From the IMG/VR virus record IMGVR_UViG_3300031566_000027, positions 1-63,192 of that record: a DNA stretch of 63,192 nt; one strand, 5' to 3'. The translations under genes and the position numbers were made by a program. This document shows positions 1-63,192 of the stretch, one piece after another. Each line of letters begins with the position of its first letter. The stretch's first letter is position 1. The notes below the pieces were generated by a model, which was not told the origin of the DNA, searched no databases, and saw nothing but the letters and a program-made list of their open reading frames with translations. Origin of the DNA: a virus.

Positions 1-349
1 TCTTGCCCGCGCTTTTTCTTTTTATTCCCTACCAGGCGGACCATTACATATTGAAAGGCATCGTGAATATGGCTGAACCGGTTCTTATCCGGATCGTTGA
101 AATACTCCCCGGTGTTGGCGATCTCTTTATAATGATATCCGCCCAAAAACCCGTTTAGCAGGCGAATACAACTCGGATCTATCAGGCATCCATCGATCCT
201 GGCCAGGATTCCATCGACCGCCTGGGTGCGTGCGGTGAAGTTCTGCTCTGAGCTCTCGACCGTTACGCCCTCCTCCTCCATTAAAAGCGCGTTGGAAGTG
301 AATCCGCCCTCTTTTTTACTGAATTTAGCCGCGCCGGCCGGATCCCCGT
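1..349. repeat. Left copy of the end repeat (349 bp)
   Basis: These bases repeat at 62844-63192 with 27 substitutions and no indels (about 92% identity). All mismatches fall between positions 57 and 249; the first 56 and last 100 bases are identical. The repeat lies within the large terminase coding sequence, and the reading frame is preserved across the junction when the ends are overlapped. I read it as circular-assembly overlap between two alleles rather than a physical terminal repeat. Confidence 0.9.
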
Positions 350-1436
350 AATCAATCCACTCGGCGCCGACATACAGCTTGTTACATTCACCGACAACCC
401 ACTTTGTAAAATCGATGATCCCCATTTTATCGTGGCAAAATTCTTTTAGAACATGGAATCGCATCGGGGAGGGATTGAAAACTACAATGCAGGCGGGCAC
501 ATTCCCGGAGTTATCCCAACCTCTATACAAGGTGCCCGGCCCGGTCCAGATCAGCGGCGCCTGGGCCTGATGGATCTCGCGCCTAAAATTATAATATACC
601 AATTTGCCCTTAACCAGGACACCTGGCTTGCCGTCCACATACATTTCGATCCAATCCGGAGTGTCTTTATAGTCCATCATTAGATCGTTGTAATATCCAG
701 GGCGCAGGTATTTTTCGTTTTCTCGAGGCGGTTGCCAAAAGCCCTCATGGTTTTGGAGCGGTTGCTGTTCAGGAATCGGGCCGGGCACAGGATTCTGCCA
801 GGCGAATTGATAATAGGTAGGCATTTCAGTATCAGGCGGGTTCGTTGTTTCGATCCCAAACCTGGGTAGAGGCATGGTTTCGTTGCCGTCCTCGGTGATC
901 CAGTTGGCCGGTATGGGCCCAAACCGTTCCTTGTACCATTCCACTGCCTTTTTCATTTTGGGGAAACGGCCGATCCTGTTTTTGAGCATCCTTTTGATAT
1001 TATCGGCCACTTCGATTGATTCATCGATCCAGTAACCGGTGATCTCTAAGGATTTAAACTTTTTAACATCGTCTGGACGATCGCAGGATCTAAATAAGAG
1101 GGTGACGGTAGGGCCATCGGGGTGCTTAATCGTGTATTTCTGCTCCTGCTTTAGGAATTGCCCCCATGGAAACCACTCGAATATCGTGGCCTGGGTAGTA
1201 TCGCGGAGCTCGGAGTAGGTGTTGCGGACAACTACGAATTTACATTCTTTAATGTAAAATTCGTTGTAAAGGTGCCAGGGGATAAGGTGGCAGATCTCCC
1301 ACGCGGCGCCGGTGGTCTTGCCGGATCCGACAGGGCCGACTATTGCGCGAATTTGAGCGGGTGACTTATGAAATTGGCGGATCGTGGAAATCGCGTCATA
1401 AGTTACTCGTTCCTCGCCGGCCTCGGGCGCGTGCAT
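1..1436 (-). CDS. terL: Terminase large subunit, N-terminal part (runs off left edge)
   Basis: ATPase-nuclease motor that packages DNA into the prohead. Reading minus from the ATG at 1436, the Walker A motif GPVGSGKTT is at about residues 34-42 and Walker B GYWIDE at about 134-139. The RuvC-like nuclease half shows candidate acidic residues in YRGWDNSGN, WIDYGDP and HIHDAFQ. Joined across the circle with 62804-63192 the protein is 491 residues, normal for TerL. The start is doubtful. A better ribosome site (AAGGGAGAGG) precedes an ATG at 1474, four bases after the upstream stop, but that ATG is one nucleotide out of frame and would give only a 23-residue peptide. A 1-nt indel near 1455-1460 would restore a longer N-terminus. 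Confidence 0.92.
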   Translation of the reverse strand, partial: MHAPEAGEERVTYDAISTIRQFHKSPAQIRAIVGPVGSGKTTGAAWEICHLIPWHLYNEFYIKECKFVVVRNTYSELRDTTQATIFEWFPWGQFLKQEQKYTIKHPDGPTVTLLFRSCDRPDDVKKFKSLEITGYWIDESIEVADNIKRMLKNRIGRFPKMKKAVEWYKERFGPIPANWITEDGNETMPLPRFGIETTNPPDTEMPTYYQFAWQNPVPGPIPEQQPLQNHEGFWQPPRENEKYLRPGYYNDLMMDYKDTPDWIEMYVDGKPGVLVKGKLVYYNFRREIHQAQAPLIWTGPGTLYRGWDNSGNVPACIVVFNPSPMRFHVLKEFCHDKMGIIDFTKWVVGECNKLYVGAEWIDYGDPAGAAKFSKKEGGFTSNALLMEEEGVTVESSEQNFTARTQAVDGILARIDGCLIDPSCIRLLNGFLGGYHYKEIANTGEYFNDPDKNRFSHIHDAFQYVMVRLVGNKKKKRGQ

Positions 1437-1478
1437 TGGGATGGTTGATAACGGCAAATTTCAATCTTCCGCATCGGA

Positions 1479-1805
1479 TTATCCTCTCCCTTGCTGCCGG
1501 AATCCTTTCCGGGGTCTAATCATTTTTTGCATTGGAATCCACTGGACGCCTCGACCTTTATACATGACGGCGCCGGATCCTTTATTAAAGGCCTCGAGAA
1601 TAGCGGCCTGTACTTCGGTGGGCTCAAAGATGGTTACGCCATCATATCGACCAATGGCGCCGGTAAAGAGGGGATTACCTGCCGGCGCCGGTGCTACATT
1701 CCGACCGGCTGCCGACAGTAAACCCGGCGCCAAACCCATCGCCAGTACTCCTGTACCGATCGATTTTAGGAATTGACGCCTATTAATTCTGGCCACATTT
1801 TCCAT
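1479..1805 (-). CDS. Small exported protein with twin-arginine (Tat) signal
   Basis: 108 residues with ribosome site AAGGAT before the ATG. Residues 9-16 (RRQFLKSI) match the Tat motif RRxFLK, followed by a moderately hydrophobic stretch (GVLAMGLAPGLLSAA) with a plausible A-x-A-type cleavage region. The mature part would be only about 75 residues and shows no family I recognise. It sits between the small and large terminase genes, an odd place for an exported protein, and its stop is four bases before a candidate start of the terminase gene. Likely a moron acting in the host envelope; function unknown. Confidence 0.72.
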   Translation of the reverse strand: MENVARINRRQFLKSIGTGVLAMGLAPGLLSAAGRNVAPAPAGNPLFTGAIGRYDGVTIFEPTEVQAAILEAFNKGSGAVMYKGRGVQWIPMQKMIRPRKGFRQQGRG

Positions 1806-1913
1806 AATATCCTTGCAAATGGCCTATTTTAGGGGTTTCGCGTGAAAATTGGCCTCCTTAGATCGCCATATTCGGCCGATCGCGGAGTGCCGCTTGTGTT
1901 AGCTTGCGTGTTT

Positions 1914-2570
1914 TTAGCCTGTTTCCGCCGGAATCTGGTCCTTGCTCATCCCGGCATATCTCGGCTTATCCAGATCGCCAATGATATAATAATTGATTGA
2001 TTCGGCTGCCGCGCCATCGCCATCAATCTTAAAAGCCTGCCGTTGAAGCGGTACAATTTTAGATAGTACCTCTGATACCGTTTTCAAGGTGGTGTTGCGT
2101 TCTTTAATCGCCAGGCTTGCGGCCACCACCAGATTTTTCTTTACGCGGTCAGCTGTCATTAGTTTTGCCATGATACCCTGGGCATTTTCAAGATCATCCA
2201 GGGTTACATCAACCTGTTTAAGGATTTTGGTAAATAAAACCTTGTGGGCCCCAATAACTCCGGCGCCTTTCTCACCGTATCGCTCAATCGCCTCGGAATA
2301 GTTCTCAGCTGTAATAGCCTCCTGTAACTCCGCCTCAATGGTCTTTTTATTTATCGAGTCGCGTACATCATCGGACAGCTGCCGGTGCCATCCCAGGCGT
2401 TCGGCCTTTTTCATTATGGCTTGACGGCTCGGGCCATAAGTGCGCGATATTGCTGCAATACTAAGTTGGCCGACCAGATATTCCTCTTTTACGGATTCCC
2501 ATATCTCGTCCGGATATCCGTTGCCGTTCCCGTTGCCGTTCCCGTTGCCGTTTGTGTGCCCGTTCGCCAT
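1914..2570 (-). CDS. terS: Terminase small subunit
   Basis: 218 residues. After a low-complexity Gly-Asn tract (residues 7-18), residues about 20-60 form a helix-turn-helix (YLVGQLSIAAISRTYGPSRQ, then KKAERLGW), typical of small terminase DNA-binding domains. The remainder is helical, as expected for oligomerisation. Position upstream of TerL in the same direction supports the call. The start overlaps the upstream gene by 110 bases, and the overlap contains tandem 12-base repeats that encode (GN)n here and RQRE-type repeats in the other frame. Confidence 0.85.
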   Translation of the reverse strand: MANGHTNGNGNGNGNGNGYPDEIWESVKEEYLVGQLSIAAISRTYGPSRQAIMKKAERLGWHRQLSDDVRDSINKKTIEAELQEAITAENYSEAIERYGEKGAGVIGAHKVLFTKILKQVDVTLDDLENAQGIMAKLMTADRVKKNLVVAASLAIKERNTTLKTVSEVLSKIVPLQRQAFKIDGDGAAAESINYYIIGDLDKPRYAGMSKDQIPAETG

Positions 2571-2949
2571 TTCTATTATACCTTACCAGGTTGCGGATAA
2601 GTTGCACCTGTAACCGGTATTCTGTTTGCTTGTCTAATGATAATTCATTAAAAGATACCATGTAAGGTTTTAATCTGGCAACATTTTTTTCATCGAGGGC
2701 ATTATCCGCGATCATTTGTTGGGTAGTTACAACCCATTTTTCATGTAACTCCCGGGGCCTTATGCCCGGATCCTCAATAATTGCAAGCGTTAAGTCCTCA
2801 AAACTTTCCTTATCGACCGGATTTACCTTGTCGATATCCGGTTCGCGTGTAACCCCACTGACAACCCCGGCAAAAAGCGCGATCATTCCGTGAACGATTC
2901 TGCCAATTTGATCATCGGATAGCTCTAAAAACGTACTTTCTTGATCCAT
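2461..2949 (-). CDS. Hypothetical protein upstream of small terminase
   Basis: 162 residues from the ATG at 2949, preceded by AAGGGG at a good distance; an upstream in-frame ATG at 2982 lacks a site. The N-terminal 130 residues are helical and acidic (SDDQIGRIVHGMIALF, then a region ending RLQVQLIRNLVRYNRNGE). The last 35 residues are basic and read through the Gly-Asn repeat of terS in another frame, so the ancestral stop may have been lost or the repeat may have expanded. No family recognised; it may assist terminase. Confidence 0.68.
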   Translation of the reverse strand: MDQESTFLELSDDQIGRIVHGMIALFAGVVSGVTREPDIDKVNPVDKESFEDLTLAIIEDPGIRPRELHEKWVVTTQQMIADNALDEKNVARLKPYMVSFNELSLDKQTEYRLQVQLIRNLVRYNRNGERAHKRQRERQRERQRISGRDMGIRKRGISGRPT

Positions 2950-3053
2950 GATATCCCCTTTTTTTGATCCCCGGGGCCACATTCAACCCCGGGGATCCGC
3001 GCTTACGCGCCCACCTTTATGGCCAGGTCCGCCCTCGGGCGCCCGCCTCGGTG

Positions 3054-3233
3054 TTATTCGGTTTGACCTCCGTAAATTTTATCAAACTCCGCTCGGACGG
3101 TTTTGGTTCTCAATTCCTGATCGGCCGCCATGGCATCTATTTCCTCCGGCGTCTTGCCGGCCGTGGCCTTTTCATACAACCGGACGCCCGCCTCTAAAAA
3201 CGACATTAGGATAATAAGCTGACTTGCGTTCAT
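3054..3233 (-). CDS. Small helical protein
   Basis: 59 residues, starting MNASQLIILMSFLEAG and ending with IYGGQTE. A strong AGGAGG-type site precedes the ATG at 3233. The protein is predicted to be mostly helical and slightly amphipathic, without a clear membrane helix. It lies between the lipoprotein gene and the gene upstream of terS on the same strand. No family recognised. Confidence 0.65.
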   Translation of the reverse strand: MNASQLIILMSFLEAGVRLYEKATAGKTPEEIDAMAADQELRTKTVRAEFDKIYGGQTE

Positions 3234-3261
3234 GGTTTTTAACCTCCTGGTTTAATTGTGG

Positions 3262-3648
3262 TTATTCATTAAGATACTTGGCGATAATACCGACCATCTG
3301 CCCGCGGAGTCTTAGCCAGGCGGAATTATATTCGGCCGGATCTTTCGTTGGATCCATCAGGGCTATTTTCCATCCATCGAGGGTAGTTTCGATCGCATCC
3401 ATCACCGGAGTCAAGTCCTTGTGCATATTCGCTTTCTGCTCTTGCGTCAAAACCGGTGCGTAGGCCGTAAGGGCCTCAACCTGGTCATTATAAAACTTGC
3501 GGGCCGTGACATATTGCCCCTTTGGCGTTTCGGGGATCGGATTGCCCTGGAATTGTGCGCATCCTCCGCCGGCCAGTGCGAGGGCCAGGAATAGACAAAC
3601 GACATAAACCATGCAATCTGCGATTTCAATACGGATCTGTTTTCCCAT
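3262..3648 (-). CDS. Lipoprotein, candidate outer spanin
   Basis: 128 residues from the ATG at 3648 (AAGGAAAGGAG site upstream). After a basic N-terminus a hydrophobic stretch ends in the lipobox LAGGGC, giving a lipidated Cys at about residue 30. The mature part is helical. It follows the holin-like gene and a membrane-anchored coiled-coil gene, so an outer-membrane spanin role in lysis of a Gram-negative host is likely, though it is longer than the usual Rz1-type protein. A periplasmic regulator is an alternative. Confidence 0.7.
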   Translation of the reverse strand: MGKQIRIEIADCMVYVVCLFLALALAGGGCAQFQGNPIPETPKGQYVTARKFYNDQVEALTAYAPVLTQEQKANMHKDLTPVMDAIETTLDGWKIALMDPTKDPAEYNSAWLRLRGQMVGIIAKYLNE

Positions 3649-3667
3649 TTTAAGAATCTCCTTTCCT

Positions 3668-4102
3668 TTATTGGGCCGGAATCCTGGGCTCTTGCATCCC
3701 GGCATCGGTTTTCATCCGTTTGGTGCTGATTAGGGCCACTTCGATCTGACCCGATACAAAATCATCAAGGTTGTCGATCCCTGCTTGCAGGATCTTTTTG
3801 GTGCCCGGGGGAATCTGCCGGCTGATCCGCTCAATCGCCATCGATTTCAGCTGTACGGCCTCCGCGTGGGATACGACACCATCGGCCGCCGCCTCCTTAA
3901 CCGTTTCATTGATCTGAGTAACCGTGTTTTGGATCACCTGCCCCAAAACCGCGAGCGAATCATCAAGGGCCTGGGAGTCTGTCTTTTTCTTTACCCAATT
4001 CCGGAGCTCATAAAGCAACCAGGTTAAAATGATAGATACGGCCGACAATCCCGCCGGCAAAACGATAGCCATTAATTGATCAACCATGCTTTTATCGTCC
4101 AT
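3668..4102 (-). CDS. Putative holin (LLH-like)
   Basis: 144 residues. One strong membrane helix lies near the N-terminus (residues about 13-33, IVLPAGLSAVSIILTWLLYE), followed by a charged RNWVKKK segment and a long helical tail. This layout resembles LLH-family phage holins. It overlaps the upstream gene by 11 bases and sits 20 bases before the lipoprotein gene, forming a compact lysis cassette. The endolysin is 5 kb upstream on the same strand. Confidence 0.65.
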   Translation of the reverse strand: MDDKSMVDQLMAIVLPAGLSAVSIILTWLLYELRNWVKKKTDSQALDDSLAVLGQVIQNTVTQINETVKEAAADGVVSHAEAVQLKSMAIERISRQIPPGTKKILQAGIDNLDDFVSGQIEVALISTKRMKTDAGMQEPRIPAQ

Positions 4103-4580
4103 TAATCCGCCTCGCTGACTTATGGTTTCCGTTAGCTTTTAACAAAGTCAATACCCGCTCATCTAAGCGAGATAACAAATCCGATTGCCTATCCAATTTC
4201 GTTGAAATGCTTACAACGTGCCTTTGCATCGAATCCTTGTAAACGTCAAAATCATGCAGGGGCACCATTTCTTTTCGAGCGGTTTCACGCCTCTTATCCA
4301 TATCCCTTAAATCAACCTTTATTTCATCTATCCGCCCGCACACGATCCGTTGGCAGGTGATTTTATGATCCTGGAATTGACTCTCCAACCGCTCAAATTC
4401 CGTTTTAAATTGGCTTGTTGTCATGGAGTTGCCCTCCAATGTTTGCATCTTGACCGAAAGGTGGCCTATGCCATCTCTCAGGTTCGGGATCGCAAACCGG
4501 ATTGTGCCCCATACCGCCGCCGCCGCCGCCAGAAACATCGCCGCCAAACCTATCAGGATATGAATGTCTTTTAAAAGCAC
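4092..4580 (-). CDS. Membrane-anchored coiled-coil protein, candidate inner spanin
   Basis: 162 residues using the GTG at 4580, which has GGAG eight bases upstream; an upstream TTG at 4622 falls inside the terminator stem. An N-terminal membrane helix (ILIGLAAMFLAAAAAV) is followed by heptad-like sequence (FKTEFERLESQFQDHK, later KLDRQSDLLSRLDERVLTLL). One anchor plus a periplasmic coiled coil next to a holin and a lipoprotein suggests an i-spanin, but the family is not recognised directly. Confidence 0.6.
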   Translation of the reverse strand: MLLKDIHILIGLAAMFLAAAAAVWGTIRFAIPNLRDGIGHLSVKMQTLEGNSMTTSQFKTEFERLESQFQDHKITCQRIVCGRIDEIKVDLRDMDKRRETARKEMVPLHDFDVYKDSMQRHVVSISTKLDRQSDLLSRLDERVLTLLKANGNHKSARRINGR

Positions 4581-4622
4581 AAGATTAGCTCCGAAAAGAT
4601 AATTGGGGCCTCTTAAATGCAA

Positions 4623-4653
4623 AAACCCCGGAGGCGGTCACTCCCCGGGGTTT
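4623..4653 (-). terminator. Rho-independent terminator before the lysis cassette
   Basis: A perfect 9-bp stem, AAACCCCGG at 4623-4631 pairing with CCGGGGTTT at 4645-4653, encloses a 13-nt loop. On the minus strand it is followed by a TTTTT run. It lies downstream of the gene ending at 4751 and would end or attenuate the accessory-gene transcript before the lysis and packaging genes. Confidence 0.82.
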
Positions 4654-4750
4654 CGGCAAAAGAAGAAGATTGAATTGATGGATCCATGAGATCACCAGAA
4701 AACGTGCTAAATTGACTCAGGATGATGAATTTTGCATAGGATAAGACTAT

Positions 4751-5071
4751 TTACTCGGGTTTGTCAACCTCTTTTGGATCCTCGGCCGTTTTGTGACCAT
4801 CAAACGGCCTTTTCAGGTTTTTCACAACATCATAAATCGTCTTGCAAAATTTCAAGGCCTCGAGCGGGTCCAAACTTAACACCTGGACCTGCCGACCAAA
4901 ATTAACAATCACCTGGCCGTTTTGCTCTGCAACCCCAATTTGCAACTTGCTCGGACCGATCGGCGTCTGGATCCCCTGGGCCGCGGCCGCCCTTTTTAGA
5001 ATTTCCAGGATATTGCCGGCCGTCACTACCTCTTTCATGGGATCTAACTTGATTTCTTTTTCATCTGGCAT
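4751..5071 (-). CDS. Hypothetical protein
   Basis: 106 residues, acidic at both ends, with a helical segment (ILEILKRAAAAQG) followed by alternating beta-like sequence (LQIGVAEQNGQVIVNFGRQV). The start overlaps the stop of the upstream gene by one base, so translation is coupled. No family recognised. It is the last gene before the terminator at 4623-4653. Confidence 0.65.
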   Translation of the reverse strand: MPDEKEIKLDPMKEVVTAGNILEILKRAAAAQGIQTPIGPSKLQIGVAEQNGQVIVNFGRQVQVLSLDPLEALKFCKTIYDVVKNLKRPFDGHKTAEDPKEVDKPE

Positions 5072-5286
5072 TAAAATAACCCCCTTTCATCCTCGGTGAT
5101 TTCTCGATAGGCGTTTTCAAAAACCTCTTTGGGGCTCCACGATCGATAGCCGTCTGGATAAAGCACCTGATACCCCTCGCGGTTATCATGCAGTGTCGGA
5201 GATCCCTTGCTCTCCCGAAAATCGTTCTCACTGCAAGGAAACGCTCTAATCAATTTAGTGCCGATATACAATTTTGACTCGGGCAT
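5071..5286 (-). CDS. Small conserved-type phage protein
   Basis: 71 residues with a near-consensus AAAGGAGG site. The C-terminal half (GYQVLYPDGYRSWSPKEVFE, then AYREITEDE) has the look of a small phage protein family seen in many tailed phages, for which I know no function. Tightly linked to the next gene. Confidence 0.72.
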   Translation of the reverse strand: MPESKLYIGTKLIRAFPCSENDFRESKGSPTLHDNREGYQVLYPDGYRSWSPKEVFENAYREITEDERGLF

Positions 5287-5298
5287 GGTCTACCTCCT

Positions 5299-5502
5299 TT
5301 ATGTTTTGAATCCCAGGCTCTTGCTTATCCTGGTATGCTCGGCCGGGCCCACGGCCTCCCGTTGCGCGTGCATCACTTTTTTGTAATAATCTCCGGCCTC
5401 TCCCTGAAAAGCAGGATCGCCGGGTTTGGAAAAGCGCCATCTATTCATTAATGCGTAATAGCTTGCATTGTCAATCCAATCCTTTAGGTCTTTATCTATC
5501 AT
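5299..5502 (-). CDS. Small phage protein
   Basis: 67 residues from the ATG at 5502, which has an AAGGCGG-type site; an in-frame ATG at 5571 has none. Contains IDNASYYALMNRWRFSKPGD and a C-terminal helix. This pattern recurs in small accessory proteins of tailed phages. Function unknown. Confidence 0.65.
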   Translation of the reverse strand: MIDKDLKDWIDNASYYALMNRWRFSKPGDPAFQGEAGDYYKKVMHAQREAVGPAEHTRISKSLGFKT

Positions 5503-5659
5503 GCGCACCGCCTTAACGCCCGGCGATCCGTGACAACCCGTTCGCCGGTATCTAAAAATTCGATTAGCCATGAATTAAGCCGGCCATGAGCGAGGCGAAA
5601 GCATAGCCGGCCTTTCAACCTGGCTCTTACCGGGTTATTGCCCCAATAATAGACATAGA

Positions 5660-6547
5660 TCAATTATACCTCTTTCCGCCGGCTTTGAGCACATAGTCCT
5701 TAATCACCGCGCCTAATCTCTTATTACCTCGAATGTGAGCAGGACAATAAACAGTGCCGACAAAATGGCCAAACGCCGGCCGCTCTGCTGAGTAATGCTT
5801 TTTATGGGCCCGGCAAAAATGCAACCGGTTTTTCCACATATCCTTTGGCTCGCCATCGGGATAGCGAGGCTTTTTCGGATCAATTACCAGTGTTTTGTAG
5901 GTGAATAGGGGGATCTTGTTTTTCTTTTTCCTGGCCGCCTGCAATCGTTTTTTCGGCCATATCGTTTTGACCGCCACGCCCTCGGCATTGAGCAAGCGCA
6001 AAGCGCAAATGATAACCCAAAACTTAGCAGTGTAAACCTTGTCAAAATAATCGGTAACTTCAAACGGCGGATCAAAATCAATGCCGCCGGATTCGCCCGG
6101 GTTCCAAACTAACATTATCTTAGTATTGCCTTTGCCTGGTTCTATATCCCCATCCATCTTAACGTAACAAAACAAAGGTTCCACCAACCACTTGCCGGCC
6201 GTCAAGCTGCCGGATTTATAAAAGGCGTGAAACTCAAACTCACTTGGCGCCTCCTCGAAAGTTTGTGCTAAAATGGCGTATTGTATCAACTCGCCGTTTC
6301 GCCGGGATACCTGATTATATTCAAATAGGCATAAATCATAAGGCCAAATTAAATCCTCTCGCATCGTTGAATCTTGAAACGCTCTAAGGGGTTCCGGAAA
6401 TAGCTCGCTCAATTTCTCCATATCGCCATAATGAAATTTGTGGCTTGATTTAATTAGCTTACAGAGCTCCGGAATGTGCTTTAGATTCTCACCTATATAT
6501 TTAGGCGCCAACTCTTTTAAATCCTCTATGATATGATGAGCTTGCAT
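5660..6547 (-). CDS. Phage protein with Cys/His-rich C-terminus
   Basis: 295 residues from the ATG at 6547 (AGGAGG site). The C-terminal part carries a basic linker (QAARKKKNKIP) and then RLHFCRAHKKHYSAERPAFG and VGTVYCPAHIRG. This pairing of Cys and His residues suggests a metal-binding or nucleic-acid-binding module, and similar tails occur in uncharacterised phage proteins. The N-terminal two thirds are mixed alpha/beta with no motif I recognise. Bases 5572-5659 downstream hold a GC-rich imperfect inverted repeat. Confidence 0.7.
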   Translation of the reverse strand: MQAHHIIEDLKELAPKYIGENLKHIPELCKLIKSSHKFHYGDMEKLSELFPEPLRAFQDSTMREDLIWPYDLCLFEYNQVSRRNGELIQYAILAQTFEEAPSEFEFHAFYKSGSLTAGKWLVEPLFCYVKMDGDIEPGKGNTKIMLVWNPGESGGIDFDPPFEVTDYFDKVYTAKFWVIICALRLLNAEGVAVKTIWPKKRLQAARKKKNKIPLFTYKTLVIDPKKPRYPDGEPKDMWKNRLHFCRAHKKHYSAERPAFGHFVGTVYCPAHIRGNKRLGAVIKDYVLKAGGKRYN

Positions 6548-6555
6548 GGATCCTC

Positions 6556-6744
6556 CTATGAAAGGTTTGATACCTTTCCGCACCGATCGCAGTACATTTT
6601 TGAATACTTTATAAAGCCGGCCAGGGGATCCCGTTTGGCGAGCTCGGCAATCTCTTTTGACGGCGCGATACCCTTTATAGCATCACCGGTCCACACATGA
6701 TCACCGATCAGGCAAAGGAACTTGCCCCACAAACTTTTAAGCAT
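6556..6744 (-). CDS. Small protein with single CxxC pair
   Basis: 62 residues from the ATG at 6744 with an AAAGGGGG site; the longer in-frame reading to 6801 lacks one. The N-terminus (LKSLWGKFLCLIGDHVW) resembles the start of small phage zinc-binding proteins, and the C-terminus ends with YCDRCGK, half of a zinc ribbon. Function unknown. Confidence 0.65.
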   Translation of the reverse strand: MLKSLWGKFLCLIGDHVWTGDAIKGIAPSKEIAELAKRDPLAGFIKYSKMYCDRCGKVSNLS

Positions 6745-6778
6745 AAAACCCCCTTTCAACTCTATCCATCCGAAAATT

Positions 6779-6907
6779 TTAAAATAAATGCCTTGCGGCA
6801 AAAAATCCTAAAATAAATCCGAGGCATAAACCGTATACCGTAAATATGATAAGGCCCAGCAACGGTGAATCGTTTTCAATAATTACTTCTTTTTTTTCAT
6901 TATCCAT
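6779..6907 (-). CDS. Small membrane protein
   Basis: 42 residues from the ATG at 6907 (AAAAGG site). A charged N-terminus is followed by one membrane helix with glycines (LLGLIIFTVYGLCLGFILGF). It may act in the inner membrane, for example in exclusion or lysis control; there is no direct evidence. Confidence 0.6.
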   Translation of the reverse strand: MDNEKKEVIIENDSPLLGLIIFTVYGLCLGFILGFFAARHLF

Positions 6908-6923
6908 TTTAACCTTTTCTTTT

Positions 6924-7202
6924 TCATAACCGACCATTTTCCTCAAAATCAAATAGGATCTGATCCGGATCATAGGTCATGGTTTCGGAATCCTTAACGC
7001 GGATCTTAACAAAGTTGATCTCGGTTTTTACTCCGATCTTGCCCTTATCGGTCCGGGCAATCTGGCATCCGAAACCGACCTTGACATTATGGCCGCCATC
7101 GATAAAGGCCACCTGGATATCATCCGCGTACTGCTCGAAAAACTTATCGATCGTCCGCATGGCCGCCTGCTTAACTGTCTGTAATTTTAATTTATCGCTC
7201 AT
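6924..7202 (-). CDS. Hypothetical protein
   Basis: 92 residues, with AAGGGGG before the ATG. A helical N-terminus (VKQAAMRTIDKFFEQYADD) is followed by beta-strand-like sequence (GHNVKVGFGCQIARTD, GVKTEINFVKIRVKD). A compact alpha/beta protein with no recognised family. First gene after the terminator-like structure at 7240-7320. Confidence 0.65.
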   Translation of the reverse strand: MSDKLKLQTVKQAAMRTIDKFFEQYADDIQVAFIDGGHNVKVGFGCQIARTDKGKIGVKTEINFVKIRVKDSETMTYDPDQILFDFEENGRL

Positions 7203-7239
7203 GGTTCCCCCTTATTACCGTTAGTTTTTGTGCATTAAT

Positions 7240-7320
7240 AAAAACCTGGCCGGGCCGCAATCCTAATTGATATTCAATCGGCTACTGTTAAAAGGATTAT
7301 CAGCGCGTCACCCGGCCAGG
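7240..7320 (-). terminator. Terminator-like structure with a long, structured loop
   Basis: CCCGGCCAGG at 7311-7320 and CCTGGCCGGG at 7245-7254 form a perfect 10-bp inverted repeat. On the minus strand the second arm is followed by TTTTT (7244-7240). The 56-nt interior contains smaller pairings (AATCC with GGATT; TTGA-ATA-TCAA). It follows the gene ending at 7329. It could be a terminator with an elaborate loop or a structured RNA element. Confidence 0.6.
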
Positions 7321-7328
7321 CGGTTAAT

Positions 7329-7682
7329 CTATCCCGCACCCGCCGGCTCGGGCTCCTTTGCCTGTCCGGATATTCTTATAGGATGGCGCAACTCCACCGA
7401 TTCCACCGTTGTTAGTTCCTCACGTTGCGGACGGTTCTGGTGCACATACCCTGGATCAGGCACCGCAACCGGGCCACCGCCGGCGCGTAATGCGTTACAT
7501 TTACAATAGGCCTTTTCAACTGCCTCCGGATCCGCAAAATATTGTTTAAGGGCCTTTAGCATTTTGTTGGTGTTCTCATAGGATAATTGAGCGCATCCAA
7601 CACTCACAATGACCCCCCCGTTCACCGTTGGCTCGATAATGATACGATACGGAAACGCGAGCTCGAATTTTAAATCAGACAT
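7329..7682 (-). CDS. Hypothetical protein
   Basis: 117 residues, overlapping the upstream candidate anti-CBASS gene by 8 bases. The N-terminal 60 residues look beta-rich then helical (YRIIIEPTVNGGVIVSVG, then a segment with TNKMLKALKQYF), and the C-terminal part is proline- and charge-rich. One CKC motif is present. No family recognised; translational coupling suggests related roles. Confidence 0.62.
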   Translation of the reverse strand: MSDLKFELAFPYRIIIEPTVNGGVIVSVGCAQLSYENTNKMLKALKQYFADPEAVEKAYCKCNALRAGGGPVAVPDPGYVHQNRPQREELTTVESVELRHPIRISGQAKEPEPAGAG

Positions 7683-8070
7683 TATTTGTGCCCTCCACGC
7701 CCCGGGCCTCCCTGCCCGCCGTCCTGGTTTCGAGTGCCTCTAAGGCCGCTTTTAGATGGTAAAGGGCCGCCTCGTTCTCATCGCATTTGAATTTTGAACG
7801 CTGATAAAGTTGAATCCGGTCGATGGCCGCGAATATCACATTCTCGACAAAGGCGCCGTTTGGCACCCGCCGGGATCCATCCGGCAGGGCCAGGGGCCCA
7901 CACTGCCAGGAAATAGTAAAGCCTAAACCGGTGGCCACTCCGCCGGCCGGGTTATCCTCCGGATCCATCCAATGCTCGGAAAAAAATGTCATGGGCGCCA
8001 CGCCCATGGCTTTAAGGTCCGCCTCGGTGGTGGGCTCGATCGCTCCGCCCGTTTCGTTTTCGTTGATCAT
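7675..8070 (-). CDS. Acb2/Tad1 hairpin-domain-like protein, candidate anti-CBASS
   Basis: 131 residues with a GGAGG site. The C-terminal 65 residues show a pattern typical of small phage proteins of the Acb2/Tad1 hairpin group: NGAFVENVIFAAIDRIQLYQ, a Cys-Asp-Glu-Asn segment, a helix, then RTAGREARGVEGT at the extreme end. Known Acb2 proteins sequester cyclic oligonucleotide signals of CBASS and related defences. The N-terminal 60 residues are an additional, divergent part with a beta-like GLGFTISWQCGP stretch. The assignment rests on pattern memory, not alignment. Confidence 0.6.
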   Translation of the reverse strand: MINENETGGAIEPTTEADLKAMGVAPMTFFSEHWMDPEDNPAGGVATGLGFTISWQCGPLALPDGSRRVPNGAFVENVIFAAIDRIQLYQRSKFKCDENEAALYHLKAALEALETRTAGREARGVEGTNNV

Positions 8071-8276
8071 GGTTCCTCCGTTTCGGTATGTTGTACCTCT
8101 TTCATGTAGTTTAGGACGGTTTCCAGTGCATCAAGGTGGTGGCCGGTTATCGCCCTGGGCCAGATCTCGCCCGCGGCATCATCGACCTCCCGATCGCACA
8201 AAAATCCATCCAACCATAACCGGAGCTCATTAAGACTCTCTAATATCTCCGGATCCTTTACCGGGTCTTTCAGCAT
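8067..8276 (-). CDS. Small acidic protein
   Basis: 69 residues. It overlaps the genes on both sides (4 bases downstream, 47 upstream), so the cluster from 8412 to 7329 is likely translated as a coupled unit. Predicted helical, with RAITGHHLDALETVLNYMKE near the end. No family recognised. Confidence 0.6.
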   Translation of the reverse strand: MLKDPVKDPEILESLNELRLWLDGFLCDREVDDAAGEIWPRAITGHHLDALETVLNYMKEVQHTETEEP

Positions 8277-8412
8277 TTAATCGCCTCCTTTCATCAAATT
8301 CTTTTTTTAACAGGTTAATAATTATATCCATACGATCACCCGCCTCGAGCTCCGCGCCACTGACAACCTCGATCATTTCAATGAGCTCACCCACGGCGAG
8401 ATCGATTTTCAA
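8230..8412 (-). CDS. Small helical protein
   Basis: 60 residues, mostly helical and charged (VGELIEMIEVVSGAELEAGD, then a basic segment FDERRRLNAERP). Its C-terminal third overlaps the next gene. No recognised family. Moderate confidence only because of the long overlap. Confidence 0.5.
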   Translation of the reverse strand: MKIDLAVGELIEMIEVVSGAELEAGDRMDIIINLLKKEFDERRRLNAERPGKGSGDIRES

Positions 8413-8492
8413 CTCTCACAACTCCAAAACGGTTCGGACGATCGCATCCAGGCCGGAGGGTTCTTTTCTCGGGCGCCCTGGGCCGCGCTTTT

Positions 8493-9047
8493 TCAAAATA
8501 AATCCGCTATACTTAAATATTCTCGATCGGTCCAATAGGTATCAACTTTCATCTTACGCTCGCCCTTTTTAAGATAAATTTTCTTTTCATCAACAAGGGT
8601 TCTCAGTGCCTGGCCTAAAAGAAAACACTCCCTCTCGCGCAACCTCACCCACGCCAGAATATAACCTTTAGGTTTGTGCCGATCCCACTGGTCGACCGGG
8701 ATTAATAAATTCGGCATATTATTGATCTCGGAGGCCTTTACGTTAAAACCGTTCGGAAAATCAGATCCATCCTCAAAGCTCCGGCCATCATTCCAGGTGG
8801 TTTCGATAATCGGCCAATTAGAAAATTTAGAGTATGCCTTTTCACCGCACGCGCCGATAAAACTCCGATACCAGGGCGCCTTATTCTCAAAAAAATTCCG
8901 GCTGTTTTTAGTATCACCCTCGATCCCTCGCTTTTTTGCATACCTAAAAGGTTTCCACCGAAATTTACCCAACCACACAGAATAATGCAGATCGTCCTCG
9001 GTCAATGGGATCCGGACCGGTGTTATATAATCCATATCGGAATACAT
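8493..9047 (-). CDS. Uncharacterised protein, possibly PD-(D/E)XK-like
   Basis: 184 residues. The centre contains GACGEKAYSKF, then an acidic segment and GFNVKASEINNMP, spaced like the Glu and (E/D)xK elements of the restriction-endonuclease fold, followed by a long beta/alpha C-terminus. This is only a pattern-level suggestion and the key acidic residue before VKAS is not certain. It lies just downstream of the endolysin. A degradation or repair nuclease is one option; a structural role is another. Confidence 0.55.
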   Translation of the reverse strand: MYSDMDYITPVRIPLTEDDLHYSVWLGKFRWKPFRYAKKRGIEGDTKNSRNFFENKAPWYRSFIGACGEKAYSKFSNWPIIETTWNDGRSFEDGSDFPNGFNVKASEINNMPNLLIPVDQWDRHKPKGYILAWVRLRERECFLLGQALRTLVDEKKIYLKKGERKMKVDTYWTDREYLSIADLF

Positions 9048-9052
9048 TCTGG

Positions 9053-9493
9053 TTATCTAAATGGGTCCATAAATCCCGCCAGGCGGGGATGGCTGAAATC
9101 GATCGGCCGGTGTTTTATATAGGCGTTTTGGGCCGCCGCCGCGTCCGCGGAGGTTGTTTCGGATCCGCCGCCGCTCGCACCCATCGTATGTTTAGAGTCA
9201 AGGCAAAATTCAACATGAATGATCCTTGTTTTCGCGTTATTCCACCAAAACGCCAGGCATCCTAAACGCGGGTTCTGACACCTGGCCTCGGTAAATTTTT
9301 CATAAAGGCCGGCCGCCGTCCAATCGCCCTCTCGAGGCAGGATCCCCACGCTCTTTAGAATCTCGATGCACAATCCGCTGCAATCAAAACCCTCGACCGG
9401 ATCATCACCGCCCCATCGGTAGGGCAGGCCGTGAAGTGACCAGGCAACCTTTTCCGCTATTTGTAATTTGTGAATCAAATCGTGACTTTCCAT
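9053..9493 (-). CDS. NlpC/P60-family endolysin
   Basis: 146 residues with an AGGAGGG site. Cell-wall peptidase acting on peptidoglycan stem peptides. The catalytic Cys lies in GFDCSGL (about residue 37), the His in IIHVEFCL (about residue 93), and the leading PYRWGGDDP is the classical NlpC/P60 entry motif. There is no signal peptide, so release depends on a holin, probably the gene at 3668-4102. The gene is separated from the holin by about 5 kb of accessory genes. Confidence 0.85.
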   Translation of the reverse strand: MESHDLIHKLQIAEKVAWSLHGLPYRWGGDDPVEGFDCSGLCIEILKSVGILPREGDWTAAGLYEKFTEARCQNPRLGCLAFWWNNAKTRIIHVEFCLDSKHTMGASGGGSETTSADAAAAQNAYIKHRPIDFSHPRLAGFMDPFR

Positions 9494-9505
9494 TAATTCC
9501 CTCCT

Positions 9506-9709
9506 TTAATCGCCTAAAAATTTAAAAGCTGATTCAATGGCGTCCTCATAACCCGCACCGATAGGCCGGTAAAGCGCCCGTTGGATCTCATGGGGCAGCT
9601 GTTTAAAACATTTATAACAAAGGGAGTTGCCACTTTTTTTATAATTATCGCAATTCGGGCACTCCTCGGACTTTAGCGATTTTATGTAAAAGATTCTATC
9701 CGTTTTCAA
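9506..9709 (-). CDS. Small zinc-ribbon protein
   Basis: 67 residues using a TTG start at 9709 that overlaps the stop of the upstream gene, with AAGGGG seven bases before. Two Cys pairs (CPNC and CYKC) form a likely zinc ribbon. Longer readings upstream would overlap most of the preceding gene and are less likely. Probably part of the replication cluster. Confidence 0.6.
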   Translation of the reverse strand: MKTDRIFYIKSLKSEECPNCDNYKKSGNSLCYKCFKQLPHEIQRALYRPIGAGYEDAIESAFKFLGD

Positions 9710-10142
9710 TTTTAAACCCCTTATATTCCGCCTCGAACCTTTTAAGACGGAGTTTGCCCCTGGTGGTGCCATGGACCTTTTGCCAATTCTCACAGGATCC
9801 GCACAAAATAAGGCCGGTGGCCGGCCGGCCGTCTGGTCCAGTGTATTTTGCAATAAAATAGCCCTGGCCAAAACAATCAGCACACTCCTCATCTGGTAAT
9901 TTAGGCCTCGCCTCCGGGTGTTCTCGATAGTAAATACTGACATATTCCCTGATTTTATTGAGCATATTATAGGGCCGGCGGTCCAATTCTGCTTTCATAA
10001 CATCTAAAACCGCCGCAAATGTTTGTAGGCTCAACCTCTCAAAATAGCCAAACCAGGAATTGATTGCCTTATTTGGAGGCCGGTCCTGATCTATAAAATC
10101 AAAAAATTCATCGATCGTTAGTTTGTATTCTTCAAAATCCAC
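9696..10142 (-). CDS. Putative replication accessory / helicase-loader-like protein
   Basis: 148 residues with a GTG start inside the end of the replication initiator gene (25-base overlap, GGAGAGGAG site). The N-terminal 85 residues are helical with the INSWFGYFERLSLQTFAAVL pattern reminiscent of small helicase-loader domains. The C-terminal part carries CADCFGQGYF and CGSC, a DnaJ-type or ribbon zinc site. The position beside a lambda-O-like gene matches that of P/loader genes. Family not certain. Confidence 0.55.
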   Translation of the reverse strand: MDFEEYKLTIDEFFDFIDQDRPPNKAINSWFGYFERLSLQTFAAVLDVMKAELDRRPYNMLNKIREYVSIYYREHPEARPKLPDEECADCFGQGYFIAKYTGPDGRPATGLILCGSCENWQKVHGTTRGKLRLKRFEAEYKGFKIENG

Positions 10143-11059
10143 TGCTTAAACTCCTCTCCGTTAATTCGTTTATCCTGACAATATGCCAGGCAGGCCTCCT
10201 GGCCTGATTCGCGCAATATCCCCGCCGCGATCCTAAAGCTGCGCTCTTTGATCCTTTGATTCTCTGAAATAGTTACTTTTTTGCGGCGTTTGGCCTCCAT
10301 GAGATAGCCCTCAAACTTGGTAGGCCGGAATAACGTGCCTGGCCGTAAATAGGCTATCATTTTAGGATCACCGATCCACTGGTCGGTTTTACAGAGGATC
10401 ACATCATAAAAATCCTGTTCGGTGAATCCGGATTTAAAACGGGCCCGGATCGCCGCCCGGGTTTCCTTTGCCCGGTGGTCAAAGTTGGATCCGGTTAGTT
10501 TGTTAAAATAAGAAATGATATTTTCGTATGGTGGCGGTGGATTTTTTTTCTCAGGGGGAGGGGCAGGATCCGGCGCCGGATTTTCGGCGCCAGTACTTTC
10601 TTTTATATTTTCTTTTATACTTTCTTTATATAAGGTAGGATTGGCCCCTGGGCCAACTACTGTACCCCCTGGGCCAACTACTGTACCCCCTGGGCCAATT
10701 TTGGCCCCTGGGGTAGGTTTTGGCCCCTGGGCCAATTCTTTCCAATTCTTATAATACTTGTTAAATTGGTAGGTTTTGACCTTTTGGTTGGCCCCCAGGC
10801 TAATAGAAATTATATTTCGATCTATTAATTTTTGCCGGGCCTTTCCAATGTGCCATCCTGGCAAATTTGTCTTTTCAATCAATTCCCGGGTTTCAATTTT
10901 TGCCGACTTACGACCATAAACCCCATAGGTTAATCGGATGATTGCCAGGGCCAGACGCATTTCGGCGTTACTGCACTTTAATCGGCACAAGGCCTCCAAT
11001 AGTTCATTCGCAAGCCTCGTATATCCGTCCTCGATTTGCGGAGCTCCGTTTTTTGCCAT
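10118..11059 (-). CDS. Replication initiator, lambda-O-like
   Basis: 313 residues. The N-terminal 100 residues form a winged-helix module (NAEMRLALAIIRLTYGVYGR, KTNLPGWHIGKARQKLIDRN) like phage replication protein O domains that bind origin iterons. A Gly/Pro-rich repetitive linker (about residues 110-180) follows, then a C-terminal domain with AYLRPGTLFRPTKFEGYL, the signature of a phage replication C-terminal domain. The linker DNA contains repeated palindromic elements (10641-10738), as in lambda where the origin lies inside O. Together with the next gene it would recruit the host replicative helicase. Confidence 0.85.
   Translation of the reverse strand: MAKNGAPQIEDGYTRLANELLEALCRLKCSNAEMRLALAIIRLTYGVYGRKSAKIETRELIEKTNLPGWHIGKARQKLIDRNIISISLGANQKVKTYQFNKYYKNWKELAQGPKPTPGAKIGPGGTVVGPGGTVVGPGANPTLYKESIKENIKESTGAENPAPDPAPPPEKKNPPPPYENIISYFNKLTGSNFDHRAKETRAAIRARFKSGFTEQDFYDVILCKTDQWIGDPKMIAYLRPGTLFRPTKFEGYLMEAKRRKKVTISENQRIKERSFRIAAGILRESGQEACLAYCQDKRINGEEFKQWILKNTN
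10641..10738. other. Candidate replication origin iterons inside the initiator gene
   Basis: The core CCCCTGGGCCAA recurs four times in under 100 bases. Two copies are extended to the perfect palindrome TTGGCCCCTGGGCCAA (10641-10656 and about 10720-10736), and two central copies are joined by identical ACTACTGTACCCCC spacers. The repeats encode the GPGGTVV linker repeats of the initiator. Placement within an O-like gene parallels lambda ori. No flanking AT-rich unwinding element was measured, though 10595-10640 is AT-rich. Confidence 0.6.
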
Positions 11060-11071
11060 CGGATCGCCTCT

Positions 11072-11296
11072 CTAATTGATGATGGTTTCTCTAATGACAA
11101 ATAGATCCTTAACCTCCATTTCCAGGGCCGCCGCTATCGCCTTTTCCTCCTCATCGGTCGGCCTCATCCGCCCGCGCTTGATATATGAAAAAACACTTGG
11201 ATCAAGGCCGGCTATTTTTGCGATCTCAACACTCGGCCTTTTTTTTTCAACCAGGGCCCGCTCTAACTCCCAATTATGAAATGCCTCAATTTTCAT
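11072..11296 (-). CDS. Cro/CI-type HTH regulator
   Basis: 74 residues with AGGA upstream of the ATG. Residues about 20-45 (PSVEIAKIAGLDPSVFSYIK) form an XRE-type helix-turn-helix. It is the first gene leftward from the divergent control region at 11.30-11.46 kb and probably regulates one or both divergent promoters. With no integrase or larger repressor seen, it is better viewed as an early/late regulator than as proof of lysogeny. Confidence 0.8.
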   Translation of the reverse strand: MKIEAFHNWELERALVEKKRPSVEIAKIAGLDPSVFSYIKRGRMRPTDEEEKAIAAALEMEVKDLFVIRETIIN

Positions 11297-11337
11297 CTAA
11301 TAATCCTCCAAAAATATATGGTTTGTTTTATATTTTA

Positions 11338-11365
11338 TTTATATCCTGATTTATTTATTTGTCAA
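11338..11365 (-). promoter_or_regulatory. Sigma-70-type promoter, leftward
   Basis: On the minus strand TTGACA (11365-11360) and TATAAA (11343-11338) are separated by 16 bases. The transcript would start about 35 bases before the HTH gene and drive the replication and accessory genes. The region is AT-rich with ATTTATTT-type direct repeats that could serve as operators. Confidence 0.7.
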
Positions 11366-11377
11366 TCTTTTTATTTC

Positions 11378-11406
11378 TTGACAATAATCCCCCAAAGTGG
11401 GATAAT
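11378..11406 (+). promoter_or_regulatory. Sigma-70-type promoter, rightward
   Basis: A perfect TTGACA (11378-11383) and GATAAT (11401-11406) are separated by exactly 17 bases. It lies just upstream of, and partly overlaps, the sigma-28-like promoter at 11412-11438, so the early rightward operon has tandem promoters. Confidence 0.8.
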
Positions 11407-11411
11407 TTTAC

Positions 11412-11438
11412 TAAAGTCCTAAATAAATATGCCGATAC
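11412..11438 (+). promoter_or_regulatory. Sigma-28 (flagellar FliA)-type promoter, rightward
   Basis: TAAAGTCC (11412-11419), an 11-base spacer and GCCGATAC (11431-11438) match the sigma-28 consensus TAAAGTTT-N11-GCCGATAA at 13 of 16 positions, with optimal spacing. A second copy with shared flanks is at 21082-21109. The transcript would begin about 15 bases before the ATG at 11459. This implies that the early operon can be read by the host flagellar sigma factor. Confidence 0.72.
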
Positions 11439-11458
11439 AGATATTAGAGGTTAAAGGT

Positions 11459-12250
11459 ATGAAACATATAAACCAGGAAATGACCGAAAAAATAATCGAG
11501 CTCCGCGACCGTGGGGCTGTTTTTTTTGTCAACCATTCCGGGGGAAAGGATTCTCAAACCCAAACCCTCGAGATCTCGCGCCTTGTTCCGGTCGATCAAA
11601 TTGTTATCGTCCACGCCGATCTGGCTGAACAGGATTGGGATGGCGCGTTCGATCACCTGGTTAATACCGCGCCTGCCGGCGTCAAGATCACCAAATGCCG
11701 ATCGCGCCGAACCTTTTTTCAAATGGTACGCGAGCGGGGTATGTGGCCGTCACCTAAATACCGCCAGTGCACTTCCGATCTGAAACGTACTCCGATCGAA
11801 AAGGTTATCCGCCATGAATTAAAAGCCAGGGGCACCAAACTGGCCGTTAATTGCATGGGGATTCGCGCCGAGGAGTCTTACACCCGGGCAAAAGCAAAAC
11901 CCATCAAAATAAATAACCGACTGAGCAAGGCCGGCCGCGAGGTTTGGGATCTACTGCCGATATTCGATTTTACCACGCAAGAGGTATTTGAGCGGATCGC
12001 CGCGGCCGGCCAAAGGCCTCACTGGATTTATAAGCACCTGGGCCGCCTTTCCTGCATCATCTGCATATTTGGCACGCCGAGCGATATCCGAACATCGGCG
12101 GGCCTCCGTCCTGATATTTTTAACGAGTGTGTGGCCATCGAAAAGGAAATTGGCCATACCGTTAAGATCGGCGCGACTCTCGAGGAGTTTGCCGGCCTTA
12201 ATAAAATCGGTGGTTGCAAGGCCTGCGACCACTGGAAAGAGGTAGCTTAA
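11459..12250 (+). CDS. PAPS-reductase-family (PP-loop ATPase) protein
   Basis: 263 residues from the ATG at 11459; an in-frame ATG at 11429 lies inside the promoter and is excluded. The PP-loop SGGKDSQ is near residue 28, followed by the family's Arg/Cys elements (RQCTSDLKR) and a C-terminal CIICIFGTPSD. Phage members are often called phosphoadenosine phosphosulfate reductases, but the fold also serves nucleotide and DNA modification (DndC type). No other sulfur genes are present, so a role in nucleic-acid modification or anti-defence is more likely than sulfate assimilation. Confidence 0.82.
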   Translation: MKHINQEMTEKIIELRDRGAVFFVNHSGGKDSQTQTLEISRLVPVDQIVIVHADLAEQDWDGAFDHLVNTAPAGVKITKCRSRRTFFQMVRERGMWPSPKYRQCTSDLKRTPIEKVIRHELKARGTKLAVNCMGIRAEESYTRAKAKPIKINNRLSKAGREVWDLLPIFDFTTQEVFERIAAAGQRPHWIYKHLGRLSCIICIFGTPSDIRTSAGLRPDIFNECVAIEKEIGHTVKIGATLEEFAGLNKIGGCKACDHWKEVA

Positions 12251-12441
12251 TGAAAACGAAACCAGATAATAGAGTCCATGTATCGGCGCCAGGCGCCAAA
12301 TTTAATACGATCGGCTTTTGGTACAAAACCCAGGGCGGTTTTTTCCGCGCTTATAGCCTGATCTCTCATATTGGCATCGGTCCTTTTTTTACCAAACATG
12401 ACGCCATTCAATTCTTAATCGAGGAGGCCTTTAATGTTTAA
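12250..12441 (+). CDS. Small hypothetical protein
   Basis: 63 residues; the ATG overlaps the preceding stop in a TAATG junction. Mixed strands and helix (NTIGFWYKTQGGFFRAYSLI, KHDAIQFLIEEAF). No family recognised. Translationally coupled to the genes on both sides. Confidence 0.6.
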   Translation: MKTKPDNRVHVSAPGAKFNTIGFWYKTQGGFFRAYSLISHIGIGPFFTKHDAIQFLIEEAFNV

Positions 12442-12694
12442 TGAAATTCAAGACAACATTCAAAAAGCTGTAAAATACCGAGGCACTAAGGATTTTCTCG
12501 ATACCGAAAGCGGTATCGATTGGTTTTTGCTGCCGGCTGCCGCCGTTTCCGGGATCTCCGATGATACCCTGATATGTGCCTTAAACCTGGAAACCTATTA
12601 TGGCGGAGTTGGCCGGTTTTTCCGCCACAATGCAACCATTTGGCGCGTTAAAAACCGCGTCCTGGTTCAATCCTATTGGGGGTACGATATCTAA
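12434..12694 (+). CDS. Hypothetical protein
   Basis: 86 residues with a GAGGAGG site lying in the end of the preceding gene (8-base overlap). Helical N-terminus then aromatic-rich C-terminal half (VGRFFRHNATIWRVKNRV). Unknown family. Confidence 0.6.
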   Translation: MFNEIQDNIQKAVKYRGTKDFLDTESGIDWFLLPAAAVSGISDDTLICALNLETYYGGVGRFFRHNATIWRVKNRVLVQSYWGYDI

Positions 12695-12888
12695 TGAAAA
12701 AATCACACTTTATAAAAATTATGACGATTCTCAACAGGCGAGGGGAATACCTTTTTCAGCGGTATTTTGAGGGGAACCGAGGCGATGAGTTGTGGGCCCG
12801 CTATATTGGTTTCATGCGTGCCGCGAACGATTTTTACAATCGGTTCATTGAGGAGTGCTACAAACCAGAAATCGATATCTATGTCTAA
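12694..12888 (+). CDS. Small hypothetical protein
   Basis: 64 residues, starting at the ATG in a TAATG junction at 12694. Basic N-terminus, then aromatic helical sequence (YLFQRYFEG, MRAANDFYNRFIEE). Unknown. Confidence 0.58.
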   Translation: MKKSHFIKIMTILNRRGEYLFQRYFEGNRGDELWARYIGFMRAANDFYNRFIEECYKPEIDIYV

Positions 12889-12900
12889 GGGGGGAAAGCC

Positions 12901-13239
12901 ATGCAAATAACCTTATCGCTCGCTCAGTGTGTGACTTTGTACGAGAACCATTTCAAAAAAGAAATGCCGCCCAAACTGGCCTATAAAGCTGCCGCGCAAA
13001 TGGTCCATGCAGATATTGGGTCAGATGAATTTTTGTTCCGCCTTAAACGCCTCGACCGCGATGGCACACACAAAAAACAGTATACCATCTATAAGGATAT
13101 CGAGGAGGCCGGCGAGTCCTACACGGTTTATGACAATGACCTCGATGTGTATGTCGGTCAATTCCTGGCCGATGATGTTGACCTTAAAACCTACCTGGCC
13201 GCCGGCGAGCTCCGCGATGGCCTGGATAACCGATCATAA
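12901..13239 (+). CDS. Hypothetical protein
   Basis: 112 residues with a strong GGGGGGAAAG site. The C-terminal half is acidic with a beta-like segment (SYTVYDNDLDVYVGQFLADD). Unknown family; part of the early operon. Confidence 0.65.
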   Translation: MQITLSLAQCVTLYENHFKKEMPPKLAYKAAAQMVHADIGSDEFLFRLKRLDRDGTHKKQYTIYKDIEEAGESYTVYDNDLDVYVGQFLADDVDLKTYLAAGELRDGLDNRS

Positions 13240-13256
13240 GAAAGGATCTGATACCC

Positions 13257-13403
13257 ATGGAACGAAAAAAATACCGGTTTAGATGCACCAGTGCGATAAC
13301 CATGAAACGCAAAAACTTTGTGCTGCCCTGTTTGAATCCGGGGCAAATCATAGCCCTTTTGGCACAGCATGGATGGATCGTTCAGAATTATTACGAAATT
13401 TGA
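13257..13403 (+). CDS. Small basic protein
   Basis: 48 residues with GAAAGGA upstream. The N-terminus is strongly basic (MERKKYRFRC), followed by a hydrophobic helix ending in NYYEI. Its stop leads straight into the AAAGGAGGG site of the next gene. May bind nucleic acid or a membrane surface; unknown. Confidence 0.55.
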   Translation: MERKKYRFRCTSAITMKRKNFVLPCLNPGQIIALLAQHGWIVQNYYEI

Positions 13404-13417
13404 AAGGAGGGATTGAA

Positions 13418-13531
13418 ATGATCAGACCAGGGAAACTCACCAGGGCCCGGCGGACGGCTTATGTAGCAGGTATGATGTTTTGGGCCTGTGGGATGATGAT
13501 GGTTTTGGCTTTTGGATTGATGATCAACTAA
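13418..13531 (+). CDS. Tiny membrane protein
   Basis: 37 residues, near-perfect AAAGGAGGG site. A basic N-terminus (RPGKLTRARR) precedes one membrane helix rich in Met (VAGMMFWACGMMMVLAFGLM). Orientation is likely N-in. A toxin-like, exclusion or sensor role is possible; there is no direct evidence. Confidence 0.6.
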   Translation: MIRPGKLTRARRTAYVAGMMFWACGMMMVLAFGLMIN

Positions 13532-13541
13532 AGGGGGAGCC

Positions 13542-13700
13542 ATGAGGGCATTTGTTTTTGAATTAACAGAGGGTGAACTCCGGAAAGAGGTTGATAAAAA
13601 GCTGATCGATGAATTGAGGGAAAACCTCTTTCCGGATGAGATCTATTGGTTAGAGCACGTTGCCAAAGAGAACCTAAACAAAGGAGGGATAAGGCCATGA
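13542..13700 (+). CDS. Small acidic protein
   Basis: 52 residues, GGGGGAG site, ending in an ATGA overlap with the next gene. Helical with alternating charge (LTEGELRKEVDKKLIDELRE). Unknown; probably coupled to the pilin-like fusion downstream. Confidence 0.55.
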   Translation: MRAFVFELTEGELRKEVDKKLIDELRENLFPDEIYWLEHVAKENLNKGGIRP

Positions 13701-14395
13701 TAGATTGGATGAGTCTGACCGATGAGGACATTAACAAATTGCAGCTGATTATGAAACGGTGCATAGGCAAATTTGAGGGCAGTTGGATCGATCTGGAAAT
13801 GGATATAACGGCCGCGCACTTAGGCGGCATGATCGATCTGCAAAGACTGCTCGAGTTCGATGAGTTTGATTTCATGCACGATGTTGCCGGGATCCGGCGC
13901 CATATCAACCGTGATAACGGTAAAATGAATGATTGTTTTTTGCCCCGGAGCTATCGGCCGTGGGCAAAAAAGCGCATGGCCGGGTTCACGCTTGCCGAGG
14001 TAATGATCGCCTTGGTGATCCTTGGAATGACGGTCATGGCGGCCACAAGTATGGCGATTACAACGATCAAGCTCAATACCACCGGCAATATGCAACAAGA
14101 GGCCATCAATCTGGCCCGGGATACCGTTGAACAGGTCCGCTATCATTTCCCGGGCGATGAACCAAATGGCACTTTTTCTTATATTAAAGGGCCCTATACG
14201 GTTGTTTGGACCATTTCGGACCATACCACCAAAAGCAAACGGATGAACGTAAACGTATCCTGGAATAGGTTCCGGAGCCGAAAGGGCATGACGATTAACG
14301 CTCTATTTTCCGATCAAATGCGCGATCCGCGTTCCTGGGATGGCACCGATTGGGAGGCCTGGAAAGCTAAATTTGGAGTAACCGGATTAAATTAA
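13697..14395 (+). CDS. DUF6874-like domain fused to a type IV pilin-like domain
   Basis: 232 residues. Residues 1-88 resemble a phage protein family with the HDVxGIxRHxxRxxGK pattern (here HDVAGIRRHINRDNGK) followed by CFLPR. Residues 93-111 (RMAGFTLAEVMIALVILG) are a textbook prepilin peptidase site: cleavage G96/F97, Glu at +5, then a hydrophobic helix. A C-terminal globular part of about 110 residues follows. Prepilin leaders are usually under 30 residues, so either this is a true fusion, or a stop between two genes was lost, or the pilin starts at an internal ATG (13925) giving a 20-residue leader. Confidence 0.72.
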   Translation: MIDWMSLTDEDINKLQLIMKRCIGKFEGSWIDLEMDITAAHLGGMIDLQRLLEFDEFDFMHDVAGIRRHINRDNGKMNDCFLPRSYRPWAKKRMAGFTLAEVMIALVILGMTVMAATSMAITTIKLNTTGNMQQEAINLARDTVEQVRYHFPGDEPNGTFSYIKGPYTVVWTISDHTTKSKRMNVNVSWNRFRSRKGMTINALFSDQMRDPRSWDGTDWEAWKAKFGVTGLN

Positions 14396-14405
14396 AGGGG
14401 GATCT

Positions 14406-14720
14406 ATGAAAAAACTAATCATCATAATTGTTGCAGTTATCCTGGCCGGGTTCTGCCTGGGAGTCGGCTATCAGGCCGGCAAGATGCAGGGCAAGGCTAA
14501 TTGTATCGCCACGGTAACAGAAAACTGCCGGGAAATCTGCGGTGTTGGTGACGATTTTTGTTACCCGGACGATGAGGAAACCGCGATCGAATCCGAGGGC
14601 GATGAGAATCTCGCCTTTTACGGGGGGGGGCCGTGGATAAATTCAAACCGGCAATATTGCCGATACCGACAATCAAGGCCTTGCGGCGGAAATCCGGATG
14701 CTCCAAAAAAGAGGCTATAA
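14406..14720 (+). CDS. Membrane-anchored Cys-rich small protein, end uncertain
   Basis: As read, 104 residues with a GGGGATC site. A basic start and a hydrophobic helix (KKLIIIIVAVILAGFCLGVG) anchor it, followed by a Cys-rich acidic part (CREICGVGDDFC). At 14622-14630 there is a run of nine G. With one G fewer the frame would stop in a GTGGATAA overlap exactly at the start of the next gene, giving 77 residues. The last 25 residues as read are therefore doubtful. Confidence 0.6.
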   Translation: MKKLIIIIVAVILAGFCLGVGYQAGKMQGKANCIATVTENCREICGVGDDFCYPDDEETAIESEGDENLAFYGGGPWINSNRQYCRYRQSRPCGGNPDAPKKRL

Positions 14721-14989
14721 GGGTGATTGAATCCTTAAAGGGCGGCCAACACTGGCTAAACGATACCTATCAGGTAGAGGTCCGAGAGCACTGTCCGGGC
14801 CGGGATTGGCCGCCTATGTTATGGTTGAGCATTAAACGGCGCGATAAGGAATGGATCCACGATTGGCGCGAATTGCAGGAAATCAAAAACCAGTTGATTG
14901 GCCCGGAACATGAGGCCGTTGAATTATATCCCTCTGAATCGCGGGTTATCGATGGCGCGAATCTACATCAGCCGCAAAAAGAATTATAA
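14633..14989 (+). CDS. DUF7694-like phage protein
   Basis: 118 residues with a GTG start after the poly-G run, which provides the ribosome site. The segment LSIKRRDKEWIHDWRELQEI, then KNQLIGPEHEAVELYPSESR, then VIDGANLHQ matches a widespread small phage protein pattern (DUF7694 as I recall it). Function unknown. Confidence 0.72.
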   Translation: MDKFKPAILPIPTIKALRRKSGCSKKEAIRVIESLKGGQHWLNDTYQVEVREHCPGRDWPPMLWLSIKRRDKEWIHDWRELQEIKNQLIGPEHEAVELYPSESRVIDGANLHQPQKEL

Positions 14990-15004
14990 AGGAGCAATGG
15001 TTAA

Positions 15005-15187
15005 ATGAGAAAAACAATATATCAATGTAATTTATGTGAGCAACAATGGGAAGAGGATTATGTATTTGGAGTTTCACTAGATGGAGATGAATTAGGTAGA
15101 GATGAGGTAATTCTAGTTGAAGCAGAAGATTCCGAAAAACATATATGCAGAGGGTGTATCATAGCTATCAAAGGATATGAAAAATAA
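15005..15187 (+). CDS. Small Cys-pair protein in AT-rich patch
   Basis: 60 residues with a GGAG site. Two pairs of Cys (CNLC near the start and CRGC near the end) suggest a zinc ribbon. The DNA is far more AT-rich than the neighbours and lacks the GATC sites common elsewhere, suggesting recent acquisition. Stop and next start overlap in ATAATG spacing. Confidence 0.65.
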   Translation: MRKTIYQCNLCEQQWEEDYVFGVSLDGDELGRDEVILVEAEDSEKHICRGCIIAIKGYEK

Positions 15188-15441
15188 TGCCTTATGTAAA
15201 ATGTTCTAAATGTATGCATGAATGGGAGACTACAAACTTGAAAGAAAAATGCCGTTGGTGTAAAGCCCCTATTGGTAATGTTTTAGAAGAAGAGACACCA
15301 CAATATCACCTTTATTGCTTTCAGGATCCTAACCTTAGATTCCCATTTGGTATGTGGAGTAACGGACCGGCCAGGGCCACGCCCGAGCACGCCGAAAAGT
15401 TGGGCGGCAAACAAAGACCTTTTGAAAAGGGGGAAAAATGA
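15187..15441 (+). CDS. Zinc-ribbon protein with a composition break
   Basis: 84 residues. The N-terminal part carries CSKC and CRWC pairs. Base composition switches from AT-rich to the phage norm at about 15350, within codons for the FGMWSNGPARATPEH segment. This suggests recombination inside the gene that joined a foreign 5' part to a resident 3' part. Confidence 0.65.
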   Translation: MPYVKCSKCMHEWETTNLKEKCRWCKAPIGNVLEEETPQYHLYCFQDPNLRFPFGMWSNGPARATPEHAEKLGGKQRPFEKGEK

Positions 15442-15893
15442 AAGTACGGGTACACGGCCGAAATTATTATGATCTGATCTGCACCCAGGATCACTATATT
15501 TTCGCGTTCAAACACAAAACACCCGCAATCCTGCCCCTCCGGATGCCGATGGCCTGCGGTGAGATCTTATGGCCCGGTGATATCATTTCTTATATTGGGG
15601 GCAAGCGGACCAGTGCCGGATTTTACTGCCTGGATATGCTGCCGGATTGCGGCCTGATGTTCGCCGGAGTCCATATCGATGATGATGGAGAATTTTTACT
15701 TTGTTTCGACCGCACCCGGAACGGCAAATTCCTGCCGACTGAAAACCATGAGTATCCGCGGATCTATTATGGATATATCTGGTTAGGCCAGGAAAACTGC
15801 CTTTGCTACACACTGCCTGGCAACGCCGGCCGGGTTGTCGAAACCTCAACCGTTAAATTTTTAGCGAGGGGATGCCGGGATGAATATAAATAA
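15438..15893 (+). CDS. Hypothetical protein
   Basis: 151 residues starting in an ATGA overlap with the preceding stop. Beta-rich, with several Cys and aromatic residues (ISYIGGKRTSAGFYCLDMLP, YYGYIWLGQENCLCYTLPG). No family recognised. Confidence 0.65.
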   Translation: MKVRVHGRNYYDLICTQDHYIFAFKHKTPAILPLRMPMACGEILWPGDIISYIGGKRTSAGFYCLDMLPDCGLMFAGVHIDDDGEFLLCFDRTRNGKFLPTENHEYPRIYYGYIWLGQENCLCYTLPGNAGRVVETSTVKFLARGCRDEYK

Positions 15894-16077
15894 ATGTAAA
15901 TGCGGGGCGGATATAGCGTTTATTGAAATGGCGAGCGGGAAAAAAATGCCAATAGACGCCCAATGGGAAAACATGGTCTGGATCAACCAGGGAGGCGCCG
16001 GCCAAATGGTTAAGGTTTACCGGCCGCATTGGGGCACCTGCCCCCTGGCCAAACAATTTAAAAAGAAAGGGGATTGA
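15880..16077 (+). CDS. Small zinc-binding protein
   Basis: 65 residues overlapping the previous gene by 14 bases. CKCGA at the N-terminus and HWGTCPLA at the C-terminus could form one zinc site, with KKMPIDAQ between. Similar small proteins with CxCG...HxxxCP patterns are common in phage replication clusters. Function unknown. Confidence 0.68.
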   Translation: MNINKCKCGADIAFIEMASGKKMPIDAQWENMVWINQGGAGQMVKVYRPHWGTCPLAKQFKKKGD

Positions 16078-16080
16078 TCA

Positions 16081-17157
16081 ATGGATGCAAAAGAAAAGTT
16101 TTTGTTGGCGATGGAAAAGGCAAAGCAGGATGGATGGAATATCATAACGCCGGCGATCACCACCGAGGGCCTAACACCCCTCCACTCGGTTACGGTTGAA
16201 CATATCGAGCTCTCGCCTAATCCTAAAGACGGTGACGTATATTCACACGATAAAGATAAAATGATCATCAACAAACATGGCCTGCAAAAGCTATCAAACC
16301 TGGCCGGCATTGAAATGATAGATACGATGCGGACCGATAACGGGTCTGATCGCCAGTATATCAGCTTTAAGGCCGGAGGGTTTATCCGCAAGGCCGATGC
16401 CTCCGTGGTTATGTGTGTGAAAACATACGCGATGGATTTTGAAGTCATTGAGGAAAAGGTTTTAGAGTTGTACCAGGAAAAAATGAAAAAGTGGTGCAAG
16501 GATAAGGCAAAAACCGCCTGGCCCAATAATTTAACCGAAAATCAGAGGCAGGAATATATCAACTTTAACGCCCGGAAAGAGGTACGGCGCCGCCGCGAAT
16601 ATAAGGTCCAACTTTGTGAATCAGGGGCCCAGGCCCGGGTTATGCGCGATCTTTTAGGCCTTAAAGCATTTTATTCGCCGGCGGAGTTGCAAAAACCCTT
16701 TGTGGTGGTCCGCATAACGCTTAAACCAGACTATGAGGATCCGGCCATTAAGATGATGCTCACCCAGGCGGCGATAAGCGCCTCTGGCCAGGTGTTCGGT
16801 CATGCTCCGGGGTATCCGCCGGCGCTTGCCGCGCCTGCCGCGCCTGCCGCTCAAATAACACATGAGGATCCGGATATACCCGAGCCCGCCGCCATGCCTA
16901 ACGGAGGGCCTATCGAGGATGCCGATTACGAGGAGGCAGCTGCCGCCGCCGGCCCGCCGGATCCGGCCGAGGTCGCCCGCGCCGACTTTGAGGGCGCCGA
17001 TGATAAAAACAAGATCAAAATGATCGAAAAGCTCATGGTTCTGAAAGGATATGACAAAAAACAGTTGAAAAAACCCCTGGGCCAATTTTCAGATGTTCAC
17101 CTTTTAACTTTTTATGATGCGTTATCCGCGATGCCGGATGATGATATCCCATATTAG
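16081..17157 (+). CDS. Putative recombination / ssDNA-annealing-type protein
   Basis: 358 residues. The N-terminal 235 residues are alpha/beta with a segment (CESGAQARVMRDLLGLKAFY, then PFVVVRITLKPDYEDP) seen in uncharacterised phage recombination-associated proteins. A low-complexity Ala/Pro/acidic linker (about 245-305) connects to a short basic C-terminal helix bundle and an acidic DDDIPY tail like those of SSB or annealing proteins. It lies just upstream of the SbcCD pair. Ends in TAG followed at once by the next gene's GGAGGAGG site. Confidence 0.5.
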   Translation: MDAKEKFLLAMEKAKQDGWNIITPAITTEGLTPLHSVTVEHIELSPNPKDGDVYSHDKDKMIINKHGLQKLSNLAGIEMIDTMRTDNGSDRQYISFKAGGFIRKADASVVMCVKTYAMDFEVIEEKVLELYQEKMKKWCKDKAKTAWPNNLTENQRQEYINFNARKEVRRRREYKVQLCESGAQARVMRDLLGLKAFYSPAELQKPFVVVRITLKPDYEDPAIKMMLTQAAISASGQVFGHAPGYPPALAAPAAPAAQITHEDPDIPEPAAMPNGGPIEDADYEEAAAAAGPPDPAEVARADFEGADDKNKIKMIEKLMVLKGYDKKQLKKPLGQFSDVHLLTFYDALSAMPDDDIPY

Positions 17158-17170
17158 GAGGAGGATCCTG

Positions 17171-17401
17171 ATGCCGACAGTACCACTGCATGATAATCCG
17201 TCAATGCCAAATGATTTTAGCCCGGATCGCATTAAGCGGATCCGGAAACTCTATGGGGAAAACACTGCCGAATTTTCAAAACGGTTTAACGTAAGTGCTA
17301 AAACGGTCGAGGCCTGGGAACAGGGGCGCCGGAGCGTAAAGGGCCCGGCGTGCCTGATTTACGATTACCTGGCCTGGACCGCAAAAGGGGAGGAACTATG
17401 A
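17171..17401 (+). CDS. XRE-family HTH protein
   Basis: 76 residues from the ATG at 17171 with a strong AGGAGGAGG site. Residues about 18-55 (IKRIRKLYGENTAEFSKRFN, VSAKTVEAWEQG) form a classical XRE helix-turn-helix. It ends in an ATGA overlap with the SbcD-like gene, so it may autoregulate the recombination genes. Confidence 0.8.
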   Translation: MPTVPLHDNPSMPNDFSPDRIKRIRKLYGENTAEFSKRFNVSAKTVEAWEQGRRSVKGPACLIYDYLAWTAKGEEL

Positions 17402-18603
17402 AAATATTGCATACAGCTGATTGGCATATCGATGCCAACATTATCGAGGCGGGCCGATGCCTAAAGTTTATGACGGATAAGGCGCCCACGATTCAACCGG
17501 ATCTTGTTTGTGTGACAGGGGATATGTTTAATTCCTCCGATGTTCGCCTGGATTCAGATGCCGCACGCCTGGCCATGATCACGGTACAACGCCTGGCCGA
17601 GGCCGCCCGGTTTGGAGTCCTGATCCTGATCGGAACGCCATCCCATGACGGCCTGGCCGCTAAAATATTTGATGGCCTCCATAAGGTGACGGTGTTCCAC
17701 CATCCAACCTCGATGATAATCGATACCACGGATTATGGCGGATTCCTTAAATACGGATTCAGGAAATTGATGGTTTCCTGCCTGCCGCAACCTACAAAGC
17801 AATATCTTGAAACGGTGGCCACCGGCAATATCGAGGACGTTAATCTAAAGATGGCGGAGGCCTTGACTTCCATCTGTGCCGGGTTCGGGGCCGCCAGTGT
17901 TGAAGTGGACGGCCCTCATATCTGCCTCGGGCATTTTTCGGTGCGGGGTTGCAAGATCTCGCCCACGCAACAAATGATCGGTTATGATATCCAAATGTCA
18001 GCTGATCAACTCCAACTTGCGAAACCTACCATCTGGTGCCTGGGGCATATCCACCACGCCCAGGAAGTCGCGCCAAATGTGTTTTATTCCGGATCCATCT
18101 ACCGGGTTGACTTTGGAGAGCGGGAATCCGAAAAGGGCTTTTTCGCGCATACGGTCGAGGGCTCCGCCATCAGCTTTTCGCGGAACGTGGTAGAATCTGA
18201 GTTTATCACCACGCCGGCGGCCACCATGAATAAGGTCAAGTTTGATATGGGCAAGGATTACGATATCAGCGATGATGAGATCACCGACAAGATGCAAATC
18301 GAGATCAAGCTCTATGCCGATGAGGCGGCCGGCGTTGATATGGATGCGATAAAAGAGGACTTAATCGCCCGGGGCGCCAAAGAGGTCGATATCATCCTGC
18401 AAAGGCTCCCGAGGCCAAACGTCCGGAGTGCGAAAGTTTTGGCCGTTGAGAGGTTGCGCGATAAATTAATCGCCCGGGCGGAGATCACCGATGAGGAAGT
18501 CGCGCCGGGGATCCTGGAAAAGGCCGATTGGATTGAATCGATGAAATACGAGGCGGTCATGGCCATAATCGAAAAACAGTTCGCAAAGGGGGAATCTGAA
18601 TAA
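17398..18603 (+). CDS. SbcD/Mre11-like (gp47) nuclease
   Basis: 401 residues from the ATG at 17398. A metallophosphoesterase with motifs in order: ADWHID (DxH), VTGDMFNSSD (GD), GTPSHD (in place of GNHD), LGHFSV and LGHIHH. It forms a complex with the SbcC-like ATPase encoded next for processing double-strand ends in replication and recombination. The GTPSHD variant of the GNHD motif keeps the catalytic His-Asp pair. It overlaps the next gene by one base (TAATG). Confidence 0.92.
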   Translation: MKILHTADWHIDANIIEAGRCLKFMTDKAPTIQPDLVCVTGDMFNSSDVRLDSDAARLAMITVQRLAEAARFGVLILIGTPSHDGLAAKIFDGLHKVTVFHHPTSMIIDTTDYGGFLKYGFRKLMVSCLPQPTKQYLETVATGNIEDVNLKMAEALTSICAGFGAASVEVDGPHICLGHFSVRGCKISPTQQMIGYDIQMSADQLQLAKPTIWCLGHIHHAQEVAPNVFYSGSIYRVDFGERESEKGFFAHTVEGSAISFSRNVVESEFITTPAATMNKVKFDMGKDYDISDDEITDKMQIEIKLYADEAAGVDMDAIKEDLIARGAKEVDIILQRLPRPNVRSAKVLAVERLRDKLIARAEITDEEVAPGILEKADWIESMKYEAVMAIIEKQFAKGESE

Positions 18604-21071
18604 TGAAACTAATCGATTTAAAACTAAAGGGATTTATAGGCCTGAAAAAGGGCATGGGCCTCGAGGAAATCAATCTGCCCCTCGGGAATCTATCCGGCCT
18701 GGTGGCGCTCGATGGACCGAACGGCCGCGGAAAAACCACGATTCTTGAAAACCTGCAACCGTTCCGCCAATTCGCAAGCCGAAAAGGAGGATTGAAAAAA
18801 CACTGCTTTGCAAAGGATAGCCAGAAAGAATTAACTTTCGAGTATCAGGGGGATATCATCCGGACCTTGATAAAAATGGACGCACACACTACCCGGAGCG
18901 ATGAGGGCTTTATCTGGATTAACGATCAACCGATGGTGGATGGCAAAGTTTCCAGTTATGACGCGGCGATTCAAGAAATATTTGGATCCCCTAACCTGTT
19001 TTTCTGGTCGATCTTTTGCGCACAAAATAGCAAGCGCCTGATTGACCTGAATACCGGGAAACTTAAAGAGTTATTCACCGAGTTTTTACGCCTCGAACGG
19101 TATCAGATATTCGAGGATACCACAAAAATGGCCCTGGGGTTGCTGCAAGGGATCGGGTCCGCGGCCGAGAATAGCCTCAACCGCGCCGAAAACGATCTGC
19201 TTTTGTATCAAGGGTTCCGTTTCGATGAGGCTATCGATAATTATGTTACTCAAAAAACCGAAAACGAGGCCTCTTTAAAAGATATCGACCATCAGATCGA
19301 AACCCTGCAAAAAGGCCTCGAGGATGCAAAAACCGAGCTCGCGCTAAATGAGGAAAAATCGAAACAACTAAAGGTTGTCACCCTGGACTTAGGCAAGGCC
19401 CGGGATGGGTTAAAGGCGCTCGAACAGGAAAGGGCGGCCAAACATACCGCAATCGGTGAAAAGATGGCCCGTACACAAATGGATCTAAACCGGATCAAGG
19501 AAAGGTTACTTGACTCCGAGCGGATTCGCGCAGCTGCCGACCGGTGCATCACCCTGGATAATCGGATCAGAACCCTGGCCGGCGAGCTCGATATCGCTTA
19601 TACGGCCCGGGAGGCCATTCAAAGCGATCGCGGCGCCCTGAATGAATCCCTTGCGGCCACCATAAGGCTTATTGATGATAACCAGAACAGCCAAATCATT
19701 AAGCAGGCCGAGGCCAAAGCAAACGAATTGGCAACCAGGTATAAGGGGGTTGAGGAAAATTCGATTGATAAGGATCCGGATTTTATCAAAATGAACGCAA
19801 ACCATGCCGCCCTGATTAAGCAATCCGGTGCCCTGGATCAAAAGGATGCGGACTGTATTAGCGAAAAGTGCGGCCTGATTGTCGATGCCATTCAGGCCAA
19901 AAAGGACGCCGCCGAGCTATTAGATAAGATCGCTCAATATACAACCAGGTGGGAAAACGGCAAGCAAGAATCTCTCGATGAGATCCGCAAGGTCCGCCGC
20001 GAGGCCGAGGACCACCTTAACGCGCTTATAAAAAAGGCCGAGGAAAAGATACAAGAATGTGCGCTTTCCGCGAATGATATTAAGGCCAAAATCAAGTTGG
20101 TAAACGAGGATCTCGATGGAATCAATAAGTCTATCGGCGTAAAACTGGCCCAAAAGAAAACCCTCGAGGCCGAATTTAACGAACTGTCCGCGGATGCAAA
20201 ACAGTTAAACGATCTTGATATGGCCGCCATACGGGTCGCCAACCATGAAAAAGCGATCGATGATTTAAAGCTCGAGCTCGCGGAGATAGCTAAAGAATAT
20301 ACCGCTAAAGAGTCCGCTCACCAAAAATTGATCGAAACCCTTAACGATCGCGTGGGAGAGATCAAGATCAACCATGGCGCCGCCCAGGAATACGCCATAA
20401 TGGAAACCGGCCTAAAGGGCGCCCGGGAGTCGCGGGCCAGGTACGTTGAGCATATCAAACAGGCGGAAAACAAAATAGCCGATCTTGCTAAATCTAAAGA
20501 AAAAATGGCCGATCTTAAAAAGGTCCGTAACGAAACCCTTAAACGGAAAATGCAGATATCGGCCGAGGTTTCAGAATGGACCTATCTAAAAACGGCGTGC
20601 GGTAAAAAAGGCTTGCAGGCGCTTGAAATTGATGCCGTATCGCCCACGATCGAGGCCTATGCCAACGATCTTTTAATCTCAACCTTTGGCCCTGGCAATA
20701 CGATCCGGTTTGAAACCCAGGACGCCGATGGCAAAGAGGTTCTAAATATCGTTGTTATGGATCCGGACGGTTCCGAAACGCTACTGGAAAACAAATCCGG
20801 AGGCGAGGCGGTATGGATCCTAAAGGCCTTACGCCTGGCCCTCACCCTGTTATCAAAGGAAAAGGGCGGTCGAAACTTCAAAACGGTGCTCATGGATGAG
20901 GAGGACGGCGCTTTATCGCCGGCAAACGCCGTTAAATTCATCGGATTATATCGATCCATGATGGATATCGGCGGTTTTGATACCTGTTTTTACATTTCTC
21001 ACAAGCAAGAGGCCGTTGGTTTATCCAATCACCGGTTAATCTTTGGTGAAAACGGCATCCAAGTTGATTAG
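18603..21071 (+). CDS. SbcC/Rad50-like (gp46) ATPase
   Basis: 822 residues. Walker A GPNGRGKTT near residue 40, ABC signature KSGGEAVW near 735, Walker B VLMDEEDGALS near 765, with long coiled-coil arms between. The usual zinc hook CxxC at the coil apex may be represented by CISEKC (CX4C) near residue 420, a departure from the canonical spacing. Works with the SbcD-like partner. The TAG stop abuts the second sigma-28-like promoter. Confidence 0.93.
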   Translation: MKLIDLKLKGFIGLKKGMGLEEINLPLGNLSGLVALDGPNGRGKTTILENLQPFRQFASRKGGLKKHCFAKDSQKELTFEYQGDIIRTLIKMDAHTTRSDEGFIWINDQPMVDGKVSSYDAAIQEIFGSPNLFFWSIFCAQNSKRLIDLNTGKLKELFTEFLRLERYQIFEDTTKMALGLLQGIGSAAENSLNRAENDLLLYQGFRFDEAIDNYVTQKTENEASLKDIDHQIETLQKGLEDAKTELALNEEKSKQLKVVTLDLGKARDGLKALEQERAAKHTAIGEKMARTQMDLNRIKERLLDSERIRAAADRCITLDNRIRTLAGELDIAYTAREAIQSDRGALNESLAATIRLIDDNQNSQIIKQAEAKANELATRYKGVEENSIDKDPDFIKMNANHAALIKQSGALDQKDADCISEKCGLIVDAIQAKKDAAELLDKIAQYTTRWENGKQESLDEIRKVRREAEDHLNALIKKAEEKIQECALSANDIKAKIKLVNEDLDGINKSIGVKLAQKKTLEAEFNELSADAKQLNDLDMAAIRVANHEKAIDDLKLELAEIAKEYTAKESAHQKLIETLNDRVGEIKINHGAAQEYAIMETGLKGARESRARYVEHIKQAENKIADLAKSKEKMADLKKVRNETLKRKMQISAEVSEWTYLKTACGKKGLQALEIDAVSPTIEAYANDLLISTFGPGNTIRFETQDADGKEVLNIVVMDPDGSETLLENKSGGEAVWILKALRLALTLLSKEKGGRNFKTVLMDEEDGALSPANAVKFIGLYRSMMDIGGFDTCFYISHKQEAVGLSNHRLIFGENGIQVD

Positions 21072-21081
21072 GATAATTTGC

Positions 21082-21109
21082 TAAAGTTCTAAAAGACAAA
21101 TGCCGATAA
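21082..21109 (+). promoter_or_regulatory. Second sigma-28-type promoter
   Basis: TAAAGTTC (21082-21089), 12-base spacer, GCCGATAA (21102-21109), matching the flagellar sigma consensus at 15 of 16 element positions. The surrounding GGATAATTTnCTAAAG sequence is shared with the copy upstream of 11459. The transcript would include the hairpin at 21190-21242, the VRR-NUC gene and a pilin-like gene. Spacing is one base longer than the usual 11. Confidence 0.72.
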
Positions 21110-21131
21110 CAGAAATTAAGTAGGGGTGCCC

Positions 21132-21362
21132 ATGAAATTCGATTATCTTATAAGGCTATTTGGCCAAATTTGTGAGGAAAAGATATCGGGGCCCTGGGGC
21201 CCAGGCATACGGCGTTCGTATCGCCTGGGCCCTCTCAGGGCCGTTTCTGATGAAATTTTTCTATACCATGGTGGCCTGTTACACATGAAACATTCAAAGT
21301 GCATAGGAGTGACGCCGGGATGGATTATTCAAAAAAACGATCAGAATATGCCGAACAGGTAG
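21132..21362 (+). CDS. Small hypothetical protein, doubtful
   Basis: 76 residues from an ATG with AGGGG upstream. Its middle is encoded by the long hairpin at 21190-21242, and its last 43 bases overlap the VRR-NUC gene. No family. Either a short coding sequence containing a structured element or a leader RNA with a fortuitous frame. Confidence 0.4.
   Translation: MKFDYLIRLFGQICEEKISGPWGPGIRRSYRLGPLRAVSDEIFLYHGGLLHMKHSKCIGVTPGWIIQKNDQNMPNR
21190..21242 (+). ncRNA. Long stem-loop in the leader of the second sigma-28 transcript
   Basis: An outer 7-bp stem (GGCCCTG at 21190-21196 with CAGGGCC at 21236-21242) is stacked on an inner stem. There GGGCCCAGGCATACG (21197-21211) pairs with CGTAT-C-GCCTGGGCCC (21217-21232), with one bulged C and a GCGTT loop. 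In total 22 base pairs, far stronger than any other fold noticed. No U-run follows, so it is not a standard terminator. Possible roles: attenuator, RNA stability element, regulatory RNA or protein-binding site. Confidence 0.6.
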
Positions 21363-21760
21363 CGGTTTTCTTGTGGGCGGCCATGTACGAATCAATGTAT
21401 CCGGATCTTTGGTTAATGTCCGGATCGATTATGGGCGGCACAAAAATACCGTTTAAGATCCTGGCAAAGTGGAAAAAATCAGGCATGAAAAAGGGCAAAC
21501 CGGACATTCAGCTGCCGGTGGCCAGGGGCGGATATATCGGCCTGTGGATTGAATTAAAAACGGCCGGTGGTAAAGATCCATCCTCCGAACAGGTTGAATA
21601 TTTAAAGCGATTGGCAAGGGCAGGGCACTATTGCGTGTGTTGCAAGGGGTCCGATGCGGCGATCCAAGTGATTAAGCGGTACGTTAATGGTAAGATAATC
21701 AAGGGAGGTTCGCAAAATGTTTTATTTGATGAAAGACAAAACGGGGTTTACGCTTATTGA
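21320..21760 (+). CDS. VRR-NUC-type nuclease
   Basis: 146 residues from the ATG at 21320 (AGGAG site). Contains GKPDIQLPVARGGYIGLWIE followed by LKTAGGKDPSSEQVEYLKRL, the GxPD...(E/D)xK arrangement of the PD-(D/E)XK VRR-NUC family, which cleaves branched or flap DNA. Phage members are usually standalone and small like this one. The 3' end overlaps the pilin-like gene by 44 bases. Transcribed with recombination genes or from the sigma-28-type promoter. Confidence 0.87.
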   Translation: MDYSKKRSEYAEQVAVFLWAAMYESMYPDLWLMSGSIMGGTKIPFKILAKWKKSGMKKGKPDIQLPVARGGYIGLWIELKTAGGKDPSSEQVEYLKRLARAGHYCVCCKGSDAAIQVIKRYVNGKIIKGGSQNVLFDERQNGVYAY

Positions 21761-22091
21761 GATCATGGCCGTTCTGGTCATTTTGGGCGTAATTTTTCCG
21801 GTAACGATCAAAAAGTTTAATAATTTTGCAGATAATGCTATCATTATGCAGTTTGATCGAATTGAACGCGAGCTCAACGTGCGGGAAATGGTTACATTTG
21901 CCGATCACCGGATTTCCGGGCGATACACCGATGATGCCGCCCTGTATGCCGCGATCGATTACAACCTGGGCGATGCCAAGTGGATAGCGGGCCCGGCGCC
22001 GGATGGCGGCCAAGTCGGGATCAAGGGGATAACCCGGGCGCTTAAAAGGGTTCAGAGCTCGCCAAAAAAACCGGCCGCGTGGGTAAAGTGA
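21717..22091 (+). CDS. Type IV pilin-like (pseudopilin) protein
   Basis: 124 residues with a GGGAGG site. The leader MFYLMKDKTG ends in Gly, followed by FTLIEIMAVLVILGV: prepilin peptidase cleavage site, Glu at +5 and hydrophobic helix as in PilE/GspG/GspH. The C-terminal part is a short globular domain of about 95 residues, smaller than most major pilins. No pilus assembly gene accompanies it, so it would depend on host prepilin peptidase and machinery. It may alter or block host type IV pili or type II secretion. Confidence 0.82.
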   Translation: MFYLMKDKTGFTLIEIMAVLVILGVIFPVTIKKFNNFADNAIIMQFDRIERELNVREMVTFADHRISGRYTDDAALYAAIDYNLGDAKWIAGPAPDGGQVGIKGITRALKRVQSSPKKPAAWVK

Positions 22092-22300
22092 TGGATGAGG
22101 ACAGGCCCGTTTTTGGGTATCTCGAAAAACAAAAGGTGTTCGTTGCCGATCCTCACGATCTGGCCAGGGCCATCCGGTATGGTGATAAGTTTCACTCTGC
22201 CGATGGCCTGGCCTATTATTTCTGGAAAGGTATCACCTATGTAACGCCGGCGGATCAACCGCCTATGCTGCGTTATATCAAGGGCGGGCGGCCCGCTTAA
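22091..22300 (+). CDS. Small hypothetical protein
   Basis: 69 residues from the ATG at 22091 in a TGATG overlap with the pilin-like gene. Mixed alpha/beta (YLEKQKVFVADPHDLARAIR, YYFWKGITYVTPADQP). Its TAA shares bases with the TAA of the giant gene on the opposite strand. Translational coupling suggests a partner of the pilin-like protein. Confidence 0.6.
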   Translation: MDEDRPVFGYLEKQKVFVADPHDLARAIRYGDKFHSADGLAYYFWKGITYVTPADQPPMLRYIKGGRPA

Positions 22301-25300
22301 TCCTCGAGGCGGTCCGCCATCCTTTGCTGTCGAACCCTTTTCATCGCCGCCCTGCTAACCTGGGGGCTCTGCCGCTGATAAACCTCTCGATACCACTTGA
22401 TAGCCCGTTCCAATTTTTCCGCCTCTTTTGCCGTTAGGCTTTTCCGGAATTTATGCCGTTGCATTTTTTTAACGCCGGATAGAGGATGGGCCATTGTAAT
22501 TGACCTTTTAAGGCCGGTGGTGGTGCCACCGTATTTATAGTAATAATCATACAAATATCTTTCAGCTGCCTTAAAATCGCCGTATTTCAACGCCTGTTTG
22601 TAATAATATAGGGCGTTGCCTTTGTTTGTCGGCTTGCCGCCGCCACTTTCCTCGCCAATCTTTTCTTTATAATCGATCACCATTTTCCGGGCGTCATAAT
22701 AGGCCTGTTCGCCGGGATCCGAATTATAAAGGACCAGACTTTGCAGATCGGCCATGAAATGCTCGGCCATGTTTTTACCGCGCCCAGGCCTGCCGATCAG
22801 GCGCTTGTAAATCTTATCAAGGCTGAACGTCCGGAGTATGTGCTCTGTGGTATCCCGTATGGGCCTCGGGCTAAACGGATCCGGAAAGGTCGTTTGCCCG
22901 GTTAAGGTTTCAAAAAGCATTTTTGGCTCGGGCCGGAGGGCGTGGATCCCCCGGGTCACAAACGCGATCCCGGCCTCTTTCATCATATCGAGAGGCGTCT
23001 TTTTGCCTTTGGCCAGATCCTTGATATCGTCCGGGAAGTCCTCGAGGCCGAAAAAGGATAGGGTATCTGATAACGCGCCCTGGAACCGAACGGACCGGAT
23101 CGTGCCGTCTGATCGCCGGCCTAAAATCAAATGCAGCTGCCGGCGCCCGGCCTCGCCAAACTCCTTTTCCTCGTCCGGGAATAAGAGCATATTCCATAAT
23201 TGGACCAGGGTATAAAGCATTGTGGCCTTGATTCCAAAACCGACCGCCTTTGTTACCGCCTTTTTAGATGCGATCGCAAGCGGCCGGGATCCGACCTCGC
23301 GGCCCTCATAGCGGACATTTCGCAACATATAGGCATACCGGGGGCTGTTAATCTCAATCCAAGACCAGAATGGCATCATGCGCTTGCGCAAGTATTGGCC
23401 GGATTGAGAGATATTCCCATAATCACCCACCAGTTCCCGGGCCAATTTCGCCGCCCGCTCGGTATCGTCTTTGATGGCGTCTATTTCAACCGGCTTGCTC
23501 GCGCCATAAACGGTTTTGCCGGCCGCTATTTCTTTTTGGAAGTGCCTAAAAGATGCCAATCGCAAGAGGTTCTCGCGCAAGGTTGTCAAATTTTTCGACT
23601 TTTCCCACCACCTAACGGCCAGATTGGGCTTTTCGCCCATGATAATGCCGCGCACAAATTTATCGAGGCCCATTTGTTTGGTGATATCCTCAACCTCTTG
23701 CACGCTCCATCCGGATCCTATCACGCCCAACTTACGCGCCTGATCGAGCTCCGCTTTTAGTTTGCCGGTTGCCTTGCCCTTGTCAAAGGCCCTGAGATCC
23801 CTAAGAGATTGTTTCATCCCCTTTAGAATTTTCGGGTTATAGGCCAGGACGATATCCAAGTCACCGCTCATATTGTTTAAATTGTATTTGAGCACGCGCA
23901 TTGGGTTGATTAGAATATACTGTTTCCAGGCCCGTAACGCCGCCTCTGATATCTGCCCCAGGGCCTTATCCGTTGGCGGAGGCCTGAAATTGTCTAAGGT
24001 TTCAGCCAGGCCGGTCGGCAACACCCAAACTAATTCCTGTCCTTTGGCCAACGCCTGTTTGACGTTTTCCTCTTTGAGCTCCGCCTCGCCGGCAACCACC
24101 GCCCTCAACATACCATCGGTGATCGTATTAACCCAAAACCCGCCTTTACCTGGTTCCGGTTTCCATTGTGTGTAGCCCTCGGGAACTAATTGCTGCCACG
24201 TTAAAAAGTTTTTGCCCAGGTCGGTCCGGATCTGGTTTTTGCGGGCATGAATGTTTTTAAAGATAGTGGCCGCCCAATTCGATCCGGGCTTGCCGGTTCT
24301 AACCAGGTAGGCCAGAAAATCAAACCATTTGCCGTCCGAGATCTCGCCCGGCGGATCGTAATTCTCCGGATCCTTTTTATTCTCGAAACTTTGGGCCAGG
24401 GATTGCACAACATCATCAAACCCGGAATCTATTGCCTCGAGCTCGCCTTTTGACGCCATCCGTTCGAGGGCCCCGCGGGCCATGCCGATCTTTTTACGAT
24501 ACGGGGTTAGGGGGTCTAACTCCTCATCGTTCATAACATCCTGGGCGGTCAAAGGAGTTTTAAGGGTTTTAGAAAGGCGTTCGGCTGCCTCCTGGTAAAA
24601 CCGTTCAAGATTCTTTTCAGTTGCCTCCTGGTGCAATTCCGGCTTGATATCAGCCATCTTCCGGAGGCGTTCTAAAACCCGGGCGGTTTCAAGTTGGGCT
24701 AATTGCTGCGATAGCGCGACAAATTCAGCCTCGATATATTCAGTATTATAATCAAGCAGGGATCCCTTGCGGGCAACCATCCATGGGCGCCAGTGTTTGC
24801 GAACGTCCGGGGATCCGGTTGCTACGTTGCCCTTTTTCTTATCTTTGGTTCCCCAATACTGTAAAACCTGGTGGTGGTAATAATCATCGTAATTTTTGAC
24901 CTCTTTTTTAAGGATCTTGTGCGCGACCAGGCCATCAACCATTTTAGAGATATATTTTTTCCGGGCGGCCAGTGCATCGCGGATCTCAGTATGCTCCGCC
25001 GCCAGGGCTTGAAACTTGCTATAAGCGGTTTCAACGTCCGCCACGGATTCAAAACCAAAAGGCAGGGTTTGCCCCTTAGTCAATAGGGCATCATTTAAAA
25101 GGCCTGATTGGATATCTCGCACCATATCGGCCAAAATGATATTGGTGGCGTAAATATCATAGGCATCAGATCCCAAATTCTCGATAAACCCGCGCATAAC
25201 ATCGGCGGTTTGCTGCTTGACAACCTCGGGTATCTCTTGATGGATGCGCAAGATATCGGCAAACTGCGCCCTGAGTTTGGGATCCTCGACCTGGTTTAGC

Positions 25301-28300
25301 GCCGGAAAATGCTGCCGTTGTGCTTTTAACTCCTCATATTTTTTGCCGGCAACATCTTTAAAGGCCGTTTTGCCTACGCCTTTGGCCGCGGCCATTCGCT
25401 TTTTTTGCTCGGGCGTTAGGATATGGCCATACTCGATTTTTTTACCCTTGCGCGGGGGTTCTTTCTTTTGCCTAAAGGCGGGGGCGGCGCCGGCGATCGG
25501 CTCGACCGCTTTGCCCGCTTTTGCAAACTGCCTGGCATTTGCGATCAGTGCCCGGATCTCTGCATCCGATAGTTTCAACTTGATACCCGCGGCCCGGATC
25601 CACTCCCGGATAGCCCGGACCATGCGATCAAACCACCTGGATTCAATCTCTTGCTGTGCCTGGCCGGCAAACCATTCCTCGGCGGCCTGGGCGCGGCCCT
25701 CGGTGGTTTTCATATCGAGGCCCAGGGTTGCCCCGATCGCGTCAACATCTCTCTTTTTGGCGATATAAAGATCCCTTAATACCGGGTAAATCTTATTACC
25801 CAGGATGCCCCGGATCCCATGATGGCCAAACGCCTCATGCAAAAGGGTTGTGGTGGTTTCCGCGTTTGATCCTAAATTTTCAGCGATCAGATAAATCGTA
25901 TTATTATAATAGGCGCCGGCGATCAGGCCCGCGTCTTTATAATTGGCTTTAAGATAGTCCTTAACGTCCTGGGGGAGGCCCTCTTGCGTGCGGTAGATCT
26001 TAACGTACGGGGCCCCTTTAGCCCATTTCACCCGGACGGCATCAACCATTGTTTTAACCTGCTCAACCGTTTGCGGGGTCGCCGGTGCAAATTTTTTGGC
26101 CCTGGGCGCCGGAGCTCCGGCCTCGCCCTTGATGGCTGCCGGCGGTTCGGGTTCATATCGGACCTCGGCCACAATATCATTGACTCCGCTATCATCCCGG
26201 TGCACGATATGATTTTCGCCCGCCACATCTTTTCCTAAATGCCAGGTGCCCGGGCCGGCAAGGCGTTCCACCATCAACCATAGTTCGGGGGCGATGCTAT
26301 AAAAATCATTCTCTGATTTAATCCAAAACTTAGTTGCCGCTTGCGGTGCATACCGGGTGCCCTTAAAAATTGCGTGTGCCTCCTCCGCGCTATTGGCGTT
26401 CTCAACCTCATAAAGCACCTGGTTCGTTTTGGCCTCTATGATATCCCAATAACCGCCGCCCTTATCCACGGCCTCAACCTCGGCCGCGGGCTCGATCGTG
26501 TACTCCTGCGGAGGCTCGATCTCTGGCCCGGGGTCCGCCTCGAATAGCGAGGCCGGCGCCGGCGAATTGTAAGCATACCCGGGATCGAATTTTTTACGTT
26601 GCTCCCCGAAAAAGGTTTTTAAATCGAAACTACCCTCCCGGACCATAAAGGCCGGCGGATCCGTGGAAAATTGCTCTTGCTTCGGCCAGATATACCCGCC
26701 TTGCGTTTTCCACTTATCTTTTTCGGCAAAATCTTCCAGTATCGGCACCGGGGCTTTATAGTCGCGGACCGGCCTGGCGCCCTCAACCGCCATACCGGGT
26801 GTGGCCGACATTTGTGCCTCAACCTCGGCCAAATCCTTTTCGGCCTGTGCGTACTCATTCTCTTTGGGCCATTTCGATATAGCAACCTCCTCGAGGGCCG
26901 GCTTTTTGCCGTTTAATTCGGCTATTTCATCCTGGGCCTCGCCTATAATTTTATCAAGGTTTGCTATAAAATTGGTAACGGATCTGGATACGTTCCCGGT
27001 GATTTCCGGCGGGGCCGCCTTTTTTTCGCCCAGGGCATCGGACCAATCGGCAAGAGCGTATGAATTTGAAGTAACGCCGTTTTTGAGAGTCAACCATCGC
27101 CGGGCCCTATCGCCGGCGGCACTTTCGATTAAGGCCTGGGCCTTAATCGGTTTGAATTTGTATTCCTTGACCGCTTTGGTTTTGGTTTTGCCATCTTTAT
27201 CTTTTTGCTCGTTGCCATCTTTATCGAGAACCGGGCGCTCGACCTCAACCTCCTCATGGGCGCCAAAAACGAGCGTTGGTTCGCTTTTTTCCTTATCCCA
27301 CCACTTGCCATCCTTAACCGGCCGGGTTTTTTCGACCGCCGCGGCCAGGGAGTCTGCGATCTTCTTGCCGTCTTTTTTAAGCACCAGGATATCATCGGAT
27401 CCGGTAAAGCGGACGGCGGTTATCGGTTCCATGATCGCCTTACTCTTTTCCTGGGTTGCGATTCGAGATTCGAGGGTTTCGATCCGGGTCGGCATCGCCA
27501 CAAGTTGATTTTTGGCATCCCGGACCGTATTAAGAAACGAACTCCGCTCGAGGCCCAATGTCCGGACCAAATCCATTAGCTCCGACTGTTTGCGCAATAG
27601 GGGATTGCCCGAGGCGTCCGCCTCCATTTCTTTCGCGCTCATCACTTCCTCGGAGATATCCTCGATAACATCGATATTGATATCTCCGGACAGTGCGGAA
27701 TGGAGCACCTTGCCCTTTTGGAAGATTTTCCCCCACCGGTGCGCGTCCACGCTCTTTTCGGTAATATAGTTAAAGATGCGCACGCCATCTTTATCGGTGT
27801 AGATATTGCCCGAGCGGATCCCGCGGCCGTTCCTTTGCTCCCAGGCCGAATAGTTCCACCAAACATCTAAATGGTGGATATCTGAAACGCGCTTTTGAAC
27901 ATTAACCCCGGTTCCGGCCTTTGTGGTGGATCCGATCAGCACCCGGACCTCGCCGGCGTTTACTTTTTTAAATAGGCGCCTGAGATTAATCGCCTTTTTC
28001 TCTTTATTTGAATGATCGGCATCGTGGATAAATGCAATTTGATTCTTAGGGATCCCTAATTTTATCAATTCATCTTTGAGGCCGTCATAGGTATTGAACC
28101 CAAGGCCCGAGTTTTCAAATGCGAACAGATCGTCTTCATACTCTTGCCTTTTTTCATCGCTCATGTTTTCGATCTGTTCATCTGTTTTGTACTTAAATGC
28201 TTTTAAATACCGGCCGGGCACGCCCATATCGGCAAACACCAGTTGAACGCCCTTGTCTTTTTTTTCTGCTTTCCATCGCTCGAAAATTTTACGCGAGGCT

Positions 28301-31300
28301 ACATAGATCTTAGAGTCCTTTTGCATTTTTGTGTTTGCATAAGGCCCCGGGGCCGGAATCCAAGTATCAGTTTTTGGATCCCACTTTTTACTATTTAACA
28401 ATCGCTGATCGATGGCAACCATGCTCATGTTTGAAATGATGCGCAACATATTATCCGGGCGGCCCTCGTATTCGGCATTTTTAGGATCCTGCTCTATCGC
28501 CTCGACTCGATCCCTCACCACGTTTTCAAAATAATCGATAACGTATTTATTGGGTTGGATGGTCATTCCGATTGGTTTCCCGCCATAAACTACTGGCCGG
28601 GCGATATCGGTATCCTCGGCTCGCACGCTATCGATGTTCTGAAATGCGGTTGCAAGCAAACGGCCGGCGTTCACGATACGCCTATTGGTTGTTACCGTTT
28701 TAAATTTCTGACCGGCGCCATCCCATTCAAGTTGGGCCCCGATATCTCCATAATTGGCAATCCATCTATCAAACCGCCATTGGCCCTGCCGTTTTGCCTC
28801 GTCTGGTTGCAGCGCCCTTTGCAGGTTGTAAAATTCAGCGATCGAGTTGGTGAGGGGGGTTCCGGAGGCCAATACGATGCCGTCCTTTTTCGCCTGAGTA
28901 GCATTTAACCATTGTGCTTTCCGGAAAAAGGCCTGGGCGGTCTTGCTGCCGGCGGGGTTTAGCCCGGTAATTCGATTAAGGCTTGTCGAAAACGGGATAT
29001 TTTTATAGGCGTGTGCTTCATCGACTATCATCAAATCCACGCCGATATCGTCAAAGTAAATTTCCTGGGCCTCTTTTGCCTCTGCAAAAGTTCCGGGAGC
29101 CTTTAACTTGGCCTCTAAGGCCAGGATCCGACCTTGAATATCTTGCTCTATGATCCGGGATCCGGCCGCCTTTGCCTCCTCGAGGACTTCCCGCAACTCC
29201 ATCAATTCCTCATCGATAAAGGTTTTTTCAGCCTCGGGGGATAAGGCGATCCGGTTTAGATCCTGCTGCCGCATGATGGCGATATCAAAATCGTTTAGCG
29301 CCATCTTTTGAAGTTGTTTCCGAGCTCGCTCTTTTACGGTGGATACCTGGATCGGCATTACGTTTGCCAGGGGGTAAAGCCTTTTAATTTCCTCAACAGC
29401 CTGGCCCATCGTGGAGTCGTTCAACGTAACGTAAAGAACCTTTTTCTTGCCCTTTAACCGTTTCGCCTCCATGCCGATCATGGCCATTGTCAAGGTTTTG
29501 CCGGCGCCGACCTCATGCGCAAGATAGAGATTGCCATTTCTTAAATACTGCCATACGGCGTTTACCTGATGATCGTAAAAAACCATCTTATCATCAACGC
29601 CCAACTCTTTAGCCTCGGCGGCCGTCAATACCTCCATGCTCTTGCCGGGAAATGTTAAATGGGCGCCATCATAGTGCGACCGAGTTGAGGTATTAACGAT
29701 ATCGTTAAAGCGGACCTGGGCCTCCTCGGCGCGGGCAGGATCGGCAAACAGCCACCGGTTAAATTCCGCCTGGATCTCTTGTAGCTTGGCCACGGCGCCG
29801 GCCGTTGCCACTTCATCAACATAGACTTTCTTATCCACTTTATAGGTGACAACCGGCACTTTGCCCGCCAGGGCATCGGCCATCAACTTAAAAAAGCTCG
29901 CCCTGGGAGTGCCCCAAACAGACTTGGCCTCAACGCTAGTCTTGTACTTCTCGATATCGCGTCTAGTTTGGGCCTTGCTGCCGCCATATCTCGGGCCGTT
30001 AAAGGTAAGATTCCAGATCCCGGTGAATGGATTTAATTCTAAAACAGGCCGGAGCTCGTTACCAATTTTCAGCTTTTCTTTTATGAAATCCGCGATATGT
30101 GCGCCCTTTAACCAGGACGCGCCAATTCGCGCCGTTATTCGGTGCGCGGGGATATCATCAGGCAAGGCGGCCTCTAATAGCTTTACGTTCCGCTCATATT
30201 CCGGATTATCAGCGGCCATGGATCTGGCCACTTTCAACTTTCGCCGCACGTTGCCGGCCAGGTATTCATCCATCGTTTCAAGGATCCCGGTTTCCGGGTT
30301 CTCGATAACTTTATCGAGCACGCCTTTTAATACGGTATCCGGATCGGTGCCCCGGAGCTTGGCCATGTAATCAAGGTTTGGATATCCAAATTCATCCAAG
30401 GCCATGCTTAGGGCGTCATGGTCGGTGTTCGCAAAATCGGGCCGCTTTTCGGTTCCTACAATCTTTTTGGTGAATAGGTCCGCGAGTTTTGTGACTTTTT
30501 CGGTATCGGGATCATAGGTTTCGAGGGTTGTAACCCACGCGGCATCAGTGAGGGATACATAAATTTTAAGGTTTTTAGGATCATTCAGAGGGCCAAACTT
30601 TTTTACAAATTGATTGTAGGCCTTTTTTAATTCTTTCTGTTCGGCCTTGATCTCTGCCTCGGGCAGGTTTTGCTTTTGCGCTCTTAAAGTCGCCCGCACC
30701 TGGTCCAGGATCTTAATGTATTGCCGGCCAAGTTTATTAGCCCTCATTTCAGCGGGCGTGGTGTTCGGCCACACTTCCTCCTGGCCGTCCACCTTTTCTG
30801 AAACCTGGTCCTTATCGTTTAGATAAAGCCCGCCCTCTTTTACCGTTCCGGGTGCAGATATTATATCATCGAGGGATAGATCCGCTTTTACGACCTCGGT
30901 TTCAACTATGCCCACCGGGAACGCCGCGGCCTTTTCGGCCAGGGTCCGGGCGATATTATCATCGATTTTAACAACGCGCAGTTTATCAGCGCCCCATCGA
31001 TCCTGTACTTTTTCAAGGCTGCCGGCGATCATATCCGGGTGCTTGATAAAGTAATCGTTGTAAATAATATCGTTGCCCTCATCGACCGCCTGGGCGGTCC
31101 AAATATCGGGCTCAATCCCTTTAAATTCGCTGCCCTCAATGTTTTTACGGAATACCAGGATATCGGTAACAACTCCGGTGGCGCTGTAAATGGCCGATGG
31201 CAGGCGGATGGCGCCAACAAATTCGGCCTTTTGGGAAAATTCCTGTAAATGGCCGCCGCCCTTATCCATCGTGTTCGAGGTGGTTATGGCCATCGCCAAA

Positions 31301-34300
31301 CCGCCCGGGGAGGTAAGATCGAGCATTTTATTAAGGTAATAGTTATGGAGTTTGTGCCCGGCCTTGTTATGTTTCGTATCGGACGGCGAATAGTTAGCAA
31401 ACGGCACATTTGTTATGGTGAGATTGTATCGATTCAGGGGCTTTTTAGAATCCTCAAACCCCTGATGTTCGATAGAGGCTTTTTCGTATAGAGCTCGGGC
31501 GATCCGGGATGAAAGGCCATCCTTTTCAACACCCTGGACGGAAACGCTTTCCGCTAATTCATCTGGCATCGTACCGGTGAAAACGCCGTTTGCCCCAAAG
31601 GCCGGGTCTAAAACCTGGCCGCCGGTGAATCCTAACCGTTGTGCCAGTTTCCACATAAACCGCGCAACCGGCACCGGTGTATAATAAGACGATACGGAGG
31701 ATTTTTCTGCATCCGAAAGCTCCTCATCGGTCATTTCTGCCCTAACCAGTTCGGCGCGGACCGCCCAGGCATCTTTAGGACTCCACGCAAACAGTTCTGA
31801 CATACCGCCCCAACCAGTATAGCCGGCCAGGATATCTTTTTCTTTTTGGGTTGCGGATCGTTGCTCCGCCTCGACTTGATTTAATACTTTGAGTGCTGCA
31901 AGATTGGCATTAAAGCGGTCATTTACATTTGATGCAGAATTAAGCGATTCATCAGTTATTCGGTAGTTTCCGGGGGTAGCAGGATATGCTCCTGTATCAC
32001 TATCTCCCTCGCCGCCATCGGTTTCACCCCTCTCCTTACCAGGTCGGCCATCGCCTCCTCCGCTTTCCCCACGCTCTCCCTGATCTCCTGGTTCAACCTC
32101 CCCCGCCTCTCCAACCCCTTGACCAGGGCGGGTAGGTATTTCGTCCAGTGCGTCCTCGCCAGTTTCTCCCAACTCAGATTCATCTTGGGCCCCCTCTTGA
32201 ATGTAAGTGGCGGTATCACCGTCATAAATGAAATTTGTGAGCTTATAGCCAATTATATCATCGGGGTGCAACATTGTCAAGTATCCGACCGCCCCGGCTC
32301 CCCCTTGCCCCTCCTCTTTATAGGATTTATCATAGGCAGAATATCCATCCGGTTGCATCATCGGCCCCAGGCCGGTAGCGTCATATCGATACCAGTAATA
32401 GCCGTCCGGGGATTGCTCTGAGGACCAAATTGCTTTATACCGCTCCTCGATCTGATCCAATAAGGCTTGTTTTTCCTGTTCTAACCTCTCCGCCTGTATG
32501 GTTTCAAAGTCGACATAATCATCTTTCATGCTCGGGTTGCCGTCCGCATCCCACTGAACGCCATCGAGGAAATGCGAAATCTTTTCGGCAAATTCCTCGC
32601 GTTCCTGGCCGGCAGGATAAACAAGATGAGATCCTACAACGCCGGCGCCGCCGATCCGGCCGGCCTCCACGAAATCATTTACAAGATAATTGTTTGTGCC
32701 GGGCAGGGTATCATAAACCCAGGCCTCGAACGCTCGCGCCCACATTTCCTCGCGGCGGGCGGTATATACGGGGTCCAGGGCCAACGCCGTTTTATAATAA
32801 TCGGTCCGTTTTTTAACCGCGTCCTTGTATCGCCTGGATACTTCCTCTTTTATAAAATCAAGCCTGGTTTGCCCTTTTTTAAGCACCAGGCGTTTCATAA
32901 ATCCACTTTCCGGATCCATGATCTCATCGGCCAAACGCGGCCCGGCCTCCCAATCGTACCGGTCCATAAAGGCATCAATCAGACTTTCGAGCTTGGTTTC
33001 AACGTCTGAGGGCGCCTGCGCGTGGAAACCGTGACTCCATTCATGCGCAAGGGTGCCATCGCCATTATCCCGGGTAAAGTTGATGGTCCGTAGATCCGGG
33101 AAATAAGCGGCTGCCGCGCCCTTGGCTTTGTGCCCCAGGTTAGCAAATTGGATGGCCAGGCCATTTGCCAGGCCCATCGCTTTATCGGTTCCCGTTTGGA
33201 TCACCGCGGCCAGATCCTTAAAGGCATCAAAGGCGGCGTTTACTACCCGGTGGCGTTCTGCCTGATCAATCCATCCGGCAGTACCAAAACCCACGCCGCT
33301 AAAGCCAAACGGATCCTTTAACTCCTCGGTTTTTGTCAGTGGTTGACCTTTGCGGTAATCCGGCAAGCCGGTTCTGATAACCTCTTTATTCTTTTCCCGG
33401 TTGTGGATATCGATCTCGGAAAGCAGGATATCGTTTTCCTGGGCGAGATACTTTTGCCATCGCTCGGTTAAAAACTCGTAAAGGGTCTTTTGGTAGCGAT
33501 TGACGATAAATTCCTGGTTCCACAATTCGGCGTTAAGCAGATTCTTATCAATGTCGTAAAAATCCGGGTAAACACCATCACCCATGACGCCCGGAGGAAT
33601 AAATAGCCGCTGTAAATCTCCAACTGCATCCATTATGGTTAGTTTGTTAGAAAAAGTGTTGACCACCTTTTCCATGTGTTTGCCGTATTGAGTGGCCAGG
33701 TCTTGCAGTTCGCTAATCTCATGGCCGGCATCTAACCAGTTTTGCACTCGGGTTTCCCACTTTTTCTCGCTGCGATAACTGTGGCTCCCGAGTGACGCCT
33801 CGCGCTCAACGTAGTCCTTAAAGGTGGCAAACATCTTTTTTGCCGCGTTTCTGAACCGCGGCAGGCCATAAGAGGCGCCCTCTGGAAAATCAATATTCCA
33901 GATATTAGCAGGGGCCATCTTATCACCGATAATCTTAATCTGAGTTTTGGGCGGTTTGCCCTGGATCCCCCTGGCTAAATCCTCCGGATCGTACACATAG
34001 CCCACGTTTTGAAAATTACCCAGGGCCTTTTTTGCCGCGGCGATGGCCGCCTTAGTTTCTTGAATGAATCGCCTGAGATATGGCTTTATTCCGTTGCCAA
34101 ACCGTTCAACAAAGAAATTGAAAAATTCTTTTAAGGATTTTCCGGCCGACTTCATGTGTTCATAGGCCGATTGGAATTTGGGTTTTGCCTTTGCGTAGGT
34201 ATCTTCATCAAAGGTGACGCCCATTGATAGCTTGGTAGTTCCACCGAAAAGATCATAAAGACCGGATAGGGCATCCTCGGCGCCGGCTAAACCCTCGGCC

Positions 34301-37300
34301 GCCCCCTCTTGTATAATCTCGGATAATGGTTTGGCCGGTTTGGGTTCCTTTGCCTTGCGCGGGGCCCGCTCTTTTGGCGGAGCTTTCGGGCCCTTGGTCG
34401 GCTTTTCAGCCCCGGTTAAATTATCGATCTCTGTTTTTGCATCGGCTAAAGATTTGGTGTTAATAATCCGGGCGTTATCTTTTGATACTATAAATTCACC
34501 GGAGGTCAATGACGCTGTAATTAAATATCCTTTATATGCGGTTGTATCCCCGGGCTTTAATTCGGCTTTCGGCGCCGCCGGTTCTTCCTCGCCGGTTTCA
34601 TCGAGCATTTTATCAATTTCTTCATCGGTAAGGTTTTCGATCTCGGCCTCTATATCGGGCGGCGGGGGCGGGGGGCCTGGCATTACAAACTCGCCGCCAT
34701 CTAAACCCCGGAGCTCATCGAGCTCAACTTTAGCGCGTTCCGGCGTTCCGCTAACCGTATGGGCCCAATATTTACCCTTATCCTTGCCCCGCTTAATCGG
34801 CTTAACGTCCGAGATATCAACCCAATCGCCCTTGATTTTTGCCTGGCCGATAGCTGCCGGCTTTGGTTCCTCATCGGCGGGCGGGGCCCCGGCCTCTGCT
34901 ATTCGTTCCTCGTCTGGTGTCGGCCTGTCATATTCCCATACACCATAAGGCCCAAAATCCTGGGCCGTTACAGTGTCTTTTGTTGTTTCAACTTGATCCT
35001 CTCTTTTGGCTATTTCGGCGGCCTCGTCTGCGTCTATATATCGGCCGGTGCTTGTAACAAATCCCCTGTGCACATCTTCATATTTACCCTTATACCCTCG
35101 ATCTTCGGCCTCTACCATGGCCGAGGGGTGGCTAGTTGACTCGATTATGGTGCCATCTGGCAATCGAATTGCCGCCGCCATAATTTTCTCAACCTCTGCC
35201 GGTGCCTCTTTTTTGGCCTTTTTCCTGGCACCCTTTTCGCCCTTTCCGGTGCTTTCCAGGGGCGCTGCGGGTGCTGCCGCCGGTGCTAACGCCGGGTGAT
35301 CCTCGTACTCTTTATAAAATTCGATCTCATTCTCCCGGGCCTCCGGAACCACTGCTAATTCGTGAACTAACTCCCAGGTCAAATCCGCACCCTCAATATC
35401 GTGATTATTGGGGGCGGTATAATACCGGCCATCGTCCAGGGGATAAACCATCTTGCCGGCGAAATCTCCAACTCCATCGGTTACGGCGGTGGTATCGAGT
35501 TCCTTTTCGGGCAACCTTTCATAATCAAGGTGGTCGGATAAGAAATCTCTAATGCTTTTGGCACTTCCCTCCTCGAACGTCCTGCCGTGATATTCGGCCT
35601 CTCCGATATCGGTTTCGGCGTCCACCTGGGCGGCGGCGCCTCCGAGCTCCGCCTCCATATCCGCCGGCATATCGCCCTCCATCGGGCCTCCGATGAGGGT
35701 TTCGTATTTGGTTTGATCGAGCTTGGCCCTGGTGAATTTATCAAGGCGGTCAAATTGTTCGCGGATCTCGGGAACATCATCAACATAAAAGTATTTTTCA
35801 ATCCACTTTTCGAGCATTTCCCGTTTGGTGGCCAGGTCGGCGGTATATTGCAGATCCGGGAATCCGACCATAACGGAAACATCATCAAAGTATTGAGCGA
35901 GGATTTTCTTTAATCCGCGATCGTGCCCCTCTAAGATCGCTCGGTTTTCCTCGGTGGGCGCCCCCGGGGGCATGGTTACAGGTTTCGCTTTTTTGGCCTT
36001 TTTGCGAGCACCCTTTTCGCCCTTGCCGGTGCTTTCGAGAGGCTTGACCGTTTCGCCTGTTTTCTCTTTTTCCCATTCAACCGCCCGGCGGATAAGGTCA
36101 ACCCGGTCCATTTCCGGCCGGATCTGCTCCTCGGATAGGCTTAGAATATCATGGAAAACCTTGAAATCGAGATCATCCTCGATGGCCCATTCGCCCTGTT
36201 GCCTGGCAGCATCCACCGCCTCACCCAGGGCGCCACTTTCAACCCTGGTTATAAACTCATCGACAAACCCATCGGGCATCCCTTGATCTTTGGCGATCGC
36301 CCGGATCTGGTCCTCGGTGAGGGTGCCAGGCATTTCGGTATATTCATCACCCATTCGATCGGTATAATCCGGGGCGATATCCTGATACTGCTCGAGGGGC
36401 AATAAGGCGCCCTCATTGGCTTTTTGGGCCGCCCTGGCGGAATAAATCTCCGGCTTTAAGGTTCGGCCGGCCTGGGATCTCAGGCGATTGGCGTCCGCGA
36501 TAATTTCAACGCTCGGGGATAGGCGCCGCAATTCATCCACCATTTCCTGAAATTGCTTTCTTTTCGGGCTTATGCCTAACAGGTGGACCGTTTTAGGCGG
36601 GTTTTCATGCTTAAAAATATCCTCATATTCGGAGGGTTGGATCGGTTGCTTATTCGAGGGAAACCCGGCGATAGCCCGATCGAGGTTCTCCGGATCCATA
36701 ACCTTTTGCATGGATCCCCAAACACCGCGCAAACCTGGCTCATAATCATCGGCCGGCCGGTGCACTGGCAGTATGATCCGGGTTCCCAGGGCGGCGATCT
36801 CGTTAATCTCCTTGCGGTATTTCTCGGCCATCGTGTACGACTTAACAGGATCCCCAATAACATCGGGCGCCACCACCACCAGGTTTTTAGCACCCTCGCC
36901 GGCCGCTTTTGCGATCCGCAAGTAATTTTTGAGGACCGCCGGCCAATTAACCTCGCTACCGTTCATAAAGGCGCCAAACGCCCCGGAATCGATAAAAACC
37001 TGGCCGCCATCCTTTAAATACTGGATCAACTCTTTTTCGCCGTTTTTCGAGAGCTCCGCGATCTCAACGCCGATCGGAACGCCGGCCGCAATATGACCTT
37101 TCATATCTGAGATCCGGCTCGCGCCGCTATAATAATTTGTTACCTCTTTCGGTATCGGGAGGCCACTTTCAACCGTCCGCACCGGGGCGATCCTTGGGCC
37201 GCCCTCGGGCTCAACCTTTTTCTTAGGTGGCAACGTGGATGGCATCGTCCGGACCGGTGCACGCCTGCCGCCGCCCTCGGGTTCCACGGCGGGTTTTTTA

Positions 37301-40300
37301 AAGCTATCGCGCAAGGCCTCGAGTTCTTTGAGCGGTGGCCATACGGCCATCATTTCAGCGGTCATGCCCTCGCCGGCGAGCTCCGCTTTCATATCATCGA
37401 TAGCCTTTTGTGCCTCTTGATATGTTTCGGGTTCGACCGCCTCGACAACCTTAACCGGGGGGGCCGCCGCTTTTGCCTTTTTTCTCGCACCCTTTTCGCC
37501 TTTTCCTGTGCTTTCGGTCGGCTTAACGGTTTCAACCCTGCTTGGTTTGACCGCTTTTTTAAGTTTTGTTTTCTGCCCCAGGGTAGCGATATCCGCCTGG
37601 ATGAGGCCTAATTTTTCCTTTGGTTTCATCTTCGGATCTTTAATCAGATCCAAAACACTGGCCCTTTGCTCCGGGGTTAGGCTTTTGATTAAAGCATCTA
37701 ATTGCTTTTGCGGTCCGCCTGGCGCCGGGCCCTCTTTTGCATAGGCCATTATAATGGTGTCAAGAAATTCCTGCGCCCTGGGGATCGTCTTATGTGCGCG
37801 ATCGGATATGGTAAAGGTGGCGCCTTTGGCCGGTCCACTGGTAACTGTCATTTGCAGACCGATAGGCCGCTCATCCTGATAGATAACATTATCAAAACGA
37901 ACATTCGCGCCCGCCTGCTTTCCCATTTTTTTGGCCAGATCATCAAATACTTTCCGTTTTGTGGTCGGAGTGATCCGGGTTTTCGCCGGCGGAATTGATA
38001 TTTCCTCGATAACTCCGCCGGGCCTGGGCGCCCGCTTGCCTTTCCAGATCTCCCGGACCTGGGCTATCTGCTCTTTTTTCGGCTTTGGGGGCCGTTTCCA
38101 GGGGGGTTCTGTTCGAGAGGGTGCTTTCCTGGGGCCGCCGGCTGCCGGCGGGGTTACTCCCCAAATCCGGCCTACCTGGGCCGCCTTGCCCTCATCCATG
38201 CGGCCTTTGGCAGTGGTCGGCATGGCCGCCCTGGGCTTTTTGGGAAGTGGGGGCGGTGCTGTGATTTTAGACTCAACCGACTTGACGCCTAATGGCTCAA
38301 AAGACCACTGAATCAATTCTTTATCGGTTTTATCCTTTGAAAATTCCGCGTTATGGTCGATGATCGGGCCGCCATCCCTCGAGATCATGGAGCTCGATCC
38401 GTCCGGATGCCTCACCACGGATACAACAAACTGGCCGGCGTCCTGGGTATCGAGGTCATAATCATTCGTATCTGTAATGTCTTTAATCCCGGCGGCCACT
38501 TCCTCATCGGTGAGCTCGGTAGTTTCGGGGGCCGGTTCGGCCTTTTTTTTGGCCGGCTTTTTAACCTCCGGGCCGGCAACTGGTTCCGGTTCCGCCCCCG
38601 CCGCCGCCTCGAGCTCCTCCTCGGTAAATTCTGCCGCGGCCTCCTCGGCATCGAGGGAATCAGAACCCAGGTTCCGCCGCAACTCTTGCTCTACCTTTTT
38701 ATCGGCTGCCGGCGGTTTCTCCGGGCGGCCGGTCAATATTTCCTCGGCCGTCTGGTCCGGAGCATCTTTAAGCATATCCTCGGCGGTTTCTGGTTTTGGC
38801 GGGGTTTTCATATCCTCGCCGCCCTGGCCGCTTAAAGCCACCATGCCGCCGCCCATAAACGCGCCGGCAACAAGACCGGAGGCCGCGGCCTCTGCCACGC
38901 CCTCGCCTATATCTTTATCCGGATCAACCAGGGCCTTGGTGGCCAAGTTGGTTAATACGGTTTCCATCGCACTTTGGGGCGTTTCCTCGATCAAACCCTC
39001 GCTTACAACACCCCATAGGATTTTCCGCCATAATCGATCGCCCTCTAACCCGGCCAACAATTTACCCATGAAACCGCCGGAGGGGGCGCCCAGGGCGCCG
39101 GTGGTAAGGCCACTGGTAACGCCGACCATCACGCCGCCGGATAGGGCCAAAATCTCTTTTGTAACTCGGTCGCGGTCCTCCGGTGGGATATCCGGCGACA
39201 TACTTTCATAAATCTTTTTGTACGCGGGCGATTTTTTAAAGGCCTCTGCTTTTTGGCCCTTGATCTGCTCGTAAACCCCCTGCATATTCTGAGCGGCGGC
39301 CGTCATGCCCTCGCCGGCCGCACCGCCATAGACGCCGGCCGCAAACTGAACGCCATATTTTTTAGTCATCCACTGAAAAAGAGGCAGGCCTATTACTTCG
39401 GGCCCATATTTAAGGGCGGTTTTGGTTAGCATCTGAGTAAACTTGGCGGATCCGCCCATGCCGACCACGGTGGATGGAATGGATTCAACCACCATGCCTA
39501 ATATTTTTGCCGGGCTTTTTGCTCCCTCCCCCACGGTGTAACCAAAAAAACCGTCCTTATCCTCTTTCAAGAGGTTTTTGGCCATTTCCTTTTTCATGGC
39601 CGGGGTTATTCTGCGATCATAAAAATCACTGGCCTCGCTCGAATAGTCCTCTACTAAGCTGCCAAAGGTGGCCGCGGCCCATTTTTCACCTCGCTTTAAT
39701 TGATTTACATCGCCCCGCACCGCGCCGATGATCTTTTCAGCCTGGCCGGCATACCAAACCGGATCCACCAGGTTCATAACCATGCCGGCCGCCTTTCCGA
39801 AATCGGCGGATCCGCGGCCTAATAATTTAAGATAATCCGCATATTCGGTGCCATCGTCCTGATCGATAACGGGCTTTTGTGCGTTCGGAGTAGGGTCAAA
39901 TTCACCCGGGATCGTTTCCTCTAATCCCTCGAGCGGTGGAGGTTCGGACGGGATCGAGGCCTCCGCCTGGCGAGATCGCTTTAACTCGGCTACTTCCGGG
40001 GCCACTTCCGGGGCCGGGGCCTCTTGCCCCTGCCTGGCCACCTGCAAATCCTCGACCATCGGCCGCCGTTGGGCCTGGGGGTCGGTCGGTTGCACCGGCT
40101 TAGAAAGATCCTCGGCCTCGCGTTGTTTTTGGCGTTCGGCAAATTCCTTGCCAGGGCTACTGCCGGCCTGCAAAACATCACCGATCCGCGCCAATACGCC
40201 TTGTTTCTTTTTCTTTACCGGAGGGCCTACCTCGAATTTGGATTCCTCATCCTCATCGGTGGTCTTTTTCTGTCCTACCAGGGGGCCTGCATAGAATCCC

Positions 40301-40302
40301 AT
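22297..40302 (-). CDS. Giant polyvalent protein, 6001 residues
   Basis: Probably packaged and injected with the DNA, in the style of DarB and other polyvalent phage proteins. Approximate order: charged N-terminus; glycine-rich membrane-active region (220-510); TGT/DpdA-like domain (1050-1275, DSGAF near 1103, HLLGISP near 1236); zincin 1 (HEWSH near 2420); N6-adenine-methyltransferase-like domain (GYTGWGGM near 2825, DPAFGANG near 2896, TNVPF near 2961); SNF2-type helicase (GAGKT near 3597, DEAH near 3757, RNGRGIRSG near 4155); zincin 2 (HEAFGHH near 4820); and a virion-protein-like C-terminus (PFWSWIEIN near 5642). Linkers carry three copies of ESTGKGEKGARKKAK. Last gene of the late operon. 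Confidence 0.92.
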   Translation of the reverse strand: MGFYAGPLVGQKKTTDEDEESKFEVGPPVKKKKQGVLARIGDVLQAGSSPGKEFAERQKQREAEDLSKPVQPTDPQAQRRPMVEDLQVARQGQEAPAPEVAPEVAELKRSRQAEASIPSEPPPLEGLEETIPGEFDPTPNAQKPVIDQDDGTEYADYLKLLGRGSADFGKAAGMVMNLVDPVWYAGQAEKIIGAVRGDVNQLKRGEKWAAATFGSLVEDYSSEASDFYDRRITPAMKKEMAKNLLKEDKDGFFGYTVGEGAKSPAKILGMVVESIPSTVVGMGGSAKFTQMLTKTALKYGPEVIGLPLFQWMTKKYGVQFAAGVYGGAAGEGMTAAAQNMQGVYEQIKGQKAEAFKKSPAYKKIYESMSPDIPPEDRDRVTKEILALSGGVMVGVTSGLTTGALGAPSGGFMGKLLAGLEGDRLWRKILWGVVSEGLIEETPQSAMETVLTNLATKALVDPDKDIGEGVAEAAASGLVAGAFMGGGMVALSGQGGEDMKTPPKPETAEDMLKDAPDQTAEEILTGRPEKPPAADKKVEQELRRNLGSDSLDAEEAAAEFTEEELEAAAGAEPEPVAGPEVKKPAKKKAEPAPETTELTDEEVAAGIKDITDTNDYDLDTQDAGQFVVSVVRHPDGSSSMISRDGGPIIDHNAEFSKDKTDKELIQWSFEPLGVKSVESKITAPPPLPKKPRAAMPTTAKGRMDEGKAAQVGRIWGVTPPAAGGPRKAPSRTEPPWKRPPKPKKEQIAQVREIWKGKRAPRPGGVIEEISIPPAKTRITPTTKRKVFDDLAKKMGKQAGANVRFDNVIYQDERPIGLQMTVTSGPAKGATFTISDRAHKTIPRAQEFLDTIIMAYAKEGPAPGGPQKQLDALIKSLTPEQRASVLDLIKDPKMKPKEKLGLIQADIATLGQKTKLKKAVKPSRVETVKPTESTGKGEKGARKKAKAAAPPVKVVEAVEPETYQEAQKAIDDMKAELAGEGMTAEMMAVWPPLKELEALRDSFKKPAVEPEGGGRRAPVRTMPSTLPPKKKVEPEGGPRIAPVRTVESGLPIPKEVTNYYSGASRISDMKGHIAAGVPIGVEIAELSKNGEKELIQYLKDGGQVFIDSGAFGAFMNGSEVNWPAVLKNYLRIAKAAGEGAKNLVVVAPDVIGDPVKSYTMAEKYRKEINEIAALGTRIILPVHRPADDYEPGLRGVWGSMQKVMDPENLDRAIAGFPSNKQPIQPSEYEDIFKHENPPKTVHLLGISPKRKQFQEMVDELRRLSPSVEIIADANRLRSQAGRTLKPEIYSARAAQKANEGALLPLEQYQDIAPDYTDRMGDEYTEMPGTLTEDQIRAIAKDQGMPDGFVDEFITRVESGALGEAVDAARQQGEWAIEDDLDFKVFHDILSLSEEQIRPEMDRVDLIRRAVEWEKEKTGETVKPLESTGKGEKGARKKAKKAKPVTMPPGAPTEENRAILEGHDRGLKKILAQYFDDVSVMVGFPDLQYTADLATKREMLEKWIEKYFYVDDVPEIREQFDRLDKFTRAKLDQTKYETLIGGPMEGDMPADMEAELGGAAAQVDAETDIGEAEYHGRTFEEGSAKSIRDFLSDHLDYERLPEKELDTTAVTDGVGDFAGKMVYPLDDGRYYTAPNNHDIEGADLTWELVHELAVVPEARENEIEFYKEYEDHPALAPAAAPAAPLESTGKGEKGARKKAKKEAPAEVEKIMAAAIRLPDGTIIESTSHPSAMVEAEDRGYKGKYEDVHRGFVTSTGRYIDADEAAEIAKREDQVETTKDTVTAQDFGPYGVWEYDRPTPDEERIAEAGAPPADEEPKPAAIGQAKIKGDWVDISDVKPIKRGKDKGKYWAHTVSGTPERAKVELDELRGLDGGEFVMPGPPPPPPDIEAEIENLTDEEIDKMLDETGEEEPAAPKAELKPGDTTAYKGYLITASLTSGEFIVSKDNARIINTKSLADAKTEIDNLTGAEKPTKGPKAPPKERAPRKAKEPKPAKPLSEIIQEGAAEGLAGAEDALSGLYDLFGGTTKLSMGVTFDEDTYAKAKPKFQSAYEHMKSAGKSLKEFFNFFVERFGNGIKPYLRRFIQETKAAIAAAKKALGNFQNVGYVYDPEDLARGIQGKPPKTQIKIIGDKMAPANIWNIDFPEGASYGLPRFRNAAKKMFATFKDYVEREASLGSHSYRSEKKWETRVQNWLDAGHEISELQDLATQYGKHMEKVVNTFSNKLTIMDAVGDLQRLFIPPGVMGDGVYPDFYDIDKNLLNAELWNQEFIVNRYQKTLYEFLTERWQKYLAQENDILLSEIDIHNREKNKEVIRTGLPDYRKGQPLTKTEELKDPFGFSGVGFGTAGWIDQAERHRVVNAAFDAFKDLAAVIQTGTDKAMGLANGLAIQFANLGHKAKGAAAAYFPDLRTINFTRDNGDGTLAHEWSHGFHAQAPSDVETKLESLIDAFMDRYDWEAGPRLADEIMDPESGFMKRLVLKKGQTRLDFIKEEVSRRYKDAVKKRTDYYKTALALDPVYTARREEMWARAFEAWVYDTLPGTNNYLVNDFVEAGRIGGAGVVGSHLVYPAGQEREEFAEKISHFLDGVQWDADGNPSMKDDYVDFETIQAERLEQEKQALLDQIEERYKAIWSSEQSPDGYYWYRYDATGLGPMMQPDGYSAYDKSYKEEGQGGAGAVGYLTMLHPDDIIGYKLTNFIYDGDTATYIQEGAQDESELGETGEDALDEIPTRPGQGVGEAGEVEPGDQGERGESGGGDGRPGKERGETDGGEGDSDTGAYPATPGNYRITDESLNSASNVNDRFNANLAALKVLNQVEAEQRSATQKEKDILAGYTGWGGMSELFAWSPKDAWAVRAELVRAEMTDEELSDAEKSSVSSYYTPVPVARFMWKLAQRLGFTGGQVLDPAFGANGVFTGTMPDELAESVSVQGVEKDGLSSRIARALYEKASIEHQGFEDSKKPLNRYNLTITNVPFANYSPSDTKHNKAGHKLHNYYLNKMLDLTSPGGLAMAITTSNTMDKGGGHLQEFSQKAEFVGAIRLPSAIYSATGVVTDILVFRKNIEGSEFKGIEPDIWTAQAVDEGNDIIYNDYFIKHPDMIAGSLEKVQDRWGADKLRVVKIDDNIARTLAEKAAAFPVGIVETEVVKADLSLDDIISAPGTVKEGGLYLNDKDQVSEKVDGQEEVWPNTTPAEMRANKLGRQYIKILDQVRATLRAQKQNLPEAEIKAEQKELKKAYNQFVKKFGPLNDPKNLKIYVSLTDAAWVTTLETYDPDTEKVTKLADLFTKKIVGTEKRPDFANTDHDALSMALDEFGYPNLDYMAKLRGTDPDTVLKGVLDKVIENPETGILETMDEYLAGNVRRKLKVARSMAADNPEYERNVKLLEAALPDDIPAHRITARIGASWLKGAHIADFIKEKLKIGNELRPVLELNPFTGIWNLTFNGPRYGGSKAQTRRDIEKYKTSVEAKSVWGTPRASFFKLMADALAGKVPVVTYKVDKKVYVDEVATAGAVAKLQEIQAEFNRWLFADPARAEEAQVRFNDIVNTSTRSHYDGAHLTFPGKSMEVLTAAEAKELGVDDKMVFYDHQVNAVWQYLRNGNLYLAHEVGAGKTLTMAMIGMEAKRLKGKKKVLYVTLNDSTMGQAVEEIKRLYPLANVMPIQVSTVKERARKQLQKMALNDFDIAIMRQQDLNRIALSPEAEKTFIDEELMELREVLEEAKAAGSRIIEQDIQGRILALEAKLKAPGTFAEAKEAQEIYFDDIGVDLMIVDEAHAYKNIPFSTSLNRITGLNPAGSKTAQAFFRKAQWLNATQAKKDGIVLASGTPLTNSIAEFYNLQRALQPDEAKRQGQWRFDRWIANYGDIGAQLEWDGAGQKFKTVTTNRRIVNAGRLLATAFQNIDSVRAEDTDIARPVVYGGKPIGMTIQPNKYVIDYFENVVRDRVEAIEQDPKNAEYEGRPDNMLRIISNMSMVAIDQRLLNSKKWDPKTDTWIPAPGPYANTKMQKDSKIYVASRKIFERWKAEKKDKGVQLVFADMGVPGRYLKAFKYKTDEQIENMSDEKRQEYEDDLFAFENSGLGFNTYDGLKDELIKLGIPKNQIAFIHDADHSNKEKKAINLRRLFKKVNAGEVRVLIGSTTKAGTGVNVQKRVSDIHHLDVWWNYSAWEQRNGRGIRSGNIYTDKDGVRIFNYITEKSVDAHRWGKIFQKGKVLHSALSGDINIDVIEDISEEVMSAKEMEADASGNPLLRKQSELMDLVRTLGLERSSFLNTVRDAKNQLVAMPTRIETLESRIATQEKSKAIMEPITAVRFTGSDDILVLKKDGKKIADSLAAAVEKTRPVKDGKWWDKEKSEPTLVFGAHEEVEVERPVLDKDGNEQKDKDGKTKTKAVKEYKFKPIKAQALIESAAGDRARRWLTLKNGVTSNSYALADWSDALGEKKAAPPEITGNVSRSVTNFIANLDKIIGEAQDEIAELNGKKPALEEVAISKWPKENEYAQAEKDLAEVEAQMSATPGMAVEGARPVRDYKAPVPILEDFAEKDKWKTQGGYIWPKQEQFSTDPPAFMVREGSFDLKTFFGEQRKKFDPGYAYNSPAPASLFEADPGPEIEPPQEYTIEPAAEVEAVDKGGGYWDIIEAKTNQVLYEVENANSAEEAHAIFKGTRYAPQAATKFWIKSENDFYSIAPELWLMVERLAGPGTWHLGKDVAGENHIVHRDDSGVNDIVAEVRYEPEPPAAIKGEAGAPAPRAKKFAPATPQTVEQVKTMVDAVRVKWAKGAPYVKIYRTQEGLPQDVKDYLKANYKDAGLIAGAYYNNTIYLIAENLGSNAETTTTLLHEAFGHHGIRGILGNKIYPVLRDLYIAKKRDVDAIGATLGLDMKTTEGRAQAAEEWFAGQAQQEIESRWFDRMVRAIREWIRAAGIKLKLSDAEIRALIANARQFAKAGKAVEPIAGAAPAFRQKKEPPRKGKKIEYGHILTPEQKKRMAAAKGVGKTAFKDVAGKKYEELKAQRQHFPALNQVEDPKLRAQFADILRIHQEIPEVVKQQTADVMRGFIENLGSDAYDIYATNIILADMVRDIQSGLLNDALLTKGQTLPFGFESVADVETAYSKFQALAAEHTEIRDALAARKKYISKMVDGLVAHKILKKEVKNYDDYYHHQVLQYWGTKDKKKGNVATGSPDVRKHWRPWMVARKGSLLDYNTEYIEAEFVALSQQLAQLETARVLERLRKMADIKPELHQEATEKNLERFYQEAAERLSKTLKTPLTAQDVMNDEELDPLTPYRKKIGMARGALERMASKGELEAIDSGFDDVVQSLAQSFENKKDPENYDPPGEISDGKWFDFLAYLVRTGKPGSNWAATIFKNIHARKNQIRTDLGKNFLTWQQLVPEGYTQWKPEPGKGGFWVNTITDGMLRAVVAGEAELKEENVKQALAKGQELVWVLPTGLAETLDNFRPPPTDKALGQISEAALRAWKQYILINPMRVLKYNLNNMSGDLDIVLAYNPKILKGMKQSLRDLRAFDKGKATGKLKAELDQARKLGVIGSGWSVQEVEDITKQMGLDKFVRGIIMGEKPNLAVRWWEKSKNLTTLRENLLRLASFRHFQKEIAAGKTVYGASKPVEIDAIKDDTERAAKLARELVGDYGNISQSGQYLRKRMMPFWSWIEINSPRYAYMLRNVRYEGREVGSRPLAIASKKAVTKAVGFGIKATMLYTLVQLWNMLLFPDEEKEFGEAGRRQLHLILGRRSDGTIRSVRFQGALSDTLSFFGLEDFPDDIKDLAKGKKTPLDMMKEAGIAFVTRGIHALRPEPKMLFETLTGQTTFPDPFSPRPIRDTTEHILRTFSLDKIYKRLIGRPGRGKNMAEHFMADLQSLVLYNSDPGEQAYYDARKMVIDYKEKIGEESGGGKPTNKGNALYYYKQALKYGDFKAAERYLYDYYYKYGGTTTGLKRSITMAHPLSGVKKMQRHKFRKSLTAKEAEKLERAIKWYREVYQRQSPQVSRAAMKRVRQQRMADRLED

Positions 40303-40325
40303 CGTATTTTATCCTCTTTTCTTTA

Positions 40326-40367
40326 AAATGCTACGCGAAAAGTAGCATTTGCTACGCCGGATGTAGC
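40326..40367 (-). other. Paired hairpins before the giant gene
   Basis: AAATGCTAC (40326-40334) and GTAGCATTT (40342-40350) form a perfect 9-bp stem with a GCGAAAA loop. Directly beside it GCTAC (40351-40355) and GTAGC (40363-40367) form a 5-bp stem with the same core. They occupy the short gap between the gene ending at 40375 and the giant gene starting at 40302. The T-run after the stem is only three bases, so partial termination or mRNA processing is more likely than full termination. Confidence 0.6.
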
Positions 40368-40374
40368 GCCTCCC

Positions 40375-41556
40375 CTAATCTTTATACGCCACATATTTAG
40401 GGTTGCCATCCGGATCGTCACCCACCCACGCGCCCTCATCCTTATCAAATCGAATGTTTTTAAGGCCTTTGACTTTTTTAGGGCGCTGATTCTTATCGGC
40501 ATAGACCTCAACACCCTCAATCTCTTTGGTTGCCGGCCTTTTGGTTTTTCCCCGGCCCTTTGCCTCCTCGATGATCTGCTTATTTTCGGCCACTATTTGA
40601 TTATATTCCGCCTCATCGATGGCCGCATCATTCAAATCCTCCGCGGCCTGTTTCATGGCGGCTCGGGCCTCTTTGATCTCATCGTTTCGGATCTGCCGTT
40701 CCTCCCGGCGGACCGCCCGGCCCTCGGTATCTTTTTTCTGTTTACCGCTTAATTCGAGCTCCGGGTTCATAAAATTACCCACGCCATTCATAAACTCATC
40801 CGCATCGGCATAGGTAACGGGTTCGCGCTTATCAGTTCCGGGCACCGGAAAATCAACCGTGATAGATCCATCTTCATTGAAATCAACACTTGGCGCCGGC
40901 ATGGCATTTTTGCCCTCGCCGCCTTTGGGATCCCTGCCGGTCGTGAATTTTTTAATAACCTTGCCGGTTTTGGGATCTTTCATGGGCTGCCCGTTCGCAT
41001 CGAGGACCGGTTCCTCTTTAACCTGTGCCCATCCCTGGGCGTTTTCATCATCATCGGCAATATCCGGAGTTAATGCCCCCCATGCCTCCTCGGCAAGGGC
41101 CTTGTTCCCGGATGCAACACCCTGCAAAAATGCCCGGTATGCCTCAATCCGCTTTTCCTTTTTTTCGGATCGCTCAACCAATTTTTTGGCCTGCTCGCGT
41201 TGCTCCTGGACCTGGGTTATTTTTTCCTGGTTTAAAGCTCTGGTTTGCTCTGCGGCTGCCGCTTTTTCTTGCTGCTCGCGCTCTTTTAGGACGGTTTCCT
41301 GCGTTTCGCGTTGCTTTTGGGCCTCCTGTTCGGTTTCATATCGGCGTTGCTCCTCGGCCGTGGCCGCCTCTTGATCCTTGCGAGCGACATATTTATCATA
41401 GGATGAGGGCCCGGAGGAACCACCAAACCGTACACTTTTGGGCTTATTCCGAGAGGCTAATCGATCAATCATTGATCCCAGGCCTTGAACTAAAGGCATT
41501 GTGCTCCTGGCGCCACCGATACTGCTACCCGTTTGAAATCCTTGTGCAAATCCCAT
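40375..41556 (-). CDS. Coiled-coil internal virion-type protein
   Basis: 393 residues. The central region is a long charged coiled coil (QEQREQAKKLVERSEKKEKR, later helices with EERQIRNDEIKEARAAMKQA), with a short C-terminal beta segment (IRFDKDEGAWVGDDPDGN). Position between another Ala-rich coiled-coil protein and the giant protein suggests an ejection or internal protein. It ends in TAG; the same frame meets TAA 20 codons later, just before the next gene. Confidence 0.7.
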   Translation of the reverse strand: MGFAQGFQTGSSIGGARSTMPLVQGLGSMIDRLASRNKPKSVRFGGSSGPSSYDKYVARKDQEAATAEEQRRYETEQEAQKQRETQETVLKEREQQEKAAAAEQTRALNQEKITQVQEQREQAKKLVERSEKKEKRIEAYRAFLQGVASGNKALAEEAWGALTPDIADDDENAQGWAQVKEEPVLDANGQPMKDPKTGKVIKKFTTGRDPKGGEGKNAMPAPSVDFNEDGSITVDFPVPGTDKREPVTYADADEFMNGVGNFMNPELELSGKQKKDTEGRAVRREERQIRNDEIKEARAAMKQAAEDLNDAAIDEAEYNQIVAENKQIIEEAKGRGKTKRPATKEIEGVEVYADKNQRPKKVKGLKNIRFDKDEGAWVGDDPDGNPKYVAYKD

Positions 41557-41570
41557 TTTATACCTCCTAT

Positions 41571-42623
41571 TTAATAAGTACCCAGGCCCGCGGCTATCCG
41601 TTGTTTTTGCATGGTTGTCAGTGGCCGGCCGGTCTTTGCGGACGTTGTTGGCATGGCGGACCGTCCGGAAATAGGATCATAACCGCCCTGCATGGCCATC
41701 CCGGAATAAACGCCGGCGGCCTCTCCGATCGGCGCCGTTACCGTTGAGGCATAACCCCGGGCCAAATCACTGGCCGCACCGGTCATGCCCTGGACGGCGG
41801 ACGCAATCCCTTGTTGCTGCCTTGCATCGGCCTCGCCTACCTCGATACGGCCCTGCAAAACCTGATTTTTGGCGTTTTGTACGTTGGTGGCGATCTCCGC
41901 GGTCCTGGACGGATCTATCAATTCCATCGCCCGGCCGGTTACATCGGTCACGCGCTCTTTTTCACCCCGGCGGGCCTGGTTCGCGGCCTGGGCTTTTGCA
42001 AGGGTTTCCTGCTGCGCGATCGTATTCATTTCTGAGCGAGCTCGGCCACTGGTCGGATCAATGCCGAGGCCGGCCATTCGGCGTTGTTCCGCCTGCCTGG
42101 CCTTTGCCCCCTGGGCAGATACATCGGCCATCGCCCGGCCTGCCGCGCCCTCATAATCAGGTTGCGCGAGTGAGGTTAATTGCTTGCCTAACTGCGCCCG
42201 CTGAGTCATTTCCTCGCCGGCCATCGTGATGGCCTGATCAGTGAGGCCGCCAAATTTATCCTTGATATTATTCCACTCGGATTCCAGATCAGAGGATAAT
42301 TTTGTAAAATCGACCTTATTATCCTGCATCGTCTTGATGGCATCCCATCCACGGTCGACATTTTGCATAGCCTTATTAAACATACCTTTGGTGGATTCAA
42401 GGGATCCCTGCCACATCTGCATATATTTCTGTGCCAGGGGGGCCGCCGACTTGGCCGCGGCCTCGGCTGCCGCGGCTTGCCGAGAGGAGCTCTCCATTTC
42501 GCTCCGCATCATGCCCATTTGCATATCTTCTAATTCGCGTTGCCGGGCTTTATCGGCTTTCGCGTCCGCCTCTTCTTGTCTGCGCTTTCTACCTTGCTCT
42601 CTAATCCATGCGTAAGTACCCAT
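41571..42623 (-). CDS. Ala-rich internal (ejection) protein
   Basis: 350 residues, helical and Ala/Gln/Met-rich (ARQRELEDMQMGMMRSEMES, AAAAEAAAKSAAPL). The C-terminal third is Gly/Ala-rich with possible membrane-active helices (GIASAVQGMTGAASDLARGY). Such proteins in podoviruses sit in the capsid core and form the DNA conduit through the envelope. AGGAGGTATAAA-type spacing precedes the next gene. Confidence 0.68.
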   Translation of the reverse strand: MGTYAWIREQGRKRRQEEADAKADKARQRELEDMQMGMMRSEMESSSRQAAAAEAAAKSAAPLAQKYMQMWQGSLESTKGMFNKAMQNVDRGWDAIKTMQDNKVDFTKLSSDLESEWNNIKDKFGGLTDQAITMAGEEMTQRAQLGKQLTSLAQPDYEGAAGRAMADVSAQGAKARQAEQRRMAGLGIDPTSGRARSEMNTIAQQETLAKAQAANQARRGEKERVTDVTGRAMELIDPSRTAEIATNVQNAKNQVLQGRIEVGEADARQQQGIASAVQGMTGAASDLARGYASTVTAPIGEAAGVYSGMAMQGGYDPISGRSAMPTTSAKTGRPLTTMQKQRIAAGLGTY

Positions 42624-42626
42624 TGA

Positions 42627-43157
42627 TTATCCTCCAAACTCCCCTTGATCGTTTTTCAATTCCCATACGGAGGTTGCGAGATCAATTCGTTTGATCCTCT
42701 CGACATTACCCTCGAGCTCAAAGTAATGCCGGCGGCCTCGATACCCTGATGGCAATTTAAAAATTTGAGTGTTATATAGTTGCTTTGTGTGCCGGAGCAC
42801 ATCATCCGTATACAGGCGAAAAGTTAATTCGAGATCACCGGCGTATACCGGTTCTGCCGGCACATCTTCAAGATTATCGCCGGCAATCGGATATTGAGCG
42901 TGAATATATCCGCCCTCCAAACCTCCGATCGTTCCTAATTGACCGGTGGCCAGTTTATCGGCGTTTCGATCAATAATGGCCTGTCTTTCCTCAACTAACG
43001 CCCAATATGCCTCCAAATCACCCGTATTAAAAATGATCCGGCAGGCCGCAAACCTGATTTTTTTAGGATATAGGTACTCTTTTGATCTCCATAGCAGATT
43101 GCCAAAAGCCTGGGTTTGATCGCCCTCCCACTCGAATATGTTATTGATAAAGCCCAT
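42627..43157 (-). CDS. Tail-associated protein
   Basis: 176 residues with a hydrophobic N-terminus (MGFINNIFEWEG) and a C-terminal beta-like part (FKLPSGYRGRRHYFELEGNV, then RIDLATSVWEL). The C-terminus resembles the end of tail-hub or tail-stabilisation proteins of short-tailed phages. Possibly a split-off part of a hub protein. Confidence 0.6.
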   Translation of the reverse strand: MGFINNIFEWEGDQTQAFGNLLWRSKEYLYPKKIRFAACRIIFNTGDLEAYWALVEERQAIIDRNADKLATGQLGTIGGLEGGYIHAQYPIAGDNLEDVPAEPVYAGDLELTFRLYTDDVLRHTKQLYNTQIFKLPSGYRGRRHYFELEGNVERIKRIDLATSVWELKNDQGEFGG

Positions 43158-43166
43158 TATTTACCT

Positions 43167-44948
43167 CTATTTGGTAGCGATCTGCCTGGATCCCATGGTA
43201 TCAACCTGGTGGTGGATCCCGGCGGTTTCGACCAGGGCATCACCGGCAAAGGCATCCCCGGTGGCCGCGACTCTTTCCAGGGTGAATAAGAATTGATCGC
43301 CTATCTGGATTCCGCCGCCGTTTACTCCGCCGGTGGTGCCGGATATACTTGGAAACACTGCTAAATAGGCCTCGTATTGGGTATCTACCGGAATATCGGC
43401 CGTGTTTATTACCCTGGGGGCATCGAGGGTTTCACCGTTGCGCGATATCGTGTAAGTCAGCTGCCATTGAACATTGTCGGTGCCGGTAGGTGCCGCGATG
43501 ATATTGAAATGAACGTGGAAACTTAAATCGGTGCCCTCTTTATATGCGTGGGGGATCTCTATATTTCCGCTGGCGGCCTCGCCCACTGCATACCCAAAAG
43601 TGTAAATCCCGGTATTTGCCGCGGCCTCGTCCACAAATTCAACCGTATCGGGCGCCTGGGCCGGGATTGGATGGAGCACCGCGCCGCCCAGGTTCGCATC
43701 CTCATAAACCGGTTGCGCTAATACAAGAGTTTTCTCGGTGCCACAATCGAGGGTAAGATCGATCGGCGTTCCGGTGTTGGTTTCAATCCGGGCCGTTGGC
43801 AGTTGGACCGCGGTGGCGGTTATAACCATCTGCGGGGTGCCGGCAACATAAGCCGTTATGGTATTAGCGGCCTGATCAATGTGCCAGGATTCGTTTGCAT
43901 CGAGGCCTAATATTTGATCACCCGGCGCGATATCAAGCCACTTGGTTCCATCGAAATCAACATAGTAATTATTTATGGCCAGGATTGCGGTGCCGGTGTT
44001 AAGGCCGTCTGAGGCATAGGCCTCTATCTCGGAGTTGGTCCAATCGGCAATTACTTTGGTAACGCCACCAAAATCTCCTAAAACCGCCTCGAGGGCGTTT
44101 ATTAGTAAAAATGGAGTGTTGGCGATAAACGCCGCGATGGTATCCCCGGCCTGGTCGACCGAAATTGATTCGGCCGTCTGATCGCCCATGATCTGAAAAG
44201 CCGCGCCAATATCTAAAAGATCGGTGCCGTTTACCTCGATTAACCCCGCCGTTGTAGTGGCCTTTATATTAACCGCGTTGCCGCCGCCGTCCTCGGCCTG
44301 TAAAAAGGCCTCGAGGCTGCCGCCATCGGCGCTTACTTGTGAACCGCCCGAAATGGCATTGATCGAATTTAGATTAATTAAGGCGCCGGAAATCATTGTG
44401 AATATAGCAGGGGGCCCGCCGCCGCTTTGATCCACCACCATATTAATGCTTTGATTATCCGCCGTTAGCCAGGGCACCCCATTACCGAAAATGGTTTGAC
44501 CGAGGCCCGGCCCGGCCGTCCAATCCAGGTTGATCCATGTATTCGCGGGATCCCCCAGGGTGGCCGTGAAGTCGGTCAATTCTAAAAGTTTAACCGCGCC
44601 TGGCCGCACATAAAACTCACCATTTGCAAAATCTAACATGAAATCCTGTTGGGATCCTGCAAAAATAGCGCCGAATCTAATGCCGGTGATTAGCGACCAA
44701 TCTAAAATTTGCAGTGCGTCTATGAATCCAACAAATTGGCCGTTTCCGGGATCAAGTACTTGCAACCAGGAGTTTCCCGCCGCTATGCGCGAGGGGTCGA
44801 TAACTGTCTGAATCGTTACCCATTTAACCTTTTTATTCTGGTCGGCTACGTCACCCTCGGTTAAATCGACAACCTCAAACAAAAGATTATCGTGGAATCC
44901 GCCGGCGAGCAGTTCTTGCATTTCACTAATTCTAAAATCATCAGCCAT
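43167..44948 (-). CDS. Tail / virion surface protein, beta-rich
   Basis: 593 residues, rich in Gly, Asn, Thr and Ala with repeated motifs such as GDQ(T/I)...SxxxDQAxxTIxAxxAxTP, which recurs at least twice. This repetitive beta pattern suits a fibre or stem. The C-terminal 120 residues form a distinct beta domain with HVHFNIIAAPTGTDNVQWQL, typical of adhesive tips. It follows the tail-hub-like gene. Its TAG stop is followed by TAA one codon later. Confidence 0.65.
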   Translation of the reverse strand: MADDFRISEMQELLAGGFHDNLLFEVVDLTEGDVADQNKKVKWVTIQTVIDPSRIAAGNSWLQVLDPGNGQFVGFIDALQILDWSLITGIRFGAIFAGSQQDFMLDFANGEFYVRPGAVKLLELTDFTATLGDPANTWINLDWTAGPGLGQTIFGNGVPWLTADNQSINMVVDQSGGGPPAIFTMISGALINLNSINAISGGSQVSADGGSLEAFLQAEDGGGNAVNIKATTTAGLIEVNGTDLLDIGAAFQIMGDQTAESISVDQAGDTIAAFIANTPFLLINALEAVLGDFGGVTKVIADWTNSEIEAYASDGLNTGTAILAINNYYVDFDGTKWLDIAPGDQILGLDANESWHIDQAANTITAYVAGTPQMVITATAVQLPTARIETNTGTPIDLTLDCGTEKTLVLAQPVYEDANLGGAVLHPIPAQAPDTVEFVDEAAANTGIYTFGYAVGEAASGNIEIPHAYKEGTDLSFHVHFNIIAAPTGTDNVQWQLTYTISRNGETLDAPRVINTADIPVDTQYEAYLAVFPSISGTTGGVNGGGIQIGDQFLFTLERVAATGDAFAGDALVETAGIHHQVDTMGSRQIATK

Positions 44949-44953
44949 TTTTT

Positions 44954-46543
44954 TTACTCCAATAATCGGGCCGCGCCCGTTTCAAGTAGTCTTTGACCGG
45001 ATCTATTAGGATACGGCGTTCCGGCCTCCAATAATCTTGCCGTCAAAACCTCCGGGATATAATACATGGTATCCGTGGTTTCATCGTTATATTGTGCACT
45101 CGCGTAAAAATCGAGCTCGGTGACATATTCAACCTGGCCATTGGCCATCTGCATACAGAGGCCGCCATTGATCCCGAGATCCCCGGGCACCCCATCCGTA
45201 TAAAAGCAGAAATATTTTGAATCGTGGACCTCTGCGCTCATCGTATGAGGCAATCGCGCTTGCCATTCCTCCCGGGTAAACTGGCCGTAAGAAACCACCA
45301 TGCCATCGGTCGGCCCACACAAGTAAAGGCCGTCCGTTGTCGGAAATAAAACACCCTGGGGCACTGCCGCCATGCCTCTTTTGGACAGGCAGGGGTGAGG
45401 ATCCGGAAATTTTTGCGGTTGCATGACGCTCGGATCCGTACCGTAAACCACATACGGGTTTTCCTCGGTGCCGACCACCAGGATATTTCCGATCGTTCCC
45501 AGGCCCACTATCGGGAAATCGAGGGTTATTTGATAGGCCAGTGGCCAGGAATGAGGATAATTCGCCTCGGAAAAATATAGATTTTTACCCACAAACCCGG
45601 CAAAAAACCGGCCGATCGATACAATGCCGGTTAAGCTATCCGGGGGGCCTACCCATCCGGAGGTCGATAAAACCTCGGCCAGGTCCGTATCGAGTTTAGT
45701 GTCGATATAACCGGAGCTCGCCATGGGGATCTGGTCGACAAATTGATACTGAGAACTTTCATCGCCGGAGTTGATACGATAGATCCGCTTGCCGCCGCCG
45801 GAATCGTAAAGGATATCCTTTTTGTAGGCTCTCCATATTGCAGTACCATCGGCGGTATCTGCGTCAACCACCGTTCCCCAGGTCGGCTCGAGGCCCCCGG
45901 AGGTTCCCGCCTGTACGCATTTGTAAACATGGTCCACTAAAACGGACGGTATTATCCAATCATCCTCCGTGTAGGCGGTCGCGGCCTGCCATACCGGGTC
46001 CATGTTGGAAAGGGTGACGGTTTGCCCCTGTAAGGCCGTTACGATATTACTTGCCGCACTCGGGGCCCCCTCCTCGCCCCAGGACGTTACCACGGTCCAG
46101 ACATAAGCGATCGCACGCGCATCGCCGGATCCGCCGCCGCCCAGGACCGCAATAGGGGCTTTAGCCGGCACTGGAACGCCGATCGGGTAAAAATTGATAG
46201 GATAATCACCGGCGCCGGTGGTGGCCTCATCCTCATTGGTCTTTTTGGGGATCCCATCGCCGGTATAATACAACTTGTTTTCGATATCACTGGCGATCGG
46301 TCCGCGGACGATATCAACATCGGCATCGAATAAAAGCCAATATTGCGATAAATAAAGGTAAATAGTCCGGATCAAATTGCCTGATATCGTATCGTCTTTG
46401 GCAATCAGTTGATTATACCAGGGCCGCAAATGGCCTTGATGGATCTTTACCATGCTCGCCCGCTGCGCCTCATTTGGTTCTAATAAGGTGGCGCCTATCC
46501 TGGGCCGGATCCCTCTAAAGACTTGTACTGTTTCGATTGTCAT
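44954..46543 (-). CDS. Tail hub / stabilisation-type protein with binding module
   Basis: 529 residues. Beta-propeller-like sequence (YFSEANYPHSWPLAY, VVGTEENPYVVYGTDPSVMQ, VLFPTTDGLYLCGP) resembles hub proteins of short-tailed phages. Inserted at about residues 180-240 is WQAATAYTEDDWIIPS...YKCVQAGTSG...PTWGT, the pattern of a small carbohydrate-binding module of type 5/12. Starts in an ATGA overlap with the preceding gene. Confidence 0.7.
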   Translation of the reverse strand: MTIETVQVFRGIRPRIGATLLEPNEAQRASMVKIHQGHLRPWYNQLIAKDDTISGNLIRTIYLYLSQYWLLFDADVDIVRGPIASDIENKLYYTGDGIPKKTNEDEATTGAGDYPINFYPIGVPVPAKAPIAVLGGGGSGDARAIAYVWTVVTSWGEEGAPSAASNIVTALQGQTVTLSNMDPVWQAATAYTEDDWIIPSVLVDHVYKCVQAGTSGGLEPTWGTVVDADTADGTAIWRAYKKDILYDSGGGKRIYRINSGDESSQYQFVDQIPMASSGYIDTKLDTDLAEVLSTSGWVGPPDSLTGIVSIGRFFAGFVGKNLYFSEANYPHSWPLAYQITLDFPIVGLGTIGNILVVGTEENPYVVYGTDPSVMQPQKFPDPHPCLSKRGMAAVPQGVLFPTTDGLYLCGPTDGMVVSYGQFTREEWQARLPHTMSAEVHDSKYFCFYTDGVPGDLGINGGLCMQMANGQVEYVTELDFYASAQYNDETTDTMYYIPEVLTARLLEAGTPYPNRSGQRLLETGAARLLE

Positions 46544-48057
46544 ATCTCACCAAATACCTCTAATGTCGGCGGTGGCACCCACTGGTTTCCATTATAGGAT
46601 GCCCAACCTCCCGCATCTGGCGGATAAGGGGGCGCTATCCCGCTGTAATCGGCTTCAAATTCTCTCATGCAGATCCAAACCTCACCGCCCAAATTGGCAG
46701 CTATCAGATCAATTCCATCCTGATTAAGATATATTTCTTGATTGCCGTTAATCATTGGCTCGGGATCCGCTAAAATCGGTCCGCTAAAATTATTCCAATC
46801 GGAACAGGTTATTGGAAAGGTGGCGCTCGATTCTTGCAAGACCATACTGCTTCCCCCTGATACGGCATATTGGAAAAGTTTTAGCCTTACCCGGTCAATC
46901 TCTGTGATCGTTATTCCAGATAAATCAAAGACTAACCATGATCGATTAAAACCATACTGTTTAGGATCCCCGCCAACCCACCATCGGTATTGACAACCGA
47001 CTTGCAAACGCGATTCCCAATCAAAACCATCGCAGCTTGGCGCGGTCCTGGCGGTGTTAAAATCCGGATCGCGTACCTCCATCTGTCCGCCATATCCGGT
47101 GGTAAAAGGATTTCCCGCTGTTTGTTTTACGCAATCATAAAACTCTAAATTCGACATTTGCGTTTTACCGCTTATCGGTCCATTACTGGTCATTAAAAGC
47201 CGGCCAAGATCGACAAAATAATCATCGCCATCATTTACCTCAAAGGTAAAACCATCGGGCCCAATTAACTTGCTGCTAATTTGATTCAATAGCCCGCCGT
47301 TGGTATCGTAAAGCCTCAAGAGGGCCGTAAGGGTTTCCTCGGGCCGGTAAATAGTGCAAAATGATGGCCGGTATCCGGAGGCCCAGATGCCAATATCTTC
47401 TAGGAATAAATTAAAATCAGACTCCCAAAGAGTACCGGTAAACACTCCATTAGTAGGATTTCCGTCCAGGGGTTCCCAATGGGTATCATCAAAATATGGC
47501 CGGAAACATTCTAACTCTGCCACAATCCAGACTTTAAAGCCGAAACCGGTATCAATATATTCCTCATCCACACATGGCTCGCCGGCAATCAGCTGCCAAT
47601 ATGGATTAACCGCGTCAAAACTCATCCACCATCTAACCCCGCATCCGGCGTATTGAAGTATTTTTTCGCCTCTATAAAGCGGTGAAACCACGCCGTTAGG
47701 GTTAAAATCGATCTGCCGCGTGCCGTCCGGTTGAAAAAGGCTCTCATAGTGATCCGCGTGTGTTGTCAAAAATATCAGGGTTCCCGCCGGCCACATTTGG
47801 GCGGTGGTTCCGCCCTGGGCCCTTTCCACCTTTAAAAAGGCCGTTGCCTCGTTCAGGTTGCTATTTGCCAGATCTATTTTGACAATTTCGCGCACTATCG
47901 GATCCCGGAGGACCGCCCACATAGTATCGCCATCGATGGCCTGGGGGTTTATAAACTGTGAAAAATCCGCCCAGGGGATCTTAATTTCGGTGCTGCTAAC
48001 GCCGATCGCAAGTTGTAAATGCGAAACCCCTCGATTATTGAAATTAATTACTGGCAT
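46540..48057 (-). CDS. Tail structural protein, beta-rich
   Basis: 505 residues with an N-terminal segment typical of tail or baseplate-like proteins (NNRGVSHLQLAIGVSSTEIK, IPWADFSQF) and a large beta-rich body with many aromatics and Cys. A C-terminal galactose-binding-like region (RVRLKLFQYAV, VWICMREFEADYSG) is possible. Probable tail or fibre-attachment role. Confidence 0.65.
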   Translation of the reverse strand: MPVINFNNRGVSHLQLAIGVSSTEIKIPWADFSQFINPQAIDGDTMWAVLRDPIVREIVKIDLANSNLNEATAFLKVERAQGGTTAQMWPAGTLIFLTTHADHYESLFQPDGTRQIDFNPNGVVSPLYRGEKILQYAGCGVRWWMSFDAVNPYWQLIAGEPCVDEEYIDTGFGFKVWIVAELECFRPYFDDTHWEPLDGNPTNGVFTGTLWESDFNLFLEDIGIWASGYRPSFCTIYRPEETLTALLRLYDTNGGLLNQISSKLIGPDGFTFEVNDGDDYFVDLGRLLMTSNGPISGKTQMSNLEFYDCVKQTAGNPFTTGYGGQMEVRDPDFNTARTAPSCDGFDWESRLQVGCQYRWWVGGDPKQYGFNRSWLVFDLSGITITEIDRVRLKLFQYAVSGGSSMVLQESSATFPITCSDWNNFSGPILADPEPMINGNQEIYLNQDGIDLIAANLGGEVWICMREFEADYSGIAPPYPPDAGGWASYNGNQWVPPPTLEVFGEI

Positions 48058-48067
48058 TTTCCCCTCT

Positions 48068-48508
48068 CTAATCCGTTATGCCCATTTGTAGCCAGGTCGT
48101 ACCGCTTACGTTTTTCCACCATCGGCCGTTTATGGAGTTATAAACTTCCTCGCCAAAATAATCAGCTGCCAGGGATCCATCCGGATCCGTTGTTACAATT
48201 CTATTGCTGCCCTTTTGAAAAAACAGGTTTAAAATGTCGACGTCCATCCGGAGCTCGAACGAGGCGCCGGCGCCAAATGATAGCGGCGAGGCCCCCCGGG
48301 TAACGGTGAAAACATCGCCGGCGCGATCGGTGACGATCATCCATTCGCTTTTGGATCCCTCGATCATAACGCACTTGAACTGCTCTCCGGCCGAAATCGA
48401 TGGAAAAAGGGAGCCATCGCCCGCCTCTAAGCTGAAAGAGGAATCCCCGGCGCCTATCGCGTTTTCAAGGTTCCCCTTGGCATTATTCTCAAATTTAAAA
48501 ACGGCCAT
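48068..48508 (-). CDS. Virion adaptor / fibre-base protein
   Basis: 146 residues. Starts with KFENNAKGNLENAIGAGDSS and continues with IEGSKSEWMIVTDRAGDVFT then RGASP. This pattern is common in small phage tail proteins at the base of fibres. The C-terminal half ends in a WWKNVSGTTWLQMGITD beta tail. Function inferred from position and pattern. Confidence 0.6.
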   Translation of the reverse strand: MAVFKFENNAKGNLENAIGAGDSSFSLEAGDGSLFPSISAGEQFKCVMIEGSKSEWMIVTDRAGDVFTVTRGASPLSFGAGASFELRMDVDILNLFFQKGSNRIVTTDPDGSLAADYFGEEVYNSINGRWWKNVSGTTWLQMGITD

Positions 48509-48518
48509 GATTCACCCC

Positions 48519-49229
48519 TTAAAAATCAGTGTATTTAGTTGTGATAATATCCCTGGTCCGGTGCCTGGTGAACCCGGAAAACTTCATTTGCCTGGCCGGC
48601 AGGATAGCCTCCTGATACCCGATACCGTGGGCGGATCCTAACTCCGGGTTTGACCACGGCTTATTTGTCAACAATAACAACTCGGCCAGGGCCCTATCGG
48701 CTATCGTCTTTTTATAATGGGTCCAAAGGATCTTAGGAACTACCTGGGATCCATCAAAAGGCATGATATTGATCCAGACTTTCAGGCCGGCATCAATATC
48801 GATCTCAGGCGTATACATCAGATTTACCCTAAGATTCTGGCCTACCCACGCCGCATCCGGATCCTCCGCGGTCTGCGATCGCCAATCATCCCTTTCCTCC
48901 GGGTTCTCATCGACCGCAATCTCCGCGATAGGCGTTTTTCTATAAAAGGTATCGCCGTCTTTGATCTCGAAATGATCTAAGCTAACCATTTCACCCAGGG
49001 GGGATTGAACGATATATTCTCGCTTGCCGGCCTCAATATCAATCAACTCGAGCTCGACCGTCCACAATTCGGTCCGCTTTAAAAAATCCCTGGTGGCATC
49101 TACAATGGCCTCCGCGATCTTCGGATTGGGGCAAAGAGGAACATTGGGCCATATCTGATTGTACCAATTCGATACGGCAATATAGCCGGTGCCGACCGGA
49201 GTTACCGGGCTTCCCGTTGTTAATCCCAT
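48519..49229 (-). CDS. Connector / tail-completion-type protein
   Basis: 236 residues. The sequence CPNPKIAEAIVDATRDFLKR followed by a beta-rich section resembles gp4/gp6-type connector subunits. It starts in a TAATG overlap with the fibre gene. Two connector-like proteins (this and the one at 53434-54096) are present. Confidence 0.6.
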   Translation of the reverse strand: MGLTTGSPVTPVGTGYIAVSNWYNQIWPNVPLCPNPKIAEAIVDATRDFLKRTELWTVELELIDIEAGKREYIVQSPLGEMVSLDHFEIKDGDTFYRKTPIAEIAVDENPEERDDWRSQTAEDPDAAWVGQNLRVNLMYTPEIDIDAGLKVWINIMPFDGSQVVPKILWTHYKKTIADRALAELLLLTNKPWSNPELGSAHGIGYQEAILPARQMKFSGFTRHRTRDIITTKYTDF

Positions 49230-51508
49230 TAGCTCACTACCTCCGTGTCCGGATTTTCAAAGTTGAATCCGCTTTTTTGGGTCCAGAAATAATAGGTGCC
49301 GGCATCCAGATAAAAGGTGACGTTTCCAAAGGAATCCGTTCTGCCGCTCGCTACTGCATTGTTTCCAAGGGGATCAGTTGTCACCCACACATCGGCGTCC
49401 GCGATCGGGTTCGCGCTTATCTGGTTTGTCACATTGTAAACAAAGGTTATGGCGCCTACCGGCACGCCGCCCACTACCGCGATTATCGATTCGGTATCTG
49501 TCTTAACATCGGCAACATCGGCGGTCAGATCGGTGATATCATCGAGCAGATCATCCACATCGCCCTGCATATTAAAGATCGCATCATCGGTTAATCCTTG
49601 CTGAAAAAGGATTGTGGAAAGGGTGCTCGGGATCGAGGTACCGGTATCGACCAGGATGGCATCGAGGATAAGATCCAGGCGCCCGCCATCGGTCCAATCG
49701 GTCTGCAATTCGTTGGTATCGACCAGGACGGCATCGATATTACTATCGATTGTGGTCAGAGCTCCGCCATCCGGCAAGAGATCCGTAACCGCCTTGATGG
49801 CGTCCACCACTGTATCGACCGTGGCCAGGTCCGCCGCCAGGGCCAGGGCTGAAACGTCCGCTTTATAATCTCCAATCGTTTCAGAGGGTACAAGGTTCTG
49901 ATTTTTGGCGCCGAACGTGCCGGCGGAAACGTGCCCGGCGATAGCTTCATCCCATACCGCGTCCGCGATCTGGCCGACCGTTGGCATCCCGCCGCCGGTG
50001 CCAAGTGCCTCGAGGGCGTCAGAGGTTCGATCAAAGGTCTGAGATCCGTCTACATTCATAATCAGGTCAAAGAGCGTATCCGCTACCGGATCGCCGGAGG
50101 GGTGCGCGACTTTGGCCAGATGATCAAGATCATTGGCCTCGATAACCGTTTGCACATCGGCGGAGCTCAGATCATTTAAGGCGGTAATTTGTGCCGGCAG
50201 GGTTGTACCGGTATCGACCAGGATCGGATCCAGATAGGTCGATTCCAGGTTACTTACGATATCAATTATGTCGCTATGCTCACTTGGCAGGGTGGTACCG
50301 GTATCAACCAGGATCGCGGCCAGGTCGTTCATGGCGCCCGCGTCCGGAATCAGATCGGTAACGGCCTTAATGAGGGCAAGATCTAACATAGCGCCCGAAT
50401 CCGGAATCAGGCTCACAATCGAGTAGATTGCCCCCGTTGACAGATCGATGGCATCCACAACTGTCTTGACGGCCGCGATATCGGCATCGGTGGCAATATG
50501 CGAGGACGTTACCAGGGTGACGGTGGCCGTTTGGTCAAGTTCCCGGCCGGTGGATCCTACTGCAATATGAGAGGCGATCGGCTCATCCCACACGCCATCA
50601 ACAATTTGCTGCACCGTTGGGCCGCCTCCGCCGCCGGCGCCCAATGCTTCAAGGGCATCGGTGGTGCGGTCAAAAGTTTGGGATCCATCCACGTTCATCA
50701 TGTAATCGAGGAGGGTATTTGCAACCGGATCTCCGCTCGGATGGGCCACTTTTGCCAAATGGTCAAGGTCGTTAGTTTCAATTACCGTTTGAATATCGGC
50801 CGATGAGAGGTCATTTAGGCCCGCAATCGAGGCCGCGGTGGCCAAAAGTGCGTGTTCGGCCGGCAAAGTGGTCCCGGTATCGACTAAGATCGCGTCTACA
50901 TTCGCGTCTAAGGTGGTCAATGCACCGCCATCTGGCAGGGCATCAGTGACAACTTTGATGGCATCGACAACCGTATCGACCGTGGCCAGGTTTGCCGCCG
51001 TGGCCAATAATGCGTGTTCGCCTGGTAGGGTGGTGCCGGTGTCTACCAGTATGGCATCCACAATCCCATCGATAACATCAACCGAGGCCTGGGTGGCCAA
51101 TAATGCGTGTTCGGCCGGCAGGGTTGTACCGGTGTCGACTAAGATCGCGTCCACATTATCGTCTACCGTTTGCAGGGCAGCTGCCGTGGCGCCCTCAACT
51201 CCCATTTGAAAGAAATGGCTCATGGTTCCAACAATCGTGCCGACCGTTGCGGAAACGTAGATCGAATAGGATTTACCAACCTCAAAACCATTGGCCGCGG
51301 TCAACTGGATCCGCTCGGAATAAAAGCCGGCCGTATTTGCAGAATCCAATAAGGCCATGCTGCCGGTTAGGATCGGCGTGCCGGTTTCATCCTCATAGAT
51401 CCGATAGGTCGGCACCGAATCTGCATCGGTGGCCTGGCCGGTTTCCGGATGGTGGGTATTCGCCACGAATGTTAAAAAATCGTCTATTTCCCATTTTCCT
51501 AAGTTCAT
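49229..51508 (-). CDS. Tail fibre with tandem DAILVDTGTTLP repeats
   Basis: 759 residues. The N-terminal domain (about 1-105) is beta-rich and may attach to the virion. The middle contains many copies of (V/I)DAILVDTGTTLPxEHALLAT and related ADLATVDTVVDAIKxVTD units plus two long duplicated blocks containing AHPSGDPVA. The C-terminal 80 residues form an Ig/carboxypeptidase-regulatory-like domain (PIADADVWVTTDPLGNN, FYLDAGTYYFWTQKSGF). The repeats suggest a trimeric coiled or beta-stranded shaft. Probable receptor-contacting fibre, prone to length change by recombination. Confidence 0.75.
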   Translation of the reverse strand: MNLGKWEIDDFLTFVANTHHPETGQATDADSVPTYRIYEDETGTPILTGSMALLDSANTAGFYSERIQLTAANGFEVGKSYSIYVSATVGTIVGTMSHFFQMGVEGATAAALQTVDDNVDAILVDTGTTLPAEHALLATQASVDVIDGIVDAILVDTGTTLPGEHALLATAANLATVDTVVDAIKVVTDALPDGGALTTLDANVDAILVDTGTTLPAEHALLATAASIAGLNDLSSADIQTVIETNDLDHLAKVAHPSGDPVANTLLDYMMNVDGSQTFDRTTDALEALGAGGGGGPTVQQIVDGVWDEPIASHIAVGSTGRELDQTATVTLVTSSHIATDADIAAVKTVVDAIDLSTGAIYSIVSLIPDSGAMLDLALIKAVTDLIPDAGAMNDLAAILVDTGTTLPSEHSDIIDIVSNLESTYLDPILVDTGTTLPAQITALNDLSSADVQTVIEANDLDHLAKVAHPSGDPVADTLFDLIMNVDGSQTFDRTSDALEALGTGGGMPTVGQIADAVWDEAIAGHVSAGTFGAKNQNLVPSETIGDYKADVSALALAADLATVDTVVDAIKAVTDLLPDGGALTTIDSNIDAVLVDTNELQTDWTDGGRLDLILDAILVDTGTSIPSTLSTILFQQGLTDDAIFNMQGDVDDLLDDITDLTADVADVKTDTESIIAVVGGVPVGAITFVYNVTNQISANPIADADVWVTTDPLGNNAVASGRTDSFGNVTFYLDAGTYYFWTQKSGFNFENPDTEVVS

Positions 51509-51511
51509 TTT

Positions 51512-52510
51512 TTACCTCACTATTCGTCTGCCAAAGTTTAGAGATCCGCCCGGCAGGGAATCAATTACCGGGTAAATTGAAAAGTATTGGTCACAACCAA
51601 TATCCCAATCAAAAGCGGCTACTCGCCGCCGCCATTTAATATCATCGTCAAATGGAAATACAGAATGGGCACTTAGATCCTGGCCGTAATTTCGGGCGCC
51701 TGCATCGGTAATTGATAAACGGCCTTTTTCTATGGATCCGTGGGCCTGGAATGTAAAGGTCTGATTTATCCTTGACCCTGTACCAAAGGCCGTGGCATCC
51801 CCGGAGGCGTTGTTTTCCTCTAAAAAGGCGGATCCTCCATCGAAATCATCATCAAAATTTCCATCGGCCAGGTCATTTATCCATATCGGATCCACTGAAA
51901 ACTCGTTAAAACCTCGGCCGATAACCGAATCAAGCGCGGTGCAATTAAGAAAATAACAATCGTCTATATCCCCGAGGAAAGGGTGTTCATCCTGGTTAAT
52001 GCAAAGGCAATTCACCACCACGCCATCGGCGCCATCGGACATATTAAAACCGCGCCCCAGGCAATCAATATTGATAATTCCTATCCATGTAGTGTTATCC
52101 CCGCCGGTGGTTTCGTTGGTATCGTTATCAACCGCCGACATAATTAGATCCTGGATGCTCGCGTAATCCTCGCCGGAAATCTCAAATCCGATACCGGATG
52201 CCCTGGTGAACGTAACGCCTGGGCCTGGAACTACTCCCTTGTGCCCCTGCCAATCGGATCCAAACCTTGATCCGGCCGGCCGGATGATACGCCGATATGA
52301 GGCGTTTGTGGTGGCCCCGGCCATACTCGTCCGATCATCGAATTGTGCGGCATCGTCATAGCACTCCAAAACCTCGGATTGTGCCAATGATACCAAATTA
52401 TTATCGGTGGCGGCCTCCCAGGTGGATAGGCTTGTGTAGTCGCGCCCGAAACCCGAGGCCCCATAGGTGCTGATCTGTTCGTTTACACCTTTAATTCTTG
52501 AAGTTGCCAT
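51512..52510 (-). CDS. Parallel beta-helix-like virion protein
   Basis: 332 residues. Ladder-like sequence (DYASIQDLIMSAVDNDTNET, GVVVNCLCINQDEHPF, CYFLNCTALDSVIGRGF) is typical of pectate-lyase-like right-handed beta-helices, common in tailspikes. No catalytic residues identified. It precedes the fibre gene and may be a second adhesin or spike. Starts in a TGATG overlap. Confidence 0.68.
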   Translation of the reverse strand: MATSRIKGVNEQISTYGASGFGRDYTSLSTWEAATDNNLVSLAQSEVLECYDDAAQFDDRTSMAGATTNASYRRIIRPAGSRFGSDWQGHKGVVPGPGVTFTRASGIGFEISGEDYASIQDLIMSAVDNDTNETTGGDNTTWIGIINIDCLGRGFNMSDGADGVVVNCLCINQDEHPFLGDIDDCYFLNCTALDSVIGRGFNEFSVDPIWINDLADGNFDDDFDGGSAFLEENNASGDATAFGTGSRINQTFTFQAHGSIEKGRLSITDAGARNYGQDLSAHSVFPFDDDIKWRRRVAAFDWDIGCDQYFSIYPVIDSLPGGSLNFGRRIVR

Positions 52511-52974
52511 CAGATATAAACCCCTTTTACTTTATCAAATACAAGGCCCTCGGCGGCATAGGGTGTATGATCGGTCAACCATAAATTGCTATCCTCATCT
52601 AATGTATAAAACGGTTGGTAAGCATCGCCCGGATCCCGAGCTCGGTCCAGGTCAAGGGCCGGATATAATTGCTTGATCCTGGCCAAGGGTGCACAATACC
52701 GGCGTTTATCGTACCTGATATAATTCGATCTCGGCTTATAGATCCCGGTTGGATCGTAGGGCTCATAAACCGCCGCATCCAACATTATCGAACCAACTCC
52801 ATCGACCAGGATCCACAACCACAATTTAGCCTCTTTCATGCCTATGCCGGCGGTCGGAGGCCTCACCGTGACCAAATCGCCCTCTTGAATGTGCTCGGGC
52901 GCTTTTTGAAAAACGGCGATCGCTATCTCCCTGGTCGGATAGGCCCTCGGTATCACATAACTCGGGGTTGTCAT
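52510..52974 (-). CDS. Hypothetical virion-region protein
   Basis: 154 residues. A helical N-terminus followed by beta-like and aromatic segments (LWLWILVDGVGSIMLDAAVY, YIRYDKRRYCAPLARIKQLY). Unknown family; its place between connector and spike genes suggests a head-tail or spike-attachment role. Confidence 0.6.
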   Translation of the reverse strand: MTTPSYVIPRAYPTREIAIAVFQKAPEHIQEGDLVTVRPPTAGIGMKEAKLWLWILVDGVGSIMLDAAVYEPYDPTGIYKPRSNYIRYDKRRYCAPLARIKQLYPALDLDRARDPGDAYQPFYTLDEDSNLWLTDHTPYAAEGLVFDKVKGVYI

Positions 52975-53421
52975 TTAATCGTCCTCGCTCATCCGATTGA
53001 TCATGGCGGTTTGCAGTTGGGCCAAGGTGCGGTCGGGTAGCGCGTGCTGTGCCCGCAAGATATTGATCTCATCCTTGATAATGTCGGCAAAAGCGATCAT
53101 CATTTTTCTAAATCGCGGGTGAGTTTGGAATAAAGCCCTTGCTCCATCCCGGTCCATCAGGTTTTCATCCGCCGTTTCCAGGGCCGCGAATCCATCGATC
53201 TCGGGTTGTGTTGCGTTCCGGCAGCTGCCGCCGTCCATTATTTTGGCAAATCCCAGGACGCGCAAAGGGCCGCCTCCGCCCTCCCGGAGCTCGGTTCCGT
53301 TTATAAAGGTCGGATCCGTGGCCACACTCCAAAAAGAGGGATCCCGTTGGTCAAATTGCTGATCCGTTGGCGAGATCTTGATAACCTCGCCGCCGTTTTC
53401 TCGATATAATACCGTGGTCAT
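52975..53421 (-). CDS. Hypothetical virion-region protein
   Basis: 148 residues. Beta-rich start (TTVLYRENGGEVIKISPTDQ) resembling small phage head proteins, then a helical C-terminal half (IIKDEINILRAQHALPDRTL). Function unknown. Confidence 0.6.
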   Translation of the reverse strand: MTTVLYRENGGEVIKISPTDQQFDQRDPSFWSVATDPTFINGTELREGGGGPLRVLGFAKIMDGGSCRNATQPEIDGFAALETADENLMDRDGARALFQTHPRFRKMMIAFADIIKDEINILRAQHALPDRTLAQLQTAMINRMSEDD

Positions 53422-53433
53422 TTGGTTACTCCT

Positions 53434-54096
53434 TTAAGATTGCCGTTGCCTCGGTTTGGTGGTTTCGATCTGCAAGGCGGTCATAAATCGCTGATAAAAT
53501 TGACCTGATCGCGGCGTATTGCCCGGGTTGTCGGAATCATCGTCATAATACATATAAAGCATACCATTATAGATGGCATCGATATATTGATCCTCGACCG
53601 GGATGGTTAAGAGGCGCCAATCGCCGTCAACATCGTAAACAACCGGCGTTGGCAAGGTGCTCATCTGAACCAAAACCCACACTTGAACCTGGTCGGTCAC
53701 AGGGGGCCAACAATAAAACCGGCGTTCATCGTTATCATCTTTCATAAAATGCTCGATATAATCCGCGGGTGTATCAGTGGTCCACTGAGGATAGAGATCC
53801 GACATTATTTTTAAGGTGGTTTCCCGCACTAACACCCCTGGGGCGGTGCCGAGGGCGCCCATGTTCATCGGGATATCGACCAACTCAAATGCTTTAGCCG
53901 GCAAGAATTGAAGCAAACCGGGGGCCAGGCGTACCGCCTCGGTTTCCTGGTGCACCTTTGGGGCCAGGTTGATCATGGTCCGGATGCAATTATTAAAGAT
54001 ACTGATGTTTTCCTGCTCATCGGTATCCTCGTTTGTTTCATCGAGGATCTTTCTTTCAAACTCGTTTATCACACTGCCGACTGTTATTGATCCCAT
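53434..54096 (-). CDS. Head-tail connector-like protein
   Basis: 220 residues. The N-terminal helices (VINEFERKILDETNEDTDEQ, NCIRTMINLAP) and central beta part with FYCWPPVTDQVQVWVLVQMS match a family of phage adaptor proteins found beside N4-gp56-type capsids. Probably docks under the portal. Confidence 0.7.
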   Translation of the reverse strand: MGSITVGSVINEFERKILDETNEDTDEQENISIFNNCIRTMINLAPKVHQETEAVRLAPGLLQFLPAKAFELVDIPMNMGALGTAPGVLVRETTLKIMSDLYPQWTTDTPADYIEHFMKDDNDERRFYCWPPVTDQVQVWVLVQMSTLPTPVVYDVDGDWRLLTIPVEDQYIDAIYNGMLYMYYDDDSDNPGNTPRSGQFYQRFMTALQIETTKPRQRQS

Positions 54097-54106
54097 GTTA
54101 GGACTC

Positions 54107-54460
54107 CTAAAATGCTGAAAAATCGATCAGAGTTATGGTTTTTGTCACGCCGCCGGCGGTGATCTTGACCATTATATCGCCATCATCGCCGGATCCGGCG
54201 CCGTTTGATTGCCACAATACCGATTGGCCCTCGATCGGATCCGCCGGATCCTCGCTCAGTTCTGTTAGCATTACCCTCGAAAAGCTAATGCCGTCTAAAA
54301 TTTGCAAAAGTTCCTGGTAGTCGATGAAACGATAGATGGTATCCCCGAGGCGCCCCTCTCGGATCTCGATGGTGAGTTTAATATCTTTTAGGATCGTAAT
54401 GAGCTCCGGATCCTTACTTGATATTACTATGTCCTTTATCGGCGGGGTCTTTACTGGCAT
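54107..54460 (-). CDS. Hypothetical protein
   Basis: 117 residues. Helical N-terminal half, beta C-terminal half (GQSVLWQSNGAGSGDDGDIM, VKITAGGVTKTITLIDFSAF), the pattern of a small tail or decoration protein end. It overlaps the preceding gene by 47 bases. Ends in TAG with TAA two codons later. Confidence 0.6.
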   Translation of the reverse strand: MPVKTPPIKDIVISSKDPELITILKDIKLTIEIREGRLGDTIYRFIDYQELLQILDGISFSRVMLTELSEDPADPIEGQSVLWQSNGAGSGDDGDIMVKITAGGVTKTITLIDFSAF

Positions 54461-55055
54461 ATTTCTCCAAATTCAATCCGGTTATCCCGGGATCCTCCTC
54501 CGGAAACTTGGCAAGGATCTTTTTGGCTATTGCCGCCTTAACATCTTCGGGCATTGTTGGTATCAAATCGCGGTTGATCTCGATCCATTCTCGAAACTTT
54601 TTCTTAGTCAAGGTTCTGAATGAATTGATTATCTCCGCTATTCTGGCCTCTGCCAGGGCAACCGCCGGGCTTGTGGTCACTGCCGGCGGTGAATCTTCCT
54701 CTTTTTTGCCGGGGCCGTCTGCCTTTTCCTTTTCCGCCATCAGCTTTTCGCGGCGGGCTTTTGCATCGATCTCTAACCGCTCGCCGTCTGCAATATTCTG
54801 CCGGATTTTCGCTTTTTGCTCCTCGTAAACGCCCTCGGGGGCCGCTAAAATATCCTTGGCGCTCATTTGCTCAACCGGTATCGGCGGGGTCCACTCGACA
54901 TAACAGTGCCGCCCCATGTTCAAAAATTCCTTAACGTGCCCCTCTTTGGTAACGCTGCATAACGGGTTTCCATTTGCATCCGGTCTGAAAGTGTAACGAT
55001 ATCCCTCGATATCGGCCTCGGTGATTCCCTCTCGCATCGTGCATTTAATGATCAT
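54414..55055 (-). CDS. Hypothetical protein with charged helical middle
   Basis: 213 residues. An N-terminal beta-like domain (YRYTFRPDANGNPLCSVTKE) is followed by a highly charged helix (ARREKLMAEKEKADGPGKKE) and a C-terminal helical part. Found beside capsid genes; possibly a capsid-associated or scaffolding accessory protein. Unknown family. Confidence 0.62.
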   Translation of the reverse strand: MIIKCTMREGITEADIEGYRYTFRPDANGNPLCSVTKEGHVKEFLNMGRHCYVEWTPPIPVEQMSAKDILAAPEGVYEEQKAKIRQNIADGERLEIDAKARREKLMAEKEKADGPGKKEEDSPPAVTTSPAVALAEARIAEIINSFRTLTKKKFREWIEINRDLIPTMPEDVKAAIAKKILAKFPEEDPGITGLNLEKYASKDPADKGHSNIK

Positions 55056-55086
55056 GGTAATGGCCTCCTGCCCATCGTTGGGTTGC

Positions 55087-55111
55087 GGGGCCCCCGCCTG
55101 CCGGGGGCCCC
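55087..55111. other. GC-rich perfect hairpin
   Basis: GGGGCCCCCG (55087-55096) and CGGGGGCCCC (55102-55111) form a perfect 10-bp stem with a CCTGC loop. It lies between the decoration-like gene and the gene starting at 55055. No U-run follows on the minus strand, so it may stabilise the capsid mRNA or pause transcription rather than terminate it. Confidence 0.6.
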
Positions 55112-55159
55112 TGAGTTAAGCGCGTGGTTACAGATTATTGTGCAATTAAAGACCTATTT

Positions 55160-55227
55160 CCTAAGACTGACAAAATGTCCGTCTAAACCTAAGACTGACA
55201 AAATGTCCGTCTAGAAATGGTTTCTAG
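55160..55227. repeat. Tandem 28-bp hairpin repeats plus a third hairpin
   Basis: Two direct repeats with period 28 (55160-55187 and 55188-55214) each contain AGAC-T-GACA-AAA-TGTC-C-GTCT, an 8-bp stem with one mismatch and an AAA loop. Overlapping the second is CTAGAAA-TGG-TTTCTAG (55211-55227), a perfect 7-bp stem. Together they fill the intergenic space just after the decoration-like gene. Possible RNA-binding, processing or attenuation array. Confidence 0.7.
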
Positions 55228-55233
55228 CCTGTC

Positions 55234-55707
55234 TTAAACGTCCTGTTGCTCCTGGGCGCGATAGGTCAACACGCCCCGGATCCCGCCGACACCTCCGCCG
55301 GTGGGTGCCGCGGTAACTTCCAGGGCCACCAGGATCGGATCGGTCTGAGAATACGCCTGCCGCAAATTATCGTAGTTCGCGGCGATAAAGGTTTTACTCT
55401 GAATACCTCCGCCCTGGCCGATCGCGGAATCCACAAAAAAATCGTGGTTCGCAATCAAGGCGATTCCCGCCCGGGTTTTCAGGCCGGCGGTAAGGGTAAG
55501 GGTCGCGCCGGTATCGAGATCCTCACATTCGATCGAGAATCCCAAGGGCACGCATTTCGGAGGCAGTACGCACAAGGAAACGAAATCGCCCTCATCTAAC
55601 GCCGTAGCGATATCGATATATCCATCGCTTACATAAACTTCGCCGGCGGAATGAGGGGCCTTTCCCGGCGCCTGCTCTTTGGCCATATTTGCAATATATT
55701 CGGTCAT
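55234..55707 (-). CDS. Capsid decoration / stabilisation-type protein
   Basis: 157 residues, with a GAGG site. Gene immediately after the major capsid gene. Sequence is beta-rich with a conserved look (YVSDGYIDIATALDEGDFVS, TLTAGLKTRAGIALIANHDF), as in small head proteins found next to N4-gp56-type capsids. No enzymatic motif. Followed by a hairpin array. Confidence 0.68.
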   Translation of the reverse strand: MTEYIANMAKEQAPGKAPHSAGEVYVSDGYIDIATALDEGDFVSLCVLPPKCVPLGFSIECEDLDTGATLTLTAGLKTRAGIALIANHDFFVDSAIGQGGGIQSKTFIAANYDNLRQAYSQTDPILVALEVTAAPTGGGVGGIRGVLTYRAQEQQDV

Positions 55708-55781
55708 TTTAAAACCTCCTGCTTAAAAATTAATGGTTGGTTACTGTTTTATCGATTATCGGTTAAACCGCCTGGTGAATC

Positions 55782-56918
55782 TTAGGTGGTCGGGTTTTTG
55801 GCCGCGGAATCGATCACATAAATGCCGTAATCTTTCCCGTTAAACGTGGTTTTCTTGACGCCGAAAATGGAATGAGTGGTAATGATCAGCTGATTCCCGT
55901 TGTCGCGGGTTTCCTCAAACCATCCGAAACGTAACCCGGTGCCCGGGGATCCAAACGCGCACACGGCCGCTTGCTCGCCCAGGAAAAGGGCCCGGCAGGC
56001 CTCAATATTGTTGCCGACACCATAGTCGGTAAACCGGATCAGGTTTTCATGCTCATGCAACACCACGTTGTTATACATACCCAGGGATCCCTTGAAAATG
56101 GAATTGTTCCGCCCCTCGGCGCCGGCCGCGGCCTTTTGAATGTCTAACCATTGGCCGGTGGTGGTGACGGTGCGAACATCGTACACCTGCCAGGGGTTCA
56201 TCACGCAAACGTAATGATTTTCCCCGTTGATCATAATCGGCATGATTTTAGGCGTTTGGGTGTTGCCATCGGTGCCGGCCGCGCCGCCGCCGGATCCGCC
56301 GCCCATCATCGTGGCCACTGCTTTGGCCTTGTCGATCTCGGTGAGGTTCATTACATCGGTGACAAGCAAAGTCGCCTTTGCTTTACCATTGGCAACCTGG
56401 ATATGCTCGGAATCCGGAGCGGTGAGGCTGTTTCCGGCAAACCCGGTGTAGGTGGACGGAAAAACAAATTCCGCGTTGACGCCGCGAGCTCCGGAAAGAT
56501 ACATAAAGTGCAACTCATCAAAAACCCGGGCCCACCATTCCGATTGACGTTTCCGGGATATTTTCCGGAGATTGTGGATGGTGCGCTTGCGGGTCATGCG
56601 GCCGCCTGAGTTCACACCGCCGCGCATCTGGTCGATAAAGACGCCATCGGTGTAAAACTTCAATTCTTCCTCTTTGTTTTCGAGCACATCATCGCCCTCG
56701 ACCGGTTGCATTTTCAACTGCATGGAAAGGTCAAAGGAAATGTACTCGCCGGCATCGTTCTCGAGCTCATTGAGTTGATGGATCGGCATACCGGATTCAA
56801 CTCCCTGGCCGAAAAACTTTCTCGACCAGTAAGAGGTCCGCGCAATATCCACGGCCAAAAACGCCGAATACTTTTTTACTGCCTTGGGGTCATTTACCCC
56901 GATTATAGTTTGTCCCAT
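55782..56918 (-). CDS. Major capsid protein, N4-gp56 family
   Basis: 378 residues with an AGGAGG site. Forms the icosahedral shell. It begins GVNDPKAVKKYSAFLAVDIA and contains QLKMQPVEGDDVLENKEEEL, the GGRMTRKRT segment and a C-terminal FGVKKTTFNGKDYGIYVID; these features fit the N4-gp56 capsid group. A Gly-rich loop (MMGGGSGGGAAG) is a probable surface insertion. Preceded by scaffold and portal genes. Confidence 0.88.
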   Translation of the reverse strand: MGQTIIGVNDPKAVKKYSAFLAVDIARTSYWSRKFFGQGVESGMPIHQLNELENDAGEYISFDLSMQLKMQPVEGDDVLENKEEELKFYTDGVFIDQMRGGVNSGGRMTRKRTIHNLRKISRKRQSEWWARVFDELHFMYLSGARGVNAEFVFPSTYTGFAGNSLTAPDSEHIQVANGKAKATLLVTDVMNLTEIDKAKAVATMMGGGSGGGAAGTDGNTQTPKIMPIMINGENHYVCVMNPWQVYDVRTVTTTGQWLDIQKAAAGAEGRNNSIFKGSLGMYNNVVLHEHENLIRFTDYGVGNNIEACRALFLGEQAAVCAFGSPGTGLRFGWFEETRDNGNQLIITTHSIFGVKKTTFNGKDYGIYVIDSAAKNPTT

Positions 56919-57067
56919 TTTAAAGCCTCCTGTTCAGAATAGGTTGGATTTAGTGTTTTAAAGGGTTGATTCGTTCACTCCTGCCCTTGCCGGTGCCATC
57001 CTCGGCACTCTCCGCCGGCCACTTAACCTGCTCTGTTTTAACAGGTGGCTCTATTAAACCTGGGGCC

Positions 57068-57229
57068 TTATTTCTGGATATCTTGCTTAGAAATATCAAC
57101 TTCTTTTGGTGCATCTATACAAATCCGGACCTTTTTGCCGGATTTTTTAATAACTTTCAGCTTGATAAGGACTTTATCAATTAACAAACTCACTGTTTCC
57201 GAGTCTGTGATATCGGTCATTAATGCCAT
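57068..57229 (-). CDS. CsrA-like RNA-binding regulator
   Basis: 53 residues, starting in a TAATG overlap with the acyltransferase gene. The C-terminal half, KVRICIDAPKEVDISKQDI, closely matches the CsrA core (VRIGIxAPKxVxVxREEI), including the Arg that contacts GGA motifs. The N-terminal half (ETVSLLIDKVLIKLKVIK) fits the first beta strands. CsrA proteins control flagella, biofilm and carbon-storage mRNAs. A homologue in a capsid operon could regulate host or phage translation. In another frame, coding-like sequence continues after the stop to about 56951. Confidence 0.75.
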   Translation of the reverse strand: MALMTDITDSETVSLLIDKVLIKLKVIKKSGKKVRICIDAPKEVDISKQDIQK

Positions 57230-57711
57230 TATCGGTATGCCTGGGCCGCGGGCCCTTTTGCTGTCTGCCCGGCCTCGAGATCCCTGGTAACAACCGCGCC
57301 GGCGGCAACCATCGCCCTTTCGCCTATGGTGACTCCCGGTAAGATGATAGCGCCGGCGCCGATTGACGCGCCCGCACAAATCAAAACGGGATCCTCTTTA
57401 GGCGCTTCATGGCCTGCCCTGGGGTGTTTCATATTGAGGATCCGGGCCCCGGCGCCGATAAAAACATCGCGCTCGATCTCGCAGGCCTGCATAGTAACAT
57501 GGCTCATAACCTGGACGTTTTCCCCCAGGGTTACGCCGTCACCGATAACACAGTGGGCGCCGATAATACACCATGGTCCAATTTTGGCGCCTCCCATTAT
57601 ATACGCGAAATGAGCGACATAAACGGTTTGGTGCACATCGGCGCCCTGGTCGACCACGGAAGATAATTCCCAATTATCCGGATATATAGTTTGAGGCATC
57701 CCTATTCTCAT
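57229..57711 (-). CDS. Left-handed beta-helix (hexapeptide) acyltransferase
   Basis: 160 residues. Hexapeptide repeats run through the protein (IGPWCIIGAHCVIGDGVTLG, then CAGASIGAGAIILPGVTIGE), with a catalytic-type His in VMSH and NMKHP, as in O-acetyltransferases and sugar N-acetyltransferases. It sits between scaffold and CsrA-like genes, sharing overlapping start/stop with both. Likely a moron that alters host surface sugars (receptor masking), though a virion role cannot be excluded. Confidence 0.85.
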   Translation of the reverse strand: MRIGMPQTIYPDNWELSSVVDQGADVHQTVYVAHFAYIMGGAKIGPWCIIGAHCVIGDGVTLGENVQVMSHVTMQACEIERDVFIGAGARILNMKHPRAGHEAPKEDPVLICAGASIGAGAIILPGVTIGERAMVAAGAVVTRDLEAGQTAKGPAAQAYR

Positions 57712-58625
57712 GGATGGTAATCCTCATATTCTTTTAGATCCACCGGGCTCAGTTTATCGATTGCCTTTTGCAAGGCCTCGCCATCTAAACTGTCCAAGTG
57801 AGCGAATTTGTTAAAGTCAACATTTCCTTTAGCGGCCGGCACTTTTGCCAGGGTTTCAGGTGGCCGTTTGCCGGATTCCGCCGCCTTTGCCCTTTCGAGG
57901 GCTTCTTTTGCCCTATCGTCTGCCGTTTTCTTATCGTTTTTGGGTGATCCCGCCGGCGGTGCGGATCCGCCTGGTCCTGCCAGGCTTGAAACTTCCGCGG
58001 CTACTCGAGCATGGGCCTCGTTAAGGAGATCGAATCCGGGGGCCGTTGCCCATTTATCATCCGCCAACAAAGCGTTTACCTGGGCCGCAAAGGCGCCGTA
58101 AATAACCTGGGATCTTTCGAGCTCCGGATTGGATTGCAAATACCATTCTCTCTCCCAGGACCACCTTTGCTCGATCATGTTTTCGTTGTTTGTTACCGCC
58201 TGCTCATGGTGCCAGATCTTTTTTTCTAACTCCATGCGCTTGTCGGTATAGACTTCATAATCGATATCGCCATCGTCAAATTGGGTCTTGATATCGTCTA
58301 AGTCCTTTGAAATCTCATCTAATTCCTCGGGCGAGAGCGTTTTCGCAATAGGGATAAAGTGGTCGGGTACTTTGGCTTTTTGGGGCCCTTGCTCCTCGTC
58401 CTCGTCCTCGTCCTCGGTCGCGTCTTTCCCTTTGGTGGCATCATCATCCCCTTTGGATTTATCGGCATCCTTGCCGGCATCGTCCGTATCGTCCGCGGTT
58501 TCATCGTCCTTTTCACCTAATGCGGCCGCCTCCTCCTCCGATAAACCGATATCGGTGAGTTTTTCCTTGTCAGTTCGGCCATCGCCGGCCGGTGTTGCTT
58601 TTGCCTGGTCCTCGGCTGTTTTCAT
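57708..58625 (-). CDS. Scaffold protein
   Basis: 305 residues. The N-terminus is very acidic and low-complexity (runs of Asp, Glu and Lys around residues 38-80), the middle is helical (LDDIKTQFDDGDIDYEVYTD), and the C-terminal part is basic-helical (NKFAHLDSLDGEALQKAID). This matches P22 gp8-type scaffolds. Position between portal and capsid genes supports the call. Confidence 0.78.
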   Translation of the reverse strand: MKTAEDQAKATPAGDGRTDKEKLTDIGLSEEEAAALGEKDDETADDTDDAGKDADKSKGDDDATKGKDATEDEDEDEEQGPQKAKVPDHFIPIAKTLSPEELDEISKDLDDIKTQFDDGDIDYEVYTDKRMELEKKIWHHEQAVTNNENMIEQRWSWEREWYLQSNPELERSQVIYGAFAAQVNALLADDKWATAPGFDLLNEAHARVAAEVSSLAGPGGSAPPAGSPKNDKKTADDRAKEALERAKAAESGKRPPETLAKVPAAKGNVDFNKFAHLDSLDGEALQKAIDKLSPVDLKEYEDYHP

Positions 58626-58655
58626 AGCGTATACTCCTGTATTTTGGTTGAGGGT

Positions 58656-58931
58656 TTACGATTCTAACGCTTTTTTCATCCGTCTTTTGCGTTCCTTGAT
58701 GGTTCCCATAACCTTGCCTACACCGCCCTCCTCTTTCTTAGGCTTGTAGGCAATAACTCCCGGCGGTTTCGATCCCGGCTCGGCCTCCATGCCCCTTTGT
58801 TTCGGCGGTGCGGTGGGATTTTCAAGGCGTTCGCTCATCCGGCGCCTGTTAGCCATATACGAAGTAGCGGCATCGGTGACGTAATCGGTGGCGCGTTCTA
58901 ACAGGCCTTTTTTCTTTTTCTTTTCTGCCAT
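58656..58931 (-). CDS. Small basic head-region protein
   Basis: 91 residues, Lys-rich at both ends (AEKKKKKGLLERATDYVTDA, ending in IKERKRRMKKALES). GGAGG site upstream. Basic small proteins of this type are found between portal and scaffold in P22-like clusters. Function unknown. Confidence 0.62.
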   Translation of the reverse strand: MAEKKKKKGLLERATDYVTDAATSYMANRRRMSERLENPTAPPKQRGMEAEPGSKPPGVIAYKPKKEEGGVGKVMGTIKERKRRMKKALES

Positions 58932-58945
58932 GGGTGATCCTCCTT

Positions 58946-59131
58946 TTATTTATTCCCGGGCATCCGGGATCTGTTACGCATATAGTGATTGACTTTCTTT
59001 TTGCGTGCCTTGTCGACTCCGGATATCGTGCCCTTATTCCTACTGGCATAAAACACGCGCTCGCCGGCCTCCTCGCCGTATTGATCTTTCATGGCCGCCA
59101 TGATCTTATTGCCTTTTTTGGTGAGTGGCAT
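58946..59131 (-). CDS. Small conserved head-region protein
   Basis: 61 residues starting in a TGATG overlap. The sequence MPLTKKGNKIMAAMKDQYGE, then ERVFYASRNKGTISGVDKAR, is a widespread small phage protein pattern in podovirus head clusters. Function unknown. Confidence 0.75.
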   Translation of the reverse strand: MPLTKKGNKIMAAMKDQYGEEAGERVFYASRNKGTISGVDKARKKKVNHYMRNRSRMPGNK

Positions 59132-59298
59132 CAGTAACCGCCTTTTTTGCCTTTGATACAACCGGCCTTGTTTTTATAGGGGTGGTTGCCCTTTCTGATA
59201 TCCTTGGCCTTGGCGGTATCGCCCGCCGCCCTGCCGGAATAGTTGTCTTTTTCCGGTTTCCTGCCGTGTTTTGATGGTGCTGTGCCCTCTCCGCTCAT
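59131..59298 (-). CDS. Small basic Gly/Lys-rich protein
   Basis: 55 residues with GGAGG upstream. Very basic (AKAKDIRKGNHPYKNKAGC, ending in IKGKKGGY). Coupled to the next gene by overlapping TGATG. Probable nucleic-acid or portal-associated accessory; unknown. Confidence 0.6.
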   Translation of the reverse strand: MSGEGTAPSKHGRKPEKDNYSGRAAGDTAKAKDIRKGNHPYKNKAGCIKGKKGGY

Positions 59299-59310
59299 GG
59301 TAAAACCTCC

Positions 59311-59676
59311 TTAAAAGGTGCGCATCCGGCGTTTTTTACGGTTATTGGTTATAACTTTCTCTCGATCCATCGCCCCGGCCATGCCGGACCATCTTTTGAC
59401 TCCGCCCCCTGGGGCCATTGGGTTAGACAAACCGGCGCCCTTGCCCGGTGATAACAAGGGCGCCGGCGTCTGTGCTCCGCCATTATCAGGCGTTTCCGGC
59501 GGGGGTTCCATCCGCGCTGATGGCGATGGCGGAGCTACCGCGGCCGCGGCCGGTCCGGAGTTCTGCCCGGTGGTATCCGGGTCAAGGGGTTCTATTTTTG
59601 TGCTTAAAGCTGCCCGCTTAATGGGGTTCCTATCTTTTTTCTTTGCCCCCAGGCGCCTTATTCCTTGTATTGGCAT
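59311..59676 (-). CDS. Pro/Ala-rich small head-region protein
   Basis: 121 residues. Basic at both ends with a Pro/Ala-rich disordered middle (AAAAVAPPSPSARMEPPPET). It overlaps the portal C-terminus by 47 bases in another frame, with GGAG upstream of its ATG. Function unknown. Confidence 0.6.
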   Translation of the reverse strand: MPIQGIRRLGAKKKDRNPIKRAALSTKIEPLDPDTTGQNSGPAAAAVAPPSPSARMEPPPETPDNGGAQTPAPLLSPGKGAGLSNPMAPGGGVKRWSGMAGAMDREKVITNNRKKRRMRTF

Positions 59677-61897
59677 TAGGATTGATCTCCGATCGCTTGC
59701 TCGCCTCGATGGACGCCAGGGCGCTTGCCCTCTCTATCGTCCTGCCGGCGGCCGCGTCTGTTTTCTTAAATTCCAATTCCTCGTCCTTTAATTCAACATC
59801 TGCCTCGATGGCCATGGTTTCCGCGACAACCTTATCGATCTCAGGCTTTAACTTTTCAATCTTATCAGCGGCCTCGGCCTCGGTTTTAACCGCCTGGGCC
59901 TCTTTGAGGCGGAGCTCTAACATTTGGACGGCCTCGAGTAGATCCTTTTGGCGTTGCTGCTCCTCGGCCTCCATTTGCCGTTGGGCCACTTCCTCGGGAT
60001 CCTCCGGGTTCTTAGATGGATCCTTTTGACCGGATATCTGCCGGATCCTGGCCACAAGAGTTTCCTTTAGAGGCACATCGGACATATCCACCACAATATC
60101 AAGTAGCGCGAGCGCAACCTCCGGAGGCAGTTTTTCCATCATGCTCATTAATTGCTCGAAAGCTGCCTGCCTCATGCTCGCGGTGAAATTCTGGCTATCG
60201 ATAACAAAATCCGCCTGGCTTGCAGTGATATCGTTAAGCATTTCGCCGGTATCCGGATCCTGATGATTAATTTCCTCAAATTCAAACTGGTTCGGGGCCC
60301 CCTGAATCCGGATAACCTTTGCCTCGCTATAAAACTGCTCGATCAGAGATAGCTTGATCTCTCCGATCAGCTGAAAGGCGAGGCGTAAATTATCAAACAT
60401 CGTCATTGTTAAGGTGGTGCCTAATTCCTGCCTGGCCGTGATCGCCCGGCCGGATATGGCGTTAGTTTGCCTGCCCATCATTTCATCGTTGACGCCCCCG
60501 GTCCGCTCAATATATTCGGCATCCTGATTCATCAACATAACGTGCTCTTGTGCCAGATTCGTATCGGATTGAAAAGTGAAGTTTGCCCCGGGCTTGATCC
60601 GGATCAGGCCATCCGGACGGTCAACCTCGGCCTTTAGATCATCCCAATCATCGGTGGCGTTCTCATCTGCTATCACTTGGCGGGTGTTGAGAATATGCAG
60701 GGCCTTTGACCGGCGTTTGTTTAGATCCTCTTGCGGATCTCTCAGCTGCCGGATCATTCCATAAGGCGAGTTATCAACCTTTTTCCTGTGGGCCCAAATC
60801 GGTACAAACGGAAATCGGTTATGATTATAAGGCGTTGGGCCATCATAAAGCACGCCCTTACTGCAAAAGATCATTACCCGGATTCCCATTCTGATGGCAT
60901 CGTAAACACTGGCCAATCCCTCATCGACCAGGGTTTGATGGTCCTGATTGTTCTCATCAAACATCACGCCGCTTAGGGTTCCGATCTCTTTGCCTTTCAT
61001 TACCTTGCCGCGCATCGGTTCCTTGTACCAGGCCTCGATTAGTCTGACTCGGTTCCGCGACTAGGTTGTTACGCCCGTATCACCGGAAAGTTCAAGCGCG
61101 AATCCGCCCTCGCCCTCGACCGGATCCACATCGATCGTCTGGTCCTCCTCTTGCCAGTACAAATCATCCTTTTGCACTGCCAATTTAACTACTTGCAATC
61201 GATCCGGAAACATCACGGCCGCGATATCGAAATCAACCCACTTGGATCTGAAAAGGTATCTGGCATCGGAATAATCTGGCTCGGTATGCAGGGTATCCCA
61301 CCAGATATTCCGCCAATCTTCCCATCGAACGAATACCGGATCCTCATCCGGATCCGACCGGACGCCGGCCTCTAACCATCCGACTCCGGACTTAACCGCA
61401 TCTTCAAAAGCCCTCGAGCGGTGGAATCCCTCCTTATTAACATCGGAAACGTATTTCATTATTTTGGTTTTCGTTTCCGCCAGGGGCCTATCCTCTTTCC
61501 CCCTGGGGAGGACCACATAATCAATACGGGTTCGCTTTTCAGTGCCGACAACCCAATCCACGGTAGGTTTGATCTGATTAAAAACCGTGGCTTTTTGCCC
61601 GCGGGCCTTTAATTCGGATTTATCATCCTCATCCCATTGATCGCCGTCATAGAACTTATGGTCTTTCATCTGCTCGATACGGAAATCGCCATGCAACTGC
61701 CGCTCGCGCTTGTACCATCCGTTTAGGCGTTGATACCGGGTGAGGGTTTTATGATCAGTATCGTATGGGTGGCGTTTATCCCGGTTTTCCTCATCGGTTA
61801 TACCGGCGAGCTCGAGTTCCTCCTCCTGACTGAGGCCTTGCGAATACCCATAATCCGGATCGTTGAATCTATCAGTTGCGGTATTGTTTATATCCAT
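59630..61897 (-). CDS. Portal protein (P22-type), interrupted by an in-frame amber codon
   Basis: 755 codons from the ATG at 61897 (AAAGG site), close to the 725 of P22 gp1. The first 278 codons end at TAG (61063-61061). The same frame continues SRNRVRLIEAWYKEPMRG and runs on to a TAG at 59630. The two halves read as one portal: N-terminal NQIKPTVDWVVGTEKRTRID, then the amber, then VRLIEAWY, then GGVNDEMMGRQTNAISGRAI and a long C-terminal coiled coil. CAG to TAG is one transition. It could be a nonsense mutation, a sequence error, suppression or readthrough. The strict ORFs are 61897-61061 and 61015-59630. Confidence 0.85.
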
Positions 61898-62291
61898 CGT
61901 CAACCTTTTTCGTTATGTCGTGTTCAAAGGTTTCGCCGGCCGCGGTAACTTTTGCCTGGCCGACCGTCTTTCTGGTTGGATCCAATGGTGGCATCTTAAT
62001 GAGATCGTCAAACCTCGTCTGAATAGCGTAGGCAATTTCCGCCAATTTCCTGATATTAGGCTTGCCAAGCTCTAAAACGGTCATAATCTGCTGACCGACT
62101 CGATAAAGGTGCTCCTCAAACGTGGCGTTATGGTCCTCTGACCAGTAATGTAACTGGTCCATCGATATGATATAGGCGTTCACCTGGGTCTTTTGGCCTA
62201 TAATCGGGATCGATGAAAGCTGCCTTTTCCTTTGCAGTTTTATAACCGGTTGCCCTCTGAGATACCCGGTTTCGACATGGAAGTCTGACAT
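61872..62291 (-). CDS. Hypothetical protein before portal
   Basis: 139 residues. Soluble, with a helical centre (FEEHLYRVGQQIMTVLELGK, LAEIAYAIQTRFDDLIK). It overlaps the portal start by 26 bases. Unknown family; may be a head-assembly or portal-associated factor. Confidence 0.62.
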   Translation of the reverse strand: MSDFHVETGYLRGQPVIKLQRKRQLSSIPIIGQKTQVNAYIISMDQLHYWSEDHNATFEEHLYRVGQQIMTVLELGKPNIRKLAEIAYAIQTRFDDLIKMPPLDPTRKTVGQAKVTAAGETFEHDITKKVDDGYKQYRN

Positions 62292-62293
62292 TT

Positions 62294-62788
62294 TTAGCCT
62301 CCTGCCGGTTGACCATCCTCCTCGATGGCGCTGATTGTATCCCTAATGATGGCCTCGATCTTAATGGCCACCGTGGCGCTTACCTTTTTAAGATCCGTTG
62401 GCGGGCCAATCGGAATAGTAACCGCGTGCGATACCTCATTGGACCAGGCCGAACATTCTGAATCGCTTGCTGAAATACAGGCGCGAACGATAAAATATTT
62501 GGTGACAACCTGCCCCGGGGTTCCCGTATAGGTGACGGTGGCATCGGCCTGATAGGTATCGGGCGCCGTGGGGTTCGACTTGGCCACATCAAAAAACTGG
62601 CCGTATGGGCCGCCCGCGGTTTCCCCATAACCAAACTGCCATCGCGTTAAGACGGCATAAGTTTCCGGATCCTGATTCCATTCAAACTTGATTGAGGGGT
62701 TTTCCTCGGCTGCCTGGGCCAGGAATCCGCCGAAAATTGCCAGGGCCATAAAGATGATCAGTGCTAATACGTTTCGATTTAATTGCAT
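62294..62788 (-). CDS. Secreted protein with signal peptide and fibronectin-III-like fold
   Basis: 164 residues with an AAGGGAGG site. A classical Sec signal (NVLALIIFMALAIFGGFLAQAA) has a likely cleavage after AQAA. The mature part is beta-rich with YKFEW-like and YFIVRACISASDSECSAWSN segments typical of FnIII or Ig-like domains in exported proteins. Its frame is continuous with the terminase gene across that gene's TAG. An envelope or extracellular moron in the packaging operon. Confidence 0.7.
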   Translation of the reverse strand: MQLNRNVLALIIFMALAIFGGFLAQAAEENPSIKFEWNQDPETYAVLTRWQFGYGETAGGPYGQFFDVAKSNPTAPDTYQADATVTYTGTPGQVVTKYFIVRACISASDSECSAWSNEVSHAVTIPIGPPTDLKKVSATVAIKIEAIIRDTISAIEEDGQPAGG

Positions 62789-62803
62789 GGATATCCTCCC
62801 TTG

Positions 62804-63192
62804 CTATGCGCTCATGGCTGTTCGCCGGCGCCGTTTCCAGTTATCTTGCCCGCGCTTTTTCTTTTTATTCCCTACCAGGCGGACCATTACATATTGAAAA
62901 GCATCGTGAATATGGCTGAATCGGTTCTTATCCGGATCGTTGAAATATTCTCCGGAGTTGGCGATCTCTTTATAATGATATCCGCCTAAGAATCCATTCA
63001 ATAGGCGGGTGCATCCAGGATCTATCAGGCATCCATCGATCCGGGCCATGATCCCATCCACTGCTTGCGTGCGTGCGGTAAAGTTCTGCTCGGAGCTCTC
63101 GACCGTTACGCCCTCCTCCTCCATTAAAAGCGCGTTGGAAGTGAATCCGCCCTCTTTTTTACTGAATTTAGCCGCGCCGGCCGGATCCCCGT
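62804..63192 (-). CDS. terL: Terminase large subunit, C-terminal part (second allele)
   Basis: Continues the gene at 1-1436 across the circular junction. It contains the nuclease acidic element HIHDAFQ and a basic tail (NKKKKRGQDNWKRRRR). Against the copy at the left edge it differs at four amino acids in the shared part. The TAG stop is followed in frame by CAA and then by the ATG of the next gene. This is a fragment only because the window ends here. Confidence 0.9.
   Translation of the reverse strand, partial: GDPAGAAKFSKKEGGFTSNALLMEEEGVTVESSEQNFTARTQAVDGIMARIDGCLIDPGCTRLLNGFLGGYHYKEIANSGEYFNDPDKNRFSHIHDAFQYVMVRLVGNKKKKRGQDNWKRRRRTAMSA
62844..63192. repeat. Right copy of the end repeat
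   Basis: Matches 1-349 with 27 substitutions, no gaps. See the left copy. Overlapping the ends gives a circle of about 62,843 bases and an intact 491-codon large terminase. Confidence 0.9.

Follow-up and report, generated by a model that had tools for sequence, protein, structure and literature searches.

Two sites in a podovirus genome, together with the orthologues of one of them in related viral contigs, are probably promoters of the sigma-28 (FliA) type, to judge from their sequence. Site 1 lies ahead of the early operon, just downstream of a sigma-70-type promoter; site 2 lies ahead of a nuclease/pilin-like cassette. Host FliA polymerase likely transcribes from these sites, in addition to the sigma-70 promoter. 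Sigma-28 (FliA) promoters serve late flagellar genes in bacteria, and phages are generally taken to begin with the host housekeeping sigma factor. If our reading is true, this phage adds the motile state of its host to its first transcriptional decision. Our searches of the open-access literature, whose coverage makes absence there weak evidence, turned up no phage early operon described as controlled by FliA.

The window, by which we mean the whole stretch analysed, is a podovirus record of 63,192 bases. Genes for a portal protein (phrog_156), a major head protein (phrog_334), an internal virion protein (phrog_511) and replication protein O were recognised in it, and none for a tyrosine integrase. 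The major head protein shares 49-51% identity with those of Lessievirus-type phages and Pseudomonas phage Itty13. Upstream of the head protein gene, on the minus strand, 57229-57711 encodes a protein with hexapeptide repeats that by eye resembles an acyltransferase or a carbonic anhydrase; in Lessievirus phages this position is taken by a CsrA-like regulator. The portal gene is seen as two ORFs of the minus strand, 59630-61015 and 61061-61903, matching the N- and C-terminal parts of phrog_156; the split would stem from a frameshift, from an insertion or from an error in sequencing. The same strand holds, at 22297-40302, a single ORF of 6001 aa with ResIII/SNF2/Helicase_C helicase-type domains in its C-terminal half and no NCBIfam match in its N-terminal third.

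Searches for relatives used sbcC, the head and XRE-like proteins, and the extended pattern given below. They yielded G001 (3300037540_000254), G002 (3300027881_000012), G003 (3300010430_000349), G004 (3300010430_000421) and L188 (3300010392_001041). Matches to the early region, searched with the 358-aa protein of 16081-17157 and with the XRE-like protein, are confined to a clade of six contigs.

Site 1 occupies a 162-bp gap between a divergent, leftward XRE/Cro-like gene and the rightward early operon, which opens with a PAPS reductase-like gene and continues through small proteins and SbcCD up to 22.3 kb. The features of this control region are:

11072..11296, minus strand: XRE/Cro-like DNA-binding protein of 74 aa, putative repressor, divergent from the early operon
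11360..11365, minus strand: TTGACA, putative repressor-gene -35, set back to back with that of the early sigma-70 promoter
11378..11406, plus strand: sigma-70-type promoter TTGACA-N17-GATAAT, 11/12, with TG one base before the -10
11393..11405, plus strand: conserved block CAAAGTGGGATAA, providing the sigma-70 -10 in the window
11412..11438, plus strand: site 1, sigma-28 (FliA)-type promoter TAAAGTCC-N11-GCCGATAC, with orthologues in G001-G004 and L188
11446..11450, plus strand: ribosome-binding site AGAGG, 8 nt ahead of ATG 11459
11459..12250, plus strand: PAPS reductase-like protein, first gene of the early operon (phrog_424, 2.8e-29; PF01507, 2.8e-7)

The 74-aa protein has no match in Pfam, PHROG or NCBIfam, so that its putative assignment as an XRE/Cro-like helix-turn-helix protein was made by inspection. 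It is 51-58% identical to its homologues in four other phages, with 29 invariant columns. The two back-to-back -35 boxes form TGTCAA-N12-TTGACA, an arrangement that occurs once in the window (0.01 expected) and is found in four relatives too. Further into the operon, 12434-15893 (plus strand) is a run of small early proteins, several of them without homologues in the early regions of relatives that were searched; this part of the operon is fast-changing.

The original prediction placed a sigma-28 promoter right after a sigma-70 promoter, and the boxes are indeed as described. TTGACA (11378-11383) and GATAAT (11401-11406) form the best sigma-70-type match within positions 1-20000, with a score equalled in 5 of 1000 local shuffles. 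Site 1 begins 5 nt past GATAAT, with TAAAGTCC at 11412-11419 and GCCGATAC at 11431-11438. Its -10 box falls within the longest ORF call (ATG 11429); the AGAGG at 11446-11450 points instead to ATG 11459 as the start of the early operon. From the -10 box to the ATG there are 20 nt at site 1 and 22 nt at site 2, and both sites have the right orientation.

Against the consensus TAAAGTTT-N10-13-GCCGATAA, site 1 scores 13/16. Dinucleotide-shuffled windows contain 3.1 sites at 13/16 and 0.16 at 14/16 or better, so that by consensus count site 1 is not special window-wide. The comparison with shuffled sequence, put forward with the prediction as its control, thus gives the claim no support when the consensus is counted over the whole window. 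Within the 162-bp intergenic region, 5 of 1000 shuffles match the score of site 1. Not significant alone, site 1 is rescued by three further lines: site 2, the conserved boxes in relatives and the FliA matrix scores.

Site 2 was absent from the prediction and is a better match than site 1. With its downstream genes it comprises:

21071..21109, plus strand: site 2, sigma-28-type promoter GGATAA-N5-TAAAGTTC-N12-GCCGATAA, 15/16, with no sigma-70 promoter beside it
21132..21362, plus strand: small protein, first gene behind site 2, with homologues 51-53% identical in G001/G002
21320..21760, plus strand: nuclease-like protein, related to a phage Holliday-junction resolvase family (phrog_824, 1.1e-26; phrog_5702, 2.5e-15)
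21717..22091, plus strand: prepilin-like protein with a GspG/GspH-like N-terminus (PF07963, 1.3e-6; TIGR02532 over cut-off)

The two boxes of site 2, TAAAGTTC-N12-GCCGATAA at 21082-21109, are the best consensus match in the window; their score is expected 0.01 times per shuffled window and was reached in none of 1000 local shuffles. The site begins 11 nt past the sbcC stop codon, and AGGGG stands between its -10 box and ATG 21132. Its N12 spacer is less usual for sigma-28. The best sigma-70-type match beside it scores 7/12. Sites 1 and 2 have in common TAAAGTYCTAAA-N6-9-GCCGATA, for which 0 occurrences are expected, and the extended element reads GGATAATTT-N1-2-CTAAAGTYCTAAA-N6-9-GCCGATA. No counterpart of site 2 is present at the sbcC junction of G001, where the genes overlap, or of G002. 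The prepilin-like protein of 21717-22091 has a homologue in G002 (43% identical). It is one of two in the window, the other being PilV/GspI-like (13967-14395, plus strand) and an in-frame read-through from a DUF6874 ORF; pilin-like genes within a phage early operon look unusual.

We scored the sites with a weight matrix built from 39 E. coli FliA ChIP-seq motifs (PMC4183435). On this E. coli-based matrix site 2 scores 23.4, the top value of the window, compared with 24.7 for E. coli tar; site 1 scores 18.1, the third value. Among the relatives, G002 reaches 21.6, G004 19.1 and G001/G003 about 15.4, so that all sites span 15.3-23.4; E. coli sites bound by FliA have a median score of 15.7. Across 40 shuffled windows, sites scoring at least as high as site 1 occur 0.1 times per window and none reaches site 2. 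Sites 1 and 2 score within the range of real E. coli FliA sites. A FliA motif is no proof of transcription, as many motifs bound in vivo yield no detectable RNA: over half of the E. coli FliA sites are intragenic, mostly without detectable RNA (PMC4183435).

All six contigs with the XRE-like gene carry TAAAGT-N13/14-GCCRATA between that gene and the early operon, in the same orientation. The five relatives hold four distinct versions of the promoter, its sequence being identical in G004 and L188; with the window, the six contigs thus give five versions. Between the octamers the spacing is N11 in site 1, G001, G002 and G003, and N12 in site 2, G004 and L188. G001-G004 each score 14/16 against the sigma-28 consensus, a value matched 0-1 times per 1000 local shuffles; G001 and G003 have GCCAATAA, a weaker -10. 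Consensuses for sigma-32, sigma-54 and sigma-E gave no stand-out score in the same local-shuffle test; the high sigma-S scores in relatives come solely from an overlap of that motif with the sigma-70 promoter.

We consider it very unlikely that the likeness arose by chance and was kept by recent common descent, in a leader conserved for other reasons. Such an account would fit the shuffle-level score of site 1 taken alone, the closeness of the G001, G003 and G004 leaders to one another, and the lack of the site in more distant relatives and in six cultured ones. It fits poorly with a spacer that has diverged while the boxes were kept: 12 of 13 box positions are invariant among window site 1, G001 and G002, versus 3 of 13 in the spacer (Fisher p=0.0005). 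Nor does it account for site 2, which reaches 15/16, stands a short way ahead of a ribosome-binding site and has a matrix score that shuffling never produced. Conservation in relatives and the second copy together lend good support to a sigma-28-type promoter in tandem with sigma-70 ahead of the early operon, as originally proposed.

The reach of the element was examined in wider collections. An IMG/VR scan for its extended form gave seven stretches, of which three are true relatives and the other four have the match in unrelated context (the near-identical L019, L023 and L024, plus L020). A narrower pattern of what sites 1 and 2 have in common gave no match, the window's own record possibly lying outside the collection. 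The element of the site 1 type is missing from more distant relatives, and TAAAGT-N13-GCCGATAA at up to 2 mismatches is missing from six cultured records of the wider Lessievirus-type/Itty13 group; the trait thus appears limited to the uncultivated clade. Two other accounts of the leader were rejected. The site does not travel with the PAPS reductase gene, since none of 16 viral contigs with relatives of that gene has a sigma-28 site at 14/16 or better. An RNA element was discarded too, the predicted folds of six leaders being weak and without a structure in common.

In G001-G004 the sigma-70 promoter is a 12/12 match with an N18 spacer: a perfect TTGACA-N18-TATAAT stands farther upstream and is followed by the CAAAGTNGGATAA block, with CAAAGTGGGATAA about 22 nt downstream of the separate TATAAT. 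This separate promoter makes tandem sigma-70 and sigma-28 control the rule in the clade. In the window, a deletion-like rearrangement seems to let the CAAAGTNGGATAA block serve as the -10. The block, between the sigma-70 and sigma-28 promoters, is conserved in the window and in the leaders L187, L185, L186 and L184. Sigma-28 does not explain its conservation; perhaps it serves the XRE-like protein as an operator or forms part of the initial transcribed region.

The conserved block also bears on another reading, in which the TAAAGT/GCCRATA boxes and CAAAGTNGGATAA, about two helical turns apart, are bound by a regulator that the phage encodes, for example the XRE-like protein, and their sigma-28 likeness is coincidental. 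In every version of site 1 a distance of 19-20 nt separates CAAAGT from TAAAGT and again TAAAGT from GCCRAT, the region adjoins the repressor gene, and CAAAGTNGGATAA is conserved without a sigma-28 role. We nevertheless hold this reading to be unlikely. A repressor dimer would be expected to bind a palindrome or a repeated unit, and the boxes show neither one. TAAAGT-N13-GCCGATAA is the exact bipartite consensus of FliA, with scores like those of E. coli sites that FliA binds. Site 2 has no CAAAGT half and sits 10 kb away from the repressor gene, yet no other site matches sigma-28 as strongly.

Returning to sigma-28, the question is which factor would read these promoters. No close prophage and no tRNA gene was found as a clue to the host. 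The nearest head proteins in cellular genomes are 69% and 68% identical to that of the window and belong to metagenome-assembled Syntrophorhabdus and 'Proteobacteria' genomes. Of the five genomes with the closest head proteins that were tested as candidate hosts, four have FliA above the curated cut-off. In 46 genomes of the order of the Syntrophorhabdus genome, one candidate host order, TAAAGT-N12-14-GCCGATAA occurs 21 times, versus 3 for a reversed control. By sequence inspection, the genes that follow encode FlgM-like, MotA-like, chemotaxis-receptor-like and signalling proteins. The counts and these flagellar-type genes indicate that the sigma-28 consensus applies in the order.

Phages often use specificity factors of their own, and this phage has many genes to which no function is assigned. 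In principle the sites could be read by a different sigma factor, or by an RNA polymerase factor peculiar to the phage, whose specificity resembles that of FliA. We regard this as highly improbable: the window has no match to FliA/WhiG, neither the window nor G001-G004 has one to Sigma70_r4 (E<=0.1), and the early operon must be transcribed before such a factor exists. FlgM had no match in the window or G001-G004 either. As no phage sigma factor was found, host FliA is the likely reader of the sites.

We propose the following scheme. The sigma-70 promoter, in the divergent control region by the repressor gene, would give default early transcription. The sigma-28 promoter just downstream, read by host FliA-RNA polymerase, would drive the same operon and add transcription once FliA has become active, as it does in motile cells when the hook is complete; it would possibly lie beyond the reach of the repressor. 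Its predicted start is about 14 nt before ATG 11459, at the ribosome-binding site. Stand-alone site 2 would place the nuclease/pilin-like cassette under the same FliA signal. What counts mildly against a sigma-28 promoter is the shortness of the predicted leaders, about 14-17 nt; at site 1 the ribosome-binding site would stand at the extreme 5' end. In the bacteria, the -10 box lies 27-35 nt from the start of the flgM-like gene.

That a phage operon so controlled might strictly need a motile host, as the prediction allowed, is argued against by the strength of the sigma-70 promoter in relatives. More modestly read, the sigma-28 promoter would supply an additional input linked to motility. It is possible, if on balance doubtful, that in this podovirus clade the early switch is coupled to the flagellar sigma factor; host motility would then govern the decision or the speed of infection, and a second FliA promoter would put a pilin-like gene in the regulon.

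Among known phages, the Lessievirus-type Burkholderia phages DC1, JC1 and BcepMigl and Pseudomonas phage Itty13 have genomes of the same size, about 61-63 kb; their group differs in the promoter element, as seen above. In Bdellovibrio, pilin genes of a TAD pilus operon, which do not belong to the flagellar set, are under FliA control (PMC5430801), and site 2 likewise precedes a prepilin-like gene; that case is bacterial and experimentally tested, whereas ours is known from sequence alone. Flagellin-remodelling prophages (TldR/FliCP) are reported to have a FliA-dependent promoter in an invertible element beside csrA-tldR loci (PMC13418256) and, as we propose here for our phage, tie their genes to the host flagellar system. 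Their theme is flagellin and its regulators, and that of our phage an early operon and a nuclease/pilin cassette, with no flagellin or TldR among the annotated genes of the window. E. coli class 3 flagellar promoters (tar, tsr, motA; flgM) have the same TAAAGTTT-N11-GCCGATAA boxes, spacing and closeness to the ribosome-binding site. The phage site differs in driving early genes instead of flagellar or chemotaxis genes, in standing in tandem with a strong sigma-70 promoter, and in having the extra conserved CAAAGTNGGATAA upstream.

Follow-up and report, generated by a model that had tools for sequence, protein, structure and literature searches.

The portal protein is essential to a phage, and the ring formed by P22-type portals is built from full-length subunits. 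At Dcm-type sites, deamination of 5-methylcytosine is expected to give C-to-T changes at the inner C of CCWGG. In assemblies of E. coli and Salmonella, C-to-T changes at this inner C are raised 8-fold (PMC9520237). Recoded crass-like phages carry TAG inside several conserved late genes (PMC7886860). Here, we compare with these systems a P22-type portal gene that carries one in-frame amber codon and lies within the window, that is, the whole 63,192-base stretch of viral DNA that was analysed.

Results

Read through its internal stop, the minus-strand portal frame is continuous over 755 codons before its own TAG (Table 1). The internal TAG, which reads CTA on the plus strand, is the sole stop within this otherwise continuous frame and stands in the context GVTT-TAG-SRNRVRLIEAWYKEP. 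The read-through frame matches the Pfam family PF16510 (P22_portal) at 2.3e-162 and 542 bits, compared with a curated cut-off of 26.1 bits, and covers positions 2-591 of the 594 in the profile; the match to PHROG 156 (portal) agrees with this assignment. Since the halves before and after the stop take up consecutive parts of the profile (Table 1), nothing is missing or displaced at the junction. That two ORFs stand side by side by chance was rejected on account of this continuity and of the 13 out of 13 relatives that have no stop here. The original prediction of one amber in a continuous frame, with both halves portal-like, is thus borne out by PF16510, PHROG 156 and the 13 relatives. Judged from its sequence, the gene can be classed as a P22-type portal that matches the profile over its full length, the copy in the window being an interrupted allele whose frame is broken by TAG at codon 279.

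Table 1. Position and supporting evidence of the portal gene, its parts and its upstream neighbour (dN/dS: window versus relatives)
Feature	Position	Strand	Evidence
Portal protein gene (P22-type), one in-frame amber	59630..61897	-	PF16510, PHROG 156, intact relatives
Portal start ATG; normal terminator TAG	61897..61895; 59632..59630	-	sequence
Amber codon TAG; TGG (Trp) in 13 relatives	61061..61063	-	sequence, codon comparison, word counts
5' portal part, 278 codons, Pfam profile 2-198	61064..61897	-	profile match, dN/dS 0.03-0.08
3' portal part, 476 codons, Pfam profile 199-591	59633..61060	-	profile match, dN/dS 0.06-0.11
Small gene upstream of portal, overlapping portal start; position conserved in relatives	61872..62291	-	ORFs, relative comparison

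Purifying selection is strong on both portal halves, with dN/dS values (Table 1) in the same range as those between the intact relatives (0.02-0.12). The low dN/dS after the stop implies that the 3' part was selected within a full-length protein until very recently. The small gene upstream encodes 139 aa and weakly matches PHROG 10057, a family labelled DNA methyltransferase; in several RefSeq phages, the gene that directly precedes the portal bears this label too. Because the product is only 139 aa long and the match is weak, the label probably represents a spread misannotation.

A scan of viral contigs yielded 13 portal relatives that are 79-90% identical (the nearest 90% at the protein level). 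An alignment-based search of viral contigs recovered the same 13, and an alignment-based search of the genome collection found no portal relative. The exact 26-base site pattern, used for same-species contigs, was absent from the viral and genome collections scanned. In every one of the 13 relatives the frame is stop-free and the site codon is TGG, within the context TT-W-(S/A)RNRVRLIEAWYKEP. Among distant phages, the aligned residue is Phe (Pavtok, SopranoGao), Tyr (Skulduggery, PBC5, BcepMigl, Itty13) or Ala (Microcystis phage Mwe-JY07), and it is His in the solved structure PDB 8jov; the distant residues are mostly aromatic (F, Y), and Gln never occurs in the close or distant portals compared. 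The presence of TGG in every close relative identifies TGG as the ancestral codon, so it was TGG, and not CAG, that became TAG, by a single G-to-A transition in the coding strand (C-to-T on the plus strand) at Trp279. Of the proposed 'CAG to TAG mutation or error', the mutation or error survives and the CAG ancestor does not.

The ACC TGG of the relatives corresponds to CCAGG on the opposite strand, at which the window has CTAGG. The change is therefore a C-to-T at the inner (second) C of CCWGG, i.e. at the Dcm-type hotspot position. Word counts in the window show an excess of CCWGG (390 seen versus 124 expected), a depletion of CTWGG (56 versus 190) and an avoidance of CTAG (9 versus 98). Under synonymous-codon shuffling of the late genes, z values were 16.7 for CCWGG, -8.4 for CTWGG and -7.0 for CTAG (5 versus 38.5 expected); the CCWGG excess is partly non-specific, since CCSGG is also raised (z = 6.4). 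In three relatives, the frequency of CTAG is 0 to 0.03 per kb, and the depletion of CTAG and CTWGG together with the CCWGG excess is common to related contigs. The word pattern fits a Dcm/VSP-type history and suggests Dcm/Vsr-like activity in the host lineage; from the word counts, we infer that the host may methylate CCWGG and hence the phage DNA. As the lineage avoids CTAG, a new CTAG at the site is unlikely to be old, which favours a recent origin or an error.

The 24 late genes comprise 13,058 codons, with a single internal TAG, no internal TAA and no internal TGA, alongside 277 CAG and 267 CAA (544 together) and 204 TGG codons. TAG ends six of these genes and is thus not avoided as a terminator. 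Reassigning TAG, TGA and TAA, each across the whole window, gave no coding-length gain indicative of recoding. The tRNA and RNA-family searches of the window found nothing, and thus no suppressor tRNA; the suggestion of a phage-borne suppressor gained no support from the window.

The terminase gene leaves one contig end and re-enters at the other, and the length of the window fits the 57-65 kb of its relatives; for these reasons, the window holds nearly the whole genome. The contig ends (1-349 and 62844-63192) overlap imperfectly over 349 bp, with 92% identity (97% at the protein level); the outer stretches are identical, and the differences within the terminase gene are mostly synonymous. Such an imperfect overlap is a sign that the sample or assembly includes more than one strain, with either two strains co-assembled or the break of a circularly permuted genome falling at a strain bubble. 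When all ORFs of the syntenic 65-kb relative were compared with the window, no disrupted conserved gene was found apart from the portal, and the other stops flagged in alignments preceded a start codon or fell in a non-coding frame. A decayed prophage was rejected, given that the terminase spans the contig ends, both portal halves are constrained and no other gene is broken.

Elsewhere in the window, a single 6001-codon ORF (22297-40302, minus strand) is partly similar to a 5409-codon ORF (L022/L023) of the relative G004. A hexapeptide-repeat (left-handed beta-helix) transferase-like gene (57229-57711, minus strand) lies between the capsid and scaffold-like genes, with no match at this gene in G004. 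The early region encodes a protein with a PAPS-reductase domain (11429-12250, plus strand) and two ORFs (13646-14395 and 21717-22091, both plus strand) matching PF07963, a short N-terminal methylation (type IV pilin) motif; the match is internal in 13646-14395 and may reflect chance or a mis-set start.

Discussion

The single-base change in the portal gene of the window is isolated and either recent or miscalled, and it does not reflect a new genetic code; its cause is ordinary. Very probably, a single TGG (Trp279) to TAG hit on an otherwise intact portal gene accounts for the locus, as a defective allele or an error. This reading builds on direct observations: the codon differs from that of the relatives, the stop is isolated, the signature of selection is intact, and the change falls in the CCAGG motif. 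We propose that on the plus strand the second C of CCAGG changed to T and so created an amber without coding meaning; deamination may have caused this transition, which appears to be recent, its age being bounded indirectly by the nearest relatives (90% identical in protein). Taken literally, the portal would end at 278 of 755 residues and presumably lose its function, and a genome with such a truncated portal could not package DNA unless intact siblings complemented it. Because the portal is essential, a replicating phage could not fix a defective allele unless it were suppressed or complemented. At least two strains co-occur in the assembly; the pickup of a defective allele from a mixed population is plausible, as is a base-call or amplification error. 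We give roughly even chances to a defective allele of a mixed population having been taken into the assembled consensus, and a considerable probability, somewhat short of even, to a base-call, amplification or assembly error.

Among the readings of wider interest, only suppression by the host remains, with a small residual probability. It is very unlikely that the amber is real and fixed and that a host amber-suppressor tRNA inserts a residue to give a full-length portal. Well-conserved blocks flank the site, which in distant portals accepts W, F, Y, H and A, so that several residues inserted by a suppressor could be tolerated, and recoding crass-like phages are at times without a suppressor tRNA of their own (PMC7886860). 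However, an established suppressor host should permit more in-frame stops, whereas the late genes hold no second one and include six TAG ends, and the amber is absent from every relative. Still less probable is a phage in an amber-suppressor host that is taking the first step of amber recoding at one essential late-gene codon. If true, suppression would mark a very early stage of a code change, against which the evidence speaks.

Programmed low-level readthrough, yielding a short N-terminal protein with its own function, is scarcely credible: nothing but the presence of the stop favours it, the stop is missing from all relatives, and the portal ring of P22-type phages requires full-length subunits. 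Scarcely more can be said for a portal made as two proteins by reinitiation at ATG 61015, the first ATG inside the 3' part on the minus strand. The 461-codon ORF from this position retains most of the second part, but a start here would lose the conserved SRNRVRLIEAWYKEP segment, its ATG is the Met of a KEPM segment conserved in all aligned relatives, and none of the relatives is split. The use of code 15 (TAG = Gln) in late genes, as put forward in the original prediction, can be practically dismissed: such codes occur in other phages, mainly in late genes (PMC7886860), and the lone in-frame TAG is all that speaks for recoding here, but code 15 is contradicted by this one internal TAG in 13,058 codons against 544 CAG and CAA codons, by the six terminal TAGs and by Trp rather than Gln in the homologues, and the window yielded no tRNA.

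The gene resembles P22-type portals (PF16510, PHROG 156; best solved relative PDB 8jov) in its full-length profile match and differs from them in one in-frame stop at the Trp279 position. Its surroundings follow the order terminase, small genes, portal, scaffold-like gene and capsid, which is the same in the 65-kb relative. The podoviruses Erwinia phage Pavtok, Pseudomonas phage Skulduggery, Burkholderia phage BcepMigl and similar phages (about 61-63 kb) resemble the window in genome size, and their portals are 41-46% identical over 76-87% of the protein, but these are intact and have Phe, Tyr or a different residue at that position. An in-frame TAG in the portal gene is one recognition sign of crass-like amber recoding (PMC7886860); in contrast, the TAG of the window is isolated, TAG is a normal terminator, the window has no suppressor tRNA and the ancestral residue is Trp. 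A single in-frame stop in a metagenome hallmark gene should thus not be equated with recoding unless codons are compared with those of relatives. With regard to the Dcm-type CCAGG hotspot, word statistics suggest that the phage DNA may be methylated, and the inner-C change in the window, from CCAGG to CTAGG, is the one that 5-methylcytosine deamination predicts.
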